A stretch of 50,458 nucleotides of DNA from the IMG/VR virus record IMGVR_UViG_3300027985_001270, positions 1-50,458 of that record; one strand, 5' to 3'. How positions within the stretch are numbered: position 1 is the first letter of the stretch; the number at the start of each line of letters is the position of its first letter. Source of the stretch: a virus. A model generated the notes under the pieces. The model was not told where the DNA came from. It searched no databases and saw only the letters and a list, made by a program, of their open reading frames with translations. Below, piece by piece: positions 1 to 50,458 of this stretch. A program made the translations under genes and the position numbers.

Positions 1-192
1 ATTCTATATATAGTATAAAAATACCGAAATACCCGTTCTAGGCAAATTGAAAGTCTTTAAAAACAAATACTTAGACCCTCCTCCAAGAACACTTTAACCT
101 GTTCTACCCCCCTTCCTAGGTCGATTATTAGTACCACTGCCAACTAAACGCCTCACATATACAAAATAAAAATTAATTATAATTGTGAAATA

Positions 193-207
193 GGTCAAGA
201 ACTGACC
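193..207 (-). promoter_or_regulatory. Inverted repeat overlapping a possible -35 box
   Basis: GGTCA-AGAAC-TGACC is a perfect 5-bp inverted repeat. On the minus strand it contains GTTCTTGACC, matching the GTTCTTGAC core of the other left-arm promoters. The sequence 17 bases downstream (TAATTT) is a poor -10 box, so this is either a weak, operator-controlled promoter or chance. Confidence 0.25.
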
Positions 208-226
208 CGAATAAGTCACCTAATCA

Positions 227-269
227 GACTAAATTGAATACAGAAACTTATAGGACTAAATTGAGTACA
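227..269. repeat. Pair of imperfect 16-base direct repeats
   Basis: GACTAAATTGAATACA at 227-242 and GACTAAATTGAGTACA at 254-269 differ at one base and start 27 bases apart. They lie in the non-coding left end, downstream of the last leftward gene. Protein-binding sites are possible; no function is shown. Confidence 0.45.
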
Positions 270-273
270 AGTA

Positions 274-429
274 TTAAAGTGCGAAATCTAACGTGATTGG
301 AAAGGTACCATTAAGTGAACTAACAAGCAGCACCACAATGGCAAAAAGAACAAATATATTCAGAAAGAACACAGAAATCAAAAAGATATTATAGCAACTC
401 TCAGCCAACCTAATTAAGTAATTCTTCAT
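274..429 (-). CDS. Small membrane protein, 51 aa
   Basis: MKNYLIRLAE then one long hydrophobic segment (about residues 13-38) and a short tail ending ITLDFAL. The ATG follows a good ribosome site (GAGG, 6-base spacing) and overlaps the end of the gene before it by 20 bases in another frame, typical of tight phage operons. It is the last gene of the leftward transcript, four genes after the endolysin, so a lysis accessory role (holin-, antiholin- or spanin-like) is possible but unproven. Family not recognised. Confidence 0.55.
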   Translation of the reverse strand: MKNYLIRLAESCYNIFLISVFFLNIFVLFAIVVLLVSSLNGTFPITLDFAL

Positions 430-562
430 ACAAATCCTCTCTTTCTATCTCCCTAAGAAGTTTCAAGGTCTCTAGATCAAACTCCTCACTTGCAAATTCC
501 TCTCCATCTAGTACCAATCTTAAAATAGCCTCTTCAACCATAACATCCTCTCTTAATGTCAC
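410..562 (-). CDS. Small acidic hypothetical protein, 50 aa
   Basis: GTG start overlapping the stop of the preceding gene (GTGA), with the site GGGGGA three bases before it. The product is acidic, rich in Glu and Leu, and probably helical. It ends inside the start of the next gene. No family recognised; support comes from the coupled start-stop arrangement and continuous spacing in the operon. Confidence 0.5.
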   Translation of the reverse strand: MTLREDVMVEEAILRLVLDGEEFASEEFDLETLKLLREIEREDLYEELLN

Positions 563-699
563 AAATCCCCCTTCTGTCTTAAAAATTCCATCCAGATCTC
601 AACTAACTCACTATAATCTTCAAGTTCCTCACTTCCCATCCCCAGCATTGCGAACTCTCTCTGCGTCATTTTGGGTATCATAATATCTAAGTCTTCCAT
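559..699 (-). CDS. Small hypothetical protein, 46 aa
   Basis: Begins MEDLDIMIPKMTQREFAM and ends RQKGDL. A GGGGAGATAGGAAG stretch provides the ribosome site. It starts inside the 3' part of the preceding gene (629-796) in a different frame and overlaps the next gene by 3 bases. Acidic and soluble by composition. Function unknown. Confidence 0.5.
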   Translation of the reverse strand: MEDLDIMIPKMTQREFAMLGMGSEELEDYSELVEIWMEFLRQKGDL

Positions 700-796
700 T
701 CTTCCTATCTCCCCTTTCTAAGTGTATCGCAATTCTAGTCACAAGTAAAGCATAAATTACATATATTCCAGCACCAACCAAAAACCAAAAAAGCAT
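629..796 (-). CDS. Small N-terminal-anchor membrane protein after the endolysin
   Basis: A 55-aa product: a membrane segment at residues 2-22 (LFWFLVGAGIYVIYALLV), then a charged tail rich in Arg, Lys and Asp. It starts 11 bases after the M15 endolysin stop with a strong GGGGGGAG site. An endolysin followed by a one-span protein with an overlapping downstream ORF resembles holin or inner-spanin layouts, but the overlapping ORF lacks a lipobox, so a classical Rz/Rz1 pair is not supported. Candidate lysis accessory protein. Confidence 0.55.
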   Translation of the reverse strand: MLFWFLVGAGIYVIYALLVTRIAIHLERGDRKNGRLRYYDTQNDAERVRNAGDGK

Positions 797-806
797 ACTC
801 CCCCCC

Positions 807-1181
807 TTAGGGCATAAACACCCTCTTACCTGACCTAGTCTTCCTCGTACTCAAATGGCACCAAGTCTTAGTCCTAGAAGGATCTTCCATGTACAAGTCT
901 AACTTCTCTAACACATTCAAGTTAGCCATAATCCACTTCTTAATCTTACCATTCCTATCAACAAGATCAACAGCCTCGCAAGTCAAGTGGGCACTATTAG
1001 GACTACCTCCAGCAGCAGCATTATACTTTCCAGGTCTATACCCAGAACTAACCGAAACAACCACTCCATACTCTTCCTGAAACTGCTCAATCTTCTCTAA
1101 CAATATTCGCATATTCTCTTTTTGTTTCTCAGTCAAAGGATACTCCTCATCCCTTCCCATTAAATACTCTTTCTCAGTCAT
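807..1181 (-). CDS. M15-family peptidase, probable endolysin
   Basis: A 124-aa single-domain protein of the peptidase M15 (D-Ala-D-Ala carboxypeptidase / L-Ala-D-Glu endopeptidase) fold, predicted to cut peptidoglycan cross-link peptides. Visible zinc and catalytic residues: SGYRP with Arg49, SAHLTCEAVDL giving His65 and Asp72, an acidic pair at 99-100, and WCHLS giving His109. No signal peptide or membrane anchor, so delivery would need a holin; the only clear holin in the window is far away at 42.8-43.2 kb. It is followed by four tiny genes, at least two encoding membrane proteins. Family assignment is strong; a role as the main endolysin is inferred. Confidence 0.85.
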   Translation of the reverse strand: MTEKEYLMGRDEEYPLTEKQKENMRILLEKIEQFQEEYGVVVSVSSGYRPGKYNAAAGGSPNSAHLTCEAVDLVDRNGKIKKWIMANLNVLEKLDLYMEDPSRTKTWCHLSTRKTRSGKRVFMP

Positions 1182-1213
1182 ATCTAACTCCTAGTTGTGA
1201 AAAAGTAACAATA

Positions 1214-1663
1214 TTAAAGTAAAACAATCCTATTTCTAGTCTCAAAACAAATAACCGGACAATCTTCTCCCTTCTCCATCCCCTTAGTGCACCGCAAAAC
1301 CTCTCTAGTCCTCTTCCTCATCTCTTTCCACTTATCTAAGTCAATCCCCTCAGCTTCAAGGCTCTCAGTAATAATAGGCTTCTCAAACTTCTTCACCCCT
1401 TTAGGCTTCACAGTCGTACACATATGCTGTGTCTTTTTTATGGCACTTCTAGTATCTAAAATTTGTTTATTAATATCATCAATCCTCTTCTCATCTTCTG
1501 TCTTCTCTATAAGCTTATTAACCTCATTCTCCCTACTATTAAGAAACTCACTACTATTCGTGAATTGTTCACAATCTAAACGTATTGCATCCCTAAGCAC
1601 CTTCAACTCATTAGCCAACCTATCTAAATACTCCAACAATCTCTTTCCATCTTCATTAATCAT
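1214..1663 (-). CDS. Hypothetical coiled-coil protein, 149 aa
   Basis: Start supported by GGAG with a 6-base spacer before ATG. The N-terminal half is charged and helical (coiled-coil-like, about residues 5-85). The C-terminal half holds three cysteines around CTKGMEKGEDCPVICFE. It lies between the nucleotidase and endolysin genes in the same direction. No family recognised. Confidence 0.6.
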   Translation of the reverse strand: MINEDGKRLLEYLDRLANELKVLRDAIRLDCEQFTNSSEFLNSRENEVNKLIEKTEDEKRIDDINKQILDTRSAIKKTQHMCTTVKPKGVKKFEKPIITESLEAEGIDLDKWKEMRKRTREVLRCTKGMEKGEDCPVICFETRNRIVLL

Positions 1664-1672
1664 TTACAACTC

Positions 1673-2251
1673 CTAACAAACCTTATCTACCATTATTGAC
1701 AATATATCTAATATATAATTAACACGTACTATATTAGAAGTCAAGACAAAATCAGCATTATGTGGCTGAGTAAGCAAAAAATTAAAAGGCAAACTACACT
1801 TATTCCCCACATTAACAACCGTACTTAACCTATCATCCGCAAACGCCAAAAAGTGATACTTATTCTTCAAGTTGTTAATAATCTGACTCTTCTCCTTAGA
1901 GAAAATCAAATCATCATAAGTAAAACCACTCTCATCTAAATTAAACTCAGTGTCCCTTCTAAACTTAGACGGTCTAGCAGTTATCAACACTATCTTAATG
2001 CCCATACTCTTTAACTTATTAACAAACGACACCGCCCCCCAACAAGCAGGTAAATTCCTATAAAATCCTATTTTTTCTAGCATATGTAGGAAAGCATTCA
2101 TTCTCTTCTGAGAAAAATCATAATCAGTCATACTACTTAACGATACTAAATCATCCTTAGCCTCATTCCAAGCATCAAGAAACGGACCAAGAAACGAAAC
2201 TAAAGTATCATCTATATCCAACGCCATAGCTAACTTCTTTCCTGCGCACAT
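1673..2251 (-). CDS. HAD-superfamily 5'(3')-deoxyribonucleotidase-like phosphatase
   Basis: A 192-aa haloacid-dehalogenase-fold protein. Motif I is DIDDTL (nucleophile Asp12 and acid/base Asp14), motif II is ITARPSKFRR, a lysine lies in FSKEKSQ, and motif IV is FADDRLS. Size and order fit the NT5C type of phage 5'(3')-deoxyribonucleotidase, which removes phosphate from deoxynucleoside monophosphates and so balances the nucleotide pool. Start supported by GGAG six bases before ATG. It is separated by 3 bases from the preceding gene. A polynucleotide-3'-phosphatase role is an alternative. Confidence 0.75.
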   Translation of the reverse strand: MCAGKKLAMALDIDDTLVSFLGPFLDAWNEAKDDLVSLSSMTDYDFSQKRMNAFLHMLEKIGFYRNLPACWGAVSFVNKLKSMGIKIVLITARPSKFRRDTEFNLDESGFTYDDLIFSKEKSQIINNLKNKYHFLAFADDRLSTVVNVGNKCSLPFNFLLTQPHNADFVLTSNIVRVNYILDILSIMVDKVC

Positions 2252-2254
2252 ATT

Positions 2255-2515
2255 CTACTCCTCAAGTAAATGCAATAATAAACAAACAGTCCTGACCTTC
2301 TCCACATCCAGCGCATCTTCACTCTTCAACATCCGCTCAAAAATCTTCAAAAGCATTCTCCTATCCATCGTCTCACTACACCCCCTTATCGCCACTCTAG
2401 CCTCTATAGTCATTTTATTTAGTGAGTCTTCAACTACCAACTTCTTAATGTCCTGCATAGCCTGCATAAGTCCAATCTTTTTGTTTTTAAAATCATCTTT
2501 AATTTTATTAATCAT
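2255..2515 (-). CDS. Hypothetical helical protein, 86 aa
   Basis: GGGAG lies 7 bases before the ATG. The product is predicted to be all-helical and charged, with no Cys pairs beyond isolated residues and no membrane segment. It sits 3 bases before the nucleotidase gene and is probably co-translated with it. Its C-terminal pattern (helix of about 30 residues ending VCLLLHLLEE) loosely resembles that of the next protein upstream (VKALAFMIYYSN). Not a recognised family. Confidence 0.55.
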   Translation of the reverse strand: MINKIKDDFKNKKIGLMQAMQDIKKLVVEDSLNKMTIEARVAIRGCSETMDRRMLLKIFERMLKSEDALDVEKVRTVCLLLHLLEE

Positions 2516-2530
2516 AATAACTCTCCCACA

Positions 2531-2914
2531 CTAATTAGAATAATAAATCATAAAAGCTAAAGCCTTAACCTCCTGTAAATTTAATCTCTCACTAGAAGTA
2601 ATCAAATCCTCCAACTGCTCAACAAACACTTCTCTATTCTTATGCCCTAAACTCTGCATAAAATTCTTAACACTATCAGGAATATTTCCCTTAAAGTTCT
2701 CAACAATTAAATTAATTATAGAATGAAATACATTATCCAAACTACTTAACTTATTAGTATATAAAGACTTTAAACGATTAATCTCGATCTCCATGGGATT
2801 AAACATTCTATTCTTCCAATAAGGCTCACAATCTGGAGTTCTAGTATTCTTAGTTCTTTTGTAAATACTATTACTTGCTTTTCTAGGTAAGTATTTCTTA
2901 TTGTCATAACTCAT
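2531..2914 (-). CDS. Hypothetical protein, 127 aa
   Basis: An in-frame GTG at 2941 is upstream, but the ATG at 2914 is chosen because AAAGGAG lies 5 bases before it and a possible promoter -10 lies across the GTG. Basic N-terminus, helical remainder: two helices with SLDNVFHSIINLIVENF and LNLQEVKALAFMIYY. It resembles its 86-aa neighbour in its C-terminal helix pattern. Function unknown. Confidence 0.55.
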   Translation of the reverse strand: MSYDNKKYLPRKASNSIYKRTKNTRTPDCEPYWKNRMFNPMEIEINRLKSLYTNKLSSLDNVFHSIINLIVENFKGNIPDSVKNFMQSLGHKNREVFVEQLEDLITSSERLNLQEVKALAFMIYYSN

Positions 2915-2931
2915 ACATACTCCTTTAATAA

Positions 2932-2960
2932 AGAGTACCACATAAGTATAAAACTGTCAA
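2932..2960 (-). promoter_or_regulatory. Possible sigma70 promoter
   Basis: TTGACA (2960-2955) then 17 bases then TACTCT (2937-2932). The -35 is perfect and preceded by CC/TC as in the other left-arm promoters, but the -10 matches only 3 of 6 bases and the predicted start would touch the ribosome site. Confidence 0.35.
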
Positions 2961-2967
2961 GGATTTA

Positions 2968-3243
2968 TTATAAAGATAATAGTGAAAAATTCACACTTCT
3001 GATTCTATCAACCTGACTAACCACTAACCGACAGGAAGCCCTTTCTAAATCAAACCCAACCATATCACAAGCACTAGCTTTAACTCCCAATTCTTCTGCA
3101 AGCTTCCTATATTCTAACTCAACCTTATCGTAATCTAAATCTGAAAGATGATCATACTCCGGCTTCAAGTAGTAACAATACTTACATTCAAGAATAAGCC
3201 AAGAAAGTTTATTGAATCTATCGTACTTTTCTGTATACATCAT
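2968..3243 (-). CDS. Hypothetical protein, 91 aa
   Basis: Double ATG start (MMYTEKYDRFNKL) after a GAGG site. It contains CKYCYYLKPEY near residue 20 and is otherwise soluble and charged. Its start lies within the last 26 bases of the zinc-ribbon gene, so translation is probably coupled. No family recognised. Confidence 0.55.
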   Translation of the reverse strand: MMYTEKYDRFNKLSWLILECKYCYYLKPEYDHLSDLDYDKVELEYRKLAEELGVKASACDMVGFDLERASCRLVVSQVDRIRSVNFSLLSL

Positions 3244-3346
3244 CTACAGACCTCGGATCTACCCAATAACTATTATTACAGCCAGGACAAAAATAATCCC
3301 CCTTACCGTAATAGACCATCTCAGTTCCACAATCAGGACAAACCAT
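3218..3346 (-). CDS. Tiny zinc-ribbon protein, 42 aa
   Basis: MVCPDCGTEMVYYGKGDYFCPGCNN... gives two CxxC pairs (Cys3/Cys6 and Cys20/Cys23) spaced as in a zinc ribbon. It has a perfect AGGAGG site 4 bases before ATG. The gene follows a tiny membrane protein and overlaps the next gene by 26 bases. A metal-bound nucleic-acid or protein contact role is likely; the exact partner is unknown. Confidence 0.65.
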   Translation of the reverse strand: MVCPDCGTEMVYYGKGDYFCPGCNNSYWVDPRSVDDVYRKVR

Positions 3347-3354
3347 AAAACCTC

Positions 3355-3444
3355 CTAATTACCTACTAAATTAAAAAACAATATTAATGAAAAGGAAATA
3401 ATTAATATGTAAAATAAAATAAACAAACTCACACTTCTAATCAT
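3355..3444 (-). CDS. Tiny membrane protein, 29 aa
   Basis: MIRSVSLFILFYILIISFSLILFFNLVGN is shown in two parts here: MIRSVS then a single span of about 20 hydrophobic residues. AAGGAG lies 6 bases before the ATG, which overlaps the stop of the preceding gene (ATGA). One of many single-span miniproteins in this genome. Function unknown. Confidence 0.5.
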   Translation of the reverse strand: MIRSVSLFILFYILIISFSLILFFNLVGN

Positions 3445-3809
3445 ATCCCACTCCTTAACTTCTTTAAAGGTTTGTAATAAGGACAATTTTTATCGTGACC
3501 AAACGTCAATAAATTATATGAAGAACACTTACAAGCACTATCATCTCTCTCGCCGCTAACTCTATCATAAAATTCCCACCTACCCCAATCATGACCGTAC
3601 TCATCAGTATAACTTTCAAACCCTCTAGCAGTCCTACAACAAATCTCTCTCCCCTTCTCATCAATACCTTCCAACGTAAAATCACTAATTCCCTTTATAA
3701 GGTCTGAAAATTCTTTAGGAATAACAAATTTATCAGGATTCCAAAGAGTCCATCTAATCTTCTTACCTTTTACCATATTAAAAAAGTCTAAAGCTTCCTC
3801 TCTAGTCAT
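3441..3809 (-). CDS. Hypothetical protein with Cys-rich tail, 122 aa
   Basis: GAGGAG lies 7 bases before ATG; the gene overlaps its predecessor by 8 bases. The middle is rich in aromatic residues (GHDWGRWEFYDRV). The C-terminal part has CKCSSYNLLTFGHDKNCPYY, where three Cys and one His could bind metal. No family recognised. Confidence 0.6.
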   Translation of the reverse strand: MTREEALDFFNMVKGKKIRWTLWNPDKFVIPKEFSDLIKGISDFTLEGIDEKGREICCRTARGFESYTDEYGHDWGRWEFYDRVSGERDDSACKCSSYNLLTFGHDKNCPYYKPLKKLRSGI

Positions 3810-3999
3810 TTTTAAGCTCCTCTATACGATTAAGCAAAAATTCCCTATCTCTCAATGACAAATCTAATTCTAACGTCCACTCATAAACAGTTATTATTGG
3901 AATATGATTACAAGCACTATATAAAGCAGCGTACATCTTCTTATCTTCAGTTCCTTCCATATACTTAAAGTATTGTGCCTTTTCAAGTTTAGTATCCAT
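3802..3999 (-). CDS. Hypothetical protein, 65 aa
   Basis: Starts MDTKLEKAQYF at 3999, where AGGA lies upstream and the stop of a 22-codon ORF ends 1 base earlier (TAAtATG). A longer in-frame reading from 4059 lacks a ribosome site and was not chosen. Soluble, acidic, ending in LLNRIEELKND. Function unknown. Confidence 0.5.
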   Translation of the reverse strand: MDTKLEKAQYFKYMEGTEDKKMYAALYSACNHIPIITVYEWTLELDLSLRDREFLLNRIEELKND

Positions 4000-4000
4000 A

Positions 4001-4069
4001 TTAATTTTCCTGATCATCATCATTAGTATTATTAATAACCCATCCAAATAGCCCCTCATTTACTAACAT
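4001..4069 (-). CDS. 22-codon leader-like ORF
   Basis: MLVNEGLFGWVINNTNDDDQEN is split here as MLVNEGLFGWV and INNTNDDDQEN. GGAG lies 7 bases before the ATG, and the stop is 1 base before the next gene's ATG. This fits translational coupling or a leader peptide; it may also be a very small gene. Confidence 0.35.
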   Translation of the reverse strand: MLVNEGLFGWVINNTNDDDQEN

Positions 4070-4099
4070 AATCTCGCTCCAGTTAAAGGTTAATATTGC

Positions 4100-4279
4100 T
4101 TATAAATCAGTCTTATTTAATCTCTTATAATACTCCTGAGTAGTTAACCAACTTCTCTCTTTATGAATTTCTGTTCTAGTCTCTTTCACAGTAACAGTCC
4201 TAGGCTCCTCAATCTTATGATGAATCTCACCAATAGTCACACCACCTACCACAAACATAATTAAAATTACTAATACCAT
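4100..4279 (-). CDS. Small N-anchored membrane protein, 59 aa
   Basis: Membrane segment at residues 2-17 (VLVILIMFVVGGVTIG), then a charged, heptad-like tail (EEPRTVTVKETRTEIHKER) ending in YYKRLNKTDL. A strong AAGGAGG site lies within the end of the metallopeptidase gene and the start is 1 base from its stop (TAGtATG). The topology (short N-terminal anchor, long polar tail) is like an inner spanin or a small membrane scaffold. Family not recognised. Confidence 0.6.
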   Translation of the reverse strand: MVLVILIMFVVGGVTIGEIHHKIEEPRTVTVKETRTEIHKERSWLTTQEYYKRLNKTDL

Positions 4280-4280
4280 A

Positions 4281-4718
4281 CTAAACCTCCTTCTTTTGCT
4301 TTCTAATATCTCTCTTATATCTTCTCTTCTCTTTATCTAGTAACTTCTTATCATAACAGGCATGAAAATACAAATCAGGATAATAATCTCGCATAATCTT
4401 AGCCGCCATCTTATCTGTAAACTTCTCCACCTTTAAGCGCATCAACCTATCATATCTATAACTACTTTTAAACGAATAAAACTTTTTAAACCAACCATTC
4501 TTTTTCTGTAAAATATGACTAAATTCATGAAAAAAAACGGTCCAAAAAAAGTCTGGTGTCCTTTCAAAAGTATCCATATCTAAACTTATATTATAACCAT
4601 CAGTAAATCCCCAAGGAGCATTTTTAGCATTAGATTTATAGAATTTTAATTTAGCTCCCACATCACCAGCTAAAATCTTCATATTTTCTAAGTGTAGTAT
4701 TAATTCTGCCTTAGTCAT
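4281..4718 (-). CDS. Putative zinc metallopeptidase (HEFSH)
   Basis: A 145-aa protein with the zincin motif HEFSH at residues 64-68 in the context FFHEFSHILQ and a likely third ligand glutamate in RLKVEKFTDKMA (about residue 98), the gluzincin arrangement seen in ImmA/IrrE-like and SprT-like small proteases. The basic C-terminus (KRRYKRDIRKQKK) suggests nucleic-acid or membrane association. AGGAGG site before ATG. Substrate unknown; a role in clearing a host or phage regulator is possible. Confidence 0.65.
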   Translation of the reverse strand: MTKAELILHLENMKILAGDVGAKLKFYKSNAKNAPWGFTDGYNISLDMDTFERTPDFFWTVFFHEFSHILQKKNGWFKKFYSFKSSYRYDRLMRLKVEKFTDKMAAKIMRDYYPDLYFHACYDKKLLDKEKRRYKRDIRKQKKEV

Positions 4719-4728
4719 TTAAACCTCC

Positions 4729-4893
4729 TTATTGTCCTAATTTATTATACTCTTTAAAAGCCCTCTTCTGATCTTTAAACTTCACTTCCGCAATAAGATC
4801 ACCATTATACTTATAAGTGGATACAATAAAAGTATTATCCTCTTTAAACAAGTAATATTTAAACTTTTTATTATTATGAAATCTGATAACCAT
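4729..4893 (-). CDS. Hypothetical protein, 54 aa
   Basis: MVIRFHNNKKFKYYLFKEDN..., an alternating beta-like pattern followed by a basic helix ending EYNKLGQ. GGGAG lies 6 bases before ATG. First gene after a promoter at 4928-4956, so it is transcribed directly from it together with the metallopeptidase downstream. Function unknown. Confidence 0.6.
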   Translation of the reverse strand: MVIRFHNNKKFKYYLFKEDNTFIVSTYKYNGDLIAEVKFKDQKRAFKEYNKLGQ

Positions 4894-4904
4894 ATCAAAC
4901 TCCC

Positions 4905-4937
4905 TTTGTTATTTCTTACTATAATTAAGCATAACAC
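4905..4937 (-). repeat. Exact 33-base promoter/leader repeat, copy 1
   Basis: Identical to 5341-5373. It covers the -10 box (TATGCT) and the transcribed leader including AAGAAATAACAAA. Two different genes therefore share the same 5' untranslated sequence, probably by duplication. Confidence 0.85.
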
Positions 4938-4956
4938 GGATGTTCGAATCTGTCAA
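4928..4956 (-). promoter_or_regulatory. Sigma70-type promoter
   Basis: TTGACA (4956-4951), 17-base spacer, TATGCT (4933-4928), with TGT before the -10 (extended -10). The upstream GTTC is shared with other left-arm promoters. Drives 4729-4893 and genes beyond. Confidence 0.8.
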
Positions 4957-4969
4957 GAACTTTTTTGAA

Positions 4970-5326
4970 TTAAACCGCTCTTAAATATGCGGCAAAAGGT
5001 TTAGCAATAATATCTCTTTCTAAAAACTCATATAACTCTAAAGCATCAGCTACCGTCATCTTCCACTCATTCAAGAACCACCAATTACCCTGTCTCACCA
5101 CTTCAAGCAATCTGCCATCACTCTCATCCTCAAACTCAATATCAACTGCCTCTTCATGAAATAAACCCTCATCTAACTGCTCAAGCAGAGACTCTTTAGA
5201 TTCTTTACTAATCTGATAAACAATATTCGTTCTATCATTAAAGATAATTAACGAACCACTACTCTTACTTACACAGAACTCAAAATGTCTAACTCTTTTT
5301 ACGCTTGAATATAAAACATTTTCCAT
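4970..5326 (-). CDS. Hypothetical protein, 118 aa
   Basis: GAGGAG precedes the ATG. Acidic, with a mixed pattern of strands and helices: N-terminal RVRHFEFCVSKSSGSLIIFND, a middle rich in Glu and Asp, C-terminal helix. It stands alone between two near-identical promoter regions. Early host-takeover proteins are often of this size, but nothing specific can be recognised. Confidence 0.6.
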   Translation of the reverse strand: MENVLYSSVKRVRHFEFCVSKSSGSLIIFNDRTNIVYQISKESKESLLEQLDEGLFHEEAVDIEFEDESDGRLLEVVRQGNWWFLNEWKMTVADALELYEFLERDIIAKPFAAYLRAV

Positions 5327-5340
5327 TTTGAACTCCTCTG

Positions 5341-5373
5341 TTTGTTATTTCTTACTATAATTAAGCATAACAC
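5341..5373 (-). repeat. Exact 33-base promoter/leader repeat, copy 2
   Basis: Same 33 bases as 4905-4937, here in front of the 118-aa gene. The repeat covers the -10 and leader, while spacer and -35 differ, so selection or recent duplication acted on the transcribed part. Confidence 0.85.
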
Positions 5374-5391
5374 ATCTAGAACGAAAGTCAA
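5364..5391 (-). promoter_or_regulatory. Sigma70-type promoter
   Basis: TTGACT (5391-5386), 16-base spacer, TATGCT (5369-5364) with TGT upstream. Drives the 118-aa gene 4970-5326. Confidence 0.75.
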
Positions 5392-5425
5392 GAACTATTT
5401 TGAATTATTTTTTAATAAAATATAA

Positions 5426-5564
5426 CTAAATACCAATTATATCACTAACATCTCCTCTTTTATCACTTACATCCCCATCTATACTACTATGAACACCAAA
5501 AATTTTATCTCCATTTTCATTATAATAAAAAACATCAACGTCTTTTAATTAATTTTGCTCTCAT
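5426..5564 (-). pseudogene. Small ORF broken by a frameshift at an A run
   Basis: After an AAGG site, MRAKLIKRR runs into TGA. Removing one A from the run in ATTAAAAGAC joins it to an otherwise start-less open frame reading DVDVFYYNENGDKIFGVHSS and on to IIGI at 5426, making a 45-aa protein with a sensible composition. Options: a real mutation, a sequencing error in the A run, or programmed slippage. Its position 15 bases after the preceding gene fits a former gene. Confidence 0.4.
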
Positions 5565-5578
5565 ATATACCTTCAATA

Positions 5579-5818
5579 TTATCTCTTTCTTAAAAGTGAA
5601 ATAGAATTATTTACATCATCCTCATCTTCTTCATCCTCACCTATATCTTCCTCCCCCTCTCTAAGCAGTGAAATCCCTCCACCATCTGCAGTCATAATCT
5701 CATCCTCTTCCTCTCCACCATAAAACACAGCTATTATAATCTTATTTACTACAACTACAATAATATCTTTAACCATTAAACCTAAAACAATCGCTGCCAC
5801 TAAAGTAAGAAAGTTCAT
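5579..5818 (-). CDS. Membrane protein with acidic tail, 79 aa
   Basis: Hydrophobic segment at residues 3-34 (LVAAIVLGLM then IIVVVVNKIIIAVF), followed by a strongly acidic tail with two short ISLLR motifs (SLLREGEEDIGEDEEDEDD and SISLLRKR). GGGAG lies 5 bases before ATG. The repeated SLLR units may bind a partner. Function unknown. Confidence 0.6.
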   Translation of the reverse strand: MNFLTLVAAIVLGLMVKDIIVVVVNKIIIAVFYGGEEEDEIMTADGGGISLLREGEEDIGEDEEDEDDVNNSISLLRKR

Positions 5819-5844
5819 AATCGCTCCCTAGTTAAAGTTATTTG

Positions 5845-6162
5845 CTATTTCTTAACGCTCTTTCTATAATCACAAGCAGGACAATGACCCATCACATACG
5901 TTCCTAAATCTAAAAAGTCTAAAGGATGATTACACTTAGGACACCTAACTTCACCTACAACCTCCTCCATCTCAATAGCCGCCTCAACCTGCACATTTAC
6001 CGATTCAAGCATATCCAACTCTTCAATCTCACTAGTTAAAGCCTCTTCTCTCTTTCTCATTCTAGAAACTTTTCTACGTAATAACTTTATAGTCTTTTGT
6101 AACTTTTGATTTTCTTTTTCAAGAGATTCTATTTTGGTTTTCATTATATCAATGTCTTCCAC
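5845..6162 (-). CDS. Coiled-coil plus zinc-ribbon protein, 105 aa
   Basis: GTG start at 6162 with GAGG six bases before it. Residues 5-60 form a charged coiled coil (IESLEKENQKLQKTIKLLRRK). The C-terminus is a zinc ribbon with RCPKCNHPL and GHCPACDYRK, four Cys in two CxxC pairs. Likely a dimer or oligomer that holds nucleic acid or a host protein through the ribbon. First gene after the promoter at 6202-6230. Confidence 0.65.
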   Translation of the reverse strand: MEDIDIMKTKIESLEKENQKLQKTIKLLRRKVSRMRKREEALTSEIEELDMLESVNVQVEAAIEMEEVVGEVRCPKCNHPLDFLDLGTYVMGHCPACDYRKSVKK

Positions 6163-6201
6163 TTAGTGCCTCTTGGGTTAAAGGTTAATATTATGTAAAT
6201 A

Positions 6202-6230
6202 GCATATCACAAAGCTTCAAACCTGTCAAG
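6202..6230 (-). promoter_or_regulatory. Sigma70-type promoter
   Basis: TTGACA (6230-6225), 17 bases, TATGCT (6207-6202) preceded by TGA. Shares AGTTCTTGAC with the promoters at 5364 and 6699. Drives the coiled-coil/zinc-ribbon gene. Confidence 0.8.
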
Positions 6231-6232
6231 AA

Positions 6233-6403
6233 CTATTTTCCATTATGATCTAAAACCGTTCTCCAATATAAACTCTCCTCAATCTTAGCCTTCACCCACG
6301 AATCATAATCCTTATAAGCACTCTCCTTATCATTACTGCCGTTAAAATTAATAACTAATATAAAAGAAATAATCATACCTATAAATAATAGAAGTCTAAT
6401 CAT
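6233..6403 (-). CDS. Small N-anchored membrane protein, 56 aa
   Basis: Start at 6403 (MIRLLLFIGMIISFILVINF) chosen because GGAGG lies 6 bases upstream; a longer reading from 6439 has no such site. One N-terminal span, then a charged periplasmic or cytoplasmic tail (KAKIEESLYWRTVLDHNGK). Last of four consecutive membrane miniproteins from the promoter at 6699-6727. Confidence 0.6.
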   Translation of the reverse strand: MIRLLLFIGMIISFILVINFNGSNDKESAYKDYDSWVKAKIEESLYWRTVLDHNGK

Positions 6404-6404
6404 A

Positions 6405-6488
6405 TTAGTCCTCCAAGTTGCTCTTAACAAATAAAACATATCCCATTAGAACATTGTAAGAGATAAATAAAACAATACTTGTAATCAT
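6405..6488 (-). CDS. Tiny membrane protein, 27 aa
   Basis: MITSIVLFISYN... one hydrophobic span ending FVKSNLED. GAGG lies 5 bases before ATG. Its last codons contain the ribosome site of the next gene, and the stop is 1 base from the next ATG. Too short for family assignment. Confidence 0.5.
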   Translation of the reverse strand: MITSIVLFISYNVLMGYVLFVKSNLED

Positions 6489-6499
6489 ATAAACCTCAC

Positions 6500-6586
6500 T
6501 TATTGTAATATATCAAATAAAATTCTTAATAATATTATGAAAGAGAAAGTAACAATGATAAAAATGTTTTCTTTACTTATTTTCAT
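6500..6586 (-). CDS. Tiny membrane protein, 28 aa
   Basis: MKISKENIFIIVTFSF... then IILLRILFDILQ. Positively charged N-terminus followed by one span (N-in topology by the positive-inside rule). Very strong GGGGGAGGAGG site before ATG, which argues for real translation despite the short length. Confidence 0.55.
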   Translation of the reverse strand: MKISKENIFIIVTFSFIILLRILFDILQ

Positions 6587-6606
6587 ATCCTCCTCCCCCT
6601 TATTAC

Positions 6607-6678
6607 TTACCCATTATCTTTTAATATCACTACCAAAACTACCCAAATCACTAAACCTATTGTTCCTATTACCCCCAT
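6607..6678 (-). CDS. Tiny membrane protein, 23 aa
   Basis: MGVIGTIGLVIWVVLVVILK plus DNG: a single span with a lysine-aspartate end. GGGAGG lies 5 bases before ATG and the promoter start point is about 14 bases upstream. First of four membrane miniproteins in a row. Confidence 0.55.
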   Translation of the reverse strand: MGVIGTIGLVIWVVLVVILKDNG

Positions 6679-6698
6679 ATCGTCCTCCCTATAACAAC

Positions 6699-6727
6699 AG
6701 CATATCACAGAGAAGCTACAAAGTCAA
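6699..6727 (-). promoter_or_regulatory. Sigma70-type promoter
   Basis: TTGACT (6727-6722), 17 bases, TATGCT (6704-6699) preceded by TGA. It lies in the last codons of the transglycosylase gene and serves the four membrane miniproteins that follow. Confidence 0.8.
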
Positions 6728-7139
6728 GAACTTTCTTTCTATATTTTTGAGCAGTCTTAGTATTAACACAATTCTTCTTTACACCACAATTATATCGAGC
6801 AACATAATTTTTAGGATACTTCTTCTTAAACCATCCTAAAATCCTAGCACCATGTTTAATGCTATACTTATAATCATGAGTCAACCTAAACTTATCTAAT
6901 TTATGGAAATCATTAATCTGAGCAATACCACTATCCTTAGTTCTCTTATTCTCAGCACTAAGAATAAATCTAGATTCCACCTTTAACACACCTAAATAAA
7001 CTTTAGTGGGAACATTATACTCAACAGAATAAACCTTAGCATAATAGGCTATTAAGAAAGCTTGAGCAGGATCTAAGTTCTTATTGGCTTCCATTATACT
7101 TACACTTCTCAAATAAAGGGTAATTAATAATGTAATCAT
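6705..7139 (-). CDS. Lytic transglycosylase (SLT domain)
   Basis: A 144-aa soluble lytic transglycosylase-type protein that would cleave the glycan backbone of peptidoglycan. Catalytic Glu lies in GVLKVESRFILSAENKRTKD, followed by SGIAQIND and the domain's terminal ARYNCGVK motif. Hydrophobic N-terminus (MITLLITLYLRSV) may be a signal or anchor. The start at 7139 is chosen over 7151 because GGAGG lies 5 bases before it and the promoter's start point is near 7151. Monocistronic with its own promoter and far from ejection genes, so it may act in lysis or in early wall remodelling rather than in the virion. Confidence 0.8.
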   Translation of the reverse strand: MITLLITLYLRSVSIMEANKNLDPAQAFLIAYYAKVYSVEYNVPTKVYLGVLKVESRFILSAENKRTKDSGIAQINDFHKLDKFRLTHDYKYSIKHGARILGWFKKKYPKNYVARYNCGVKKNCVNTKTAQKYRKKVLDFVASL

Positions 7140-7157
7140 TTGAACCTCCATTTATCC

Positions 7158-7186
7158 AGCATAATACAAACCAATCTAAAAGTCAA
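7158..7186 (-). promoter_or_regulatory. Sigma70-type promoter for the transglycosylase
   Basis: TTGACT (7186-7181), 17 bases, TATGCT (7163-7158). It faces away from the structural promoter at 7268, making this the divergent control region of the genome. Confidence 0.75.
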
Positions 7187-7220
7187 CCCCAACCGTCAAA
7201 TATTTCTTAACGTATTGAAA

Positions 7221-7242
7221 AATAACAAATTTACATTATATG
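7221..7242 (+). promoter_or_regulatory. Intergenic AATAACAAA motif, copy 1
   Basis: AATAACAAATTTACATTATA and TG. First of nine copies that all lie between genes on the plus strand of the structural module. This copy lies just upstream of the sigma70 promoter at 7268. Confidence 0.6.
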
Positions 7243-7267
7243 CCTAATTGTTTAAGAATAAAAAGCC

Positions 7268-7296
7268 TTGACAAAAAGCGCCAAAAATGGTATAAT
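7268..7296 (+). promoter_or_regulatory. Consensus sigma70 promoter of the structural module
   Basis: TTGACA (7268-7273), 17-base spacer, TATAAT (7291-7296) with TGG before it (extended -10). Perfect hexamers at ideal spacing. Transcription would start near 7303 and run into the first structural-arm gene at 7351. Confidence 0.9.
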
Positions 7297-7350
7297 ATAA
7301 TAATAGAACGAGGCAATTTAAGTCAATAAAAAGAAAGAAACGGAGCCTAC

Positions 7351-7746
7351 ATGAGTAATTATAGCAGCAAAGAATTTAAAGAACTTCAACAGTTTTGGTA
7401 TAATAAACTAGCCGAATCAGGTTTTAACGACATAGAAGACTTTAGAATAGAGTACGGAAATCAATCTAATGATCATCTTAAACGTTCTTGTAAAGATTTA
7501 GCACGTAAATATAACCAAGACACTTTCCAACACTTCGCCGATTGCAGAAATTTTCTCTGCCACGGCTATTTCTCGTCCAAAATAGACAAATTTATCTTCA
7601 AAATGTACACAGAAGGGCTATCTCTACGTCAAATAGCTGAATTACTACCTGAAAAACAATCATACTTCTACGTTCACACAAAACTAAAGAAAATTAAATC
7701 TGACCTTAAAGCCTATTTGATCAAGGAATCCGAAGATGACAGATAA
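7351..7746 (+). CDS. HTH protein, possible small terminase subunit
   Basis: A 131-aa basic protein. The C-terminal half contains GLSLRQIAELLPEKQSYFYV, a helix-turn-helix-like segment near residues 88-108. CGGAG lies 6 bases before ATG. As first gene of the packaging/head operon, upstream of the large terminase, and with a DNA-binding look, it is a fair candidate for the small terminase subunit. A transcription regulator is the alternative; the next gene is another terminase-small candidate by position. Confidence 0.5.
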   Translation: MSNYSSKEFKELQQFWYNKLAESGFNDIEDFRIEYGNQSNDHLKRSCKDLARKYNQDTFQHFADCRNFLCHGYFSSKIDKFIFKMYTEGLSLRQIAELLPEKQSYFYVHTKLKKIKSDLKAYLIKESEDDR

Positions 7747-8059
7747 TAATCTTAACCTACCTAAACGTAAGTTAGTGAAATTACAGGAATCTGACGTAAC
7801 AGTAGTACCTCAAGTAGATACTCTCATCACTGACGCCTTATCGATCATAGGTGCTGAGCTTGCACATTATAGATCTAAGACCAAAAAAGGCATTAACCTG
7901 GATATGAAAGAGGCTCGTATAGTTCAATCTTATGTTGAAGCACTAGTTAAACTAAATAAAGAAGCTCGTGAAACAGCTAGACAAGAGGACTTAAGTAACC
8001 TAAGTAATGAAGAACTGCTACAACTAGCAGAAACACTAGTAGCGAATAATAACAAATAA
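7736..8059 (+). CDS. Hypothetical helical protein, 107 aa
   Basis: Overlaps the HTH gene by 11 bases. Helical protein with an LSNLSNEELLQLAETL C-terminus and a basic middle (AHYRSKTKKGINL). Such small helical proteins often lie before large terminases and may help DNA recognition. No specific family recognised. Confidence 0.55.
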   Translation: MTDNNLNLPKRKLVKLQESDVTVVPQVDTLITDALSIIGAELAHYRSKTKKGINLDMKEARIVQSYVEALVKLNKEARETARQEDLSNLSNEELLQLAETLVANNNK

Positions 8060-8070
8060 ACATTAGCATA
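8048..8070 (+). promoter_or_regulatory. Intergenic AATAACAAA motif, copy 2
   Basis: AATAACAAATAAACATTAGC then ATA, overlapping the stop of the 107-aa gene and 39 bases before the next ATG. Confidence 0.5.
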
Positions 8071-8108
8071 AAGATAAAAAAACCCTTAAGATAAACTGGG
8101 ACAGCAAA

Positions 8109-8297
8109 ATGAAAACAAAAGAACTCTGCAACGAAACCTACCGAGACCTATGTGCCGAACTAGGTCAATTACAACTTCAAAAAGACGCCTTAGACAAAAG
8201 AGCTGCCGAAATACTAGCTCAGATCACCCTTCTTAATGCTTTATCGCCCAAATTACAAACAATAGAAGCTTCATTAGAAGTAAACAAAAAGGACTAA
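8109..8297 (+). CDS. Small coiled-coil protein, 62 aa
   Basis: Helical throughout (LCAELGQLQLQKDALDKRA and AEILAQITLLNAL), probably a short coiled coil. GGGA precedes the ATG; it is separated from the GNAT gene by 2 bases. Function unknown. Confidence 0.55.
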   Translation: MKTKELCNETYRDLCAELGQLQLQKDALDKRAAEILAQITLLNALSPKLQTIEASLEVNKKD

Positions 8298-8299
8298 CA

Positions 8300-8788
8300 A
8301 TGAGCGAAAATCCCAACATCGGATCTAAATTTGAATCAACCCCACGTCCACCAGTACGCTTAAGGGTTGCAGTAGCCGAAGATATTAGCTTTATCTTCAA
8401 CTCCTGGCTTAAAAGTTATCGAAACTCAAACCAGGCTCATCTAGTATGTAACTCAATCTACTTCTCTGAGCAACACAAACTCATTGAAAGATTAGTTAAA
8501 GACTCAAAAGTTATAGTAGCCTGTAACAATGAAGACCCTACTCAACTATACGGCTACATCTGTGCTGGCAATATTGAAGGAATCTTCTGCCTACACTACC
8601 TTTATGTTAAACATAGCTTCAGAGGTTTAGGTATAGCAACAGCATTAATTAACGCTTTCGAACACGACGTTTCTTCTGCTGGAATCTTTACCCACATGAC
8701 AAAACCAATGGAACGTTTAGCAATAAGATTTAATCTAGTATATCATCCTTACATCCTTACTAACTACGTAAACAAAAAGGAGGAATAA
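8300..8788 (+). CDS. GNAT-family N-acetyltransferase-like protein
   Basis: A 162-aa protein with the GNAT pattern: N-terminal strand VRLRVAVAEDISFIF, core strand FCLHYLYVKHSFRGLGIATA (motif A, acetyl-CoA loop RGLGIA) and helix LINAFEHDVSSAG. The family transfers an acetyl group from acetyl-CoA to amines. In this packaging-linked position the substrate is unknown; modification of a host or virion protein is possible. It is directly followed (no gap) by the HELLH gene with a shared AGGAGG site. Confidence 0.75.
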   Translation: MSENPNIGSKFESTPRPPVRLRVAVAEDISFIFNSWLKSYRNSNQAHLVCNSIYFSEQHKLIERLVKDSKVIVACNNEDPTQLYGYICAGNIEGIFCLHYLYVKHSFRGLGIATALINAFEHDVSSAGIFTHMTKPMERLAIRFNLVYHPYILTNYVNKKEE

Positions 8789-9169
8789 GTGAGTATCAAA
8801 ATGACCCTCTCAATCAAAGGAACTGATTACGAGATACAAATCGTTTCAGATGCAGCCTATAAAAAACTACTTGGAAGTGGAAGCGCTGCACTAACAGATA
8901 GAGAGAACAAAGTAATGATATTTAACGAGAAGTTCATAACCGCTGGAACAGTTAGACACGAACTCCTTCATGCTATTTATGGTGAAACTCATGTAGAATC
9001 AGCTGACCTAGCTCCTGATGAAGTAGAAGAAATCTTTGCCTCAATAGTAGATTATCAATTTAATAACATAATCTTATGGACTGAACAAATATTAAACAAA
9101 GTGCTATCTAAGAATAACAAAAGTAAAACAAAGGACATTTATGAACGAGAACGAAATAAAAGAGCTTAA
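8789..9169 (+). CDS. Putative zinc peptidase (HELLH)
   Basis: GTG start directly after the GNAT stop, with AAAAAGGAGG upstream. The motif VRHELLHAIYGE contains HExxH at residues 57-61, and EVEEIFASIVDYQ carries glutamates that could be the third zinc ligand. Length 126 aa. The family resembles small phage HExxH proteins of unknown target. The tail is basic (KDIYERERNKRA) and overlaps the next gene by 29 bases. Confidence 0.6.
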   Translation: MSIKMTLSIKGTDYEIQIVSDAAYKKLLGSGSAALTDRENKVMIFNEKFITAGTVRHELLHAIYGETHVESADLAPDEVEEIFASIVDYQFNNIILWTEQILNKVLSKNNKSKTKDIYERERNKRA

Positions 9170-9305
9170 AAAGAAACTAAAGGAACTGTCAAAGAACGAC
9201 CTCGTTCGTATGGTCCTTAAGTCTGCCACAATGGTTTCAGTATTAGAAAAAGTATGCAGTGATCTTAAAGAAGAAAATGACTCTCTTAAAAAAGGAAGCA
9301 ACTAA
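9141..9305 (+). CDS. Small coiled-coil protein, 54 aa
   Basis: MNENEIKELKKKLKELSKND then a hydrophobic helix (LVRMVLKSATMVSVLEKV) and an acidic end. AAAGGA lies 6 bases before ATG. Its stop overlaps the start of the ClpP-like gene (TAATG), so the two are probably translated together, suggesting a partner or regulator of the protease. Confidence 0.55.
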   Translation: MNENEIKELKKKLKELSKNDLVRMVLKSATMVSVLEKVCSDLKEENDSLKKGSN

Positions 9306-10021
9306 TGAAACATTTAACCTTAGCAATTATGATCCTACTAGCACTAGCACTATCTTCATGTGAATCAGTTAGAGTACATAAAATAAAAAACGTTGTGCCA
9401 AACAAACCAGTTGAGGTAACTCTAACTACTAAAAACACTGTAAACATCATCGGAGAAGTAAATGAAGACTCTATGAGCAAAGCAGCTAAAGAACTAGCAC
9501 TCCTTAGAGCCAATAACCCAAAAGAAACTATCTATATCGTAGTAAACAGCCCAGGTGGATCAGTAACTGCAGGTATGAAATTCATTACATTCGCTAACGG
9601 CATAGACAACGTTAAAACTATCACAATCACTGCAATCTCTATGGGTTCAGCAATCGTAGAAGCTTTACCAGGAGAGAGACTAATAGTCCCTAATGCTACC
9701 TTTATGTTTCACAGAGCAGCAGGATCAGTAAGTGGATACTTTGATGGTGAAATAGAAACACGTTTAGCCTTCTATAAATCTTTAATAGGTGCCCTTGACA
9801 AATCAAATTCTGACCGTATTGGTATCCCACTAGAAGAATATAAAGCTAATGTACTACGTGAATGGTGGGCTTACGGAGACGAAGCAATTAAATTAAATAT
9901 GGCGGATAGAGTAGCTAAAGTAAAATGTAGTGTAGACCTAATTAAAGCAGAAGAAACTGTAATAGTAGCATCATTCTTTGGAGCATTCGAAAAGAAAATA
10001 TCTAAGTGCCCACTATTATAA
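9305..10021 (+). CDS. ClpP/SppA-like serine protease with a lipobox
   Basis: A 238-aa protein of the ClpP/crotonase fold. Visible motifs: NSPGGSVTAG (81-90, oxyanion loop), ISMGSAIVEA with catalytic Ser112, and TFMFHRAAG with His136. REWWAYGDEAIKLNMADRV matches the usual family end, although the Asp position here reads Glu after Arg170. Unusually, residues 1-19 form a lipoprotein signal (basic start, hydrophobic core, LSSC), predicting an N-terminal lipid on Cys19 and export to the periplasm. Its location before terminase, portal and scaffold is where prohead proteases normally lie. Whether it matures the prohead or acts in the envelope is unresolved. Confidence 0.8.
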   Translation: MKHLTLAIMILLALALSSCESVRVHKIKNVVPNKPVEVTLTTKNTVNIIGEVNEDSMSKAAKELALLRANNPKETIYIVVNSPGGSVTAGMKFITFANGIDNVKTITITAISMGSAIVEALPGERLIVPNATFMFHRAAGSVSGYFDGEIETRLAFYKSLIGALDKSNSDRIGIPLEEYKANVLREWWAYGDEAIKLNMADRVAKVKCSVDLIKAEETVIVASFFGAFEKKISKCPLL

Positions 10022-10042
10022 TAACAAATTTACATACTTATA
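10020..10042 (+). promoter_or_regulatory. Intergenic AATAACAAA motif, copy 3
   Basis: AATAACAAATTTACATACTT then ATA, overlapping the stop of the protease gene and 55 bases before the next ATG. Confidence 0.6.
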
Positions 10043-10096
10043 GAGCAAAAAAACTTTATCGCCAAAATAAACAACGTAAACAAAAAGGACATTTAA

Positions 10097-10384
10097 ATGA
10101 GCCCCAAAATCAAAGCAGTTAAACTGTATCAAGCCGTCATCTTTGACAAACGATCTGAAACCTATTTCACAACTCTTCCAGTATCTAATAAAATCAGCCC
10201 AGAGATTAGATTGGTTATGGAAATAATGAGTATTGAAATTAAAAGTGCTTCAGAAACTATCTTAGTACCTATTACAAACGTATCCTGCATCTACTTAATG
10301 GACAACAGTGCTGACGATTACAAAGAGAACGTTAAGAAGATTAAAGCTGAAAAAGGCACACTAAAATCACAAGACATTAAATAA
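10097..10384 (+). CDS. Hypothetical protein, 95 aa
   Basis: AAAAAGGA precedes the ATG. Mainly beta-like in the first two thirds (KLYQAVIFDK and SETILVPITNVSCIYL), then a basic tail (ENVKKIKAEKGTLKSQD). It lies directly before the large terminase, whose own ATG lacks a good ribosome site, so terminase translation may depend on this gene. Function unknown. Confidence 0.6.
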   Translation: MSPKIKAVKLYQAVIFDKRSETYFTTLPVSNKISPEIRLVMEIMSIEIKSASETILVPITNVSCIYLMDNSADDYKENVKKIKAEKGTLKSQDIK

Positions 10385-10392
10385 GCTTAATA

Positions 10393-11865
10393 ATGACCTT
10401 ATCAAAGAAACTAGCCATTATAGCAGAATTAAATAAAAGGAGATTGGAGACTGAAAAGCCTTCTTTCTCCTTCTATAACTTCGCCTTTGATAAGCAAATA
10501 GAATTCTTTAAAGACTCCGGTCCACGATTTAGAACCGCCGTATGTAGTCGTCGTGCTGGTAAAACTGTTGGAGTCGCAGCAGATCTTATAGATACCTGTC
10601 TAACAGAATCAAACGTAACCTGTCTTTACATAACCATAACAAAAGATAACGTTCGTCGAATAATCTGGGCAGATATTCAAAAGATCATAGAAGACTATAA
10701 AATCCCGTGCCGTATGAATAACCTCTTAATGGAAATAAAATTCCCTAACGGTTCTCGTATAATCACAGGTGGTTCTAAAGACAAATCAGAAATAGAGAAA
10801 TTCCGAGGCTTAAAGCTAAAAAAAGTATACATCGATGAGGTACAAAGTATGAGAGATCATATAAGAACCCTTATCGACGATATTATCATTCCCGCACTAA
10901 GAGACTTGCGAGGATCAATATACTTAATAGGTACCCCAGGTCCAGTAAAAGCAGGAGCCTTCTTTGACTATAGCCATAACCAAGAGTGGCATAACATTAA
11001 ATGGACAGCCTTTGATAATCCTCATATGCACAATCCAGAAAAAGGTCTGGACCTAGAGGAGACATTAAGAGAAGAGCGAAAACTAAGAGGGATTGACGAA
11101 AACGACGCTTCCTACCAACGTGAAACGTACGGAGCCTGGATAGAAGACACCGACTCTCTAGTAATTAAATATAATGAAGCTATTAACGACTATGATCACC
11201 TTCCTCCTAGTGACTTATTATATATAATGGGAGTAGATATAGGTTTCAACGACTCAGACGCTCTAGCAGTTCTAGCCTACTCAATGAAAACTAATGAAGT
11301 CTACCTCGTAGAAGAAGTTGAGAAAAATAAACAGGATATAACCGAACTAGCACACGAAATAAAAAGATTACAAGCCAAATATAAACCAGTTAAAATGGTC
11401 ATGGATGCCGGTGCCCTAGGTAAAAAGATCCAAGAAGAGTTAAGACTTAGGCACCAATTAGCCATTGATGCAGCAGATAAGAACCGTAAATTTGAATACC
11501 TTGAGTTCATGAACGCTGATTTACGCAAAGGAGTCTTAAAGGCTCATAAAGACAGTCTATTTGCCCAAGACTCAAAGCTAGTAACATGGGATAGATCCGA
11601 TAAAGAGAAGCTAAAAATATCGACTATATACCACTCAGATATCATGGATGCAGTATTATACGCTTACCGTGAATGTCGTCACTACTATAAAGAAGATGTA
11701 CGCATAACTCACGGCATCAACAGTAACGAATTCATGGATGAACTAGAAAGAAAAGAAGCTGAATCCCTACAACGTAAAGAAGAAAGTCTAGATACCTGGG
11801 AATATGAACAAATGCTTGACGAAGAATCAAGAGAGTTAAACGAATTTGGAGATGATTGGATATGA
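10393..11865 (+). CDS. terL: Terminase large subunit
   Basis: A 490-aa DNA-packaging motor: ATPase followed by nuclease, docking to the portal. Walker A is CSRRAGKT (51-58), Walker B is VYIDEVQ (145-151), and a coupling motif LIGTPGP follows at about 178-184. The RNase H-like nuclease begins MGVDIGFNDSDAL with Asp282, continues with VMDAGALG and ends with HSDIMDAVLYAY. Length is normal for a tailed-phage terminase. The ATG is 8 bases after the preceding stop with no clear Shine-Dalgarno sequence, pointing to translational coupling. The stop overlaps the next start (ATGA). Confidence 0.95.
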   Translation: MTLSKKLAIIAELNKRRLETEKPSFSFYNFAFDKQIEFFKDSGPRFRTAVCSRRAGKTVGVAADLIDTCLTESNVTCLYITITKDNVRRIIWADIQKIIEDYKIPCRMNNLLMEIKFPNGSRIITGGSKDKSEIEKFRGLKLKKVYIDEVQSMRDHIRTLIDDIIIPALRDLRGSIYLIGTPGPVKAGAFFDYSHNQEWHNIKWTAFDNPHMHNPEKGLDLEETLREERKLRGIDENDASYQRETYGAWIEDTDSLVIKYNEAINDYDHLPPSDLLYIMGVDIGFNDSDALAVLAYSMKTNEVYLVEEVEKNKQDITELAHEIKRLQAKYKPVKMVMDAGALGKKIQEELRLRHQLAIDAADKNRKFEYLEFMNADLRKGVLKAHKDSLFAQDSKLVTWDRSDKEKLKISTIYHSDIMDAVLYAYRECRHYYKEDVRITHGINSNEFMDELERKEAESLQRKEESLDTWEYEQMLDEESRELNEFGDDWI

Positions 11866-12107
11866 ACATAAACGAAATTAAAGAACTTATTTTGTGGATG
11901 AAAGCCAATAAAGTTAGAAAGTTTAAAAATGCAGACTTTGACGCTGAACTATCTGATCTAGCCTTCATAGATGAATTAAATCAACCACTTACCTCACCAG
12001 ACAAAGTCAAAGAGTTCATCCCAGGAGGCTCTAACTCCTTAATGGATACAATGCAACCAATGTCAAAAGAGGAAGAAGACGAATTATTATACTGGTCAGG
12101 TAAATAG
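11862..12107 (+). CDS. Hypothetical protein, 81 aa
   Basis: ATG at 11862 overlaps the terminase stop; an in-frame TTG six bases earlier is less likely. Helical N-terminus (INEIKELILWMKANKVRKFK), acidic C-terminus ending EEEDELLYWSGK. A portal- or terminase-associated accessory protein is possible from position alone. The original terminase-to-portal spacing is interrupted after this gene by the HNH element. Confidence 0.6.
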   Translation: MNINEIKELILWMKANKVRKFKNADFDAELSDLAFIDELNQPLTSPDKVKEFIPGGSNSLMDTMQPMSKEEEDELLYWSGK

Positions 12108-12108
12108 A

Positions 12109-12137
12109 TTGACTAAATATAAGTAATATGATAGTCT
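12109..12137 (+). promoter_or_regulatory. Own promoter of the HNH homing endonuclease
   Basis: TTGACT (12109-12114), 17 bases, TAGTCT (12132-12137) preceded by TGA. Predicted transcript starts about 10 bases before the endonuclease ATG, leaving just the AGGAGGG ribosome site. Confidence 0.6.
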
Positions 12138-12153
12138 ATATTTAGGAGGGTTT

Positions 12154-12693
12154 ATGAGCAAGAAAATAGACATGGTAGGCAAGAAGATTGGTGATTGGAC
12201 AATAGTTAGCCAAGCTCATTCTACTAAAAATGGAACTATCCATTGGAATTGTATATGTAAATGCGGTCATAGAGGGATTGTAGCTGGAACAGATTTAAGA
12301 AAAGGAGAATCCTCATCTTGCAGAAAGTGTGGACATAAAAGAGCTGCTAATAAGATAAGAATTTATTCTACTAAAGAAGCAAAAGAAAGAAAATTATATA
12401 CTACTTTTAAAGCATCATCTAAATATAGGGATAAAAATAATAGTTTAAAATTAGAAGATTTCCTAAAATTAATAAGCAAAGAGTGTGAGTATTGTGGAGA
12501 AAAGCCCTTAAATGTGTCCCAACAAGGTTTAGTATATCAGGGAATAGACAGAGTAGATAATAAAAAAGGATATGAGATTGATAATGTAGTCCCTTGCTGT
12601 AAAATATGTAATAATGCTAAACATACGATGACAAAAGAAGAATGGGATTCTTGGAGACTTCGCCTAGCTAAAAAAACCTTAAATATCAAATAA
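12154..12693 (+). CDS. HNH homing endonuclease
   Basis: A 179-aa free-standing HNH endonuclease. N-terminal zinc-binding half: CICKCGHRGIV then SCRKCGHKR (four Cys). C-terminal HNH half: CEYCGEKP, GIDRVDNKKGYEIDNVVPCC and CNNAKHTMT, carrying the Asp-Asn-His type active site and two zinc CxxC pairs. Such enzymes cut allelic sites lacking the gene and spread with it. Between terminase and portal genes it breaks an otherwise continuous packaging operon; it has its own promoter, a strong AGGAGGG site, and codon use richer in A/T third positions than its neighbours, all signs of a mobile insertion. Confidence 0.9.
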   Translation: MSKKIDMVGKKIGDWTIVSQAHSTKNGTIHWNCICKCGHRGIVAGTDLRKGESSSCRKCGHKRAANKIRIYSTKEAKERKLYTTFKASSKYRDKNNSLKLEDFLKLISKECEYCGEKPLNVSQQGLVYQGIDRVDNKKGYEIDNVVPCCKICNNAKHTMTKEEWDSWRLRLAKKTLNIK

Positions 12694-12728
12694 ATTCAAT
12701 ATCTTAAGCAAATCAAACATATATAAGC

Positions 12729-12751
12729 AATAACAAATATACATAAACGTA
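12729..12751 (+). promoter_or_regulatory. Intergenic AATAACAAA motif, copy 4
   Basis: AATAACAAATATACATAAAC then GTA, 35 bases before the portal ATG and just after the homing endonuclease gene. Confidence 0.6.
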
Positions 12752-12785
12752 GATTATTAATATAAATATAACAAAAGGCTTATAT

Positions 12786-14705
12786 ATGACCGAATATTTG
12801 GGCTACACGGGAATTACAGAAAATGCAGGTTTACACTGGTGGTTAGAGGATGATCAAAACATCCACAACGCCGTTTTCGGACACGTTCAATACCTAACAA
12901 CCTCTCAAGCCTATAGATCCGTAGACAATATCCGCAACATGCGACTCTATGCTAACTATGACGTAGTAAGCCTAAGTAGTTATAATCATTCACGTGTAGA
13001 TAGCATGAACAACACTACCCACCGTGTAACCCTTAATGTCATTCAATCCATGATTGATACCGTAGTCTCAAAAATAACAAAAAACAAACCAAAACCAACC
13101 TTTCTAACTGACGGCGCTGACTGGGAACTACAACAAAAAGCTAAAAAACTAACCAAATTCTGTGAAGGTGTATTCTACGGTGCAAAAGTCTACCAAGAAG
13201 CGACTAAAGCCTTTATAGACGCTTGTATCTTTGGAACAGGAGCCGTTAAATTCTTTGCCTGTGATGGAGAAATTAAATGTGAGAGAGTTCTAATAGACGA
13301 AATTCTAACCGATGACGTTGAATCCTACTATGGAAAACCTAGAACCTTACATCAAACAAAGTTTATACACAAAGATATTCTTAAGGAAATGTTTCCTGGA
13401 AATGATCACCTTATAGATGAGGCAACAATCTATAATCCATCTAACTCTATTGGTGGTTACAATAAAAATAAACATATGGTTTTCGTAGTAGAATCCTGGC
13501 ACCTTCCTTCAGGAAAAAAAGCCAAAGACGGTAAGCATACAATCACCATATCAAACAAAACTCTCCTATCAGAATCTTATACAAAAGAATCTTTTCCTTT
13601 CATATTCTTAAAGTGGAATGAACGCCCAACCGGCTTTTTCGGTCAAGGTATTGCAGAAATGCTTACCGGTATCCAATTAGAAATGAATAAGATTTTGAAA
13701 ACTATCCAAATCTCTATGCACCTCGTCTCTGTACCTAAACTATTTGTTGAAGCAAGTTCTAAAATTGTAACCGCCCACTTAGACAATAAAATTGGTGGTA
13801 TTATAAAATATGCAGGTGTTAAACCAGACTATAGCCCACTTGGGGGCGTACCTCCTGAACTATTCCAACACCTAGAACGTCTATACACAAAAGCCTATGA
13901 AATAATAGGAGTTTCAAGTCTATCTGCACAAAGTCAAAAACCATCCGGACTTGATGCAGCCGTAGCCCTACGTGAATTTAACAACATAGAGTCTGAGCGC
14001 TTCATGTCTGTAGGAATCCGCTATGAACAAGCCTTCATGGACGCCTCATCTTTAATATTAAGTCTTGCAAAAGATCTATACGATCAAAACGGAGAGTTTA
14101 GCATTAAGGTTAAGGGTAATTCATTTATTGAAACCATTAACTGGGAAGATGTAAACATGGAAGACGATAAATACATGATGGAAGTATTTCCTACTTCAGC
14201 TCTAAGTAGCACACCAGCTGCACGCCTTCAAGACGTAACAGAACTTATGCAAGCGGGCTTTATATCTAAAGAAGACGGTATGAAACTGCTAGACTTCCCA
14301 GACCTTAAAGCTACTACTAACTTATATAACGCAGCCCTAGAAGATATAGAAATGACAATAGACCGTATGATGAGCAAAGGTGAATATCAACCACCTGAAG
14401 CCTATCAAAATCTATCACTCGGCATGACTAAAGTTCAGCAAGCCTATCTTCTAGCTAAAACCCAAAACGCTCCAGAAGAACGTCTAGAACTTCTCCGTCG
14501 CTGGGTTGAAGATGCATCTGCACTAATACAGAAAGCAACAGAAGCCGCAGTCCCTCCTGCCCCTGTTCCAGGGATGGAGGCTGCTGCCCCCCAAATACCA
14601 GGAGTTGAATCGCCAACTGCAGCCCCAACTGCAATACCCGAAGCAGCTCCTGTTTCTCCCTTAATGCCACTACCAGGAGCAGGAGAACCAGTACCCGGAG
14701 TTTAA
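12786..14705 (+). CDS. Portal protein
   Basis: A 639-aa podovirus-type portal: forms the dodecameric ring at one capsid vertex, through which DNA is packaged and ejected. Supporting features are its position after terminase and before scaffold/capsid, its length, and sequence typical of these portals: a central segment KWNERPTGFFGQGIAEML, a wing/crown region around QSQKPSGLDAAVALREFNNI, and a C-terminal helix-rich part. The last 60 residues are Pro/Ala/Glu-rich and probably disordered (PPAPVPGMEAAAPQIPG), pointing into the capsid as a barrel-like or flexible tail. The ribosome site is weak (AAAGG) but preceded by the repeated intergenic motif. Confidence 0.85.
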   Translation: MTEYLGYTGITENAGLHWWLEDDQNIHNAVFGHVQYLTTSQAYRSVDNIRNMRLYANYDVVSLSSYNHSRVDSMNNTTHRVTLNVIQSMIDTVVSKITKNKPKPTFLTDGADWELQQKAKKLTKFCEGVFYGAKVYQEATKAFIDACIFGTGAVKFFACDGEIKCERVLIDEILTDDVESYYGKPRTLHQTKFIHKDILKEMFPGNDHLIDEATIYNPSNSIGGYNKNKHMVFVVESWHLPSGKKAKDGKHTITISNKTLLSESYTKESFPFIFLKWNERPTGFFGQGIAEMLTGIQLEMNKILKTIQISMHLVSVPKLFVEASSKIVTAHLDNKIGGIIKYAGVKPDYSPLGGVPPELFQHLERLYTKAYEIIGVSSLSAQSQKPSGLDAAVALREFNNIESERFMSVGIRYEQAFMDASSLILSLAKDLYDQNGEFSIKVKGNSFIETINWEDVNMEDDKYMMEVFPTSALSSTPAARLQDVTELMQAGFISKEDGMKLLDFPDLKATTNLYNAALEDIEMTIDRMMSKGEYQPPEAYQNLSLGMTKVQQAYLLAKTQNAPEERLELLRRWVEDASALIQKATEAAVPPAPVPGMEAAAPQIPGVESPTAAPTAIPEAAPVSPLMPLPGAGEPVPGV

Positions 14706-14727
14706 ATAACAAAATTACATATATGTA
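14705..14727 (+). promoter_or_regulatory. Intergenic AATAACAAA motif, copy 5
   Basis: AATAACAAAATTACATATAT then GTA, overlapping the portal stop and 63 bases before the scaffold ATG. A GCCTC...GAGGC hairpin follows at about 14734-14754. Confidence 0.65.
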
Positions 14728-14789
14728 AATGAGAAGCCTCGCTACTTTTAGAGGCGGCAATTATGCCAACAAGTAACTAAGGAGAATTT

Positions 14790-15713
14790 ATGTCAGATTT
14801 CATGGGTGCATTTAGCACCGAAAGTTCTATGGACGCATCAAACGGAGATATCTCAACAGGTGAAGCAGTAGTAAATGAACTAGCTGATAATCCAGAATCA
14901 GTAGAAGCAGAAGCTGAAGTAGTTGAAGAAGTAAAAAAAGAAGAACCTAAAAAAGAAGAAGATGCATTCAGCCGTAAATTTGCAGCACTAAGCAAAAAAG
15001 AGCGTCAGATCCGCCAGCGTGAACAACAACTTAACGCTAAAATGGCAGAATTAGAGGCAAAGTTAAAAGGATTAGAACCAAAAGAAGAAGTTAAGGCTCC
15101 TGTAATACCTATAGAAAAGAGATTACGAAGTAATCCTCTAGAAACCCTAAAAGATTTAGGATTAAGCTACGAGAAACTAACTGAACTAGCTCTTAATGAT
15201 GGGAAAATGTCAGTAGAAGATAGAATGGAACTTATGAGAGAAGAATTAGAAAGTGCTCATAAGTCAGAAATAGAAAAAATTAGAGAAGAACTACTAGAAA
15301 AAGAAAAGAAAACAGAACAAGAAAAATATGATGAAGTAATTCAAAATTTCATGGTCGAGCTTACGAGTTTTGTCAATAATACCGAAGATTATGAACTCAT
15401 CCGAGCAAATGATGCAGTTTCTCTGGTCTACGACGTTATTGAGCAACATCATGCGGAAACCGGTCGCATCTTGAACAACAAAGAAGCCGCTGACCTTGTC
15501 GAAGCCCACTTATTAGAAGAAGCACAAAAGCTCTTCAAGTTAAAAAAATTAGGTGCCATTAGGGCTCCTGAGGTTTCTAAAAAGCCAGAATCGAAACCAT
15601 TATCGCCAACGCTTTCAAACAGTAGTGCCCAAACTATGTCAGATAAGACTAGTAAATTGATGGATGACAGTGAACTTAAAAAGGCTGCAGCATCACTACT
15701 TAAATGGGATTAA
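14790..15713 (+). CDS. Capsid scaffolding protein
   Basis: A 307-aa, highly charged, coiled-coil protein directly before the major capsid gene, the usual place and character of a podovirus scaffold, which guides coat assembly inside the prohead and then leaves. Acidic disordered start (EAEAEVVEEVKKEEPKKEED), long coiled coil from about residue 65 to 180 (KKERQIRQREQQLNAKMAEL), and a C-terminal helix (DSELKKAAASLLKWD) that would bind coat subunits. AAGGAG site. No protease domain is fused, so the ClpP-like protein could be the maturation enzyme if one exists. Confidence 0.8.
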   Translation: MSDFMGAFSTESSMDASNGDISTGEAVVNELADNPESVEAEAEVVEEVKKEEPKKEEDAFSRKFAALSKKERQIRQREQQLNAKMAELEAKLKGLEPKEEVKAPVIPIEKRLRSNPLETLKDLGLSYEKLTELALNDGKMSVEDRMELMREELESAHKSEIEKIREELLEKEKKTEQEKYDEVIQNFMVELTSFVNNTEDYELIRANDAVSLVYDVIEQHHAETGRILNNKEAADLVEAHLLEEAQKLFKLKKLGAIRAPEVSKKPESKPLSPTLSNSSAQTMSDKTSKLMDDSELKKAAASLLKWD

Positions 15714-15721
15714 TTATTAAC

Positions 15722-15741
15722 TTTATTTATTTATTTATTTA
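15722..15741 (+). repeat. (TTTA)5 microsatellite in the capsid gene leader
   Basis: Five perfect TTTA units, followed by TTTTTTAAA, 27 bases before the major capsid ATG. Copy number could change by slippage. The AU-rich leader could bind ribosomal protein S1 and favour strong translation. Confidence 0.8.
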
Positions 15742-15767
15742 TTTTTTAAATTAACACGGAGATTTTT

Positions 15768-16973
15768 ATGGCTTTAGATATGACTTCATTTGCCCCAGCG
15801 CTAAAACAATTATACCCAGAAAAAAGAATTGAAAACATGGTATACAAAGATAATCCTTTGTTTGCCCTTTTAGCCAAAGACACTAACTTCTATGGCGAAT
15901 TAATGAAACTTCCTATTAAATATGGTGCTCCTCAAGGTTCATCTTCAACTTTCGCTACTGCTCAAGCTAACAAAACTAGCTCTTTATTGAAAGCATTCTT
16001 AATTACAAGAAATAAAGAATATGCTCTAGCTTCTATCGATAATGAAACAATCGAAGCTTCTAGAAACAACAGTGGCGCTTTCATCGAAGCTGCTAGCTTT
16101 GAAATTGATGGTGCTATTGAAACTGCCGGTCGTAACATCGCTGCCGCTCTTTTCGGTACAGGATCAGGTTCTAGAGGACAATCTTCTGCTGCTGCTACTG
16201 GTACAAGCATTACTTTAAGTGATGTTGAATCAGTTACTAACTTTGAAGTTGGTATGGAAATTGTATTTTCTACTGCTGATGGCGGTGGAACTGTAAAATC
16301 AGGTTCAGTAACTGTTACTCACGTTAATCGTGATAGCGGTGTACTAACTGTAGATGCCCTTACTGCTATTGACGGTGGTACAGGTATTGCTGCTAGTGAT
16401 TATATCTTCAGAGAAGGTGACTATGATAGTAAATTAAAAGGTATCCAAGCATGGTTACCAGCTTCTGCTCCATCTTCAACTCCATTCTTTAACGTAGATC
16501 GTTCAACTGATCCAACACGTCTTGCTGGTATCCGATATGACGGTTCAGCTCTTCCAATTGAAGAAGCTTTAATCAGTGCTGCTTCTAGAGTTGCTCGTGA
16601 AGGTGGTAAACCAGACTACTGCTTCATGAACTACAGCAAATTTGCTGATCTTGAAAAAGCTCTTGGATCAAAAGTTCAATATATTGATCTTAAAGCTAAC
16701 GCTGAAATCGGTTTCCGAGGAATGTTAATCAACGGACCTCGCGGACCAATCAAAGTTGTAGCTGACCAAAACTGTCCAGGTGACAGAGCCTTCATGCTTT
16801 CTATGGAATACTGGAAACTTATGAGTTTAGGTGCTGCTCCTCGTATTTTAGACATTGACGGTCTTAAAATGCTTCGTGAATCTTCAGCTGATGCTGTAGA
16901 AGTACGAGTTGGCGCTTACTTACAATTAGTATGTCGTGCTCCAGGCTTCAACGCTAACATTAAATTAGTTTAA
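15768..16973 (+). CDS. Major capsid protein (HK97-like)
   Basis: A 401-aa coat protein. Begins MALDMTSFAPALKQLYPEKR, and the core pattern (N-arm, E-loop near GELMKLPIKYGAPQGSS, spine helix near IEAASFEIDGAIETAGRNIA, C-terminal VEVRVGAYLQLVCRAPGF) fits HK97-like podoviral coats. Residues about 150-205 (TGTSITLSDVESVTNFEVGM) look like a small inserted beta domain that could decorate the shell. Codons favour GCT, CTT and TCT far more than neighbouring genes, consistent with the highest expression. CGGAG site after an AU-rich leader. Confidence 0.85.
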   Translation: MALDMTSFAPALKQLYPEKRIENMVYKDNPLFALLAKDTNFYGELMKLPIKYGAPQGSSSTFATAQANKTSSLLKAFLITRNKEYALASIDNETIEASRNNSGAFIEAASFEIDGAIETAGRNIAAALFGTGSGSRGQSSAAATGTSITLSDVESVTNFEVGMEIVFSTADGGGTVKSGSVTVTHVNRDSGVLTVDALTAIDGGTGIAASDYIFREGDYDSKLKGIQAWLPASAPSSTPFFNVDRSTDPTRLAGIRYDGSALPIEEALISAASRVAREGGKPDYCFMNYSKFADLEKALGSKVQYIDLKANAEIGFRGMLINGPRGPIKVVADQNCPGDRAFMLSMEYWKLMSLGAAPRILDIDGLKMLRESSADAVEVRVGAYLQLVCRAPGFNANIKLV

Positions 16974-16986
16974 TTTTCAATAATGT

Positions 16987-17010
16987 AGGGGGGAGTCACA
17001 TCCCCTCTAT
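16987..17010 (+). terminator. Terminator-like hairpin after the capsid gene
   Basis: AGGGGGGA-GTCACA-TCCCCTCT forms an 8-bp stem with a 6-base loop, followed by a short ATTT. The U-run is poor, so partial termination or mRNA 3'-end protection is more likely than a full stop. Confidence 0.5.
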
Positions 17011-17029
17011 TTCCCCTCCACTTTAATCA

Positions 17030-17052
17030 AATAACAATTCTACATCATTAAT
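17030..17052 (+). promoter_or_regulatory. Intergenic AATAACAAA motif, copy 6
   Basis: AATAACAATTCTACATCATT then AAT, between the capsid terminator-like hairpin and the 62-aa gene. Confidence 0.5.
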
Positions 17053-17123
17053 AGTCTAAAAGTCTATTCTTTGAAGTTATTTATTGTACTTAGTTATAAC
17101 TATCAACCTATAGGCTCATCAAT

Positions 17124-17312
17124 ATGAAAAAAATAATCAAAAAAATAACTCTAGGTCAAGCCATTGCTCTCATAGATGGTGATAAAAAATTTGATTACCT
17201 ACTAGAAAATTACCTAACAGAAAAGAACTATTCAATAAAAACAATACCTTACATAAACTGGATCAAATTCGTAGAGAATTACTATAAAGTAGAAATAACA
17301 AATATACCCTAA
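17124..17312 (+). CDS. Hypothetical protein, 62 aa
   Basis: MKKIIKKITLGQAIALIDGD then a helical remainder ending KVEITNIP. Weak ribosome site (GG 10 bases upstream) but a clean AT-rich codon pattern and an isolated position after the repeated motif. Function unknown; could be a small head protein. Confidence 0.4.
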   Translation: MKKIIKKITLGQAIALIDGDKKFDYLLENYLTEKNYSIKTIPYINWIKFVENYYKVEITNIP

Positions 17313-17329
17313 TAGGACATTAAGTCCTA
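17313..17329 (+). other. Small hairpin before the first MANRNFNR gene
   Basis: TAGGAC-ATTAA-GTCCTA, a perfect 6-bp stem with a 5-base loop directly after the preceding stop. No U-run, so probably an RNA structural element. Confidence 0.35.
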
Positions 17330-17387
17330 ATAACAACAGTAGGCTCTTCCATTGCCGGATGAGACTAAATTAAACTAGGAGTTTACC

Positions 17388-17759
17388 ATGGCAAATCGTA
17401 ATTTCAATCGTCGTCAAGCCCTTGAAAAAGAAGTCAAAGACATTTATGCAACTATTGCAATTGGAGCCACAGGCGCCCCAACACTTACAACAGGTGTAGG
17501 TATCGCTTCTGTTTCTAGAACCTCTCAAGGTCTTTTCAGAATCACACTAGATGACAAATTCATCAGTCTTAAAAGCGTAAAAGTTATCCATGAAGTATCA
17601 ACTGCTGAAGATTTAACATTCCAAGTAAAAGCTGAAGATGTAGCTGGTTCAACTAAATCAGTAGATATTCTATCTCTTACTTCTGGCGTAGCTACTGACC
17701 CATCTGATGGTGCCATTCTTCATGTGAAAATTGAACTTAAAAACTCTTCTGCTATATAA
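17388..17759 (+). CDS. Head-proximal structural protein, paralog 1
   Basis: A 123-aa protein starting MANRNFNRRQALEKEVKDIY. It shares this N-terminus and its C-terminal part (FQVKAEDVAGSTKSVDIL... IELKN) with the next gene, so the two are tandem paralogs. Beta-rich with an N-terminal basic helix that could fasten it to the capsid or connector. Located between coat and adaptor genes; a capsid decoration or head-completion role fits, unproven. AGGAG site. Confidence 0.6.
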   Translation: MANRNFNRRQALEKEVKDIYATIAIGATGAPTLTTGVGIASVSRTSQGLFRITLDDKFISLKSVKVIHEVSTAEDLTFQVKAEDVAGSTKSVDILSLTSGVATDPSDGAILHVKIELKNSSAI

Positions 17760-17772
17760 TTAGGAGGATCCA

Positions 17773-18552
17773 ATGGCTAATCGTAATTTTAACAGAAAAC
17801 AAGCATTAGAGAAAGAGATTAAAGATATCTACGTAGAAGGAACTTATACTGCTGCAGTACAAGCTACAGGAACTTTAACTCTTACCTCTGATATAGTACT
17901 AACAAAAGTAATTGGTGGAGATTCTAATAACGGTAGTACTCTAACTACTGAAGTTGAAGCCGCTGCTGCTAACCCAACAGACACAATACTTGTAGACGTT
18001 ACAGGAACTGCAGATGCAATAGTAATCACAGTAACTCCTAACGACGGTACAAACAATGGTGCTACACCAGTAGATCTTACAACTGCTGAACTAGTAGAAT
18101 TAATCAATACTGGATCAGTATCTGGAAAGACAGTAACTCTTACTGATACTTCAAGCTTAATAGACGATCAAACTGCAACTGGTGGAGATACAACCGTACT
18201 AGTAGACGGTGGAGAAGGTGACAGTGTAGTAGCTACTTTTGCTGGAGGATCAGACTCATCAATAGCCCTAATTACTAACCAACTTAAGTGGGGTATTGTA
18301 AGCCTTTCTGAAACTGCAGTAGGTACTTTTAGAGTAGTTCTATCAGATAAATACCCAAGTTTTAAAATGTTTGATGGTCATTTAATCTCTAGCACTGCCC
18401 AAGATATTAACTTTCAAGTTAAAGCAGAAGACGTTAACGGTTCAACACCATACATCGACTTCTTCACGCTATCAGGTGCTACAGCAACAAATCCAGCAGA
18501 CGGATCTATAATTAAATTATCAATTGAACTTAAAAACATAACAGTATTATAA
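17773..18552 (+). CDS. Head-proximal structural protein, paralog 2 with inserted domain
   Basis: A 259-aa protein starting MANRNFNRKQALEKEIKDIY and ending in the same beta fold as its 123-aa neighbour. Between them, residues about 25-165 are extra. This insert contains ANPTDTILVDVTGTADAIVI, PNDGTNN, TAELVELIN and GGEGDSVVATFAGG, and is clearly related to three segments of the nozzle protein at 21193-25452. So this is the paralog plus a modular beta domain, likely exposed on the particle surface. AGGAGG site. Confidence 0.65.
   Translation: MANRNFNRKQALEKEIKDIYVEGTYTAAVQATGTLTLTSDIVLTKVIGGDSNNGSTLTTEVEAAAANPTDTILVDVTGTADAIVITVTPNDGTNNGATPVDLTTAELVELINTGSVSGKTVTLTDTSSLIDDQTATGGDTTVLVDGGEGDSVVATFAGGSDSSIALITNQLKWGIVSLSETAVGTFRVVLSDKYPSFKMFDGHLISSTAQDINFQVKAEDVNGSTPYIDFFTLSGATATNPADGSIIKLSIELKNITVL
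17932..18255 (+). repeat. Shuffled beta-domain, copy in the head-proximal protein
   Basis: Encodes residues about 54-161 of the 259-aa protein. Absent from the 123-aa paralog and present three times in the nozzle protein (22321-23500). Shared landmarks: ANP-D-(T/N)-(I/V)-LVD or -VTV, ITxTPNDGTNN, TAELVxLIN, GKTVTL and a terminal GG. Confidence 0.7.
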
Positions 18553-18566
18553 CAGGAGTATTAACT

Positions 18567-18860
18567 ATGATGATGGGTGGAGATAGAAAAGGAATAGCAG
18601 CCCTTATAATTAAAAAAATGGGAAAACCAGGAAAAGAAGAAATCGAGAAAAAAGACGTTAACGAAAATGGAGATGAAATTGACAATAACGCCGGTCTCGA
18701 TGCTGCCGTTCAAGAAATGTTTGATGCATTTCAAGTATCTAACAAAGATAAATTTAAAATAGCTCTTAAATCTTTTATCGAACTATGTGAAAACAATGAA
18801 GAAGAAGAGGAAGAAGAGCTAGAAGGTCCTGAAGAAGAATCTTCTAACGAAATGGAATAA
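18567..18860 (+). CDS. Acidic hypothetical protein, 97 aa
   Basis: MMMGGDRKGIAALIIKKMGK, a short helix-rich centre (AAVQEMFDAFQVSNKDKF) and an extremely acidic tail with two runs of Glu. GGAG site. Followed by a strong terminator. The highly charged tail is typical of small head-associated or scaffold-like proteins; function unknown. Confidence 0.6.
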   Translation: MMMGGDRKGIAALIIKKMGKPGKEEIEKKDVNENGDEIDNNAGLDAAVQEMFDAFQVSNKDKFKIALKSFIELCENNEEEEEEELEGPEEESSNEME

Positions 18861-18871
18861 TGTACTATCAT

Positions 18872-18907
18872 AAGGCACCATATGTAAAAAGTATGGTGTC
18901 TTATTTT
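18872..18907 (+). terminator. Rho-independent terminator
   Basis: AAGGCACCATA then a 9-base loop then TATGGTGTCTT (11-bp stem with one G-T pair), followed by TTATTTT. Good hairpin and U-rich run between the capsid group and the tail group of genes. Confidence 0.8.
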
Positions 18908-18927
18908 AATCCAAAAGGATAAAAAAA

Positions 18928-19611
18928 ATGATTACTCTAGAAGAATTAATTGCTCACTCTCGTTCAAGAGCAGACATGGAAAAAAGTCAATTTATTGACA
19001 ATACTGAGCTAATCTCCTACATTAATCATTCCATATCTGAGCTTCATGACATCCTTATTCAATCATACGGCGCTGACTACAGCGTAAAAACAGTTGAATT
19101 TAACTTAGTAAATAACCAAGATACTTACGCAATTAACGACCTTATAGATGATGACGACTTCTATAAACTAATGGGTCTAGATGCAAAGATAAACAACAGT
19201 GACTGGACTACTTTAAGTCCTTTCAACTTTAATGAACGTAACCGTTTTCAACACTTTAACGTATCAACATACTTAGGAATAACTAATTTCAGATACAGAC
19301 TAAGTGGCAGTAATATTATATTTGCTCCAATTCCAGATTCTGCCATGCCATGTCGTATGTGGTACATTCCAGTAGCTCAGAAATTAACCGAGCTAACTGA
19401 CACCCTAGATGACCTTAATGACTACGATGAGTATATAATCTGTGATGTAGCTATAAAAATGATGCAGAAAGCAGAATTAGATGTTAGTGTTTTAATGGCA
19501 CAAAAAGCAGCACTAAAAAGACGCATTGAAGAAGCCTCTCAAAACAGAGATGCTGGTAAAAGTGATTCAGTATCTGATATTTACGCAGAAGATTATCGTT
19601 GGTGGTATTAA
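18928..19611 (+). CDS. Head-tail adaptor protein
   Basis: A 227-aa protein starting MITLEELIAHSRSRADMEKS, with FIDNTELISYINHSISELHD, a pattern shared by many podovirus connector/adaptor proteins that sit under the portal and join head to tail. Later parts (NIIFAPIPDSAMPCRMWYIP) are beta-rich, ending in a helix and WWY. Its place after coat genes and before nozzle fits an adaptor like the T7 gp11 or P22 gp4 class. AAGGA site; stop overlaps the next start (TAATG). Confidence 0.7.
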   Translation: MITLEELIAHSRSRADMEKSQFIDNTELISYINHSISELHDILIQSYGADYSVKTVEFNLVNNQDTYAINDLIDDDDFYKLMGLDAKINNSDWTTLSPFNFNERNRFQHFNVSTYLGITNFRYRLSGSNIIFAPIPDSAMPCRMWYIPVAQKLTELTDTLDDLNDYDEYIICDVAIKMMQKAELDVSVLMAQKAALKRRIEEASQNRDAGKSDSVSDIYAEDYRWWY

Positions 19612-19928
19612 TGACTTTAAAATCATTTAAAAAAGTAAAACTTTCTGACTCATCAACAAGCCGCCTACAAGATAACTGTCAAACAACATTTGAATCACTA
19701 ACAAAAGTATCATTATTAGATGGTATTTTAATTAAAGATCTTGCCCTTACTGCCAGTTCTACAAATGAAATAGAACATAAACTAGATAGAAATCCAATAG
19801 GATGGATAGTAGTTAGGCAGGGAGCACAAGCTAACATATGGGACCTACAAGACGCTAACAAAAGTCCAAGCAAATCACTCTCTCTTGCATGTTCCGCAGA
19901 TGTAACAATAGATTTATGGGTTTTTTAA
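19611..19928 (+). CDS. Hypothetical structural protein, 105 aa
   Basis: ATG at 19611 overlaps the adaptor stop; an in-frame TTG at 19599 is less likely. Beta-rich, with EHKLDRNPIGWIVVRQGAQA and a final VTIDLWVF. This last part resembles short domains found at the base of podovirus fibres. A small tail-assembly protein is inferred from position. Confidence 0.55.
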   Translation: MTLKSFKKVKLSDSSTSRLQDNCQTTFESLTKVSLLDGILIKDLALTASSTNEIEHKLDRNPIGWIVVRQGAQANIWDLQDANKSPSKSLSLACSADVTIDLWVF

Positions 19929-19957
19929 TTGACTTTATTTAGTAAATGTGATAATAT
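19929..19957 (+). promoter_or_regulatory. Own promoter of the GIY-YIG endonuclease
   Basis: TTGACT (19929-19934), 17 bases, TAATAT (19952-19957) preceded by TGA. The expected transcription start falls at about 19964, which is the A of the gene's ATG, so the message would be leaderless. Confidence 0.65.
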
Positions 19958-19963
19958 ATAAGA

Positions 19964-20530
19964 ATGATAGTATATAAAATAGAGCATAAAATAATAAAAA
20001 AAGTTTATATTGGTAGAACCAATAGAAAATTATTAGCTAGGGTCTGGCAACATATAAGAGATCATTCTCCAATAGGAAAAGCAATAACAGATTTAGGGAT
20101 AGAGAATTTTGATTTTCAAGTAGTTTTTACTTCTGATTGTGTGGAGCAAATAAAACAAAAAGAAGCAGAATTAATTTTATCCTACAACTGTATTCACCCA
20201 AATGGATATAATCAGGAATATGGGAAAGATAATTTAACAGGAATTAATTTAAATTTTGATAAAAATACCAAAAATTGGAAGTTAAGAACTACTAGAGATA
20301 AAAAAAGAATAACCTTGGGTTCATTTCATAGTAGAGAGGAAGCATTAGAATACTATGATTATTGTTTAAAAGTGGATAAGTGGGATCTTTATAAGATACC
20401 TAGAGTATCTAAGTTTAAAAATAATAAATTTAGATTAAGAGTTTGGGATGGCAAAAAAAGAGTATATTTAGGGATATTTAAAACAAAAGAAGAGGCTTTT
20501 AACTTTTACAGGAAGAAAATATATGGCTAG
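19964..20530 (+). CDS. GIY-YIG homing endonuclease with AP2-like repeats
   Basis: A 188-aa free-standing homing endonuclease. Residues 1-85: GIY-YIG nuclease (VYKIEHKIIKKVYIGRT, HIRDHSPIGKA, catalytic Glu in QKEAELILSYN). Residues about 105-188: two AP2-like DNA-binding units with WKLRTTRDKKRITLGSFHS and FRLRVWDGKKRVYLGIFKT. No Shine-Dalgarno sequence precedes the ATG; its own promoter would give a leaderless mRNA. The gene is more A/T-rich in codon choice than its neighbours and its last 8 bases overlap the next structural gene, whose start and ribosome site lie inside it. Signs of a mobile insertion in the tail operon. Confidence 0.85.
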   Translation: MIVYKIEHKIIKKVYIGRTNRKLLARVWQHIRDHSPIGKAITDLGIENFDFQVVFTSDCVEQIKQKEAELILSYNCIHPNGYNQEYGKDNLTGINLNFDKNTKNWKLRTTRDKKRITLGSFHSREEALEYYDYCLKVDKWDLYKIPRVSKFKNNKFRLRVWDGKKRVYLGIFKTKEEAFNFYRKKIYG

Positions 20531-21182
20531 TACTACTTATATGAATCTTAGTTTACCTACATCAACTGTGACTATAGGACCTCTATGGAGTGTTATGATT
20601 AATACTGCCATAGAATCAATTGATGAACATGATCACACATCTACAAAAGGTAAACAAATACCCACAGCAGCTTTAAACATAAATGCAGATTTAGACCTAA
20701 ATAGCTTCTCACCATTTAACGCTTTAAGCTTAAAATTCAGCTCTCAATCTGCCACCCTAACCGGTGCATCTAACGCCTCATCTCTTTACGTAGTGAGCGG
20801 AAACTTATATTTCACAAACAGCGCAGGAACAGCAGTACAAATAACCTCTTCAGGTTCCCTTTACCCAACACCAGGATCAGTACAAGCCCTTAACAGATTC
20901 TCAGTAAGTGGTGATATTACAATCGGTGCCTCAGATGATATTGTAGTTCTAGCAGTAAACACTGCAGCAGCAAGAGAAATAACACTTCCATCGGTAAGTG
21001 CAGTTTCAGACGGAAGATTCTACATAGTCATAGACGAGTACGGCTCAGCTTACGACAATAACATCACCTTAACGCCTAACGGTTCTGATACAATAAATGG
21101 TGAATCATCTCTAGTTATAGACTCTTCTTACTCAGCTACATGGGTAATAGCTGATGGAACTTCAAACTGGCTAGTAGCATAA
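20523..21182 (+). CDS. Tail fibre-like structural protein, 219 aa
   Basis: N-terminal MASTTYMNLSLPTSTVTIGP and HDHTSTKGKQIP, motifs often seen at the virion-attachment end of phage fibres. The C-terminal part (ITLPSVSAVSDGRFYIVIDE, NNITLTPNGSDTINGE, ATWVIADGTSNWLVA) matches the C-terminal tip of the 1123-aa fibre at 32434-35805 in pattern. Probably a short fibre or tail spike base subunit. AGGAA site inside the endonuclease gene. Confidence 0.65.
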   Translation: MASTTYMNLSLPTSTVTIGPLWSVMINTAIESIDEHDHTSTKGKQIPTAALNINADLDLNSFSPFNALSLKFSSQSATLTGASNASSLYVVSGNLYFTNSAGTAVQITSSGSLYPTPGSVQALNRFSVSGDITIGASDDIVVLAVNTAAAREITLPSVSAVSDGRFYIVIDEYGSAYDNNITLTPNGSDTINGESSLVIDSSYSATWVIADGTSNWLVA

Positions 21183-21192
21183 GGAGTTTATC

Positions 21193-24100
21193 ATGGCTCT
21201 ACAAAAACAAAAAATACCAGTACCATTCTCAACTGGTCTTGATACAAAATCAGATAGTAAACAACTTCAAATTGGTAAACTAGTAACTGCTGAAAATGTC
21301 GTATTTGATAATCCAGGTAAACTACAAAAATCCAAAGGATACGAAGAAATATCAAACTACGCTCTTACCGGAGAAAAACTAGATAATCTCCACTCTCTAT
21401 CTTCATATAAAAATGAACTTCTCGCTCTTACTGATACTGAATTATACGCACGCTCTGAAAATATAAACAAATGGATCCTTAAAGGAAAAGTAGTAGATGT
21501 AAATGCGGTATCATCAGTAGTAGTTAAAAACTCCATGACTCAAGAAGCAATAGATTGTATCTTTTTAGAAAATACAAAAGTATTTGCATATACTGACACT
21601 GAAGGAATTAAATACTCTGTAATAGACCATCTTAATGGTACCACACTTATTCACGATTCGCTAATAAGTTCTACAGGACTAAAACCACGCCTTGCTAAAA
21701 CTGGATCAATAGTAATTATATTCTATACAGAAGGCACTAACATATTATACAGAACTTTTAATGTAACTAATCCGTCAGAAATAAGTGATGCTACCACTGT
21801 AGTAGAAGATCTGGCAACCAACAATAACTACGACGTAGCTTCTACATCTAATAATTACGTAACCGTAGTATATAACAGTTCCGGAGACGTACTAAAAGTA
21901 TTTCAAATATCTCCTGCATTTGTAAAATCAACAGTAGTTACAAAAACTGGGGAATCAGGAGCGGGAACAATAGACGTTAATGTAAGTTCTACTGAAAAAA
22001 TAATAGTATCCTACTTTGATAACTCTAACGTTAAAGTATTCATGTTCAGCAGTAACTTTGGTAACGACATTATATCTCCAACTACAGTAGAAACAATAAG
22101 CGGAGTAATAAACGTCACATCCCAACTCAAAAATGACACAGTAACTGTCTACTATGAAATAGAAAACTATGAAACATCTGGCAGTATGGATCTAGTATCT
22201 GCTACAGCATCAACTGAGGGAGGATCTGGTGGAGCTCCTAGATCTTATAACAACTCAACAGTTCACTCTATCGGAGATATGTTTATCATAGATAACTCAC
22301 ACCCTAATCGCTTTTATGATAAAGTAACTTTTCATGTAGAAGAAGCTGCTGCAAATCCAACTAATACAGTACTAGTAGACATGGTGTATACTGAAGATAG
22401 TAGTAGTAATGCTATCTGGAACATTACAATCACACCAAACGACGGAACAAATAATAGCGGTGTTCCTGTTTCAATATCTACAGCTGACTTATGTCCAGTA
22501 GTTAGATTTGGACCTTACGCATCTAACATTACACGAACAGTTACCGGTTACACATATGGTGGAGGATCTACACAATCTCTACCTCTTCCATATGAAACAT
22601 ACCAAAGAAGAATAGCAGCAGATTATTATAATCAAACCCTAGCCGTTAACGGTGGCTGCCTTGATGGCTATACATTCATAATGGATGAAGGAGTTTCAAC
22701 CACTCATACAGGGGAAGCTTATGGCGCTCTATGTGCTGGTATAACTTATACATACAGAACTGCAGGTCCAGATGCCAATGGCTACACAGTAAAAACAATA
22801 GTAAATTCACCAGCTGCAAATCCGCTAGATACAGTACTAGTAGACTTCTCAGGAAGTGCATCAGACATAGTAATCACAATCACACCAAACGACGGAACAA
22901 ATAACAGTAGCATTCCAGTTTCAATATCCAGCGCTGAATTAGTTTCATTAATAAACAACGGAACAGTATCAGGAAAAACAGTAACCCTTTCAGGAACTAC
23001 AACTCTAAGAACTAAAATAAAAGCAGCAGGTGGAGATAAATCACTAGCTACTCATAGAGGCTGTCTTGATCAATGTATAGCAACCTTTTCTGGTGGATCA
23101 GAATCAGCAACTCCAATAGGTCAAACAGTAGGTCTAGTAGATGAAATAACCTACCTAAGTACAGTAGCAGGAGAAGAACGTAACAGCACTACAGTAACTA
23201 CACAAGTCAACGCTGCCGCATCTAATCCGGATAACAATGTTATAGTAACAGTAACTGGTAGTACGGATGCTATAATAATAACCATCACACCAAACAGCAG
23301 CCCAGCTAATTATATAACCACCGCAGAACTTGTAACCTTAATCAACAATAAAGCTTTTACCGGCGTAACTCTAAACGATAGTAACCTCCTCCTTAATGCC
23401 ATTACAGCAACAGGCGGTGGTAGCACTAGCATGATTAATGGTGGAGAAGGTGATAACGTTACAGTAGTCCTTGATGGTGGAGCAGTTCCCGGTGAAGATT
23501 ATAATAATCACTACATTAGACAAAATACAATAACAACAGGATCAGTTTTAGGTACAGCTTCAGATTTTCTAAGAAGTGTCTGTCTTGCAGGTAAGGCAGT
23601 AAATGTAAACGATAATACATACTTGCCAATCATGCACGTAAGTGAACTTCAGTCCACTAACTTCCTTGCTGACGAATCTGGGTCAATAATATTATCTATC
23701 AGTCCTAATAATGCTGGAACTATCATTGCAAATAATCAACTTCCTCACGTTCCAAGCATTGACGATAATACTATTCTACTACCATCTCAAATAAAAGGTA
23801 GAACAATTACAGATTATGGAGTGTTTGATTCTCTACTAGGAGTTAATAGTAGCGTAATAACCTTCGATACTCCTCTAAGTACCGGATCTAAAATACTAGT
23901 AGATAATCTTCACCTAGCTTCAGGTATACTATATGCATATGACGGATTTCAAGTAACAGAACACGGATTTTTTCTATATCCAGAAGATTTAACATTTGAA
24001 ACTGAAACAGCAAACGGCTTCATGTCTGATGGTACATATCAATATACAGCCCTTTATAACTGGACAGACGTACAAGGAAAACAACATCTATCAGCTTCAG

Positions 24101-25452
24101 CAGTTCCAATTGAAGTAGTTCTTGATGGTGGAACAGATGCACAACTAGTAACAATAAAAGTTCCAACTCTTCGTATAACAAGTAAAGAAAATGTAACAAT
24201 AGATGTATATAGAACTGAAGCATCAGGAACCATTTTCTATAAAGTTACCTCTGTAGACTCCCCAGTAATGAATGATAAAACTACAGATTATGTAAGCGTT
24301 TCTGACGGTCTAACAGACGATGACCTAATAGATAACGAAACCTTATACACAACTGGGGGAGTTCTTGATAATATTGTAGCTCCTCAAGCATCAATAATTG
24401 AAAGCTCAAAAGATCGTATCTTCTTAGCCGGTCTTGAAGATGTAAATAAGATTCAATATTCGAAAATAGTCAGTGAAGGAAAGCCAGTAGAATTTAACGA
24501 TACACTAACCACCCTAGTTAATCCATTCGGTGGAGCCATCACCTCCCTTAAAGTCATGGATGATAAATTAATAATCTTTAAAGAAAGTGCAATCTACTAC
24601 ATGTCCGGAGATGGACCAAATAATTTAGGTGAACAAGATTCATTTATAACCCCAGAACTTATCAGTTCCGATATGGGTTGTGTTAACAGAGACTCTATAG
24701 CTCTAACCGCTCAAGGTTTATTCTTCCAAAGTAAAAAAGGTATCTATCTACTAGGAAGAGATTTAAGTATTAGCTACATTGGTGCACCCGTAGAAAAATA
24801 TAACAGTTTAACCATCACCAGTGCCGATGTTATTAACGATAAAAATCAAGTACGTTTTGCAACAGAAGAAGGAACCTGCCTCGTATATAACTACTTTGTA
24901 AATCAATGGGCAACTTACACAAATCAACCCTCCCTTGATGCTGCCATAGTAAATTACAAGTATTACTATTTACGACCTGAATCAGCAATCTACCTAGAAA
25001 ATGATACCTACTCAAATAATGGTACCGATATTAAAATGAAAATAGAAACAGGCTGGATCAACTTTGCAGGAGTTCAAGGACTTCAAAGAGTTTATAGGTT
25101 ACTTCTTCTAGGTGAATTTAAATCTGATCATAAATTAAGAATAAAAGTTGCATACGACTACAAAGACGTCTATACTCAAGAAGCAACCGTAGATTCAACA
25201 GATTTTATAGATTCTACAGCCTTTGGAGGATATTCACCATATGGAAGTGAATCTACCTACGGAACAACAGGAAACCTATATCAAATAAGATTAGACATGG
25301 CACAACAACGCTGCCAAGCAATAAAACTAAGTATTGAAGACATCACAGATGATTGTACGGAAGGAATGTCCCTCTCCACTATATCCTTCTTAGTGGGAAC
25401 TCTAGCATCTCCAACAATCATAGACAAATCAAATACTTACGGCGTTTCTTAA
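21193..25452 (+). CDS. Tail nozzle/stabilisation protein with inserted repeat domains
   Basis: A 1419-aa protein. Its start (PVPFSTGLDTKSDSKQLQIG, KLVTAENVVFDNPGKLQKSKG) is the signature of T7 gp12 / P22 gp10-like nozzle or stabilisation proteins that close the tail tube. The C-terminal half (DRIFLAGLEDVNKIQYSKI, DDKLIIFKESAIYYMSGDG, SKKGIYLLGRDL) is beta-propeller-like, as in that family. Residues about 377-769 carry three related beta domains that interrupt the nozzle fold and make the protein longer than ordinary family members. AAGGAG site. The inserted domains may contact the host surface or fibres. Confidence 0.75.
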   Translation: MALQKQKIPVPFSTGLDTKSDSKQLQIGKLVTAENVVFDNPGKLQKSKGYEEISNYALTGEKLDNLHSLSSYKNELLALTDTELYARSENINKWILKGKVVDVNAVSSVVVKNSMTQEAIDCIFLENTKVFAYTDTEGIKYSVIDHLNGTTLIHDSLISSTGLKPRLAKTGSIVIIFYTEGTNILYRTFNVTNPSEISDATTVVEDLATNNNYDVASTSNNYVTVVYNSSGDVLKVFQISPAFVKSTVVTKTGESGAGTIDVNVSSTEKIIVSYFDNSNVKVFMFSSNFGNDIISPTTVETISGVINVTSQLKNDTVTVYYEIENYETSGSMDLVSATASTEGGSGGAPRSYNNSTVHSIGDMFIIDNSHPNRFYDKVTFHVEEAAANPTNTVLVDMVYTEDSSSNAIWNITITPNDGTNNSGVPVSISTADLCPVVRFGPYASNITRTVTGYTYGGGSTQSLPLPYETYQRRIAADYYNQTLAVNGGCLDGYTFIMDEGVSTTHTGEAYGALCAGITYTYRTAGPDANGYTVKTIVNSPAANPLDTVLVDFSGSASDIVITITPNDGTNNSSIPVSISSAELVSLINNGTVSGKTVTLSGTTTLRTKIKAAGGDKSLATHRGCLDQCIATFSGGSESATPIGQTVGLVDEITYLSTVAGEERNSTTVTTQVNAAASNPDNNVIVTVTGSTDAIIITITPNSSPANYITTAELVTLINNKAFTGVTLNDSNLLLNAITATGGGSTSMINGGEGDNVTVVLDGGAVPGEDYNNHYIRQNTITTGSVLGTASDFLRSVCLAGKAVNVNDNTYLPIMHVSELQSTNFLADESGSIILSISPNNAGTIIANNQLPHVPSIDDNTILLPSQIKGRTITDYGVFDSLLGVNSSVITFDTPLSTGSKILVDNLHLASGILYAYDGFQVTEHGFFLYPEDLTFETETANGFMSDGTYQYTALYNWTDVQGKQHLSASAVPIEVVLDGGTDAQLVTIKVPTLRITSKENVTIDVYRTEASGTIFYKVTSVDSPVMNDKTTDYVSVSDGLTDDDLIDNETLYTTGGVLDNIVAPQASIIESSKDRIFLAGLEDVNKIQYSKIVSEGKPVEFNDTLTTLVNPFGGAITSLKVMDDKLIIFKESAIYYMSGDGPNNLGEQDSFITPELISSDMGCVNRDSIALTAQGLFFQSKKGIYLLGRDLSISYIGAPVEKYNSLTITSADVINDKNQVRFATEEGTCLVYNYFVNQWATYTNQPSLDAAIVNYKYYYLRPESAIYLENDTYSNNGTDIKMKIETGWINFAGVQGLQRVYRLLLLGEFKSDHKLRIKVAYDYKDVYTQEATVDSTDFIDSTAFGGYSPYGSESTYGTTGNLYQIRLDMAQQRCQAIKLSIEDITDDCTEGMSLSTISFLVGTLASPTIIDKSNTYGVS
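22321..23500 (+). repeat. Three copies of the shuffled beta-domain in the nozzle gene
   Basis: Copy A covers residues about 377-437 (shortened), copy B about 530-638, copy C about 664-769. Shared pattern: ANP or SNP start, TVLVD or VIVTV strand, ITPNDGTNN (copies A and B) or ITPNSSP (C), TAELV, and a terminal GG. Copies A and B share a 29-base exact DNA match (22426-22454 and 22876-22904). All three are related to residues 54-161 of the protein at 17773-18552. Confidence 0.75.
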
Positions 25453-25456
25453 TTAA

Positions 25457-25477
25457 AATAACACTTTTACCCTTATA
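25457..25477 (+). promoter_or_regulatory. Intergenic AATAACAAA-like motif, copy 7
   Basis: AATAACACTTTTACCCTTAT then A, weaker match, just after the nozzle gene stop. An overlapping CCCTTATAGGG inverted repeat is present. Confidence 0.4.
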
Positions 25478-25506
25478 GGGAATAATTACAAAAAGGGGCT
25501 TTTTTC

Positions 25507-26754
25507 ATGGCATACGTATATAAAACAGTTAATGGTGTAAGAAAATTGGTAAATGTTCCAACTACATCTACTACCTCCTCCTCTTCAGGCACTTCCTCTT
25601 CTAGCTTAGGATCTGTAAGTGGAGGAGCTAATTACACAGGCATGGGAGGTTCAGCAGCAGCATCTCAACAAGACCTAATAAATCAACTACAAGCTCAAGC
25701 ATCAGGCACTTCCTCTCTAGTATCTGAACAAATGAAAGCTGCCTCAGACAAAACCCTAGCTCAACAACTAGCAGCAGCAGGAGCAGCGCGAGGTGGAAAT
25801 CAAGCAGCTCTACAACGTCAATTAGCCAAAAACCAAATGGCTCAAGGTGCTGAATTAACTCAACAAGTAGGTCAAGCTCAACTTAAAGAACAACAAGCTG
25901 CTCAACAACAACTAGCTAGCGCAATTTCAGCGCAACAACAAGCAGCTCTTTCTAATGAACAAATAGAAGCCCAAAAAGAAATGGCACAAGCTCAAATTGC
26001 ATCAGCTCAATATATGCAAGAGAAAAAAAACCAATCCAGCCTTTTGGGAGGACTTATTGGTGGAGCAGGGAATATAATAGGAAGTTTATTTGCTGAAGGT
26101 GGTATAGCTGGAGAAGAAGAAAGTAGTGAAGAAGAGTCTATCGCTAAAAAAGAAAAAGCTCAAGCATTCTTAAAACAACTTCAATCTGAAAAAGCTCTAA
26201 GATATAAAAAAGCTACTGGAAAAGAAGCTCCAGAACTATTTAAGGGTGATGAAGAACTAAGAGAGGAGCGTGAAGAGGTAAATAAAAAAGAAATAGCAGA
26301 AGCTCTAGCTAGATTTCATAATAAATTTCTTGGTGGCACAGCCAGTGCAGGAATGGACCAAGATGTTACAAAATTACAATTAACAGGGTTGCAAAATCCT
26401 AATTCTAGTATAGAAACTGAATTTGAGAATAAAATAGCAGAAAAAACATCAGAAAATAAAGATGAAAACAAAAAAAATTCTTCAGAAGCAATAAAAGATT
26501 CTTTTGATAAATTTTCTCAATCCTTTACATCTGGATCAAGCTCAGGATCAGGAATAGGAGGTGGAATTGAGTCCGCAATGACTTCTATCGCTAAAGGAAT
26601 GGCTAGTAAAAAAGCAGAAGGTGCAGCTGCTAATGGAGGTCTTGCTGGATCACTAGCTAAAAAACGTGGAGATGGCTACGGAGCAATTCTAGCTGCACGT
26701 AATGACTTCTTCAAAAAAATGGAAGATCTAGAAAAAAAGAAGTCAAAAAAGTAA
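25507..26754 (+). CDS. Internal virion protein, Gln/Ala-rich
   Basis: A 415-aa protein likely ejected with DNA, like T7 gp14 or P22 gp7/gp20. Residues 15-50 Ser/Thr/Gly-rich linker; 55-175 Gln/Ala-rich helices (QQDLINQLQAQASGTSSLVS, QVGQAQLKEQQAAQQQLASA); 180-200 a Gly-rich hydrophobic segment (LLGGLIGGAGNIIGSLFAEG) suited to crossing membranes; then a charged C-terminal part. Position directly after the nozzle and before two larger virion proteins supports this. The ATG follows an AAAAAGGGG site placed inside a small A/T stem. Confidence 0.65.
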   Translation: MAYVYKTVNGVRKLVNVPTTSTTSSSSGTSSSSLGSVSGGANYTGMGGSAAASQQDLINQLQAQASGTSSLVSEQMKAASDKTLAQQLAAAGAARGGNQAALQRQLAKNQMAQGAELTQQVGQAQLKEQQAAQQQLASAISAQQQAALSNEQIEAQKEMAQAQIASAQYMQEKKNQSSLLGGLIGGAGNIIGSLFAEGGIAGEEESSEEESIAKKEKAQAFLKQLQSEKALRYKKATGKEAPELFKGDEELREEREEVNKKEIAEALARFHNKFLGGTASAGMDQDVTKLQLTGLQNPNSSIETEFENKIAEKTSENKDENKKNSSEAIKDSFDKFSQSFTSGSSSGSGIGGGIESAMTSIAKGMASKKAEGAAANGGLAGSLAKKRGDGYGAILAARNDFFKKMEDLEKKKSKK

Positions 26755-26783
26755 TTGACATTACACCCCCTTAATGCTAAACT
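26755..26783 (+). promoter_or_regulatory. Sigma70-type promoter before the ejection protein gene
   Basis: TTGACA (26755-26760), 17 bases, TAAACT (26778-26783) preceded by TGC (extended -10). Overlaps the preceding stop and lies 22 bases before the ATG at 26805. Confidence 0.55.
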
Positions 26784-26804
26784 AAATCAAAAAAGGAACT
26801 AAAT

Positions 26805-29345
26805 ATGGCAAAAAATAATAAAGAAGTTAACGTTGATAAAGCATGGTATTTATTTAAAAATATTATTGACAACACTAAACGTAACGACGACTTAAGAGAA
26901 GCTTATAAATTAGCCACCTCTCCAGAGGAAAAAGCCAAAATTGTTAAATTTGCCAAAGATAATCTTAAACAATTAAATTACGCTAAAAAAGAAATTGAAA
27001 CCTTAAAAGAATACGGAACCGTAGGAATGGGAAAAGTATTCCGAACCTTCGGTGAAAAAATGATTGCAGAAGAAGGTAAAGACGGGGCAAAAATCCTACT
27101 AAAGAAAATAGGAAAACATCTACCAGGTGTAGGTGCCCTTGCTGGTATTATGACCGCCTTTGCGACAGATGATGCATCTGCAGCAGTTCCAGTACTAAAT
27201 GAAGCAGAAAATGTAGGACCAGAAAAAGGAACTCCAGAATATAAATATGAATCTGGAGAATCAAAAAGTGTAGAACTTCCAAAAGAAGATATACAAGCTC
27301 AAGCAGAAGCCATTAAGGCAATGCAAAAAGCCAACGAAACCATTCATGCTCCTAAAATATCCTCTCCAGAAGAGGTAGCAGCAGTTAAAGCTAATGAAGG
27401 TGCTATCATGAATGATGAAGAAGCAGATCAAATTGAAAAAGGTATAGAAGTAGAAAAAGAACATACTAATAAACCAAAAATAGCGCTAAAAATAGCCCTA
27501 GACCATTTAAAAGAAGATCCACGATATTATGATCATCTTCTATCAATGGAAATGGAAAATCCAGCTCCTAAAACTAATGAAGAAATTAAAGCTAAAGGTG
27601 GCTTTGTAGATGGAGAAGAGCATCAATATGCTGGTGATACCATAGACGCTAAACTAAATAAAGGTGAAATGGTACTTAACATTGAGCAACAACAAAAACT
27701 TCTAGATATTTTAAAAAATAAAGAGACAAAGTTGCCAAAAGATGATAGAATAGATAATAAAGTAAATAATAAAGAAATAGATGTAGATAAATCTGTACAA
27801 AAAGAATTATTTAACTATATTAAAGGTGAATCTGAAGAAAAACCTAAAGGAAATATAGTGAAAAAATTAGCTGAAGGAACGGAAAATGTAGGGCAAGCTC
27901 CTGCCACTGTAGGTCTTCCTGAATCAATGAAATATAAAGGACCAGAATCAAACGCTCAAGGAACTTTACCAGGAACAGTGCCAGAAGTACTTCCTGAAGA
28001 TGTACCAATTACTCCAGCTCCAGTAACAACTGGAACATCTACACCTGTCCCAGTACAACAAGCACCTATAGTTCAAGAAACTGCTCCAGTAGTAGAAACT
28101 ACAAAAATTAAAGAAAATTCAGCAGTTAATAAAAAAATAGCAGAAGACACCCTTAATGCTAATTCGACAATTCGTCAAGCAATTTCAGATACAAAAAATC
28201 TACAAAATGAAATAATTGCAAAAAAAGCTGAAGATATAAAAGTAGCTGACTACATATCTCAACAATTGAAAGCAGAAGATGATAAAATAAAACAAGAAAA
28301 TGCTCCAGAGCTTGGAGGAACAATAAAAGCTAATAACATCTCTACTGGAAGAAGAGTACTTGCTAGAGTAGCCATGGCACTGGGAGCTATTGGTGCAGCC
28401 ATGACTGGTGGAGAAAATACAGCAGTTAAAATTATTCAAAATGCAATGGATAGAGATTTGCAAGCTCAAAAAATGAATACTGAAACCTATCTGGCTAAAA
28501 AGAAATTTTTACTATATCAATATCAACAACAACTTGCTGCTCAAATAGCTAATACTAATTCTCTAAAAGTAAAACAAGATGGTGCACAACTTCTAGGACA
28601 ATTGGCAGTAATGGATTCAAATATAAAAACTGCACGTGAACAATTAGCTTTAGACAAAGCTAAAGCAGCCAGAGAACAACAGGAAATAGATTTAAAATTA
28701 GTATCTGATGCTCAACAAAAACAAAGATTAAAAAATATTGCAAGTGGAGCAAAAGTAGCTGATATTTCAGAACTTCCTCCAGAAATGCAAGAAAAAGCTG
28801 TACGTCTTCCAGATGGATCAGTAGGAGTAGCATTTGATAAAGAACGTGCAAGAAAAGTAACAGAATATCAAAATGAAGTTATCCCAGCTATTCAAGGAGC
28901 CAAACGTATTCTTGAAACTGCTCAAAATTTTAACCGTATTACCGACCTAACAAAACGTGCACAAATAGCTTCTGAAATGAAAGCTCTCGGTGGACAATTA
29001 AGATTACCATTCACCGGTCCTGGTATTTTAACAGATAAAGAATTTGACCGCTTAATGGATACAATCGGTGACCCAAATAAACTTCTTGCAATTCCATCTA
29101 TACAAAAAGCTAAATTAAAGACAGTAATAGGCAAACTACAAAAAGACCTACTAACTCACTACGATAACGCAGGAGTTAATATGAGCAAAGAAGCCAAAGA
29201 CGCTCTAATAGGTAAAGGCGAAACAAACAGGCAATTATTAATCAAGAGATATAAAGATAACGGCTACGATGAAAATCAAGCCAATGATCTTATAAATGAC
29301 CTAATTGCTAAAGGTACTTTAAGTAAGGAAAAATATGGAATCTAA
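26805..29345 (+). CDS. Internal virion (ejection) protein, 846 aa
   Basis: Long, charged, mostly helical protein. Residues 1-90 helical; about 90-125 a hydrophobic Gly/Ala segment (GKHLPGVGALAGIMTAFATD); a long low-complexity, Pro/Glu/Lys-rich centre (residues about 370-430, rich in PxxP); about 500-640 another helix-rich Ala/Gln part around GRRVLARVAMALGAIGAAMT. Ends in KGTLSKEKYGI. This architecture fits a large ejection protein of the T7 gp15/gp16 or P22 gp16 type. No transglycosylase motif found in it. The end overlaps the next gene start by 11 bases. Confidence 0.6.
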   Translation: MAKNNKEVNVDKAWYLFKNIIDNTKRNDDLREAYKLATSPEEKAKIVKFAKDNLKQLNYAKKEIETLKEYGTVGMGKVFRTFGEKMIAEEGKDGAKILLKKIGKHLPGVGALAGIMTAFATDDASAAVPVLNEAENVGPEKGTPEYKYESGESKSVELPKEDIQAQAEAIKAMQKANETIHAPKISSPEEVAAVKANEGAIMNDEEADQIEKGIEVEKEHTNKPKIALKIALDHLKEDPRYYDHLLSMEMENPAPKTNEEIKAKGGFVDGEEHQYAGDTIDAKLNKGEMVLNIEQQQKLLDILKNKETKLPKDDRIDNKVNNKEIDVDKSVQKELFNYIKGESEEKPKGNIVKKLAEGTENVGQAPATVGLPESMKYKGPESNAQGTLPGTVPEVLPEDVPITPAPVTTGTSTPVPVQQAPIVQETAPVVETTKIKENSAVNKKIAEDTLNANSTIRQAISDTKNLQNEIIAKKAEDIKVADYISQQLKAEDDKIKQENAPELGGTIKANNISTGRRVLARVAMALGAIGAAMTGGENTAVKIIQNAMDRDLQAQKMNTETYLAKKKFLLYQYQQQLAAQIANTNSLKVKQDGAQLLGQLAVMDSNIKTAREQLALDKAKAAREQQEIDLKLVSDAQQKQRLKNIASGAKVADISELPPEMQEKAVRLPDGSVGVAFDKERARKVTEYQNEVIPAIQGAKRILETAQNFNRITDLTKRAQIASEMKALGGQLRLPFTGPGILTDKEFDRLMDTIGDPNKLLAIPSIQKAKLKTVIGKLQKDLLTHYDNAGVNMSKEAKDALIGKGETNRQLLIKRYKDNGYDENQANDLINDLIAKGTLSKEKYGI

Positions 29346-31680
29346 TAACATTAAATCTCCTGAACAAATAGCCTTAGATTTTGAGGCAGAACAAAGTGCG
29401 CCAGCCAACGAGGCTAAGCCAGTTATAGAAACAACTGAACCCTCTGCAGAGGACATTGCAGCCGTAGAAGAAGATATTGCACGTGAAAAAAAATATGGTG
29501 GACAGCCAGTAAAAGCAGCACTAGCAGGTGCCGCTCGTGGTTTAACATTTGGTATTTCTGACCAAGCTTTAGTTAAATCAGGTTTAGTAGATCCTCAAAC
29601 TCTACGTGAACTAGAAGAAAGAAATAAAGCAGCTTCAGTAACTGGAGAGGCAGCAGGTGTTGTACTACCATCAATAGCCACTCTAGGTGCAACTGCCCCA
29701 GTATCAGCTGCAGGCGTAGCCGTTCGTGGAGCCGCAGCAGCAGGAAAAGCAGTTGAAGAATTAACAGCCAAAAGTCTAGGCAAGTTAATAACTCAAACAG
29801 GTAATAAAAAACTAGCAACCGAAATACTAAAAAAATCTCTTCCAAAAGTAGCAGGTTCTGCAGTAGAAGGTGGCTTTTATGGAGCCGGTCAACTAATCAG
29901 TGAAGACGCACTAGGAACTCAAGAATTTAACGCAGAAAATCTTCTTGCTTCAGTAGGAACTGGAGCAATAATTGGAGGTCTAGCAGGTGGAGCATTTGGA
30001 TCCCTAGAAGCTATCGTACCTACAGTAAAAAAAGGTGGAGCGCTATCAGTTGGAAAAGGTAAAGCCTATCTAGATCCAGAAACCGCAGCTCTAGAACTAT
30101 CAGGATTATCTCCAGCAAAAATAACAAAAATGAGACAGGTTAATCCTCAACTAGTTAAAGACCTACCAGAATTTTATCGTAAAGAGGCAGAACTAGGATT
30201 ATTAACTACAGATAGAAAATTAACTGAAGTAGTATCAAACATTAAAGAAAAAGCCGGACAAGAAATAGGAAATATATTAAAAAAAGTAGAAGATGTTTCT
30301 GCACGTGCTCCAGAAATTCTTCCAACTAAAAAGTCTATATATACAAAAATAATTTCTGACCTTGATGAAAACTTTTTAAATAAATATAAAAACGTACCAG
30401 AATACGCTGATAAACTAGCTCCAATTCGTAAAATACGTAACTCATACAATGAACTCGCTTCAAGTGCTGAAGGCGTATTTAAACCCATAGAATTAAATAA
30501 TTTAAGAAAAGAGTTAGATGCAGTAATTAAATACGATAAAATACCTGGAACTATATCTTTGGCAGAAAAAGCCAACAAAGGGACACGTAACATTCTTAGA
30601 AATGAGATAGATACCATCGCTGATAAAGCATCTCAAAACACAAATCTAGCAGATGAACAAAGTCTATTTAATCAATTAAAAGAACAAAATAAACGATTTA
30701 GTATTGCAACTACAATCCTCCCCCACCTTGAAGGTAAACTAGATAAACAAAAACTTTTTAACAACATGGATATGTTAAAAGGTGCTGGTCTAATAGGTGT
30801 CCTTCATGAAACTGGTGCAGCAATTGCTGCAGGAATGAAACTAGCGGAATCTGACATTGCTCGCCGTTTTAAAATTCTAACCCAAATAGAAAAAACTAAT
30901 CAAAAGGTATCAAAAGATATTAATAAATCTGTTAAAGATTATATAAAACTTCCTAAAAAAGCAGCAGTTCCAACATCAGTTAACATCTTAATGAACACTG
31001 CATACGGAAGAGAAAATATAGACGGAAAAAAACCAAACTCAAAACTTGAAGCATTTAAAAATATGCAAACTAATTTTTCTAATATAAAGAAAGATCCAGA
31101 TGCATTATTTGATAAAATGAATATCAACACATTAAGATTATCAAAACATGCTCCCAATACATTTACCGCTATAACTGGCAACATAATGAACGCCATGACA
31201 TTTCTACAAGAAAAAATGCCAAAAGACCCCCGTCAACAAGGCGCTTTTGACTTCCGTCGTGCTCCCTGGGAACCATCTTCAACTCAACTAGCAAAATTCG
31301 AACGCTACGTTGAAGCAGTTGAGCATCCATTAAATATCCTAAAAGACATAGAAAGTGGCAGTGTCAGCCCAGAACAAGTAGAAACTCTAGCAACAGTATA
31401 TCCAGACTTATATAGTAGAATTCAAAGAGAAGTAATGGATCAGATAACCACAAGTAATGAACCTGTTCCATACTCAAAAAGACTACAATTAGGATTACTA
31501 TTAAACATTCCCACTGACTCCTCTCTTAATGGTCCTGCAATCGCTCAATTACAAACTGCATTTGCACCCGTACAAGAACAAACACAATCATCCATTCCAG
31601 GATCAAATATAGGTAAATTAGACGTTGCTGACATATCAACCCAAATAGAAAAAGTACAAACTAGAAACAATAAAGCATAA
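29335..31680 (+). CDS. Internal virion (ejection) protein, 781 aa
   Basis: N-terminal 70 residues acidic; residues about 60-230 hold several Gly/Ala-rich amphipathic segments (VKAALAGAARGLTFGISDQA, ATLGATAPVSAAGVAVRGAA, GTGAIIGGLAGGAFGSLEAI) that look able to insert in membranes; the rest is helical and charged up to QIEKVQTRNNKA. This pattern is common in podovirus internal proteins that form the transenvelope channel. Overlaps the previous gene, so the two are probably made in equal amounts. Confidence 0.6.
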   Translation: MESNNIKSPEQIALDFEAEQSAPANEAKPVIETTEPSAEDIAAVEEDIAREKKYGGQPVKAALAGAARGLTFGISDQALVKSGLVDPQTLRELEERNKAASVTGEAAGVVLPSIATLGATAPVSAAGVAVRGAAAAGKAVEELTAKSLGKLITQTGNKKLATEILKKSLPKVAGSAVEGGFYGAGQLISEDALGTQEFNAENLLASVGTGAIIGGLAGGAFGSLEAIVPTVKKGGALSVGKGKAYLDPETAALELSGLSPAKITKMRQVNPQLVKDLPEFYRKEAELGLLTTDRKLTEVVSNIKEKAGQEIGNILKKVEDVSARAPEILPTKKSIYTKIISDLDENFLNKYKNVPEYADKLAPIRKIRNSYNELASSAEGVFKPIELNNLRKELDAVIKYDKIPGTISLAEKANKGTRNILRNEIDTIADKASQNTNLADEQSLFNQLKEQNKRFSIATTILPHLEGKLDKQKLFNNMDMLKGAGLIGVLHETGAAIAAGMKLAESDIARRFKILTQIEKTNQKVSKDINKSVKDYIKLPKKAAVPTSVNILMNTAYGRENIDGKKPNSKLEAFKNMQTNFSNIKKDPDALFDKMNINTLRLSKHAPNTFTAITGNIMNAMTFLQEKMPKDPRQQGAFDFRRAPWEPSSTQLAKFERYVEAVEHPLNILKDIESGSVSPEQVETLATVYPDLYSRIQREVMDQITTSNEPVPYSKRLQLGLLLNIPTDSSLNGPAIAQLQTAFAPVQEQTQSSIPGSNIGKLDVADISTQIEKVQTRNNKA

Positions 31681-31692
31681 AAGGAATAAAAA

Positions 31693-32022
31693 ATGAGACT
31701 ATTTAACGATACAATCCTAAGTGAATCAGCAGCTACAGAAGATAAAACCAGTGAAGTTGTAACTCTTGGATTCGTTCAAGATATCGCAATCCAAATCATC
31801 TGGACATCAACTACCTGCGCAGGTTCTATACTAACTCAAGTAAGCAACGACGGTACAAACTGGGTATCTTTAAGTACACACACAAAAACAGTAAACGATA
31901 ATAGTGGAAATGAAATGGTAGTAATATCAGACGCAAATTACGCATACGTAAGAGTAATGTTTGACTTTACCTCCGGCTCACTAACTACTCTTAATGTAAT
32001 AATAAACGGAAAAGGTCTATAA
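31693..32022 (+). CDS. Small beta-sandwich structural protein, 109 aa
   Basis: MRLFNDTILSESAATEDKTS, QVSNDGTNWVSLSTHTKTV and YAYVRVMFDFTSGSLTT fit a small beta-sandwich as found in fibre-associated modules. Distantly similar in pattern to the next gene (T-x-QxSxDGxxW/Y), so the two may be paralogs. AAGGA site. Located between ejection and fibre genes. Confidence 0.55.
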   Translation: MRLFNDTILSESAATEDKTSEVVTLGFVQDIAIQIIWTSTTCAGSILTQVSNDGTNWVSLSTHTKTVNDNSGNEMVVISDANYAYVRVMFDFTSGSLTTLNVIINGKGL

Positions 32023-32043
32023 TAACAAAATTACATATATATA
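32021..32043 (+). promoter_or_regulatory. Intergenic AATAACAAA motif, copy 8
   Basis: AATAACAAAATTACATATAT then ATA, overlapping the stop of the 109-aa gene. It matches copy 5 over the first 20 bases. Confidence 0.65.
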
Positions 32044-32081
32044 CCTAATCCCAAAAGGATTTAACCTATAAGGAGGTTCCA

Positions 32082-32432
32082 ATGTCAGCTCGGAAAAATG
32101 TCATTCTTCCCCACAAACTTATTGACGCTCACGCTCTAGACGACAGTTTCGTCTCAGATCCAGTTAACGTCCAATATCTAGACAATATTGCAATCCAACT
32201 GCAAGTAACTACAACTGCAAATACAGGAGTTTTTACAGTTCAAGCATCTATTGACGGAAACGTCTACGATACTTTAACTCTAAGCCCTACCATTCCAGCT
32301 CTAGCAGATGCTGATACAGTAATTAGTATTAACCTAAACCAAGTTCCATATACCCTAATAAGAGTAGCATTTACAATCGGAACAGGAACAGATGGCTCAG
32401 TAACTGGCTTTATTACAGCTAAGGAGATCTAA
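32082..32432 (+). CDS. Small beta-sandwich structural protein, 116 aa
   Basis: Beta-rich: NIAIQLQVTTTANTGVFTVQ, ASIDGNVYDTLTL and TLIRVAFTIGTGTDGSVTGF. Likely paralog of the preceding gene. AAGGAGG site. Stop lies 1 base before the ATG of the large fibre. A fibre-adaptor or collar role is possible from position. Confidence 0.55.
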   Translation: MSARKNVILPHKLIDAHALDDSFVSDPVNVQYLDNIAIQLQVTTTANTGVFTVQASIDGNVYDTLTLSPTIPALADADTVISINLNQVPYTLIRVAFTIGTGTDGSVTGFITAKEI

Positions 32433-32433
32433 C

Positions 32434-35400
32434 ATGACTGAATATAAATATGGTGGTAGTGGAGCCGGTGGCTCAGCTTCATGGAAAGATGCAGTAAATA
32501 CATATAGTGATCTACCAGTAGGTAGCTCCGTAGGTGAAACTCGTTTAGTAATAGATACAGAAGAACTATATACCTGGGACGGATCAGCCTGGGTTTTAAT
32601 GACTTCTACAAGTTCAGTTTCAGGTCCAGCATCCTCAACAGATAACGCCATTGCACGCTACGATAGCACAACTGGTAGAATAATTCAAGATTCTCTAGTT
32701 ACTATAGATGATTCTGGTAACGTCATAATTCCAGGAAATTTAAGAGTTAACGGAACTGAAACAATAGTAAATACAGAAACTCTTGAAGTTAAAGACCCTA
32801 ATATAACAGTAAATTCTGGAGGAGATGACACTACAGCAGAAGGTGCAGGCTTAACAGTAGAAAGAACTGGTACCAACGGATCTCTAATATACGAAAACGC
32901 TCTAACTTCTAAATTTAAACTAGGTGCTCTAGGATCAGAAGTAGAAGTAGCAGATATATCCTCAACTCAAACCCTTACAAATAAAGTTATAGATGTAGAC
33001 TCTAATACCGTATCTAATATTGAAGTAGATAATTTAAAAGCTGGTGTACTTGATACTGATATAGAAACCACTTCAGCATCAGACGATACCATCCCATCTG
33101 CTCTAGCAGTAAATACACAATTTCTTAGACTTGGAGAAAGAACAAAAGAGCCAACAGGCTTCCCAAATAGAACTGATTCCACAATATCAATATCCACAGA
33201 TCAATTCACAATCGAGCCATCATCCACCTCCTTTGATTATTACATTCACGGTGTAAAATATACAAAATCATCTGCGGATACTATCACAATACCAGACACA
33301 GAAGGTTTACATTACGTATATTATAATGGCTCCACCTTAATATCTTCTACAACAATGTCTAAAACAGTTCTTACTGATTATGCAATAGTAGCAGTAATAT
33401 ACTGGAATGCAACTGACAATGTAGCCTTATACATGGGAGATGAACGCCACAGCACAGTAATGGATGGCGCAACTCACTACTACCTTCACGACACAGTAGG
33501 TACAGTATTTCATGAAGGATTAGCACTTAGCAACTTCTCCATAGACGGAACAGGATCTTCAGATCTAGATGCTCAATTTGACTCCTCTGAAGGAACAATC
33601 TTTGATGAAGACTTATCACACACCGTAGATGCAACAACTGCAGGTTCATCTGACATTCCTATATTCTATAAATCAGGTGTAAACGGATACTGGAAACTAG
33701 ACGCTCCAACAGGTTTTGTAGCAAAACGTTATGGAACTTCACGTCTTGCGTATAACCAATACACTGGCGGAACCTGGCAACAAACAGAAGTAGACGATCT
33801 AAGATACGTCCTAACTCACCTTTATGCTACTAATGATACTACCTATAAATTAATAGCTGTACAAGGTCAAAGTACATATATTAACATTATCACAGCACGT
33901 CAAGGCGCCATAGAAGAAATAAACAATATAAATCTTTCAGGAATGGCATTTGCTGAATTTACTCCCATAGCTTCCATAATTTTCCAAACTGCAGACGCTT
34001 ATACAAATACAATTAAAGCAAGAATACGCAGTACAGATACTGGTGATAATTATGTAGATTTTAGAGGAGCAAGCCTCTCTCCATCAATTAATGCAGTAGA
34101 TCACGGCAACCTTGCTGGTCTTCTAGATGATGATCATCCTCAATACGCACTTCTTACTGGTAGAACAGGAGACGCATTAAGTATTGACAATGTAACAGAA
34201 TTTACCTCTGATGCCGGAGTTACTATAGAATCCTCCCTCCTTAAAGATGGAGAAATTACAACAGGTCAAGGTTTAGAACTTGAAAAAATGACCAGCATAG
34301 GATTAAGTACCGCTTTAATATCTGGTGGTGAAGTTACAATAAACGTAGACACTACTAAATTTGACGTCAGTGCTGGTAGTGGTATAGTAATTGATGCACA
34401 CACAGATCCAGAAAATCCAGTTTATACTGAAGTTTCATGGTCTGCCTTCACAGCACAAACAGTAACAAACCTAGCAACTAGTGCAGCCACTTTCTTAGGA
34501 ATTGACAGTACTGGATCCATAGTACAAACCACTTCAGACTTTACAAATGAACAAAGAAGAGACTACATCCAAATAGGCTCTCTACAGCATCCAAATTTAA
34601 CCTCTATTTCTGGAATTGTTCAATCTTCTAATCCAGTATTAAACACTGCAGCCGCACTAAAAGACTTCTCAAGAGCAATTGGTGCCGTAATCGAAGGTGC
34701 TCAATTTAGTGCTAACGGAGCAAATGTAAAAATAGACCGGTCTGCAGCTACATCATTCTTCTACGGAAGTAATTTTAGAAATAGTGTTAAAAATCCACAT
34801 GAATTAACAACCTCAGCAGAAACTGCAGTTACATTCGTTCACGTTTACAGAAACGGATCTGGTGGCTTTACAGTAACTACTCCAACTACAGATTTAGATA
34901 TTGCTCATTATGACAATGGTACTGGAACTCTTGCAGCCGTTCCTGCATCTGATCCATATCAAATTTTCAGATTCTTCTACGTAGCCTCTTCTAATCTAGT
35001 AGTTGTGCACTATGGTCAAGCAATATACAAATCCCTCTCAGTTGCAGTAGGATCTATTCAAAGTGAAGAATTTGACAAAGCTGCTCTACTTACTAACTCT
35101 CCACTAAGAACATGGCTTGTAGTAGAAAGAACAGTAACAGACATAGCCTCTGCAGTAACAGCAGGAACAGCTAGATTCATCGCAGCCGGTAAATTTGGAG
35201 ATTCAACAACCTCTTCAGCCTCTACTTCTACTACAGATCTTCAAACTGCCTACAACAACAGTTCAGAACCTGAAATAGTTCTAACATCAACTAGAGGCGC
35301 ATTAAGTATACAAGATGCAGACACACCAATAGGAGCAAATTTATTTGAAGTATCTGATTATGGTAAAACTACTGATTACCTAGCAGTATCCTCAAGCGGT

Positions 35401-35805
35401 ATCACCCTTTCTTCAGGTGTAACAGTTAACAGCATCCTAGATGATGACACCCTATCTGCAGATTCAGCAACAGCCCTAGCAACTCAGCAATCTATAAAAG
35501 CCTACGTGGATAACCACTCTGCTGGTATTGATATAGAGTCAAAATCTGCCTCTTTTAACGCAGCTGATGGTATTACCTACCTAGTAGACACTACCTCAAC
35601 AGCCATTGCTGTACAACTACCTACTCCAGCTCTAAACATCTCAATAACAATAAAAGATTCAGGCTTTAACGCTAATGCTAATAACATAACACTAGTTAGA
35701 GCAGCATCAGAGAATATTGAGGGCGTAGCAGCTACGTACACCATCGACTCTTCAGGTGCCTCAGTCGTAATCGTATCCGACGGTACAGACTGGTTCTTAT
35801 TATAG
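32434..35805 (+). CDS. Large tail fibre, 1123 aa
   Basis: Repetitive beta-structured fibre. N-terminus has the short particle-binding pattern WKDAVNTYSDLPVGSSVGET; residues about 70-200 resemble fibre shaft modules (NLRVNGTETIVNTETLEVKD); the middle carries NLAGLLDDDHPQYALLTG, the DDHPQY motif of many phage fibres; the C-terminus (LPTPALNISITIKDSGFNAN, NNITLVRAASENIEGVAA, VIVSDGTDWFLL) matches the end of the 219-aa protein at 20523-21182. Likely the main host-binding fibre, anchored to the tail. Confidence 0.75.
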   Translation: MTEYKYGGSGAGGSASWKDAVNTYSDLPVGSSVGETRLVIDTEELYTWDGSAWVLMTSTSSVSGPASSTDNAIARYDSTTGRIIQDSLVTIDDSGNVIIPGNLRVNGTETIVNTETLEVKDPNITVNSGGDDTTAEGAGLTVERTGTNGSLIYENALTSKFKLGALGSEVEVADISSTQTLTNKVIDVDSNTVSNIEVDNLKAGVLDTDIETTSASDDTIPSALAVNTQFLRLGERTKEPTGFPNRTDSTISISTDQFTIEPSSTSFDYYIHGVKYTKSSADTITIPDTEGLHYVYYNGSTLISSTTMSKTVLTDYAIVAVIYWNATDNVALYMGDERHSTVMDGATHYYLHDTVGTVFHEGLALSNFSIDGTGSSDLDAQFDSSEGTIFDEDLSHTVDATTAGSSDIPIFYKSGVNGYWKLDAPTGFVAKRYGTSRLAYNQYTGGTWQQTEVDDLRYVLTHLYATNDTTYKLIAVQGQSTYINIITARQGAIEEINNINLSGMAFAEFTPIASIIFQTADAYTNTIKARIRSTDTGDNYVDFRGASLSPSINAVDHGNLAGLLDDDHPQYALLTGRTGDALSIDNVTEFTSDAGVTIESSLLKDGEITTGQGLELEKMTSIGLSTALISGGEVTINVDTTKFDVSAGSGIVIDAHTDPENPVYTEVSWSAFTAQTVTNLATSAATFLGIDSTGSIVQTTSDFTNEQRRDYIQIGSLQHPNLTSISGIVQSSNPVLNTAAALKDFSRAIGAVIEGAQFSANGANVKIDRSAATSFFYGSNFRNSVKNPHELTTSAETAVTFVHVYRNGSGGFTVTTPTTDLDIAHYDNGTGTLAAVPASDPYQIFRFFYVASSNLVVVHYGQAIYKSLSVAVGSIQSEEFDKAALLTNSPLRTWLVVERTVTDIASAVTAGTARFIAAGKFGDSTTSSASTSTTDLQTAYNNSSEPEIVLTSTRGALSIQDADTPIGANLFEVSDYGKTTDYLAVSSSGITLSSGVTVNSILDDDTLSADSATALATQQSIKAYVDNHSAGIDIESKSASFNAADGITYLVDTTSTAIAVQLPTPALNISITIKDSGFNANANNITLVRAASENIEGVAATYTIDSSGASVVIVSDGTDWFLL

Positions 35806-35865
35806 TAATAAAATCAGTAACTTAGCTAAGGACGGCTATTTTACTTCCTTATTCAACTAAAAGCA

Positions 35866-35888
35866 AATAACAAAAGAGCATATATATG
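35866..35888 (+). promoter_or_regulatory. Intergenic AATAACAAA motif, copy 9
   Basis: AATAACAAAAGAGCATATAT then ATG, in the 221-base gap after the large fibre gene. It runs into the ATG of a broken small ORF. Confidence 0.45.
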
Positions 35889-35992
35889 AAGAAATGTATA
35901 AAATGTAATTTGGATATGTAAGAGAGAATTTAGAAGTTTTAGATAATATGAAAAATTATATATTACATCACATGGATAAAAAGTCCACATAG
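35886..35992 (+). pseudogene. Possible remnant of an HNH endonuclease
   Basis: MKKCIKCNLDM ends at TAA (35919); after a change of frame, ENLEVLDNMKNYILHHMDKK then ST and a stop at 35990-35992. CIKCN is a typical first zinc pair of small HNH enzymes, and HHMDKK recalls the HHxDG core. Both pieces are too short to prove it. The gap otherwise holds no gene. Confidence 0.3.
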
Positions 35993-36026
35993 CAATAACG
36001 CTACATGATGTAAAAAAGGATAAAAA

Positions 36027-37877
36027 ATGGCGTATATAGGATCTAACCCCAAATCAAAAACTTATCAATTTATTCCTCAATCTACTATACCAACTAGCCC
36101 TAGAATTGGAGATGTATATAGAGATGATGGCACTAATAAAGCTGCAGGATTATATCAGTATAACGGCACTTCATGGGAAGCAGTTGGTGCTGGATCAGGA
36201 TCAGGAATTAATTATATCCTAAACGGAGACGCTAGCCAAGGCATCACTGGCTGGGCAACTTATGCAGACGCAGCAGCCTCTAGTCCCGTAGACGGTACCG
36301 GCGGATCTCCAACAGTAACCTGGACAGTTAACACATCAACACCCCTAAGAGGAGCCGCAGATTTTATCCTAACCAAAGATGCAGCAGATCGTCAAGGAGA
36401 AGGAGCCTCCTACGATTTTACAATTGCTAACGCTGACATCACAACCCCATGCCAGGTTAAATTTAGCTACAAAGCCAGTACAAATTTTAGCTTTGCAAAT
36501 GGTGATGTACAAGTATTTGTATATGACGTAACTAACGCTGCTTTAATATCCGTAATTCCACAAACCCTAGACGGCAGCGGTCACTTTAAAGGTGAATTTC
36601 AATCCACAACTTCAACATCTTATAGATTAATTCTACACGTAGCTACAACAAACGCAACTGCCTTCACCCTTCAAGTTGATGACGTGCAAGTTGGTCCTTC
36701 AACACTAGCATACGGCTTTCTACCTGATAAACAATATAATATTAGTTCTTATGTTAGTACCAATACTTCTTTTGTAAACGTAAGATCTGTAGCAATCCCA
36801 TATAAAACACGTGATGGAGCTTGGAGATTAAGATTTAATATTAAAGGAACTCAAACAAGCGCAACAACTACTACAATTACAGTAACTGGAGTTACATTTA
36901 AATCAGGAACTAGTAACTATCAACCAGTTTCAGTTATACCAAGTGATTCAGGAAGAGGTTTTACTATTCCTGGCACATCCACACTTCAAGTTAATACAAC
37001 CACCTCTTATACTGAAATAGGTGCTTCTGGAGACGTAGAACTTGACAGCATGCCAACCTGGGCAGTAGACAGCGCACCAGTCCAAATCGGCGACGGCGCA
37101 GAAACACGTGTAGTAGCTGCAAAATATACTGTTGGTGGAGGTGCTGCCGTTTCTACAAGTGCTCCATTTCAATGTACTACTAAAGAATATGATACTCATA
37201 ATGCTGTAACAACTGGAACTAATTGGCGCTTTACTGCACCAGTATCTGGTATTTATAAAATTTACGGAGTAGTAGTAACAACCTCTGGAACTCCTGTAAT
37301 AAAGTTATATAAAAATGGAGTTGCAAATACAGACATGGGTCAATTATCTAGTGCAACTTATTCACAATGCTTCACAGGATCAATAAGTCTATCAGCTGGG
37401 GACTATATAGATGTAAGACCTGATTCATCTCTAACACAGACAACATACACAACAAATTACATAGCAATTGAACGCATCTCTGGACCATCCTCCGTAGCAG
37501 CAAGTGAAAAAGTTTACGCTAAATATAATATAGCAGGAGCGGTATCTTCTGATTCCAGCACTCCTGTTAACTTTGCTACAAAAACTGTAGATTCACATGC
37601 AGCTGTAACTACGGGATCAGGATGGAAATTTACAGCTCCCGTATCTGGATTTTACCAAATATCTGCCTCCCTAGCAACTAGTAGTGCTACATCTAATATT
37701 AACATATACAAAAATGGCTCTGCTAATGACTACATAGGTTATGTGTTTACATCTAATGTAAACTGTATAACTGGAGGAATTTACTTAAACGCAGGTGATT
37801 ACATAGATATAAGAAGTGCAACATCTATAACTACAGCTACTTCTACTGCTCAATCCATAAACATAATTAAAATTTAA
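36027..37877 (+). CDS. Tail fibre/receptor-binding protein with two C1q-like domains
   Basis: A 616-aa protein. Residues 1-55: attachment motif (AYIGSNPKSKTYQFIPQSTI, GLYQYNGTSWEAVG). About 60-235: a carbohydrate-binding-module-like beta-sandwich (NYILNGDASQGITGWATYAD). About 365-490 and 495-616: two tandem C1q/TNF-like domains, each with FTAPVSG(I/F)Y, KNG(V/S)AN and L(S/N)AGDYID(V/I)R. C1q-type tips trimerise and bind ligands, so this is a likely receptor-binding tip protein. AAGGA site. Confidence 0.75.
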   Translation: MAYIGSNPKSKTYQFIPQSTIPTSPRIGDVYRDDGTNKAAGLYQYNGTSWEAVGAGSGSGINYILNGDASQGITGWATYADAAASSPVDGTGGSPTVTWTVNTSTPLRGAADFILTKDAADRQGEGASYDFTIANADITTPCQVKFSYKASTNFSFANGDVQVFVYDVTNAALISVIPQTLDGSGHFKGEFQSTTSTSYRLILHVATTNATAFTLQVDDVQVGPSTLAYGFLPDKQYNISSYVSTNTSFVNVRSVAIPYKTRDGAWRLRFNIKGTQTSATTTTITVTGVTFKSGTSNYQPVSVIPSDSGRGFTIPGTSTLQVNTTTSYTEIGASGDVELDSMPTWAVDSAPVQIGDGAETRVVAAKYTVGGGAAVSTSAPFQCTTKEYDTHNAVTTGTNWRFTAPVSGIYKIYGVVVTTSGTPVIKLYKNGVANTDMGQLSSATYSQCFTGSISLSAGDYIDVRPDSSLTQTTYTTNYIAIERISGPSSVAASEKVYAKYNIAGAVSSDSSTPVNFATKTVDSHAAVTTGSGWKFTAPVSGFYQISASLATSSATSNINIYKNGSANDYIGYVFTSNVNCITGGIYLNAGDYIDIRSATSITTATSTAQSINIIKI

Positions 37878-37938
37878 AATCGCGACCTGAACACGTCTAA
37901 AAACTACTCCTCTTCGGCTCTAGAGTAAAAGGAGCCCC

Positions 37939-37953
37939 CTTCCCTTAGGGAAG
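37939..37953 (+). other. Small hairpin after the fibre gene
   Basis: CTTCCC-TTA-GGGAAG, a perfect 6-bp stem with a 3-base loop, within a 107-base gap that also contains CTCCT...AGGAG. No U-run, so a mature 3'-end or processing structure is more likely than a strong terminator. Confidence 0.4.
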
Positions 37954-37984
37954 TAGTAAATTAAAAAACTAAAAGGAATTTAAA

Positions 37985-38125
37985 ATGGACAAGATTAAAA
38001 AAGTAATGCACGAATGGAAAAAAGGTAAACTTAAATCTTCTTCTGGGGAAAAAGTAACAGATAGAAAACAAGCTCTAGCCATTGCCATTTCTGAACAGAA
38101 AAGACAAAAAGCTAAGAAAAAATAA
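37985..38125 (+). CDS. Small DUF6496-like basic protein, 46 aa
   Basis: MDKIKKVMHEWKKGKLKSSS then GEKVTDRKQALAIAISEQKR: the KVMxExKxGxLxSSSG...RKQAxAIAxSE pattern of a widespread tiny phage/bacterial protein family (DUF6496). AAGGA site. Very basic; may bind nucleic acid. Function of the family is unknown to me. Confidence 0.7.
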   Translation: MDKIKKVMHEWKKGKLKSSSGEKVTDRKQALAIAISEQKRQKAKKK

Positions 38126-38140
38126 AACTTGGAGTCTATC

Positions 38141-38434
38141 ATGGCAAAAAAAACTACTGAGAAAAAAATAACAAAAACAACAACTAGTAAAAATGATCTA
38201 CTAGACCGCATTGATGAAAAACTTGACCGCATTAACGACAAACTAGAAAAAATCGTAGCCGTTCAAGCCTCTCAACAAGCAATACTAGATGAACACATAC
38301 GCAGAACTGAACAACTTGAAAACGCACTAAGTCCCATGAAAGCACAACAAAATCAAATCATGGGAGGAGTTAAACTAATCGGAATTATAGGCACTATAAC
38401 AACTATTATAGTTGCTCTATCAAGAATAATATAA
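38141..38434 (+). CDS. Coiled-coil protein with C-terminal membrane anchor, 97 aa
   Basis: ATG at 38141 chosen (GGAG 7 bases upstream); an in-frame TTG at 38129 is less likely. Lys-rich start, coiled coil (LLDRIDEKLDRINDKLEKIV), HIRRTEQLENALSPMKAQQN, and a C-terminal membrane segment (LIGIIGTITTIIVAL). The coiled-coil plus C-terminal span order is like XhlA-type lysis accessory proteins, so this may assist a holin, or anchor a fibre protein. Not certain. Confidence 0.6.
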   Translation: MAKKTTEKKITKTTTSKNDLLDRIDEKLDRINDKLEKIVAVQASQQAILDEHIRRTEQLENALSPMKAQQNQIMGGVKLIGIIGTITTIIVALSRII

Positions 38435-38443
38435 GGACTTACA

Positions 38444-39025
38444 ATGGCTACAGTAAATAAAAACGGATCCTCAAACGTAATAAACACTGTAGTACTGCCA
38501 TCTTCCATAGAGCTCCCTATAGACGTACTTACCAGTACAGATAACACAAAACCTCTAAGTGCTAAACAGGGAAAAGTACTAAACGATAATCAAACTGCAG
38601 AAACTACTGCGAGAACAAACGCTGACAACATTCTTCAATCCAATATAAACGAGGAAGCATCAACACGCTCCATAGCAATAACAGGATTACAATCAAGCCT
38701 CGACACTGAATCCTCTTCACGTTCCAGTGCAGATTCAACTCTACAATCAAACATAGACACAGAAGCCTCAACACGCTCAGATGCAGATTCAGCACTAAGC
38801 TCTAGAATATTAGAAATACCAGTATTTGTATTTTCAGAAGTACCAACAATAGACGGAGCCACTCTAACCCTCCTTAATGAACCAATAACAGGATCAGTTA
38901 AAGTAATATTTAACGGAGACCTCTGTGATTTCTGGACAATAGATGGAGTAACAATAACCTTTCCAGAAGATCTAGATGCCGAAGATGTCGTTACAGTAGA
39001 TTACGCCTACACAAGGACGCTATAA
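38444..39025 (+). CDS. Fibre-like protein with 22-residue heptad repeats, 193 aa
   Basis: N-terminus has VLTSTDNTKPLSAKQGKVLN, a common phage tail-fibre attachment motif. Residues about 50-115 repeat a near 22-residue unit (ADNILQSNINEEASTRS, ADSTLQSNIDTEASTRS), typical of trimeric coiled-coil shafts. Beta-rich C-terminal tip (SVKVIFNGDLCDFWTIDGVT). Probably a short fibre or assembly partner. Its stop overlaps the RusA-type gene start. Confidence 0.65.
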   Translation: MATVNKNGSSNVINTVVLPSSIELPIDVLTSTDNTKPLSAKQGKVLNDNQTAETTARTNADNILQSNINEEASTRSIAITGLQSSLDTESSSRSSADSTLQSNIDTEASTRSDADSALSSRILEIPVFVFSEVPTIDGATLTLLNEPITGSVKVIFNGDLCDFWTIDGVTITFPEDLDAEDVVTVDYAYTRTL

Positions 39026-39480
39026 TGAAACACACCTTCATGCTACCAATAAAAGGCTTTTCGATTAATTCCTTTTATACTGCAAATAGGAGATTTAAAA
39101 CTTCTGCTGCACGAGAATGGACTATTACTGTACAGCATTTTTTAAAGGATTCTAAAATACAAAAAAAATTAGAAAATTTAAGAGATTATTTTAATCCTCA
39201 AAAACATGTATTTGAAATAACCTTAAAATTTTATTATCCAAAAAATAAATTATTTTCTAGTACTGGAGGGATAAGTTCCAAATCTTTTGATTGTTCTAAC
39301 GTAGAAAAGCCATTAATAGATATATTATTTTTGCCAAAATATTTTGAAGAGACTCCAAACTTAAATATAGATGATAAATATATTGTTAAATTGCTTTCAG
39401 AGAAAAAAATATCTAGAGACAATAAATCCTATTATATAGAGATAGAGATAGTAATCAAGGATTTTTCTTTAGATTCTTGA
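39025..39480 (+). CDS. RusA-like Holliday junction resolvase
   Basis: A 151-aa protein. SSKSFDCSNVEKPLIDILF with LNIDDKYI fits the RusA active-site pattern (DxxN-x2-K-x3-D ... DD), which cuts four-way DNA junctions before packaging. N-terminal half is beta-rich (KHTFMLPIKGFSINSF). AAGGA site. It is the last plus-strand gene; its last 26 bases overlap the end of the convergent endonuclease VII-like gene, and no terminator is visible between them. Confidence 0.7.
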   Translation: MKHTFMLPIKGFSINSFYTANRRFKTSAAREWTITVQHFLKDSKIQKKLENLRDYFNPQKHVFEITLKFYYPKNKLFSSTGGISSKSFDCSNVEKPLIDILFLPKYFEETPNLNIDDKYIVKLLSEKKISRDNKSYYIEIEIVIKDFSLDS

Positions 39481-39925
39481 ATTTAGTAAGATATGATATA
39501 GCATTATTTAATATATCAATATTATCAGAAAAACTACCTAAAGCTGTATTACATTTTCTACACAATAAGCCTCTAACTTGTCCAGTAACATGATCGTGAT
39601 CTACATTAGGAGTGCCATTAAGTTCTCTGCCACATATGCCACATTTACCATCTTGTAAAAGAAATAGATTATCTTGAGTTTCTAAGTCAATATTATACTT
39701 TCTTTTTATAAGTGCATTTCTTCTTTTTTTGATGTTATTTTTCACATAATTCTTTTCATATTCTTTTCTATACTCCTTATGATCAGCAACCCATTTTTTC
39801 GTCTTCTCTATATCGCATTTCTTACAACATCCACTATTTATTTTTTGTCTAGATACAGACCAATTATCATCAGTTAAAGATATACCACAGATTAAACAAT
39901 TTGTTTTTTTATCTCCTCTAGCCAT
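39455..39925 (-). CDS. Endonuclease VII-like HNH nuclease
   Basis: A 156-aa protein. N-terminal zinc pairs CLICG and CCKKC; basic linker; C-terminal T4-endonuclease-VII-type core KCGICGRELNGTPNVDHDHV, TGQVRGLLCRKCNTALGSF. Members resolve branched DNA; free-standing members can also be homing enzymes. GAGG site 7 bases before ATG, start overlapping the preceding stop (TAATG). With the RusA-type gene next door the phage would have two junction-cutting enzymes, or one of them is mobile. Confidence 0.8.
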   Translation of the reverse strand: MARGDKKTNCLICGISLTDDNWSVSRQKINSGCCKKCDIEKTKKWVADHKEYRKEYEKNYVKNNIKKRRNALIKRKYNIDLETQDNLFLLQDGKCGICGRELNGTPNVDHDHVTGQVRGLLCRKCNTALGSFSDNIDILNNAISYLTKFKNLKKNP

Positions 39926-40467
39926 TATAAAACCTCTAGATCTATAGAACCTAACTCATCTAAATATAAAGCTACTTTAGAATGTCTATAACTCGGAACC
40001 TTACACTCTCCCCACAACCCATTAATAACAATATCTCTAACCTTACACGTACCCATTATCTCTACTTCTTTACTATTCACTTTTACAAAAACAAAATAAT
40101 CCTTATCAGTAGGTTCTTTAACAATCCTGTCACTTCTTTGTAGTAACCAAGAAGCACCATACTTCTTAAAAGACTTTAAAGATTGAGATTTAACATGAAT
40201 AGAATAGTCAGCATTACTTAAATCGGCAGCAAAGCTTTTCCTCTTAGTTTCATAAATATTTAAATCTGGTTCACTCACCTTAATGCCTTTAGTAAGTAAA
40301 TAAGAATGCGCTCCCCACTCTCCTAGTGTACCAATAAGACAATCTTCAATCATCTTATTCCTATTTTGCTCACCACGATAAGCATATAAACCAGAGCTCC
40401 CCTCTATCCTTTTATGAGCAAATTCTAAACATTTATTATAAATCTCATCGCTTATTGTAAAAATCAT
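39925..40467 (-). CDS. Putative PD-(D/E)XK nuclease, 180 aa
   Basis: Start at 40467 (MIFTISDEIYNKC) overlapping the preceding stop; a GTG three codons earlier is an alternative. GTLGEWGAHSYL (Glu), then SFAADLSNADYSIHVKSQSL where Asp and the VKSQ lysine fit the E...D...xxK core of restriction-like nucleases. Rest beta/alpha and charged. A DNA-degrading or host-restriction role is inferred from the motif only. Confidence 0.5.
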   Translation of the reverse strand: MIFTISDEIYNKCLEFAHKRIEGSSGLYAYRGEQNRNKMIEDCLIGTLGEWGAHSYLLTKGIKVSEPDLNIYETKRKSFAADLSNADYSIHVKSQSLKSFKKYGASWLLQRSDRIVKEPTDKDYFVFVKVNSKEVEIMGTCKVRDIVINGLWGECKVPSYRHSKVALYLDELGSIDLEVL

Positions 40468-41144
40468 TATTTCCACGCCTTTTCTGCTAGTAAATTAACA
40501 GGATGATTTAAATCTGTATAATAAGTATTAAAAACCTTCTTCCAAGATCCAAACTTAGGGTGTAAATTAATTATAACAGAACATAACATATAAAGCAATC
40601 TAAAAGGTAAAGAGTTATACTTACTCCAATATCTAACAAATAATAAAATCTTTCCTGTACTTCCACTATTAAACATACTTATAATATTCATTAAAGCAAA
40701 TAAAGGAAATAGTAACCAACAAATAATATTGTTATTTAAAATTCCATAATAAATCAAATCCCTAGGATGCCTCCAAAATCGCTCACCATTAGGCTCTAAA
40801 TTATTATACCCTAATTTCTGTCTTTTTATCTCCTTCCACACTTCTTTATGTAAAGTGCATCCATATAAATAAGAAGCTCCCATCATAGCCGTTAAAGTAT
40901 CATGACTAAGCATTTGATCATCTAACGGCAATGTAGTATCGGCAGTAGGATGATCTTTATATAAACCTTCACCAATTTTATTCTTAATCAGTAAAGCATT
41001 AAGGAAATTAACCTCAACAGAAGGATCATAATCGCCAACCATGTGAGTCAATAAAATATATTCATAAGTAAAAAGCATGCTATTCTCAGCATACTCTTCT
41101 CCATCCCTCGTATTTAATAAACCATTACTATCCCAACAAGACAT
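40467..41144 (-). CDS. Hypothetical membrane-associated protein, 225 aa
   Basis: GAGG lies 5 bases before ATG. Residues 1-135 soluble with conserved-looking stretches (SHDTLTAMMGASYLYGCTLH, NGERFWRHPRDLIYYG); about 137-160 a membrane segment (IICWLLFPLFALMNIISMFN) and a second weaker one near RLLYMLCSVIINL; end GSWKKVFNTYY...EKAWK. It follows the SbmA-like cluster. Enzyme family not recognised. Confidence 0.6.
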   Translation of the reverse strand: MSCWDSNGLLNTRDGEEYAENSMLFTYEYILLTHMVGDYDPSVEVNFLNALLIKNKIGEGLYKDHPTADTTLPLDDQMLSHDTLTAMMGASYLYGCTLHKEVWKEIKRQKLGYNNLEPNGERFWRHPRDLIYYGILNNNIICWLLFPLFALMNIISMFNSGSTGKILLFVRYWSKYNSLPFRLLYMLCSVIINLHPKFGSWKKVFNTYYTDLNHPVNLLAEKAWK

Positions 41145-41151
41145 ATAAACC

Positions 41152-41238
41152 TCACTTTTTCATGATTACAACAAATATTGCAACAACTATTACCGCTAAA
41201 CCCAAAGCTACTAAATAATCTACACCTGTTAATTCCAT
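41152..41238 (-). CDS. Tiny membrane protein, 28 aa
   Basis: MELTGVDYLVALGLAVIVVA then IFVVIMKK: one span with a lysine end. Very strong AAGGAGG site. It is one of two miniproteins directly after the SbmA-like gene, so it may be a small subunit or regulator of that transporter. Confidence 0.55.
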   Translation of the reverse strand: MELTGVDYLVALGLAVIVVAIFVVIMKK

Positions 41239-41249
41239 TTTAAACCTCC

Positions 41250-41345
41250 TTAAAATTCATTCTTAAACAAAAAATAAAGTACAGTAAAATTTATAATTCC
41301 TACTATTAAAACCACAAGTAAATCAGTACTAGAAATTGCTCCCAC
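41250..41345 (-). CDS. Tiny membrane protein, 31 aa
   Basis: GTG start directly at the SbmA-like stop, GGAGG five bases upstream inside that gene. MGAISSTDLLVVLIVGIINF then TVLYFLFKNEF: a single span. The zero-gap coupling to the transporter gene suggests a functional link. Confidence 0.5.
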   Translation of the reverse strand: MGAISSTDLLVVLIVGIINFTVLYFLFKNEF

Positions 41346-42242
41346 TTAAGCCTCCATCTCTGTTAAACGTTTGCTAGTCATATTTAAATCTACAACCAAA
41401 TCTCTTGATTCTACAAACACACTTAACGAACTTAAAACCTGCTCAATAGCACTTGAAGTTGAGAATAATGTACCAAGCAATATAGTATGATTTAGAAAAC
41501 TTGGCACCAACATACAATAAGGAAATATCACACTGATCTGTCCATAGAAACTAGTATACCACGACAAATACTTCTGACGCAAGGCTAATTCTTGCCAGTT
41601 TGCAATTATATATTTAAGACTCGGCAGCTCCAACCGTAACCCATTATTATAAACAATAATATCTCTTCTTAATTCAGCCTCTAAACTCTCTTGATGATAC
41701 TCTGCTACAATCAACTTATTAGCAACTCTCTTAGACAGTAAAGTACCCGCAATCGCATAAACTAACACAGCTACAAGCATCCACCACTTAGCTACCGCAG
41801 CCAGTATACACAAAAACACAGGTAATCTAACTGAAGAGTCTAAAATAGCCTTAACCAATGCAATAGAGGTCTTAGCAAAGCGTAAAGGGTCATCTTGTAC
41901 GCGCTGTTCTACCACACTCACACCCTCTTTATGCTTATCTCTGGACTTTAAAATATACTTGTTAAATAAAAACTGTCTAACACCAAACTCTAAATACCTT
42001 GTATAAAAAGAAGTTAATCCATATATAAGAACATGAATAAGAGCTAGTCCAGTAAATATAGCAAGACCTAAATAAATCTTAGGAGCATCATACTGCTGTA
42101 TAGAATTGTAAAAAAATTCTCGCCATTTCAGAAAGCAGGTAGACATGCCGATCATTATCAACACTCCCCCAAATACTATCCCTGTTAATTTCTTATTCTC
42201 TCTTAAAGCCGGAAATAGTAATTTTAAAGCTGCTAAATACAT
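41346..42242 (-). CDS. SbmA/BacA-family inner-membrane transporter-like protein
   Basis: A 298-aa polytopic membrane protein with the pattern of SbmA/BacA, a proton-driven dimeric peptide/antibiotic importer. Matching landmarks: FYNSIQQYDAPKIYLGLAIF, VEQRVQDDPLRFAKTSIALV (SbmA: AQRVQEDTMRFA...), LIVAEYHQESLEAELRRDI, and the end IEQVLSSLSVFVESRDLVVD, MTSKRLTEMEA. It is shorter than bacterial SbmA, mostly at the N-terminus. AAGGAG site lies in the tail of the GIY-YIG gene. In a phage it could alter uptake of peptides or block another entry pathway; its real role is unknown. Confidence 0.75.
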   Translation of the reverse strand: MYLAALKLLFPALRENKKLTGIVFGGVLIMIGMSTCFLKWREFFYNSIQQYDAPKIYLGLAIFTGLALIHVLIYGLTSFYTRYLEFGVRQFLFNKYILKSRDKHKEGVSVVEQRVQDDPLRFAKTSIALVKAILDSSVRLPVFLCILAAVAKWWMLVAVLVYAIAGTLLSKRVANKLIVAEYHQESLEAELRRDIIVYNNGLRLELPSLKYIIANWQELALRQKYLSWYTSFYGQISVIFPYCMLVPSFLNHTILLGTLFSTSSAIEQVLSSLSVFVESRDLVVDLNMTSKRLTEMEA

Positions 42243-42817
42243 TTGGACTCCTTGTATTTAAATATATAATTCCTATAATATTTACATATACCTTTTAAAC
42301 ATTTATAAATCATCTTTCTACCTAAACCTAAAGACCTGCAACAATCTCGCTGATTAATCCATTCTCCCACAAGTTCTCCGGTATGTCTATTAAAAACTTG
42401 AAAGAGTTTTCCTCCTTTAAGTATAGATAATTTTAATTTGCTTTCTGGTAATTTCATAGGATTATACTCGGGATGTTCTTTTCTATATTTTTTCTGAGCT
42501 ATAGAGTTATGTAATTTAGATTCTGGAGTCCCAAGTGCCCCCTCCCCTCCCATTGTATAGTTACATTCACAATATCCTAAATTTTTGTAATGTGAAATCC
42601 AATATTCTTCTCTATCTAAAGCTTCTTTATTAGTAGAAACAACTTCAATAATTTCTACTCTATAGCCTATACAATTAGCAACATTATGCCAATGTCTATT
42701 TCTAGTACGAGAACTTTCACTCCAAGCTCTATAATCAGTACCTTTCCCTACATAGAAAGGTTTTTCTGAATCGTCCCTGTCCAATCTAATATGCTTATAG
42801 GTATAGAAAACTTTCAT
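42233..42817 (-). CDS. GIY-YIG homing endonuclease
   Basis: A 194-aa protein. GIY-YIG variant at the N-terminus (VFYTYKHIRLDRDDSEKPFY then VGKGTDYRAW), catalytic Glu in ALDREEYWISHYKNLGYCEC, linker with NPMKLPESKLKLS (NUMOD3-like), and C-terminal DNA-binding unit (GEWINQRDCCRSLGLGRKMI, NUMOD1-like helix-turn-helix). Inserted exactly between the holin and SbmA-like genes, overlapping both by 4 and 10 bases. Unlike the two endonucleases in the structural arm it has no own promoter, so it depends on read-through. Confidence 0.85.
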   Translation of the reverse strand: MKVFYTYKHIRLDRDDSEKPFYVGKGTDYRAWSESSRTRNRHWHNVANCIGYRVEIIEVVSTNKEALDREEYWISHYKNLGYCECNYTMGGEGALGTPESKLHNSIAQKKYRKEHPEYNPMKLPESKLKLSILKGGKLFQVFNRHTGELVGEWINQRDCCRSLGLGRKMIYKCLKGICKYYRNYIFKYKESKCI

Positions 42818-43209
42818 CTCTTAATGACCTTATTAATAACATCGCCAACAACTCCAGCACTTTTTTCCAATGAGCGACCTCCAACAAATCCTACTAAGAA
42901 CCACTGAGCTAGTTCATAGAATTTCTCATTAGGATGTGCTATATCAAAGGAAGCTGCCAATATAATTCCTACTATAACAACTGAACAAACAGGTCTCCAA
43001 ATTGCCGTGATTATATGCGGAGAATTAGCCTCAACTTCCTGAAGCTTAACTTTCTCCTTTTCTAAATCAATCATTTTTGATTCTACATCTGCTTTAATTT
43101 TTGCAAGAGCATTCTCTAAAGCCATCCGATCAGCATCGCTGGTATGTAAATTTTTAACAATTTCCACAGCTGGTGAAAATAGGCTTGAAATCCACTGTAA
43201 AATGGGCAT
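42814..43209 (-). CDS. 3-TM holin
   Basis: A 131-aa protein with the pattern of the three-span holin family (first described in gene-transfer agents): amphipathic start (LQWISSLFSPAVEIVKNL), a coiled coil (ALAKIKADVESKMIDLEKEK), then HIITAIWRPVCSVVIVGIIL and FYELAQWFLVGFVGGRSLEK. It would make the membrane hole that lets the M15 enzyme reach the wall. Strong AGGAGG site. The stop overlaps the next start by 4 bases. Confidence 0.75.
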   Translation of the reverse strand: MPILQWISSLFSPAVEIVKNLHTSDADRMALENALAKIKADVESKMIDLEKEKVKLQEVEANSPHIITAIWRPVCSVVIVGIILAASFDIAHPNEKFYELAQWFLVGFVGGRSLEKSAGVVGDVINKVIKR

Positions 43210-43427
43210 AAAAACCTCCTAAACTTGAAATAAAATAAAATTAATAAAAATATTATATTAGCTGCAAAGTTTATAATCAATGGTAACTGTCCACTGGTTT
43301 CAGTGATATAAATTAAGGTTAGTACTTCTCCCATCATCCACGATATCAACATTCCTAAAGATAATTTACAAGTCTTAGTTTTAAAAGCAACAATAACTTC
43401 AGGAATAGCACATACAGCATAACACAC
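43116..43427 (-). CDS. PQ-loop/SemiSWEET-like membrane protein
   Basis: CYAVCAIPEVIVAFKTKTCK, LSLGMLISWMMGEVLTLIYI and PLIINFAANIIFLLILFYFK show a PQ-loop repeat (three spans, IPE in place of the PQ turn), as in SemiSWEET sugar/metabolite transporters. The only canonical start is GTG at 43427, yet the conserved family N-terminus (IEFIGWLGN) is encoded upstream, in frame, after an AAGGAGGG site at 43476-43482 with no ATG/GTG/TTG. Translation may begin at a rare codon (ATC 43472) or the start was mutated. The C-terminal 31 residues overlap the holin gene by 94 bases and look less like the family. Confidence 0.55.
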   Translation of the reverse strand: MCYAVCAIPEVIVAFKTKTCKLSLGMLISWMMGEVLTLIYITETSGQLPLIINFAANIIFLLILFYFKFRRFLCPFYSGFQAYFHQLWKLLKIYIPAMLIGWL

Positions 43428-43492
43428 ATTTCCTAACCATCCAATAAATTCTATATAATTAGTACTTTTGATTGCCCTCCTTGTTACTATTT

Positions 43493-43521
43493 AATATAAC
43501 ATATTTTCCTACCCATGTCCA
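43493..43521 (-). promoter_or_regulatory. Sigma70-type promoter of the PQ-loop/holin group
   Basis: TGGACA (43521-43516), 17 bases, TATATT (43498-43493) preceded by TGT. It would drive PQ-loop, holin, GIY-YIG, SbmA-like and downstream genes. Overlaps the end region of the tiny ORF 43525-43590. Confidence 0.65.
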
Positions 43522-43524
43522 CTC

Positions 43525-43590
43525 CTAAAATGAATCTACTAACCAACAAAATAATAAATATAAACAAAATAATCCAATAAACGCTTCCAC
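43525..43590 (-). CDS. Possible tiny membrane ORF, 21 aa
   Basis: GTG start after AGAGGGG: MEAFIGLFCLYLLFCWLVDS plus F, one hydrophobic span. Directly after the polymerase gene. The spacing of the ribosome site is short, so this may not be translated. Confidence 0.3.
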   Translation of the reverse strand: MEAFIGLFCLYLLFCWLVDSF

Positions 43591-43599
43591 ATACCCCTC

Positions 43600-45816
43600 T
43601 TAATGTCCATCAGCAAAATTTGTTGCAATCTGTGCTGGAGCCTTAAGCTCAATTGATAGTTTATAAGTATTTTCCATTAATTCCTGAACTTTTAATCTAA
43701 CTTCTTCCGCTCTAGAGTCCTCAACTCTAATAACTAACTGGTCATGGATCTGGGCACACACATATCCATCTATTTTATTTGCATCTAACCACTCCTGAAT
43801 AGCAATAGCTGCCCTATTAACAATTGACGCACTTAAAGATTGAATCTGAAAATTACGAGCATTATTAATTGCATTTTTAAACCTATTTCTTAACTCTTTC
43901 ATTTCTGTATATCTATCAGTGCCATGAAACTCCTTCCATAAATACAAGGTATCTAATAGTTTATCACCATAAGCATCATATAACTTCTTAGCATCTTTTA
44001 AGTGTCTAACCCTACCAGCCTGGGATTTTATATAACCATTCTTTTTTACAAACTCTGCACTGCTATCATACCATTTTTTTAATTCGGGAAATCCTTTAAA
44101 ATATCCATTAAATAAAATCTGTGCCTCTTCCTCAGATACATTAATACTTTTAGCAAGTGCATAACTACTCATTCCGTACGGGATACCTAAACTATAAGCC
44201 TTCGCTTTCTGCCTTCCTGTTTTATTAACCTTACCTAAGTAATTATCAGCCTTCTTATCAGCACTAACATCTTTTAATCCCTCTGTTAAAATAGCAATAG
44301 TAGAATAAAAATCATGTCCATGTCTAAAAATATCTTTAAGACCTTCATCCCCTGAAACATGTGCAAACACATGAGGCTCTAGGGATTCATAGTCATTGTC
44401 AATAAATTTAAATCCATCTCCAGAAAGAAAGAAATGTCTAATAATATTCGTATACTTAAAAACTCTAGAATCTACAGAATCTCTTTGACTCTCCTCAAAA
44501 GGTCTACTCAACTGTTGTAAATCTGATCCATATCGCCCACTTATAGTTCCATGCTGTTTAAACTCAGGATAGAAAATTCCATCTTCCTGCTCATTTAAAA
44601 ATCTCTCAATATAAGTACCTCTAATTTTTATTAACTTATTATAAATCTGCAAATCCTTAACCCAATCATACTTATTTGCCATTAAGGTTAGAAAATCATC
44701 ATCCACTTGTGGATTGCCTTTATCAGTAGTATTCAAAGGCTCCTCTTTCAATCCCTTCTCAAAAAATAACCGTTTTAAATGGTGTTTAGAACTCAAATTA
44801 AATGGATACTTTACACCACTTCTATTTAATAATAGACGCTGAATATCCCTAATCCCCTTAATGTCTAATAAACCATCTCCCTTCAAAAAGTTAGAAAACT
44901 TACAATTAAAAGGTGCTAAAGTCTTCTTAGTAATACTAAACTTACCAGAAGCAGTTCTAGGTAAATCCAAACCAACATACTCTACAACTCCCTGCGCAAA
45001 CTCCCCAGATCTAGAAGCAGGATAATTCTTATCTAAGTAATAAGGCTCGAATTCAGGAATAAGTGGCTTAATAGCCTCTTGAATCTTAGCTTCAATCTCA
45101 CTAATATCAATATTAATCTCTTTTAAAGTCTTTTCAAGCAGTGAAACATCAACAGGCACTCCCCTTGATTGCATCACTCTGGTCACTTTTTTATAAAGAG
45201 GCATAACCTCCTCATCAAAGAAAAAGGACTCTAAACCTTCACTATTTAAAATACGACTATAATACTTAAACACCTTAATAGTTAATTCGCAGTCCTTAGC
45301 ACAATATAATCCCATCAAATCAGTATCAGCCTTATAAAACTCAGAAACAGTTCCACCATTAGCCTTAATACTCTCCTTCATAGCCTGCTGCTCTTCAAGC
45401 TCACTTACTCCCCAAAGTATTTTTGCAATCTGCTTCAAACCAAAAGGCTGCTCTTCACTTACAGTATGTTTAAGCATAATCGTATCTGCATACAGATCAT
45501 TCCACAAATCAACACCAAAATTATTCTTAATCATTTCTAAGTCAAAGTAGCTATTATGCGCTATTAAGCACTGTCCCTGTAAAGCCTGTACAAGTTTTAA
45601 GGCATAGGAAGCCATTGGAGTCTCAACCAACTTCTCCCCATCCCAACTCAATATAGGTAGGTAAAAGGAATCTAAAAACTCATTAGACACCCCAATACCA
45701 ATTACCCTATCTTTACGTGTATTTAATCCTGTAGTTTCTGTATCGAACGCCAGTACACAACCACGCTTAATAATTGATACTGCCTTGGTCCAATCAGAGT
45801 AATCTTTAATAATCAT
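43600..45816 (-). CDS. polA: DNA polymerase, family A
   Basis: A 738-aa replicative polymerase with 3'-5' exonuclease. Start at 45816 (MIIKDYSDW) chosen: GAGG six bases upstream; a TTG further up lacks a site. Exonuclease: AFDTETTGL (25-31) and IAHNSYFDLEMI. Polymerase motif A: FIDNDYESLEPHVFAH (around 470). Motif B: RQKAKAYSLGIPYG (around 540), with Leu where E. coli Pol I has Phe762. Motif C: AQIHDQLVI (around 690), with Gln in place of the usual Glu. No 5'-nuclease domain. The Leu position marks a phage-specific polA type described in virome studies; its kinetic effect here is inferred. Confidence 0.93.
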   Translation of the reverse strand: MIIKDYSDWTKAVSIIKRGCVLAFDTETTGLNTRKDRVIGIGVSNEFLDSFYLPILSWDGEKLVETPMASYALKLVQALQGQCLIAHNSYFDLEMIKNNFGVDLWNDLYADTIMLKHTVSEEQPFGLKQIAKILWGVSELEEQQAMKESIKANGGTVSEFYKADTDLMGLYCAKDCELTIKVFKYYSRILNSEGLESFFFDEEVMPLYKKVTRVMQSRGVPVDVSLLEKTLKEINIDISEIEAKIQEAIKPLIPEFEPYYLDKNYPASRSGEFAQGVVEYVGLDLPRTASGKFSITKKTLAPFNCKFSNFLKGDGLLDIKGIRDIQRLLLNRSGVKYPFNLSSKHHLKRLFFEKGLKEEPLNTTDKGNPQVDDDFLTLMANKYDWVKDLQIYNKLIKIRGTYIERFLNEQEDGIFYPEFKQHGTISGRYGSDLQQLSRPFEESQRDSVDSRVFKYTNIIRHFFLSGDGFKFIDNDYESLEPHVFAHVSGDEGLKDIFRHGHDFYSTIAILTEGLKDVSADKKADNYLGKVNKTGRQKAKAYSLGIPYGMSSYALAKSINVSEEEAQILFNGYFKGFPELKKWYDSSAEFVKKNGYIKSQAGRVRHLKDAKKLYDAYGDKLLDTLYLWKEFHGTDRYTEMKELRNRFKNAINNARNFQIQSLSASIVNRAAIAIQEWLDANKIDGYVCAQIHDQLVIRVEDSRAEEVRLKVQELMENTYKLSIELKAPAQIATNFADGH

Positions 45817-45823
45817 ACTACCT

Positions 45824-45955
45824 CTATTTACTTTTACCAATAATCATCATCATTGTAACTGCAAATACCGCACTAAAGAATAACATAGGAACCTGATCAA
45901 AAGCAAGCATAATTCCAACAAACATTAAAGTTAAAGTTAAATATCCAAAGTTCAT
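45824..45955 (-). CDS. Tiny membrane protein, 43 aa
   Basis: MNFGYLTLTLMFVGIMLAFD and PMLFFSAVFAVTMMMIIGKS, two hydrophobic segments forming a hairpin, basic end. GAGG site; ATGA overlap with the preceding gene. The polymerase ribosome site lies across its stop. Function unknown. Confidence 0.55.
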   Translation of the reverse strand: MNFGYLTLTLMFVGIMLAFDQVPMLFFSAVFAVTMMMIIGKSK

Positions 45956-46107
45956 AAATCCTCTCCCTTTAAAAGATCATTTAAACATTCTAGCTCTTCA
46001 ATAGTTAAAAACTTGCCATTCCTCTCCCATACACCACTCAAAATAGTTCCATCCTCATCTACATCTACATCTAGTACAACTAAATTATTTATACTTACAT
46101 CTACCAT
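45952..46107 (-). CDS. Small acidic protein, 51 aa
   Basis: MVDVSINNLVVLDVDVDEDG then LSGVWERNGKFLTIEELECL and an acidic end. Strong AAGGAG site. First gene after the promoter at 46127-46155 and coupled to the small membrane protein and DNA polymerase that follow. Function unknown; could adjust polymerase expression or activity. Confidence 0.6.
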   Translation of the reverse strand: MVDVSINNLVVLDVDVDEDGTILSGVWERNGKFLTIEELECLNDLLKGEDL

Positions 46108-46126
46108 ATTTTACTCCTTTTAATAT

Positions 46127-46155
46127 AATATATCATAAAGAAAATATAAAGTCAA
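46127..46155 (-). promoter_or_regulatory. Sigma70-type promoter of the polymerase operon
   Basis: TTGACT (46155-46150), 17 bases, TATATT (46132-46127), preceded by TGA (extended -10). Starts just downstream of a terminator, so polymerase expression is set separately from the genes to its right. Confidence 0.8.
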
Positions 46156-46163
46156 GCCTCAAA

Positions 46164-46196
46164 CAAAAAAAGCCCGATATTTCTACCGAGCTTTTT
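46164..46196 (-). terminator. Rho-independent terminator
   Basis: On the minus strand AGCTCG, a 10-base loop, CGGGCT (6 bp with one T-G pair, extended by A/T pairs) and then TTTTTTT. A run of T on the other side makes it usable in both directions. Ends the transcript of the single-strand binding protein gene. Confidence 0.8.
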
Positions 46197-46215
46197 CTAT
46201 ATTAACTTTGTACTA

Positions 46216-46232
46216 CCTGGGGACGAGCCAGG
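46216..46232 (-). other. Small hairpin between SSB gene and terminator
   Basis: CCTGG-7 bases-CCAGG perfect stem, 11 bases after the SSB stop. May protect the 3' end or act with the terminator. Confidence 0.4.
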
Positions 46233-46242
46233 TTTTAGGGAA

Positions 46243-46590
46243 CTAAGCTTTTAAAATATTAAACTGATGTACAATTTTTCCTTTTAGTTTACCATCTTCA
46301 ATTTTCTTTTGACCATTATAACTCACTTGAATATAATCACCCTCTTTTACCTTCTCCATCTGTTTAGCAACAGAACCACAACTATTAAGAACTACCAGAG
46401 AACCATCATCCTTCTTGATCTTAAAGTGAGGTTTGTCCTCATTGAATTTATTTGGCATTGTACCAATAAACTCTCCCTCTACTACCACACCTGTAAAATC
46501 ATCCTCCGCCAACTTACTTGGGCGAATAAACGTAATTTGTGGCATCTCATTTCCATCAAGTGACTTAAATACTCTTTTTGCTTCTGACAT
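46243..46590 (-). CDS. Single-stranded DNA-binding protein, OB-fold-like
   Basis: A 115-aa protein. Beta-barrel pattern GVVVEGEFIGTMPNKFNEDK, PHFKIKKDDGSLVVLNSCGS, EGDYIQVSYNGQKKIEDGK and KGKIVHQFNILK matches small phage SSB-type OB-fold proteins. No acidic tail typical of bacterial SSB. AAGGAG site. It has a consensus promoter, a leader with two hairpins and its own terminator, so it is a single-gene unit made at a high or tightly controlled level. Confidence 0.65.
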   Translation of the reverse strand: MSEAKRVFKSLDGNEMPQITFIRPSKLAEDDFTGVVVEGEFIGTMPNKFNEDKPHFKIKKDDGSLVVLNSCGSVAKQMEKVKEGDYIQVSYNGQKKIEDGKLKGKIVHQFNILKA

Positions 46591-46611
46591 TTGAAACTCC
46601 TTGGTTAATCT

Positions 46612-46655
46612 TGAGCATTAATGCTCATTTAAGACTCAGTGTACCACCACCGAGT
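46612..46655 (-). promoter_or_regulatory. Two-hairpin leader of the SSB gene
   Basis: Hairpin 1: ACTCGGTG-GTGGTA-CACTGAGT (46655-46634), 8 bp with one G-T pair. Hairpin 2: TGAGCATTAATGCTCA (46627-46612), a 16-base perfect palindrome. Both lie between the predicted transcription start (about 46659) and the ATG (46590). Possible autoregulation by the SSB, mRNA stabilisation, or a repressor site in the DNA palindrome. Confidence 0.65.
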
Positions 46656-46665
46656 ATACTATTAA

Positions 46666-46694
46666 ATTATATCAAACTTTTTTCTTTTTGTCAA
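46666..46694 (-). promoter_or_regulatory. Consensus sigma70 promoter of the SSB gene
   Basis: TTGACA (46694-46689), 17 bases, TATAAT (46671-46666), preceded by TGA. Perfect hexamers, ideal spacing and extended -10. It lies over the last codons of the MazZ-like gene. Confidence 0.9.
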
Positions 46695-47184
46695 TCTTAA
46701 TATTTACTTTTTTTCTTTCTGACTTCAACCAATTAGGTAACTCTTCCATACCGCTATAATTATCTATATACTCCTGCACAGACGCCATTCTAAGCTTTTC
46801 CTCTTCTTCCATAGCATCAAAATCTTCATCATTAAAAGGACATCTTGTCTCATCTTTAATCTGCTCTTCTAAAATACTATCTAAAACGTCCATCATATTA
46901 TTTCTAGATTCCATATCTTTCTGCAATATAATCGCAGCACAAGCCATAACATGAGCCATGGGATGCAGCCCAGAATCTTTATCAGCCAGCTCTCCCTTCC
47001 TATAAGCCTGCAAGTGACGCATTAAGGCTCCAATATATCTCTGATTATCTACATACTTATAATTCTCATCTCCATACTTCTCAGCTCCACCATGTAGTGC
47101 CTTAGCTAACTGCTCAAGCATTTCAGGCTTAACAAGCTCATATCTCAACTTACCTTGATCATGCTTAATACCCACCTCACTCAT
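46672..47184 (-). CDS. MazZ-like dATP/dGTP diphosphohydrolase-domain protein
   Basis: A 170-aa protein; start at 47184 (MSEVGIKHDQGK) with GGAG 6 bases upstream. The first 95 residues carry KHDQGKLRYELVKPEMLEQL, GAEKYGDENYKYVDNQRYIG, ALMRHLQAYRKGE, HPMAHVMACAAIILQ, the pattern of the dATP/dGTP diphosphohydrolase N-terminal domain (DUF5664, MazZ-related), an all-helical MazG-type pyrophosphatase. C-terminal half is acidic then Lys-rich. It would hydrolyse certain dNTPs to dNMPs. In some phages MazZ serves 2-aminoadenine genomes with PurZ; no PurZ gene is in this window. Confidence 0.75.
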   Translation of the reverse strand: MSEVGIKHDQGKLRYELVKPEMLEQLAKALHGGAEKYGDENYKYVDNQRYIGALMRHLQAYRKGELADKDSGLHPMAHVMACAAIILQKDMESRNNMMDVLDSILEEQIKDETRCPFNDEDFDAMEEEEKLRMASVQEYIDNYSGMEELPNWLKSERKKVNIKIDKKKKV

Positions 47185-47380
47185 CTTTAACTCCCATATC
47201 ATCTAGTTCATTTAAATGTATATTTTCTTCAAGTCTCTCTATTTCGTCTTTGTGCCTCTTTATCAACCTCTTAAGTAACTCATCATCTCTAAATATTCCA
47301 GGATTATTTAATACTTTTTCATACAGCCTAATAATATCCCGCAACTCCTTAATGCGACTCATCCCATCATATAGTGTCAT
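47177..47380 (-). CDS. Small coiled-coil protein, 67 aa
   Basis: AAGGAGG site. Helical and charged (RIKELRDIIRLYEKVLNNPG, RLIKRHKDEIERLEENIHL). Overlaps the start of the MazZ-like gene by 8 bases, suggesting joint production. Function unknown. Confidence 0.6.
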   Translation of the reverse strand: MTLYDGMSRIKELRDIIRLYEKVLNNPGIFRDDELLKRLIKRHKDEIERLEENIHLNELDDMGVKDE

Positions 47381-47607
47381 TTAGACCTCCTTCCACGCCC
47401 TGATTTGTTATTAACAATATCTTTAACTTTATCTTCTAAACTTCTATCACCTTCTAAATAAGCCCTAACTACTGGATGTTCCTCTCTAATCTTCTTAATA
47501 AGTTCCTCAATCCGTTTTAAGCTTCTTCTACATAAATAATCCTGCCAAGAGTACCATAACGTAGAAAATAAATATATTACAGTTAGTATGATTAGGCAGT
47601 TTAACAT
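47377..47607 (-). CDS. N-anchored membrane protein, 76 aa
   Basis: Membrane segment at residues 2-21 (LNCLIILTVIYLFSTLWYSW), then a basic coiled-coil-like tail (SLKRIEELIKKIREEH) ending in GRGRRSK. GGAGG site in the gap after the exonuclease gene. Function unknown; a membrane-tethered replication or recombination helper is conceivable from its neighbours. Confidence 0.6.
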   Translation of the reverse strand: MLNCLIILTVIYLFSTLWYSWQDYLCRRSLKRIEELIKKIREEHPVVRAYLEGDRSLEDKVKDIVNNKSGRGRRSK

Positions 47608-48417
47608 TTAAACCTCCAAAATTTCATAATCATCATAACTAATACTATCACACTTTTCTTCTTTTGTCCATATATTTGTCTCTTTGCATTTTTTATAAAT
47701 TCGCAACGCTTCCAATACCTCTCTATCTCCTTCAAGCCTACTATGTTCACTTAGTTTAAAAATCTCACACGCTGCATCATTCTTACCTACTACTAAGAAG
47801 TAAAAATCTAGCTTCTTACCTAATTCAGCTTCAAACGCTTTAAGATATAAAGCAGCACTTAACTTATATTTAAACTGATCAACAGTAACCTTAAAGGATT
47901 CCGCATCTGCTGGAAACGAAGTAGTTTTTACATCAAGTATATAACCATCATCTATATTTAGTGCATCCGCTCTAACTTTTATACCCACTCCATCAATCTT
48001 AGTAAATAAACTAACTTCAGGCTGTATTCCCTTAATCATATTTACAGCCGTTTCATTTTTTAAATAATTCTGAAATAACTTATCAGTCTTCACTTTCTGT
48101 GGCTTAGATAATATCGTTCTCTTATCATCTCCCAAATCATCCTTGAATTTTTTCCACTCTGCTCCAGCCTTACGCCATCCATCAAAAAATACATACTCTT
48201 TTTCAATCGTATCCGGTTCTAAAATTAAAGAATGTAAATAAGAACCCTCTGCAAAATGAGGCTTATCCACTTCAGGCTCTTTAATGCCTAATATCTTCTC
48301 TTTATAAAACTTCTCTGGATTCTTCAATAAGTCCTTCAAGTTTGAAGAGCTTAGATGTTCCTTTTCACTATGATAATCATTATTACTTAAATCTTTTACT
48401 AAGCCCTTCAAATTCAT
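47608..48417 (-). CDS. RecE-like PD-(D/E)XK exonuclease
   Basis: A 269-aa protein. N-terminal NNDYHSEKEHLSSSNLKDLL then NPEKFYKE and HFAEGSYLHSLILEP, followed by the nuclease core GIKVRADALNIDDGYILDVK with TTSFP (D...D-x-K) and QFKYKLSAALYLKAFEAELG. This is the pattern of RecE / exodeoxyribonuclease VIII and related phage nucleases (PDDEXK_1 / DUF3799) that resect double-stranded DNA for recombination or degrade host DNA. No clear recombinase partner gene (RecT, Beta) is visible in the window; the SSB could serve. Confidence 0.8.
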   Translation of the reverse strand: MNLKGLVKDLSNNDYHSEKEHLSSSNLKDLLKNPEKFYKEKILGIKEPEVDKPHFAEGSYLHSLILEPDTIEKEYVFFDGWRKAGAEWKKFKDDLGDDKRTILSKPQKVKTDKLFQNYLKNETAVNMIKGIQPEVSLFTKIDGVGIKVRADALNIDDGYILDVKTTSFPADAESFKVTVDQFKYKLSAALYLKAFEAELGKKLDFYFLVVGKNDAACEIFKLSEHSRLEGDREVLEALRIYKKCKETNIWTKEEKCDSISYDDYEILEV

Positions 48418-48428
48418 CTCAACCTCTC

Positions 48429-48731
48429 TTATTGTAAAGTAATTTTCTTTTTAGATTTGGAACCAGAACTTAAATCATCTTCTTCAAAGTTTAAACTATC
48501 AATAAAATCATCAACATTACCCTCCCTCATCTCCTCTTCTCGTTCCATCATCGTCTCTTCTAGCATCTCCTGTTCCTGTCTAAACATTTCCAACTCTTCT
48601 GCAGAGTTAAGAACACTTATAGCCAAGAACTTACCCGGAAAAACCTCATCATTCATTAAGGATAATGCAGCAGATCTATTGACCAATTTCACAGCTAATT
48701 TAATGAACAGTTTTGCTAATCTCTCTTTCAT
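48429..48731 (-). CDS. Hypothetical protein, 100 aa
   Basis: Strong AAGGGG site, ATG overlapping the preceding stop. Helical start with KLFIKLAVKLVNRSAALSLM, an acidic coiled-coil centre rich in Glu and Met (MLEETMMEREEEMREG), and a Lys-rich end. Function unknown; adjacent to the exonuclease. Confidence 0.55.
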   Translation of the reverse strand: MKERLAKLFIKLAVKLVNRSAALSLMNDEVFPGKFLAISVLNSAEELEMFRQEQEMLEETMMEREEEMREGNVDDFIDSLNFEEDDLSSGSKSKKKITLQ

Positions 48732-48976
48732 CTTCTACCCCTTCTCATTTTACGTATTATCTTATCTAACTTCTCATTCTTGCACTTATTAAAATCAAAC
48801 CCTTCTTCAAGCTTAACACCATTATGAATATCAATATCGGTAGGCAGATCTAGAATCTTAAACATAGCCTTATCGATATTTCTATCAATAAACTCCAAAA
48901 CCTTAGCTACAAACTTCTGCATTGCAACTGCCTCTCTTTTTAAATCACGCTCTCTAGTTAAAGTATAGTCAATCAT
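48728..48976 (-). CDS. Hypothetical helical protein, 82 aa
   Basis: MIDYTLTRERDLKREAVAMQ, helical, then ILDLPTDIDIHNGVKLEEGF and a very basic end (KLDKIIRKMRRGRR). GGGG site at the end of the preceding tiny gene. Possible nucleic-acid binder. No family recognised. Confidence 0.55.
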   Translation of the reverse strand: MIDYTLTRERDLKREAVAMQKFVAKVLEFIDRNIDKAMFKILDLPTDIDIHNGVKLEEGFDFNKCKNEKLDKIIRKMRRGRR

Positions 48977-49059
48977 ACCATCCCCTTTTTTAAGTTTTTA
49001 AAGTGAAAATAAAAAGCAGCATGTGAAAGAATGATATAAGCACTAAGTAAAGCAATCAT
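48973..49059 (-). CDS. Tiny membrane protein, 28 aa
   Basis: MIALLSAYIILSHAAFYFHF then KNLKKGMV: one span with a basic end. GGGGAGGG site; ATGA overlaps on both sides. Member of a chain of coupled miniproteins. Function unknown. Confidence 0.5.
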   Translation of the reverse strand: MIALLSAYIILSHAAFYFHFKNLKKGMV

Positions 49060-49169
49060 AAAACCCTCCCCATAATTAAATAAATTTCTAAAAATATCCT
49101 AATCAAACAGTAACCCAAAACACAAACCCCAACAAAATAACACCACCAAGTAAATGTATCTTTATTCAT
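49056..49169 (-). CDS. Tiny membrane protein, 37 aa
   Basis: MNKDTFTWWCYFVGVCVLGY then CLIRIFLEIYLIMGRVL: hydrophobic with three cysteines. Starts inside the last codons of the preceding 60-aa gene. Its last codons encode the ribosome site of the next gene. Function unknown. Confidence 0.45.
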   Translation of the reverse strand: MNKDTFTWWCYFVGVCVLGYCLIRIFLEIYLIMGRVL

Positions 49170-49344
49170 CTTTTGCCTCGAATACAGTAAAAATATAAAT
49201 CAATACTCCAAATTTATTATCAAACTCAGTATGCAACTTCACATCTAATATATTACCCTTAATCTTCTTAAACTCTTCTACAATCATTTCCAACTTAGGA
49301 ACCTGTATCACATGCATTCTAACTTCTACACCATTATAAAGCAT
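49162..49344 (-). CDS. Hypothetical protein, 60 aa
   Basis: AAGGAGG site. Beta-alpha-beta pattern (VEVRMHVIQVPKLEMIVEEF, NILDVKLHTEF, FGVLIYIFTVFEAKDE). 1 base after the zinc-ribbon gene. Function unknown. Confidence 0.55.
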   Translation of the reverse strand: MLYNGVEVRMHVIQVPKLEMIVEEFKKIKGNILDVKLHTEFDNKFGVLIYIFTVFEAKDE

Positions 49345-49345
49345 T

Positions 49346-49513
49346 TTAATCCTCCTTATCTATCTTCCAATGTTCTGGCTCCTTTACAACCTCTTCTCCT
49401 GTCTCTCCAGTGTAACACTTCTCGCAAAGAAAGTCAACTATTTTATTATTACTTATTAAAATTTCTACTTTCTTATTGCACCTAGGGCAAACTTGTTTAT
49501 TAGTCCTTACCAT
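49346..49513 (-). CDS. Small zinc-ribbon protein, 55 aa
   Basis: Start at 49513 (MVRTNKQVCPRCNKKVEILI) chosen because GGGAG lies 6 bases upstream; the longer frame has no such site. Two CxxC pairs, CPRC and CEKC, 22 residues apart. Acidic tail. Likely a DNA-replication or transcription accessory given its neighbours. Confidence 0.6.
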   Translation of the reverse strand: MVRTNKQVCPRCNKKVEILISNNKIVDFLCEKCYTGETGEEVVKEPEHWKIDKED

Positions 49514-49691
49514 TTTTAGCTCCCAATAATAATTTTTTAACTCTAATATATTCATCATGATCAATCTCATATACCGTATCAGAATAAATCATTTTAACTC
49601 TACACCCCCTAGTATCATTAACTAAAACAACCTGTCTAGAATCAATTATCCTTTCTACAGTCCCCTCATTACTCTTAAATGAAAACATCAT
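49500..49691 (-). CDS. Hypothetical protein, 63 aa
   Basis: AAGGAGG site before a double ATG. Beta-rich (EGTVERIIDSRQVVLVND, GCRVKMIYSDTVYEIDHDEY), which recalls small OB- or SH3-like folds. Overlaps the zinc-ribbon gene by 14 bases and follows the helicase gene by 13 bases. Function unknown. Confidence 0.55.
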   Translation of the reverse strand: MMFSFKSNEGTVERIIDSRQVVLVNDTRGCRVKMIYSDTVYEIDHDEYIRVKKLLLGAKNGKD

Positions 49692-49704
49692 ATTTAAACC
49701 TCCT

Positions 49705-50458
49705 TTATTTTTTATCTTTATTTATTATAGAACCGCCAACATATCTAAGCTTGCCTTCTTCAATCAATTCAAAACCTCTTAAATCATTTATATTACACTT
49801 ACGTACTCTATCATCAAACTCTACCTGACTTTCATCTTCCTTAGCAAATAATATATGTGTAATAGGTCCAATTTTCTTTTTAGCCACTCTTGATGGATAT
49901 GCAGAAATCAACTTCTCTAACGCTGTCTTTCCTACAGTAATTCGCTCCACTTTTTGGATCTCCCCTTTTAATGCACTAACTCTAACTGCACAATTATAAT
50001 GCTTACAAGCAAAGTCTTCCAAAACAAAAGAGTACCATTCAGGGTCACTATTCTTAATGACTTCATAATAGTGATCTGATTTAAAATTAGAAACATAATC
50101 ATAACCGCTCAAATCTCTATTGTAAAAATAAGATGCTAATTGAGCAATTAAATCCTCACTCTCCCACAACCAATTAATACTTATTTCATTAGGCATAAAT
50201 TTTTTAAATCTAGCCACATTTAACTTCTCTTCAGTAACAACTGGTATAGAAAACTGCCTATCATCTACCGCCTTCACTCCCTTTAAAGAATCTAATCTAT
50301 TATTAGTTAAATAAATATTACCAAAGAAAGTCTTAGTTTCTGCATCAACTCCTTTACCTTCAATATTAATCCTATTATTTGTATAAGCTTTAATAGACTC
50401 TAAATGATTATCATTATCAATAGAAACCTCATCCATATGAATAAAAGTCTTTCCATAA
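49705..50458 (-). CDS. Helicase/primase, C-terminal part (cut by the window edge)
   Basis: The reading frame is open to the right edge, past the first internal ATG at 50436. TFIHMDEVSID looks like Walker B, and FGNIYLTNNRLDSLKGVKAV with DDRQFSIPVVT matches the sensor-1 Asn and arginine-finger-like DDR region of superfamily-3 (D5-like) phage helicases. After this, helical parts and a C-terminal winged-helix-like end (KLRYVGGSIINKDKK). The start, Walker A and any primase domain lie outside the window. Confidence 0.7.
   Translation of the reverse strand, partial: YGKTFIHMDEVSIDNDNHLESIKAYTNNRINIEGKGVDAETKTFFGNIYLTNNRLDSLKGVKAVDDRQFSIPVVTEEKLNVARFKKFMPNEISINWLWESEDLIAQLASYFYNRDLSGYDYVSNFKSDHYYEVIKNSDPEWYSFVLEDFACKHYNCAVRVSALKGEIQKVERITVGKTALEKLISAYPSRVAKKKIGPITHILFAKEDESQVEFDDRVRKCNINDLRGFELIEEGKLRYVGGSIINKDKK

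Follow-up and report, generated by a model that had tools for sequence, protein, structure and literature searches.

The 50,458-base stretch analysed here (the window) is an IMG/VR virus record of tailed-phage-like content, with a P22/SU10-type portal, an SU10-like capsid and a TerL by Pfam and PHROG matches. It encodes a ClpP-type serine peptidase, ClpP2, whose sequence and relatives indicate that it is very probably exported and works in the host cell envelope, not on the phage head. We hold the assignment as an envelope protease with high confidence; its gene is probably expressed with the late genes, and the protein is probably not a prohead protease.

The ClpP2 frame opens with an ATG at 9305, preceded by a Shine-Dalgarno-like AAGGAA, and its product begins MKHLTLAIMILLALALSSCES. 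A first-pass annotation had read a lipobox (LSSC) ending at Cys19 of this ClpP-like protein, and inspection of the sequence bore this out: the motif is L16-S17-S18-C19, with Glu at +2. The features expected of a signal peptidase II substrate, namely a charged n-region (here containing K2), a hydrophobic h-region and the lipobox cysteine, are all present in MKHLTLAIMILLALALSSC, and this is the sole lipobox ORF in the window with a Shine-Dalgarno sequence. The window protein is probably lipidated at Cys19. Features of the locus are collected in Table 1.

Table 1. Features of the ClpP2 locus and of the corresponding slot in relatives
Feature	Position	Strand	Basis
Sigma-70-like promoter, 12/12, TTGACA-17-TATAAT, before rightward gene run	7268..7296	+	motif
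GNAT-family protein, conserved upstream neighbour	8300..8788	+	Pfam Acetyltransf_7 5e-7; conserved order
HExxH...E zincin-like protein (phrog_1233), in slot of relatives' cytoplasmic ClpP1	8789..9169	+	phrog_1233 2.8e-8
54-aa coiled-coil-like partner, motif SKNDL	9141..9305	+	recurs upstream of exported proteases
ClpP2, predicted exported ClpP-type serine peptidase, 238 aa	9305..10021	+	Pfam, AF2, Foldseek, tree
Lipoprotein-type signal MKHLTLAIMILLALALSS plus Cys19	9305..9361	+	sequence; hydropathy 3.2
Predicted catalytic Ser112 (AISMG)	9638..9640	+	Ser in 61/61 ClpP2a
Predicted catalytic His136 (FMFHRA)	9710..9712	+	His in 61/61 ClpP2a
Glu186, aligned with ClpP catalytic Asp	9860..9862	+	E 57, D 2, Q 2 among 61 ClpP2a
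Cys208, invariant, predicted disulfide partner	9926..9928	+	61/61 ClpP2a
Cys235 of C-terminal 'CP' motif, invariant	10007..10009	+	61/61 ClpP2a
p95, conserved 95-aa protein between protease and terminase	10097..10384	+	conserved order
Large terminase subunit (TerL)	10393..11865	+	phrog_2 1.3e-44
Scaffold-like protein of the portal-MCP interval, which has no protease	14790..15713	+	gene order; weak phrog_206 scaffolding match 0.08
Exported trypsin-like proteases	L055:3801-4553; L057:3657-4409; L075:1918-2640; L194:1057-1809		same slot as ClpP2

By profile and by predicted structure, the protein has a ClpP fold. Residues 40-205 match Pfam CLP_protease (PF00574) at 2.1e-21 (77.1 bits against a cutoff of 20.2), and a search of PDB sequences retrieved ClpPs at 1.5e-16. 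An AF2 model (pLDDT 87.7, pTM 0.78) was matched by Foldseek to Bacillus subtilis ClpP with an E value of 1e-15 and a target TM of 0.77-0.83. Because the catalytic-type Ser112 and His136 are invariant, ClpP2 is probably an active enzyme with proteolytic activity; D201 is also invariant in its clade, at a position other than that of Glu186. ClpP2 thus shares with ClpP (peptidase family S14) the fold, the catalytic Ser and His, the GGS oxyanion region and the handle helix region, but differs from it in having an export signal, Glu in place of the usual Asp, and a C-terminal extension that carries two invariant, paired cysteines. ClpP is the classic cytoplasmic protease fed by an ATPase, and a ClpP barrel lacking an unfoldase normally cuts peptides only. 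The periplasm has no ATP, and no ATPase partner is expected for ClpP2 there.

To judge whether the signal is genuine, relatives were collected with a TerL profile, which yielded 80 loci, and with a protease profile, which matched 158 viral contigs, 80 of which were kept. Dereplication left 61 ClpP2a, 13 ClpP2b, 29 ClpP1 and 22 bacterial ClpP sequences. In the resulting tree the exported-type proteases fall into two clades, ClpP2a, to which the window protein belongs, and ClpP2b, each with 99/100 support and both separate from the companion ClpP1 and the bacterial ClpPs; a topology uniting the two, as a single origin of export would give, was not rejected (p-AU 0.41). One distant ClpP considered as a member of the exported clade (L001) fell outside it on a long branch.

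Signals were called by a simple hydropathy cut-off on the N-terminus, not by SignalP. By this rule 72 of the 74 dereplicated exported-type proteases (59/61 ClpP2a and 13/13 ClpP2b) begin with a hydrophobic segment, versus none of the 29 companion cytoplasmic ClpP1 and none of the 22 bacterial ClpPs. Both misses are in ClpP2a: L064 has a weaker, still signal-like start, and the start of L128 is mis-called. Signals are conserved in distant relatives even though their sequences are unrelated, and they differ in type: L062, L064 and L068 carry signal peptidase I-like signals, L009, L010 and L051 have apparent membrane anchors, and the lipobox is rare, being found in the window protein and possibly in L007, L105, L148 and L176. 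Conservation thus extends to export but not to lipidation. The earlier proposal of an exported, lipid-anchored protease therefore stands in its first half, on the conserved signals and even cysteine numbers, and gives way as a general rule in its second, most relatives having signal peptidase I-like signals or membrane anchors.

Cysteines tend to be paired in proteins of oxidising compartments. An even number of domain cysteines was found in 73/74 exported-type proteases (60/61 ClpP2a, 13/13 ClpP2b) versus 13/29 ClpP1, these being related sequences and not independent observations; the ClpP1 value is chance. The even numbers point to a disulfide, which in the window protein would join Cys208 and Cys235. 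The invariant pair of ClpP2b, C96/C112, differs from that of ClpP2a. Among bacterial relatives (31 loci) nearly all proteins are of the cytoplasmic type. The exceptions are L084, in a Saprospiraceae MAG, and L105 and L106, in a Deltaproteobacteria MAG, in which an exported ClpP2 lies between SbcD- and SbcC-like genes; these contigs are probably phage DNA binned into MAGs.

The gene slot itself is conserved and belongs to an operon-like run ahead of the terminase. The usual order in relatives is GNAT, ClpP1 or an HExxH protein, a small coiled coil, exported ClpP2, p95 and TerL. The window has the HExxH...E protein, whose metal-site residues H57, E58, H61 and E80 are invariant across 12 homologues. 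As the first-pass annotation had observed, the stop of the 54-aa ORF overlaps the protease start: its TAA (9303-9305) shares one base with the ATG. A motif search recovered this partner at 31/50 TerL-linked loci, where the overlap is usually 1-8 bases, and the suggested coupling is upheld to the extent that the partner is real and recurrent. Sequence inspection found no signal and no hydrophobic or transmembrane segment in the partner, which is predicted to be cytoplasmic because it has no signal. With a perfect promoter and no terminator-like site found on the + strand from 6400 to 17500, expression of ClpP2 together with the terminase and head genes is likely. Other occupants of the region were also seen. 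L009 (4843-6090) and L051 (854-2083) have, by eye, a FabF-like ketosynthase between ClpP1 and ClpP2 where the coiled-coil gene would otherwise lie, and L009 also carries a desaturase-like gene. In a marine group (L013:7800-8657, L025:2161-3036) a 290-aa protein resembling 2OG-Fe oxygenases by eye lies between p95 and TerL. The larger phages L165, L169, L177, L183, L184 and L191 share a conserved protein of ~200 aa, with no assigned function, downstream of the exported ClpP.

Four loci (L055, L057, L075 and L194) have an exported trypsin-like protease after the coiled coil, and no exported ClpP2 was found in that place. The Trypsin_2 matches are 4e-13 and 1.2e-13; the L055/L057 and L194 proteins are membrane-anchored, and the L075 protein has a lipobox, LLGC. 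That a protein of unrelated fold, but alike in location and chemistry, can fill the ClpP2 slot is an argument for envelope proteolysis as the function under selection. The existence of a widespread branch of viral ClpPs that is exported and apparently stabilised by disulfides, and whose slot an exported trypsin-like protease can take over, implies strong selection for an envelope protease during infection.

Based on these results we lean, by a modest measure, towards the following account as a whole. ClpP2, a ClpP-fold serine peptidase, would be produced together with the terminase and head genes, exported through Sec by its N-terminal signal, anchored in the envelope (in the window probably as a lipoprotein at Cys19) and stabilised by its disulfide. 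There it would cleave host envelope proteins with no need of an ATPase, weakening the envelope late in infection and so, in an accessory role beside holin and endolysin, helping progeny out of the cell. The lysis role and the substrate within this account are guesses, to which we give somewhat less than an even chance. An Amidase_2 gene lies directly upstream of ClpP2 in L121, L125 and L127 (Pfam, 1e-18 to 2e-21 range) and, by eye, in L140; a peptidase M15 gene directly follows and overlaps ClpP2 in L120 and lies one gene later in L176; and an SLT enzyme is near ClpP2 in L185. On the tree, this context requires five changes. The link is only suggestive, as direct adjacency arose in no more than about two independent lineages, a number not far above that which chance might produce. 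Counting against a lysis role, ClpP2 in the window and most relatives lies with the terminase, apart from the lysis genes, and the window's holin, M15 and SLT genes are on the strand opposite to ClpP2. The usual restriction of unfoldase-free ClpP barrels to peptides also weighs against the account.

A stronger form of this idea, in which an exported ClpP-type or trypsin-type protease, often lipid- or membrane-anchored, digests envelope proteins to complete lysis and so does or aids the job of spanins, is tentative and rather doubtful. Like the o-spanin and u-spanin lipoproteins of phages, ClpP2 is a phage-made lipobox protein with a possibly late envelope function; unlike them it is a 238-aa enzyme with an active site, and its partner has no transmembrane segment. 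No match to a spanin family was obtained among the small window ORFs tested, and an Rz/Rz1-like spanin pair was ruled out on the lack of a transmembrane segment in the coiled-coil protein. Another candidate lipoprotein occurs in 9 of the 12 relatives' contigs scanned, and simple replacement of spanins by ClpP2 is therefore unlikely to be the rule. Phages that have no spanin are an acknowledged open question, accounting for 91/677 phages surveyed (PMC6139136). Exported ClpP2 offers a concrete, testable candidate mechanism for such phages.

Alternatively, the exported protease could inactivate surface receptors or outer-membrane proteins, so as to exclude other phages or to spare progeny from loss on debris, a role that the first-pass annotation had offered as an example and that we regard as unlikely. 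Envelope location and protease chemistry fit it, and there is precedent in the phage T5 lipoprotein Llp, which blocks a receptor. In E. coli the residue at +2 sorts lipoproteins to the outer membrane; the lipobox Glu at +2 would favour such sorting, but the rule may not be that of the host. On the other side, we found no link to a receptor and nothing that specifically supports superinfection exclusion or the removal of receptors. The gene runs in the direction of the terminase and structural genes and is neither an early nor a lysogeny gene, and some lineages have endolysin neighbours, all of which points instead to late work in the envelope.

It is improbable that ClpP2 acts as a membrane peptidase of the SppA/NfeD kind, clearing signal peptides or membrane-protein fragments and keeping the envelope or the Sec pathway working during infection. 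SppA and NfeD proteases have a ClpP fold and are active in the absence of an ATPase, and the SppA/SohB and NfeD envelope peptidases share with ClpP2 the fold and, by prediction, a membrane or periplasmic site and independence of an ATPase. The window protease has a weak SppA match (0.006), relatives have weak NfeD1b_N and S49 matches, and several are membrane-anchored. However, these peptidases belong to other sequence families, to which ClpP2 has weak profile matches only (TIGR00706 gives 16 bits against a cutoff of 155), and use the S49-type Ser-Lys dyad; ClpP2 has a Ser-His-acid site of the S14 type, and its ClpP-family matches are far stronger.

That ClpP2 is an ordinary ClpP-type head maturation protease, its hydrophobic N-terminus being a cytoplasmic propeptide, is very improbable. 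Its top PHROG matches are indeed head maturation proteases, and like the PHROG 94/NF045542 enzymes it is a phage-encoded ClpP fold encoded close to packaging genes. Yet it scores 51.3 bits against the NF045542 cutoff of 120, it is predicted to be exported, and its gene lies upstream of TerL, outside the portal-MCP interval; in some relatives ClpP2 is away from the head genes altogether. Signals and paired cysteines are conserved solely in the exported group. In L172, ClpP2 coexists with a separate head maturation protease (phrog_1028, 1.9e-44), a homologue of which is also present in L150, L152, L173 and L181. Together with the trypsin-like replacements in the slot, these observations agree with the earlier doubt that the protein acts on the capsid, and they count against the name 'ClpP-type prohead protease', which for this protein is an annotation habit. 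ClpP matches in phage genomes should not by default be called head maturation proteases. Translation from a start 3' of the signal, which would leave the protein in the cytoplasm, is scarcely credible: the only such start that removes the signal is a GTG at residue 31, it has no Shine-Dalgarno sequence, and distant relatives retain signals of unrelated sequence.

A comparison with 50,697 phage records gave no close relative of the window ClpP2. In tblastn searches of isolated phages, six family members gave matches to the ClpP core only: with relatives as queries no record covered 80% of the query, and with the window protein 7 of 379 did so, all at <60% identity. A BFVD entry from an uncultured Caudovirales phage (A0A6J5KYR7) aligns with the model of the window protein over nearly its full length (231 columns, 33% identity, TMq 0.78) and is probably a member of the family; its name, 'ClpP Protease subunit', makes no mention of export. 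The open-access text searched holds no account of a phage ClpP that is exported.

Some further features of these genomes were noted. On the - strand, the window encodes an SbmA/BacA-like transporter membrane protein (41346-42242; PF05992, 2.5e-24), which is unusual for a phage, and a weakly matched PQ-loop-like membrane protein (43116-43427; 0.008) whose gene overlaps that of the holin; in L136, L138 and L055, homologues of the latter are encoded 5' to the exported protease. HNH- or GIY-YIG-like homing endonuclease ORFs were recognised by eye at 12154-12693, 19964-20530, 39455-39925 and 42233-42817, one of them between TerL and the portal gene. The TerL frames of L059 (from 8846), L117 and L194 (2200-4506) are unusually long or interrupted and seemingly contain inteins, and an ORF of L065 (6774-7220) bears a long SQA tripeptide repeat.

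Follow-up and report, generated by a model that had tools for sequence, protein, structure and literature searches.

The closest described counterparts of the domain reported here are the Ig-like domains of phages. As stated in PMC9230969 and PMC11476376 with reference to Fraser et al. 2006, these domains are found in many kinds of virion protein in unrelated phages, are variably present, have no evident role in assembly and have been suggested to bind carbohydrates weakly. Tail sheath proteins carry additional domains, mostly Ig-like, on the outside of a conserved core (PMC9230969), and the nozzle protein gp17 of phage SU10 (Kuravirus) contains four inserted Ig-like domains between propeller blades 2 and 3 (PMC9509320). 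SU10 also encodes gp10, which was not seen in the particle and has a predicted Ig-like fold resembling the minor capsid protein of epsilon15 and the N-domain of the phi29 head fibre (PMC9509320). Recursive insertion of domains is described from the Si3 region of cyanobacterial RNA polymerase, where largely one domain class is nested up to six levels deep (PMC13114784).

The window analysed here is the whole 50,458-base IMG/VR contig IMGVR_UViG_3300027985_001270 of an uncultured virus. Its genes include those for the large subunit of terminase, the portal protein and a major capsid protein of the SU10 type (PF17236, above its cut-off). Downstream of the capsid gene come, in this order, gp123, gp259, three proteins of 97, 227 and 109 aa, a GIY-YIG endonuclease, a 219-aa protein and the 1419-aa nozzle-like protein. 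The 227-aa protein had no Pfam or PHROG family match. Our use of the term nozzle rests on size and gene order, together with the naming in the original prediction, and a search of the PDB with the nozzle-family profile reached no SU10 gp17 chain at E <= 1. The window nozzle nevertheless resembles SU10 gp17, as both belong to short-tailed phages whose genes are arranged in broadly the same way and both carry several inserted domains in tandem; it differs in the missing PDB sequence match and in that its inserted domains belong to another family and vary among close relatives. The genes for gp123 and gp259 lie closely downstream of the capsid gene in the window as well as in relatives (related loci are denoted by L and a number). 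They share with SU10 gp10 a place between capsid protein and adaptor, the likeness being one of gene position, and gp259 differs from gp10 by the module inserted in it. By analogy with gp10 in the matching position, gp259 would be located on the head surface. The homing-endonuclease-like GIY-YIG gene (19964-20530) between the 109-aa and 219-aa genes has no homologue in related loci, and L010 and L002 have its two neighbours side by side.

Features of the window (coordinates in bases of the 50,458-base contig)
Feature	Position	Strand	Evidence or remark
Major capsid protein (SU10_MCP type), synteny anchor	15768..16973	+	Pfam PF17236 E 1e-8, above cut-off; PHROG major head protein
gp123, insert-free tandem paralogue	17388..17759	+	Conserved family, 56 loci; position similar to SU10 gp10, in the capsid protein-adaptor interval (PMC9509320)
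gp259, module-carrying gp123 paralogue	17773..18552	+	AF2 pLDDT 91.4
Module in gp259, residues 38-162	17884..18258	+	Profile match, 188 bits
Acceptor loop TPNDGTNN, gp259 residues 88-95	18034..18057	+	In relatives, further module or ice-binding-like domain here
227-aa protein, probable adaptor (from gene order only)	18928..19611	+	Kept in related loci
1419-aa nozzle-like protein	21193..25452	+	Close relatives 971-1049 aa
Nozzle insert, ~440 aa, residues ~330-771	22180..23505	+	Missing from five aligned relatives
Module copy A, nozzle residues ~376-500, second half degraded	22318..22692	+	Profile search
Module copy B, nozzle residues 515-638	22735..23106	+	159 bits
Module copy C, nozzle residues 650-764	23140..23484	+	119 bits
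29-base exact repeat, A copy	22426..22454	+	Exact DNA match
29-base exact repeat, B copy	22876..22904	+	Exact DNA match
1123-aa tail-fibre protein, module-free	32434..35805	+	L015 homologue has module at point matching residue ~370

The original prediction described gp259 as its 123-aa tandem paralogue plus an internal insert, and both ends did align with gp123, the N terminus (residues 1-41) with 63% and the C-terminal 82 aa with 50% identity. The insert in between aligned with three segments of the nozzle, namely residues 513-639 (51% over 127 aa, E 9e-34), 645-764 (44%) and 378-440 (49% over 63 aa). All three of the predicted nozzle copies were thus recovered, with the qualification that the one at 377-437 is the intact first half of a module whose second half (to ~500) is degraded. 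Smith-Waterman scores against shuffled sequences gave z values of 19 for copy A, 38 for copy B and 26 for copy C, as opposed to 0.3 and 1.0 for two control segments of the nozzle. The similarity is therefore far above what composition would produce, which rules out low-complexity Thr/Asn/Gly sequence as its cause. The module comprises ~125 residues with a consensus of roughly (A/G)TLxLTxDIxLT...TPNDGTNN before and xxTPVxLTTAELVELIN...GEGDxxVATFxGG after the point at which it is split in the nested arrays treated below.

The 29-base exact DNA match announced between two nozzle copies, ACAATCACACCAAACGACGGAACAAATAA, was located in copies A and B. These agree at 17 of 20 fourfold sites in the half of the module that bears the repeat (gp259 and either copy at 11 of 21) and have the derived motif GCLD in common. 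A recent duplication, as had been proposed, fits the repeat-bearing stretch and only that, since copies A and B are ~46% identical at the protein level overall; outside the stretch the nozzle copies have diverged strongly and sit on long branches of the tree. For the shared stretch itself, local gene conversion is just as possible as recent duplication.

Comparison with related phages revealed that the module is cleanly missing at homologous sites. The nozzles of L010, L002, L006 and L017 align on both sides of a gap at window residues ~330-771, and judged from these alignments the window nozzle carries a clean insert of ~440 aa. The L023 nozzle is without this insert but contains two modules in a separate insert located elsewhere in the protein; the same contig contains gp123 and no gp259. 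Among the nozzle homologues fetched, only those of the window and L023 contain the module. The gp123 family is mostly represented by a short module-free protein in the loci in which it is conserved, and the module of the L015 fibre lies within a stretch of ~217 aa at a point where the window fibre is continuous. Such pairs of empty and filled sites are natural material for testing the role of accessory domains.

The module copy in gp259 is 68% identical to that of L009 and 62-67% identical to copies in tail-tube and fibre proteins, as compared to 50% and 46% for the nozzle copies of its own genome. Few branches of the module tree were supported, and the gp259 and window nozzle copies were not joined. 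Copies from head proteins did not form one group, and the head-protein copy of L003 was joined with tail-tube copies (support 99/94). Because gp259 is closer to foreign copies, and in view of this tree pattern, exchange of the module across a wide phage pool is well supported by the sequences, rather than simple shuffling within a genome, and the nozzle copies of the window could have come from outside this genome. The original prediction had the module moving between virion proteins of a single genome; given the closer kinship of the gp259 copy with those of unrelated phages, movement within this genome is at best an inferred step. The suggestion of a selectable surface domain fares better in its other parts, as it fits a discrete module that is found in several virion proteins and for which the sites of relatives are cleanly empty. 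We consider it probable that the insert is a mobile accessory domain, a surface appendage of head-proximal and tail proteins in otherwise different phages that was spread by recombination among virion genes and whose own loop accepts further modules.

Nested arrangements of the module were found in six gp259 homologues (L008, L010, L016, L017, L018 and L048), each of which contains a run of N halves, one whole module and a run of C halves in the order N-N-[N-C]-C-C. The split always falls in one loop, between PNDGTNN and ..V.LTTAEL, and in all six contigs the N halves are spaced 69-72 aa and the C halves 62-65 aa apart. Depth increases from one module in the 259-aa window protein to two in L010 (390 aa) and three in L008 (524 aa). 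L008 and L010, whose capsid proteins share 89% identity, have gp259 homologues that are distinguished by 134 central aa. Their outer halves are orthologous (80, 84, 77 and 72% identity); the extra central halves of L008, N3 and C1, are at most 62% identical to anything known and are therefore not a recent local duplication. The simplest reading of the two sequences is that the innermost module either gained or lost one whole module in its loop. In a further gp259 homologue (L051, 8062-9477) the same loop is occupied by an ice-binding-like domain (PF11999 Ice_binding, residues 114-305, E 1e-37), so that discontinuous host halves flank a whole guest domain in the nested arrays and in L051 alike. 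No account of such an ice-binding domain (DUF3494) in phages was found in the literature searched, and a search of the window for the ice-binding family gave no match, a negative that carries no weight because the control genomes were silent too. A scan for interrupted junctions detected no nested host outside the gp259 family. We regard the nesting as well supported in sequence, and the outer N and C halves may be inferred to fold together around their guest. Nested insertion is common to these arrays and Si3, with the difference that here it concerns phage virion proteins, a single loop and depths of 1, 2 and 3.

The N and C halves might instead be independently folding repeats that were duplicated separately in tandem, in which case the apparent nesting would come down to a row of N halves with a row of C halves behind it. 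We judge this rather unlikely, although several properties of the arrays are in its favour. The halves can vary separately, as L016 contains two N and three C halves. L018 has N halves that are far more alike (77%) than its C halves (49%). In L008, AF2 modelled only the inner module and some of the C-terminal core with confidence and did not resolve the outer halves, the mean pLDDT being 56 outside the innermost module. Against separate repeats, the non-nested contexts examined contain exactly one N and one C half, always together, and N and C counts are equal in four of five complete arrays (L048 runs off its contig). Moreover, the difference between L008 and L010 is a whole central N+C unit with halves unlike any neighbour, and the junction of L051 is filled by an unrelated domain. 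A correlation of the divergence of N halves with that of C halves, on the other side, did not single out nested pairing, which ranked 64 of 288 for all units and 11 of 288 for the nested proteins; parallel pairing did worse, with ranks of 234 and 268, respectively.

If the nested reading is followed, each N half in N-N-[N-C]-C-C would fold with its matching C half. The acceptor loop would occupy the distal end of the domain, and each module inserted there would lengthen a stalk pointing away from the particle. This stalk would rise from a protein of the head surface in the case of gp259 and from the tail in that of the nozzle. More tentatively, the docking loop of the module might permit stalks to be built stepwise, by placing whole copies or another tip domain (such as the ice-binding-like one) in the innermost loop, and it is possible that this amounts to a telescoping, exchangeable display system on podo-, sipho- and myovirus-type particles. 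Its task would likely be weak attachment, to glycans or the cell surface, or the display and spacing of a tip domain. The literature searched, the coverage of which is incomplete, describes no promiscuous module of virion proteins that doubles as its own acceptor. With depths of 1, 2 and 3 among related phages, the recursive growth of a protein domain would be open to direct test, and the loop is a site at which nature has already shown a virion protein to take insertions.

A different explanation is that the module is a phage or bacterial Ig-like accessory domain that has diverged by sequence drift only. Its ecology is similar, with many virion proteins and horizontal movement (Fraser et al. 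2006, as cited in PMC9230969 and PMC11476376) and presence or absence among relatives, and the SU10 nozzle itself has four inserted Ig-like domains (PMC9509320). We nevertheless find this explanation unlikely, as the predicted structure has a 10-residue helix in the middle of the module. The AF2 model of gp259 (pLDDT 91) is a confident mixed alpha/beta fold with helices at residues 104-113 and 129-132, and the description of the module as beta-rich is correct only in part. Foldseek gave no PDB match at E <= 0.001, only low-probability Fab matches to the whole of gp259; the one match in BFVD (5.7e-4, rmsd 26) is not meaningful, and matches of ~95 residues to small phage proteins in BFVD perhaps concern the gp123 core rather than the module. 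A gp123 profile reached no solved decoration protein in the PDB, the best match being an S-layer protein with E 0.22. Searches with 27 module members yielded no relevant Pfam or PHROG match, sequence searches of the PDB likewise gave nothing relevant, and none of the families in these collections accounts for the module. In addition to its separate sequence family and predicted mixed alpha/beta fold, the module is unlike Ig-like accessory domains in its loop that repeatedly hosts modules. By these searches it is a widespread family without a name in Pfam, PHROGs or the PDB, and it joins the short list of promiscuous phage domains as an unnamed, widely exchanged surface domain.

A scan of IMG/VR with gp259 identified 24 contigs and a scan with the module alignment four more, so that together with the window the module is present in 29 environmental virus contigs. 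It was not detected in 50,697 phage records (cultured phages), in 72,556 plasmids or in the GTDB genome collection, the GTDB scan relying on exact short patterns. Applied to the fetched loci, the same kind of search recovered the known copies with E values no higher than 1e-19. Host proteins include tail-tube proteins (L012 and L013; PF18906, E 1e-31), a tail sheath protein (L021; phrog_23, E 8e-57), a phage Ig-domain protein (L024), a fibre (L015), head-proximal proteins, nozzles and several unnamed proteins. The module boundaries are sharp, with flanks that are unrelated between hosts. Several kinds of virion protein in different phages thus carry the module, a trait expected of accessory domains. 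Like the extra domains of sheath proteins it is inserted in a conserved virion core, but here one and the same module recurs in proteins of the tube, sheath, nozzle, fibre and head.

That the module has been inserted repeatedly, at different sites and within its own copies, could also characterise a selfish element that surface loops tolerate and from which the virion gains nothing, and in the ShiLan case an insertion domain of a phage is known to conceal an endonuclease (PMC11855218). This is quite improbable for a module of 125 aa with no Pfam-recognised nuclease or splicing motif and no visible means of self-transfer, all identifiable hosts of which are virion proteins. Repeats are error-prone in metagenome assembly and the arrays derive from uncultured contigs, but short-read artefacts are a very remote explanation for arrays with constant spacing and one split point in six contigs from several IMG datasets, in which copies are mostly ~50-77% identical and thus too diverged for collapse or false expansion.

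Some further loci deserve mention. Two nozzle homologues, L072 7975-11817 (1280 aa) and L080 9249-13547 (1432 aa), contain large unmatched stretches in their N-terminal halves (after ~318 and ~157, respectively), in which neither the module nor a Pfam match was found. Two very long proteins without PHROG match, L020 4329-14471 (3380 aa) and L022 4239-14069 (3276 aa), carry one module each. The window also encodes an 846-aa protein (26805-29345) in which residues 208-250 form a DUF5661 domain (PF18905, E 2e-10). A 361-aa gp123-family paralogue in L083 (9345-10430) has a different insert near its C terminus, so that inserts of more than one kind seem to occur in this family. In L014 (7746-8780) the module interrupts a GN.ITIEY...GGED-type unit of similar pattern, possibly a distant relative serving as host.
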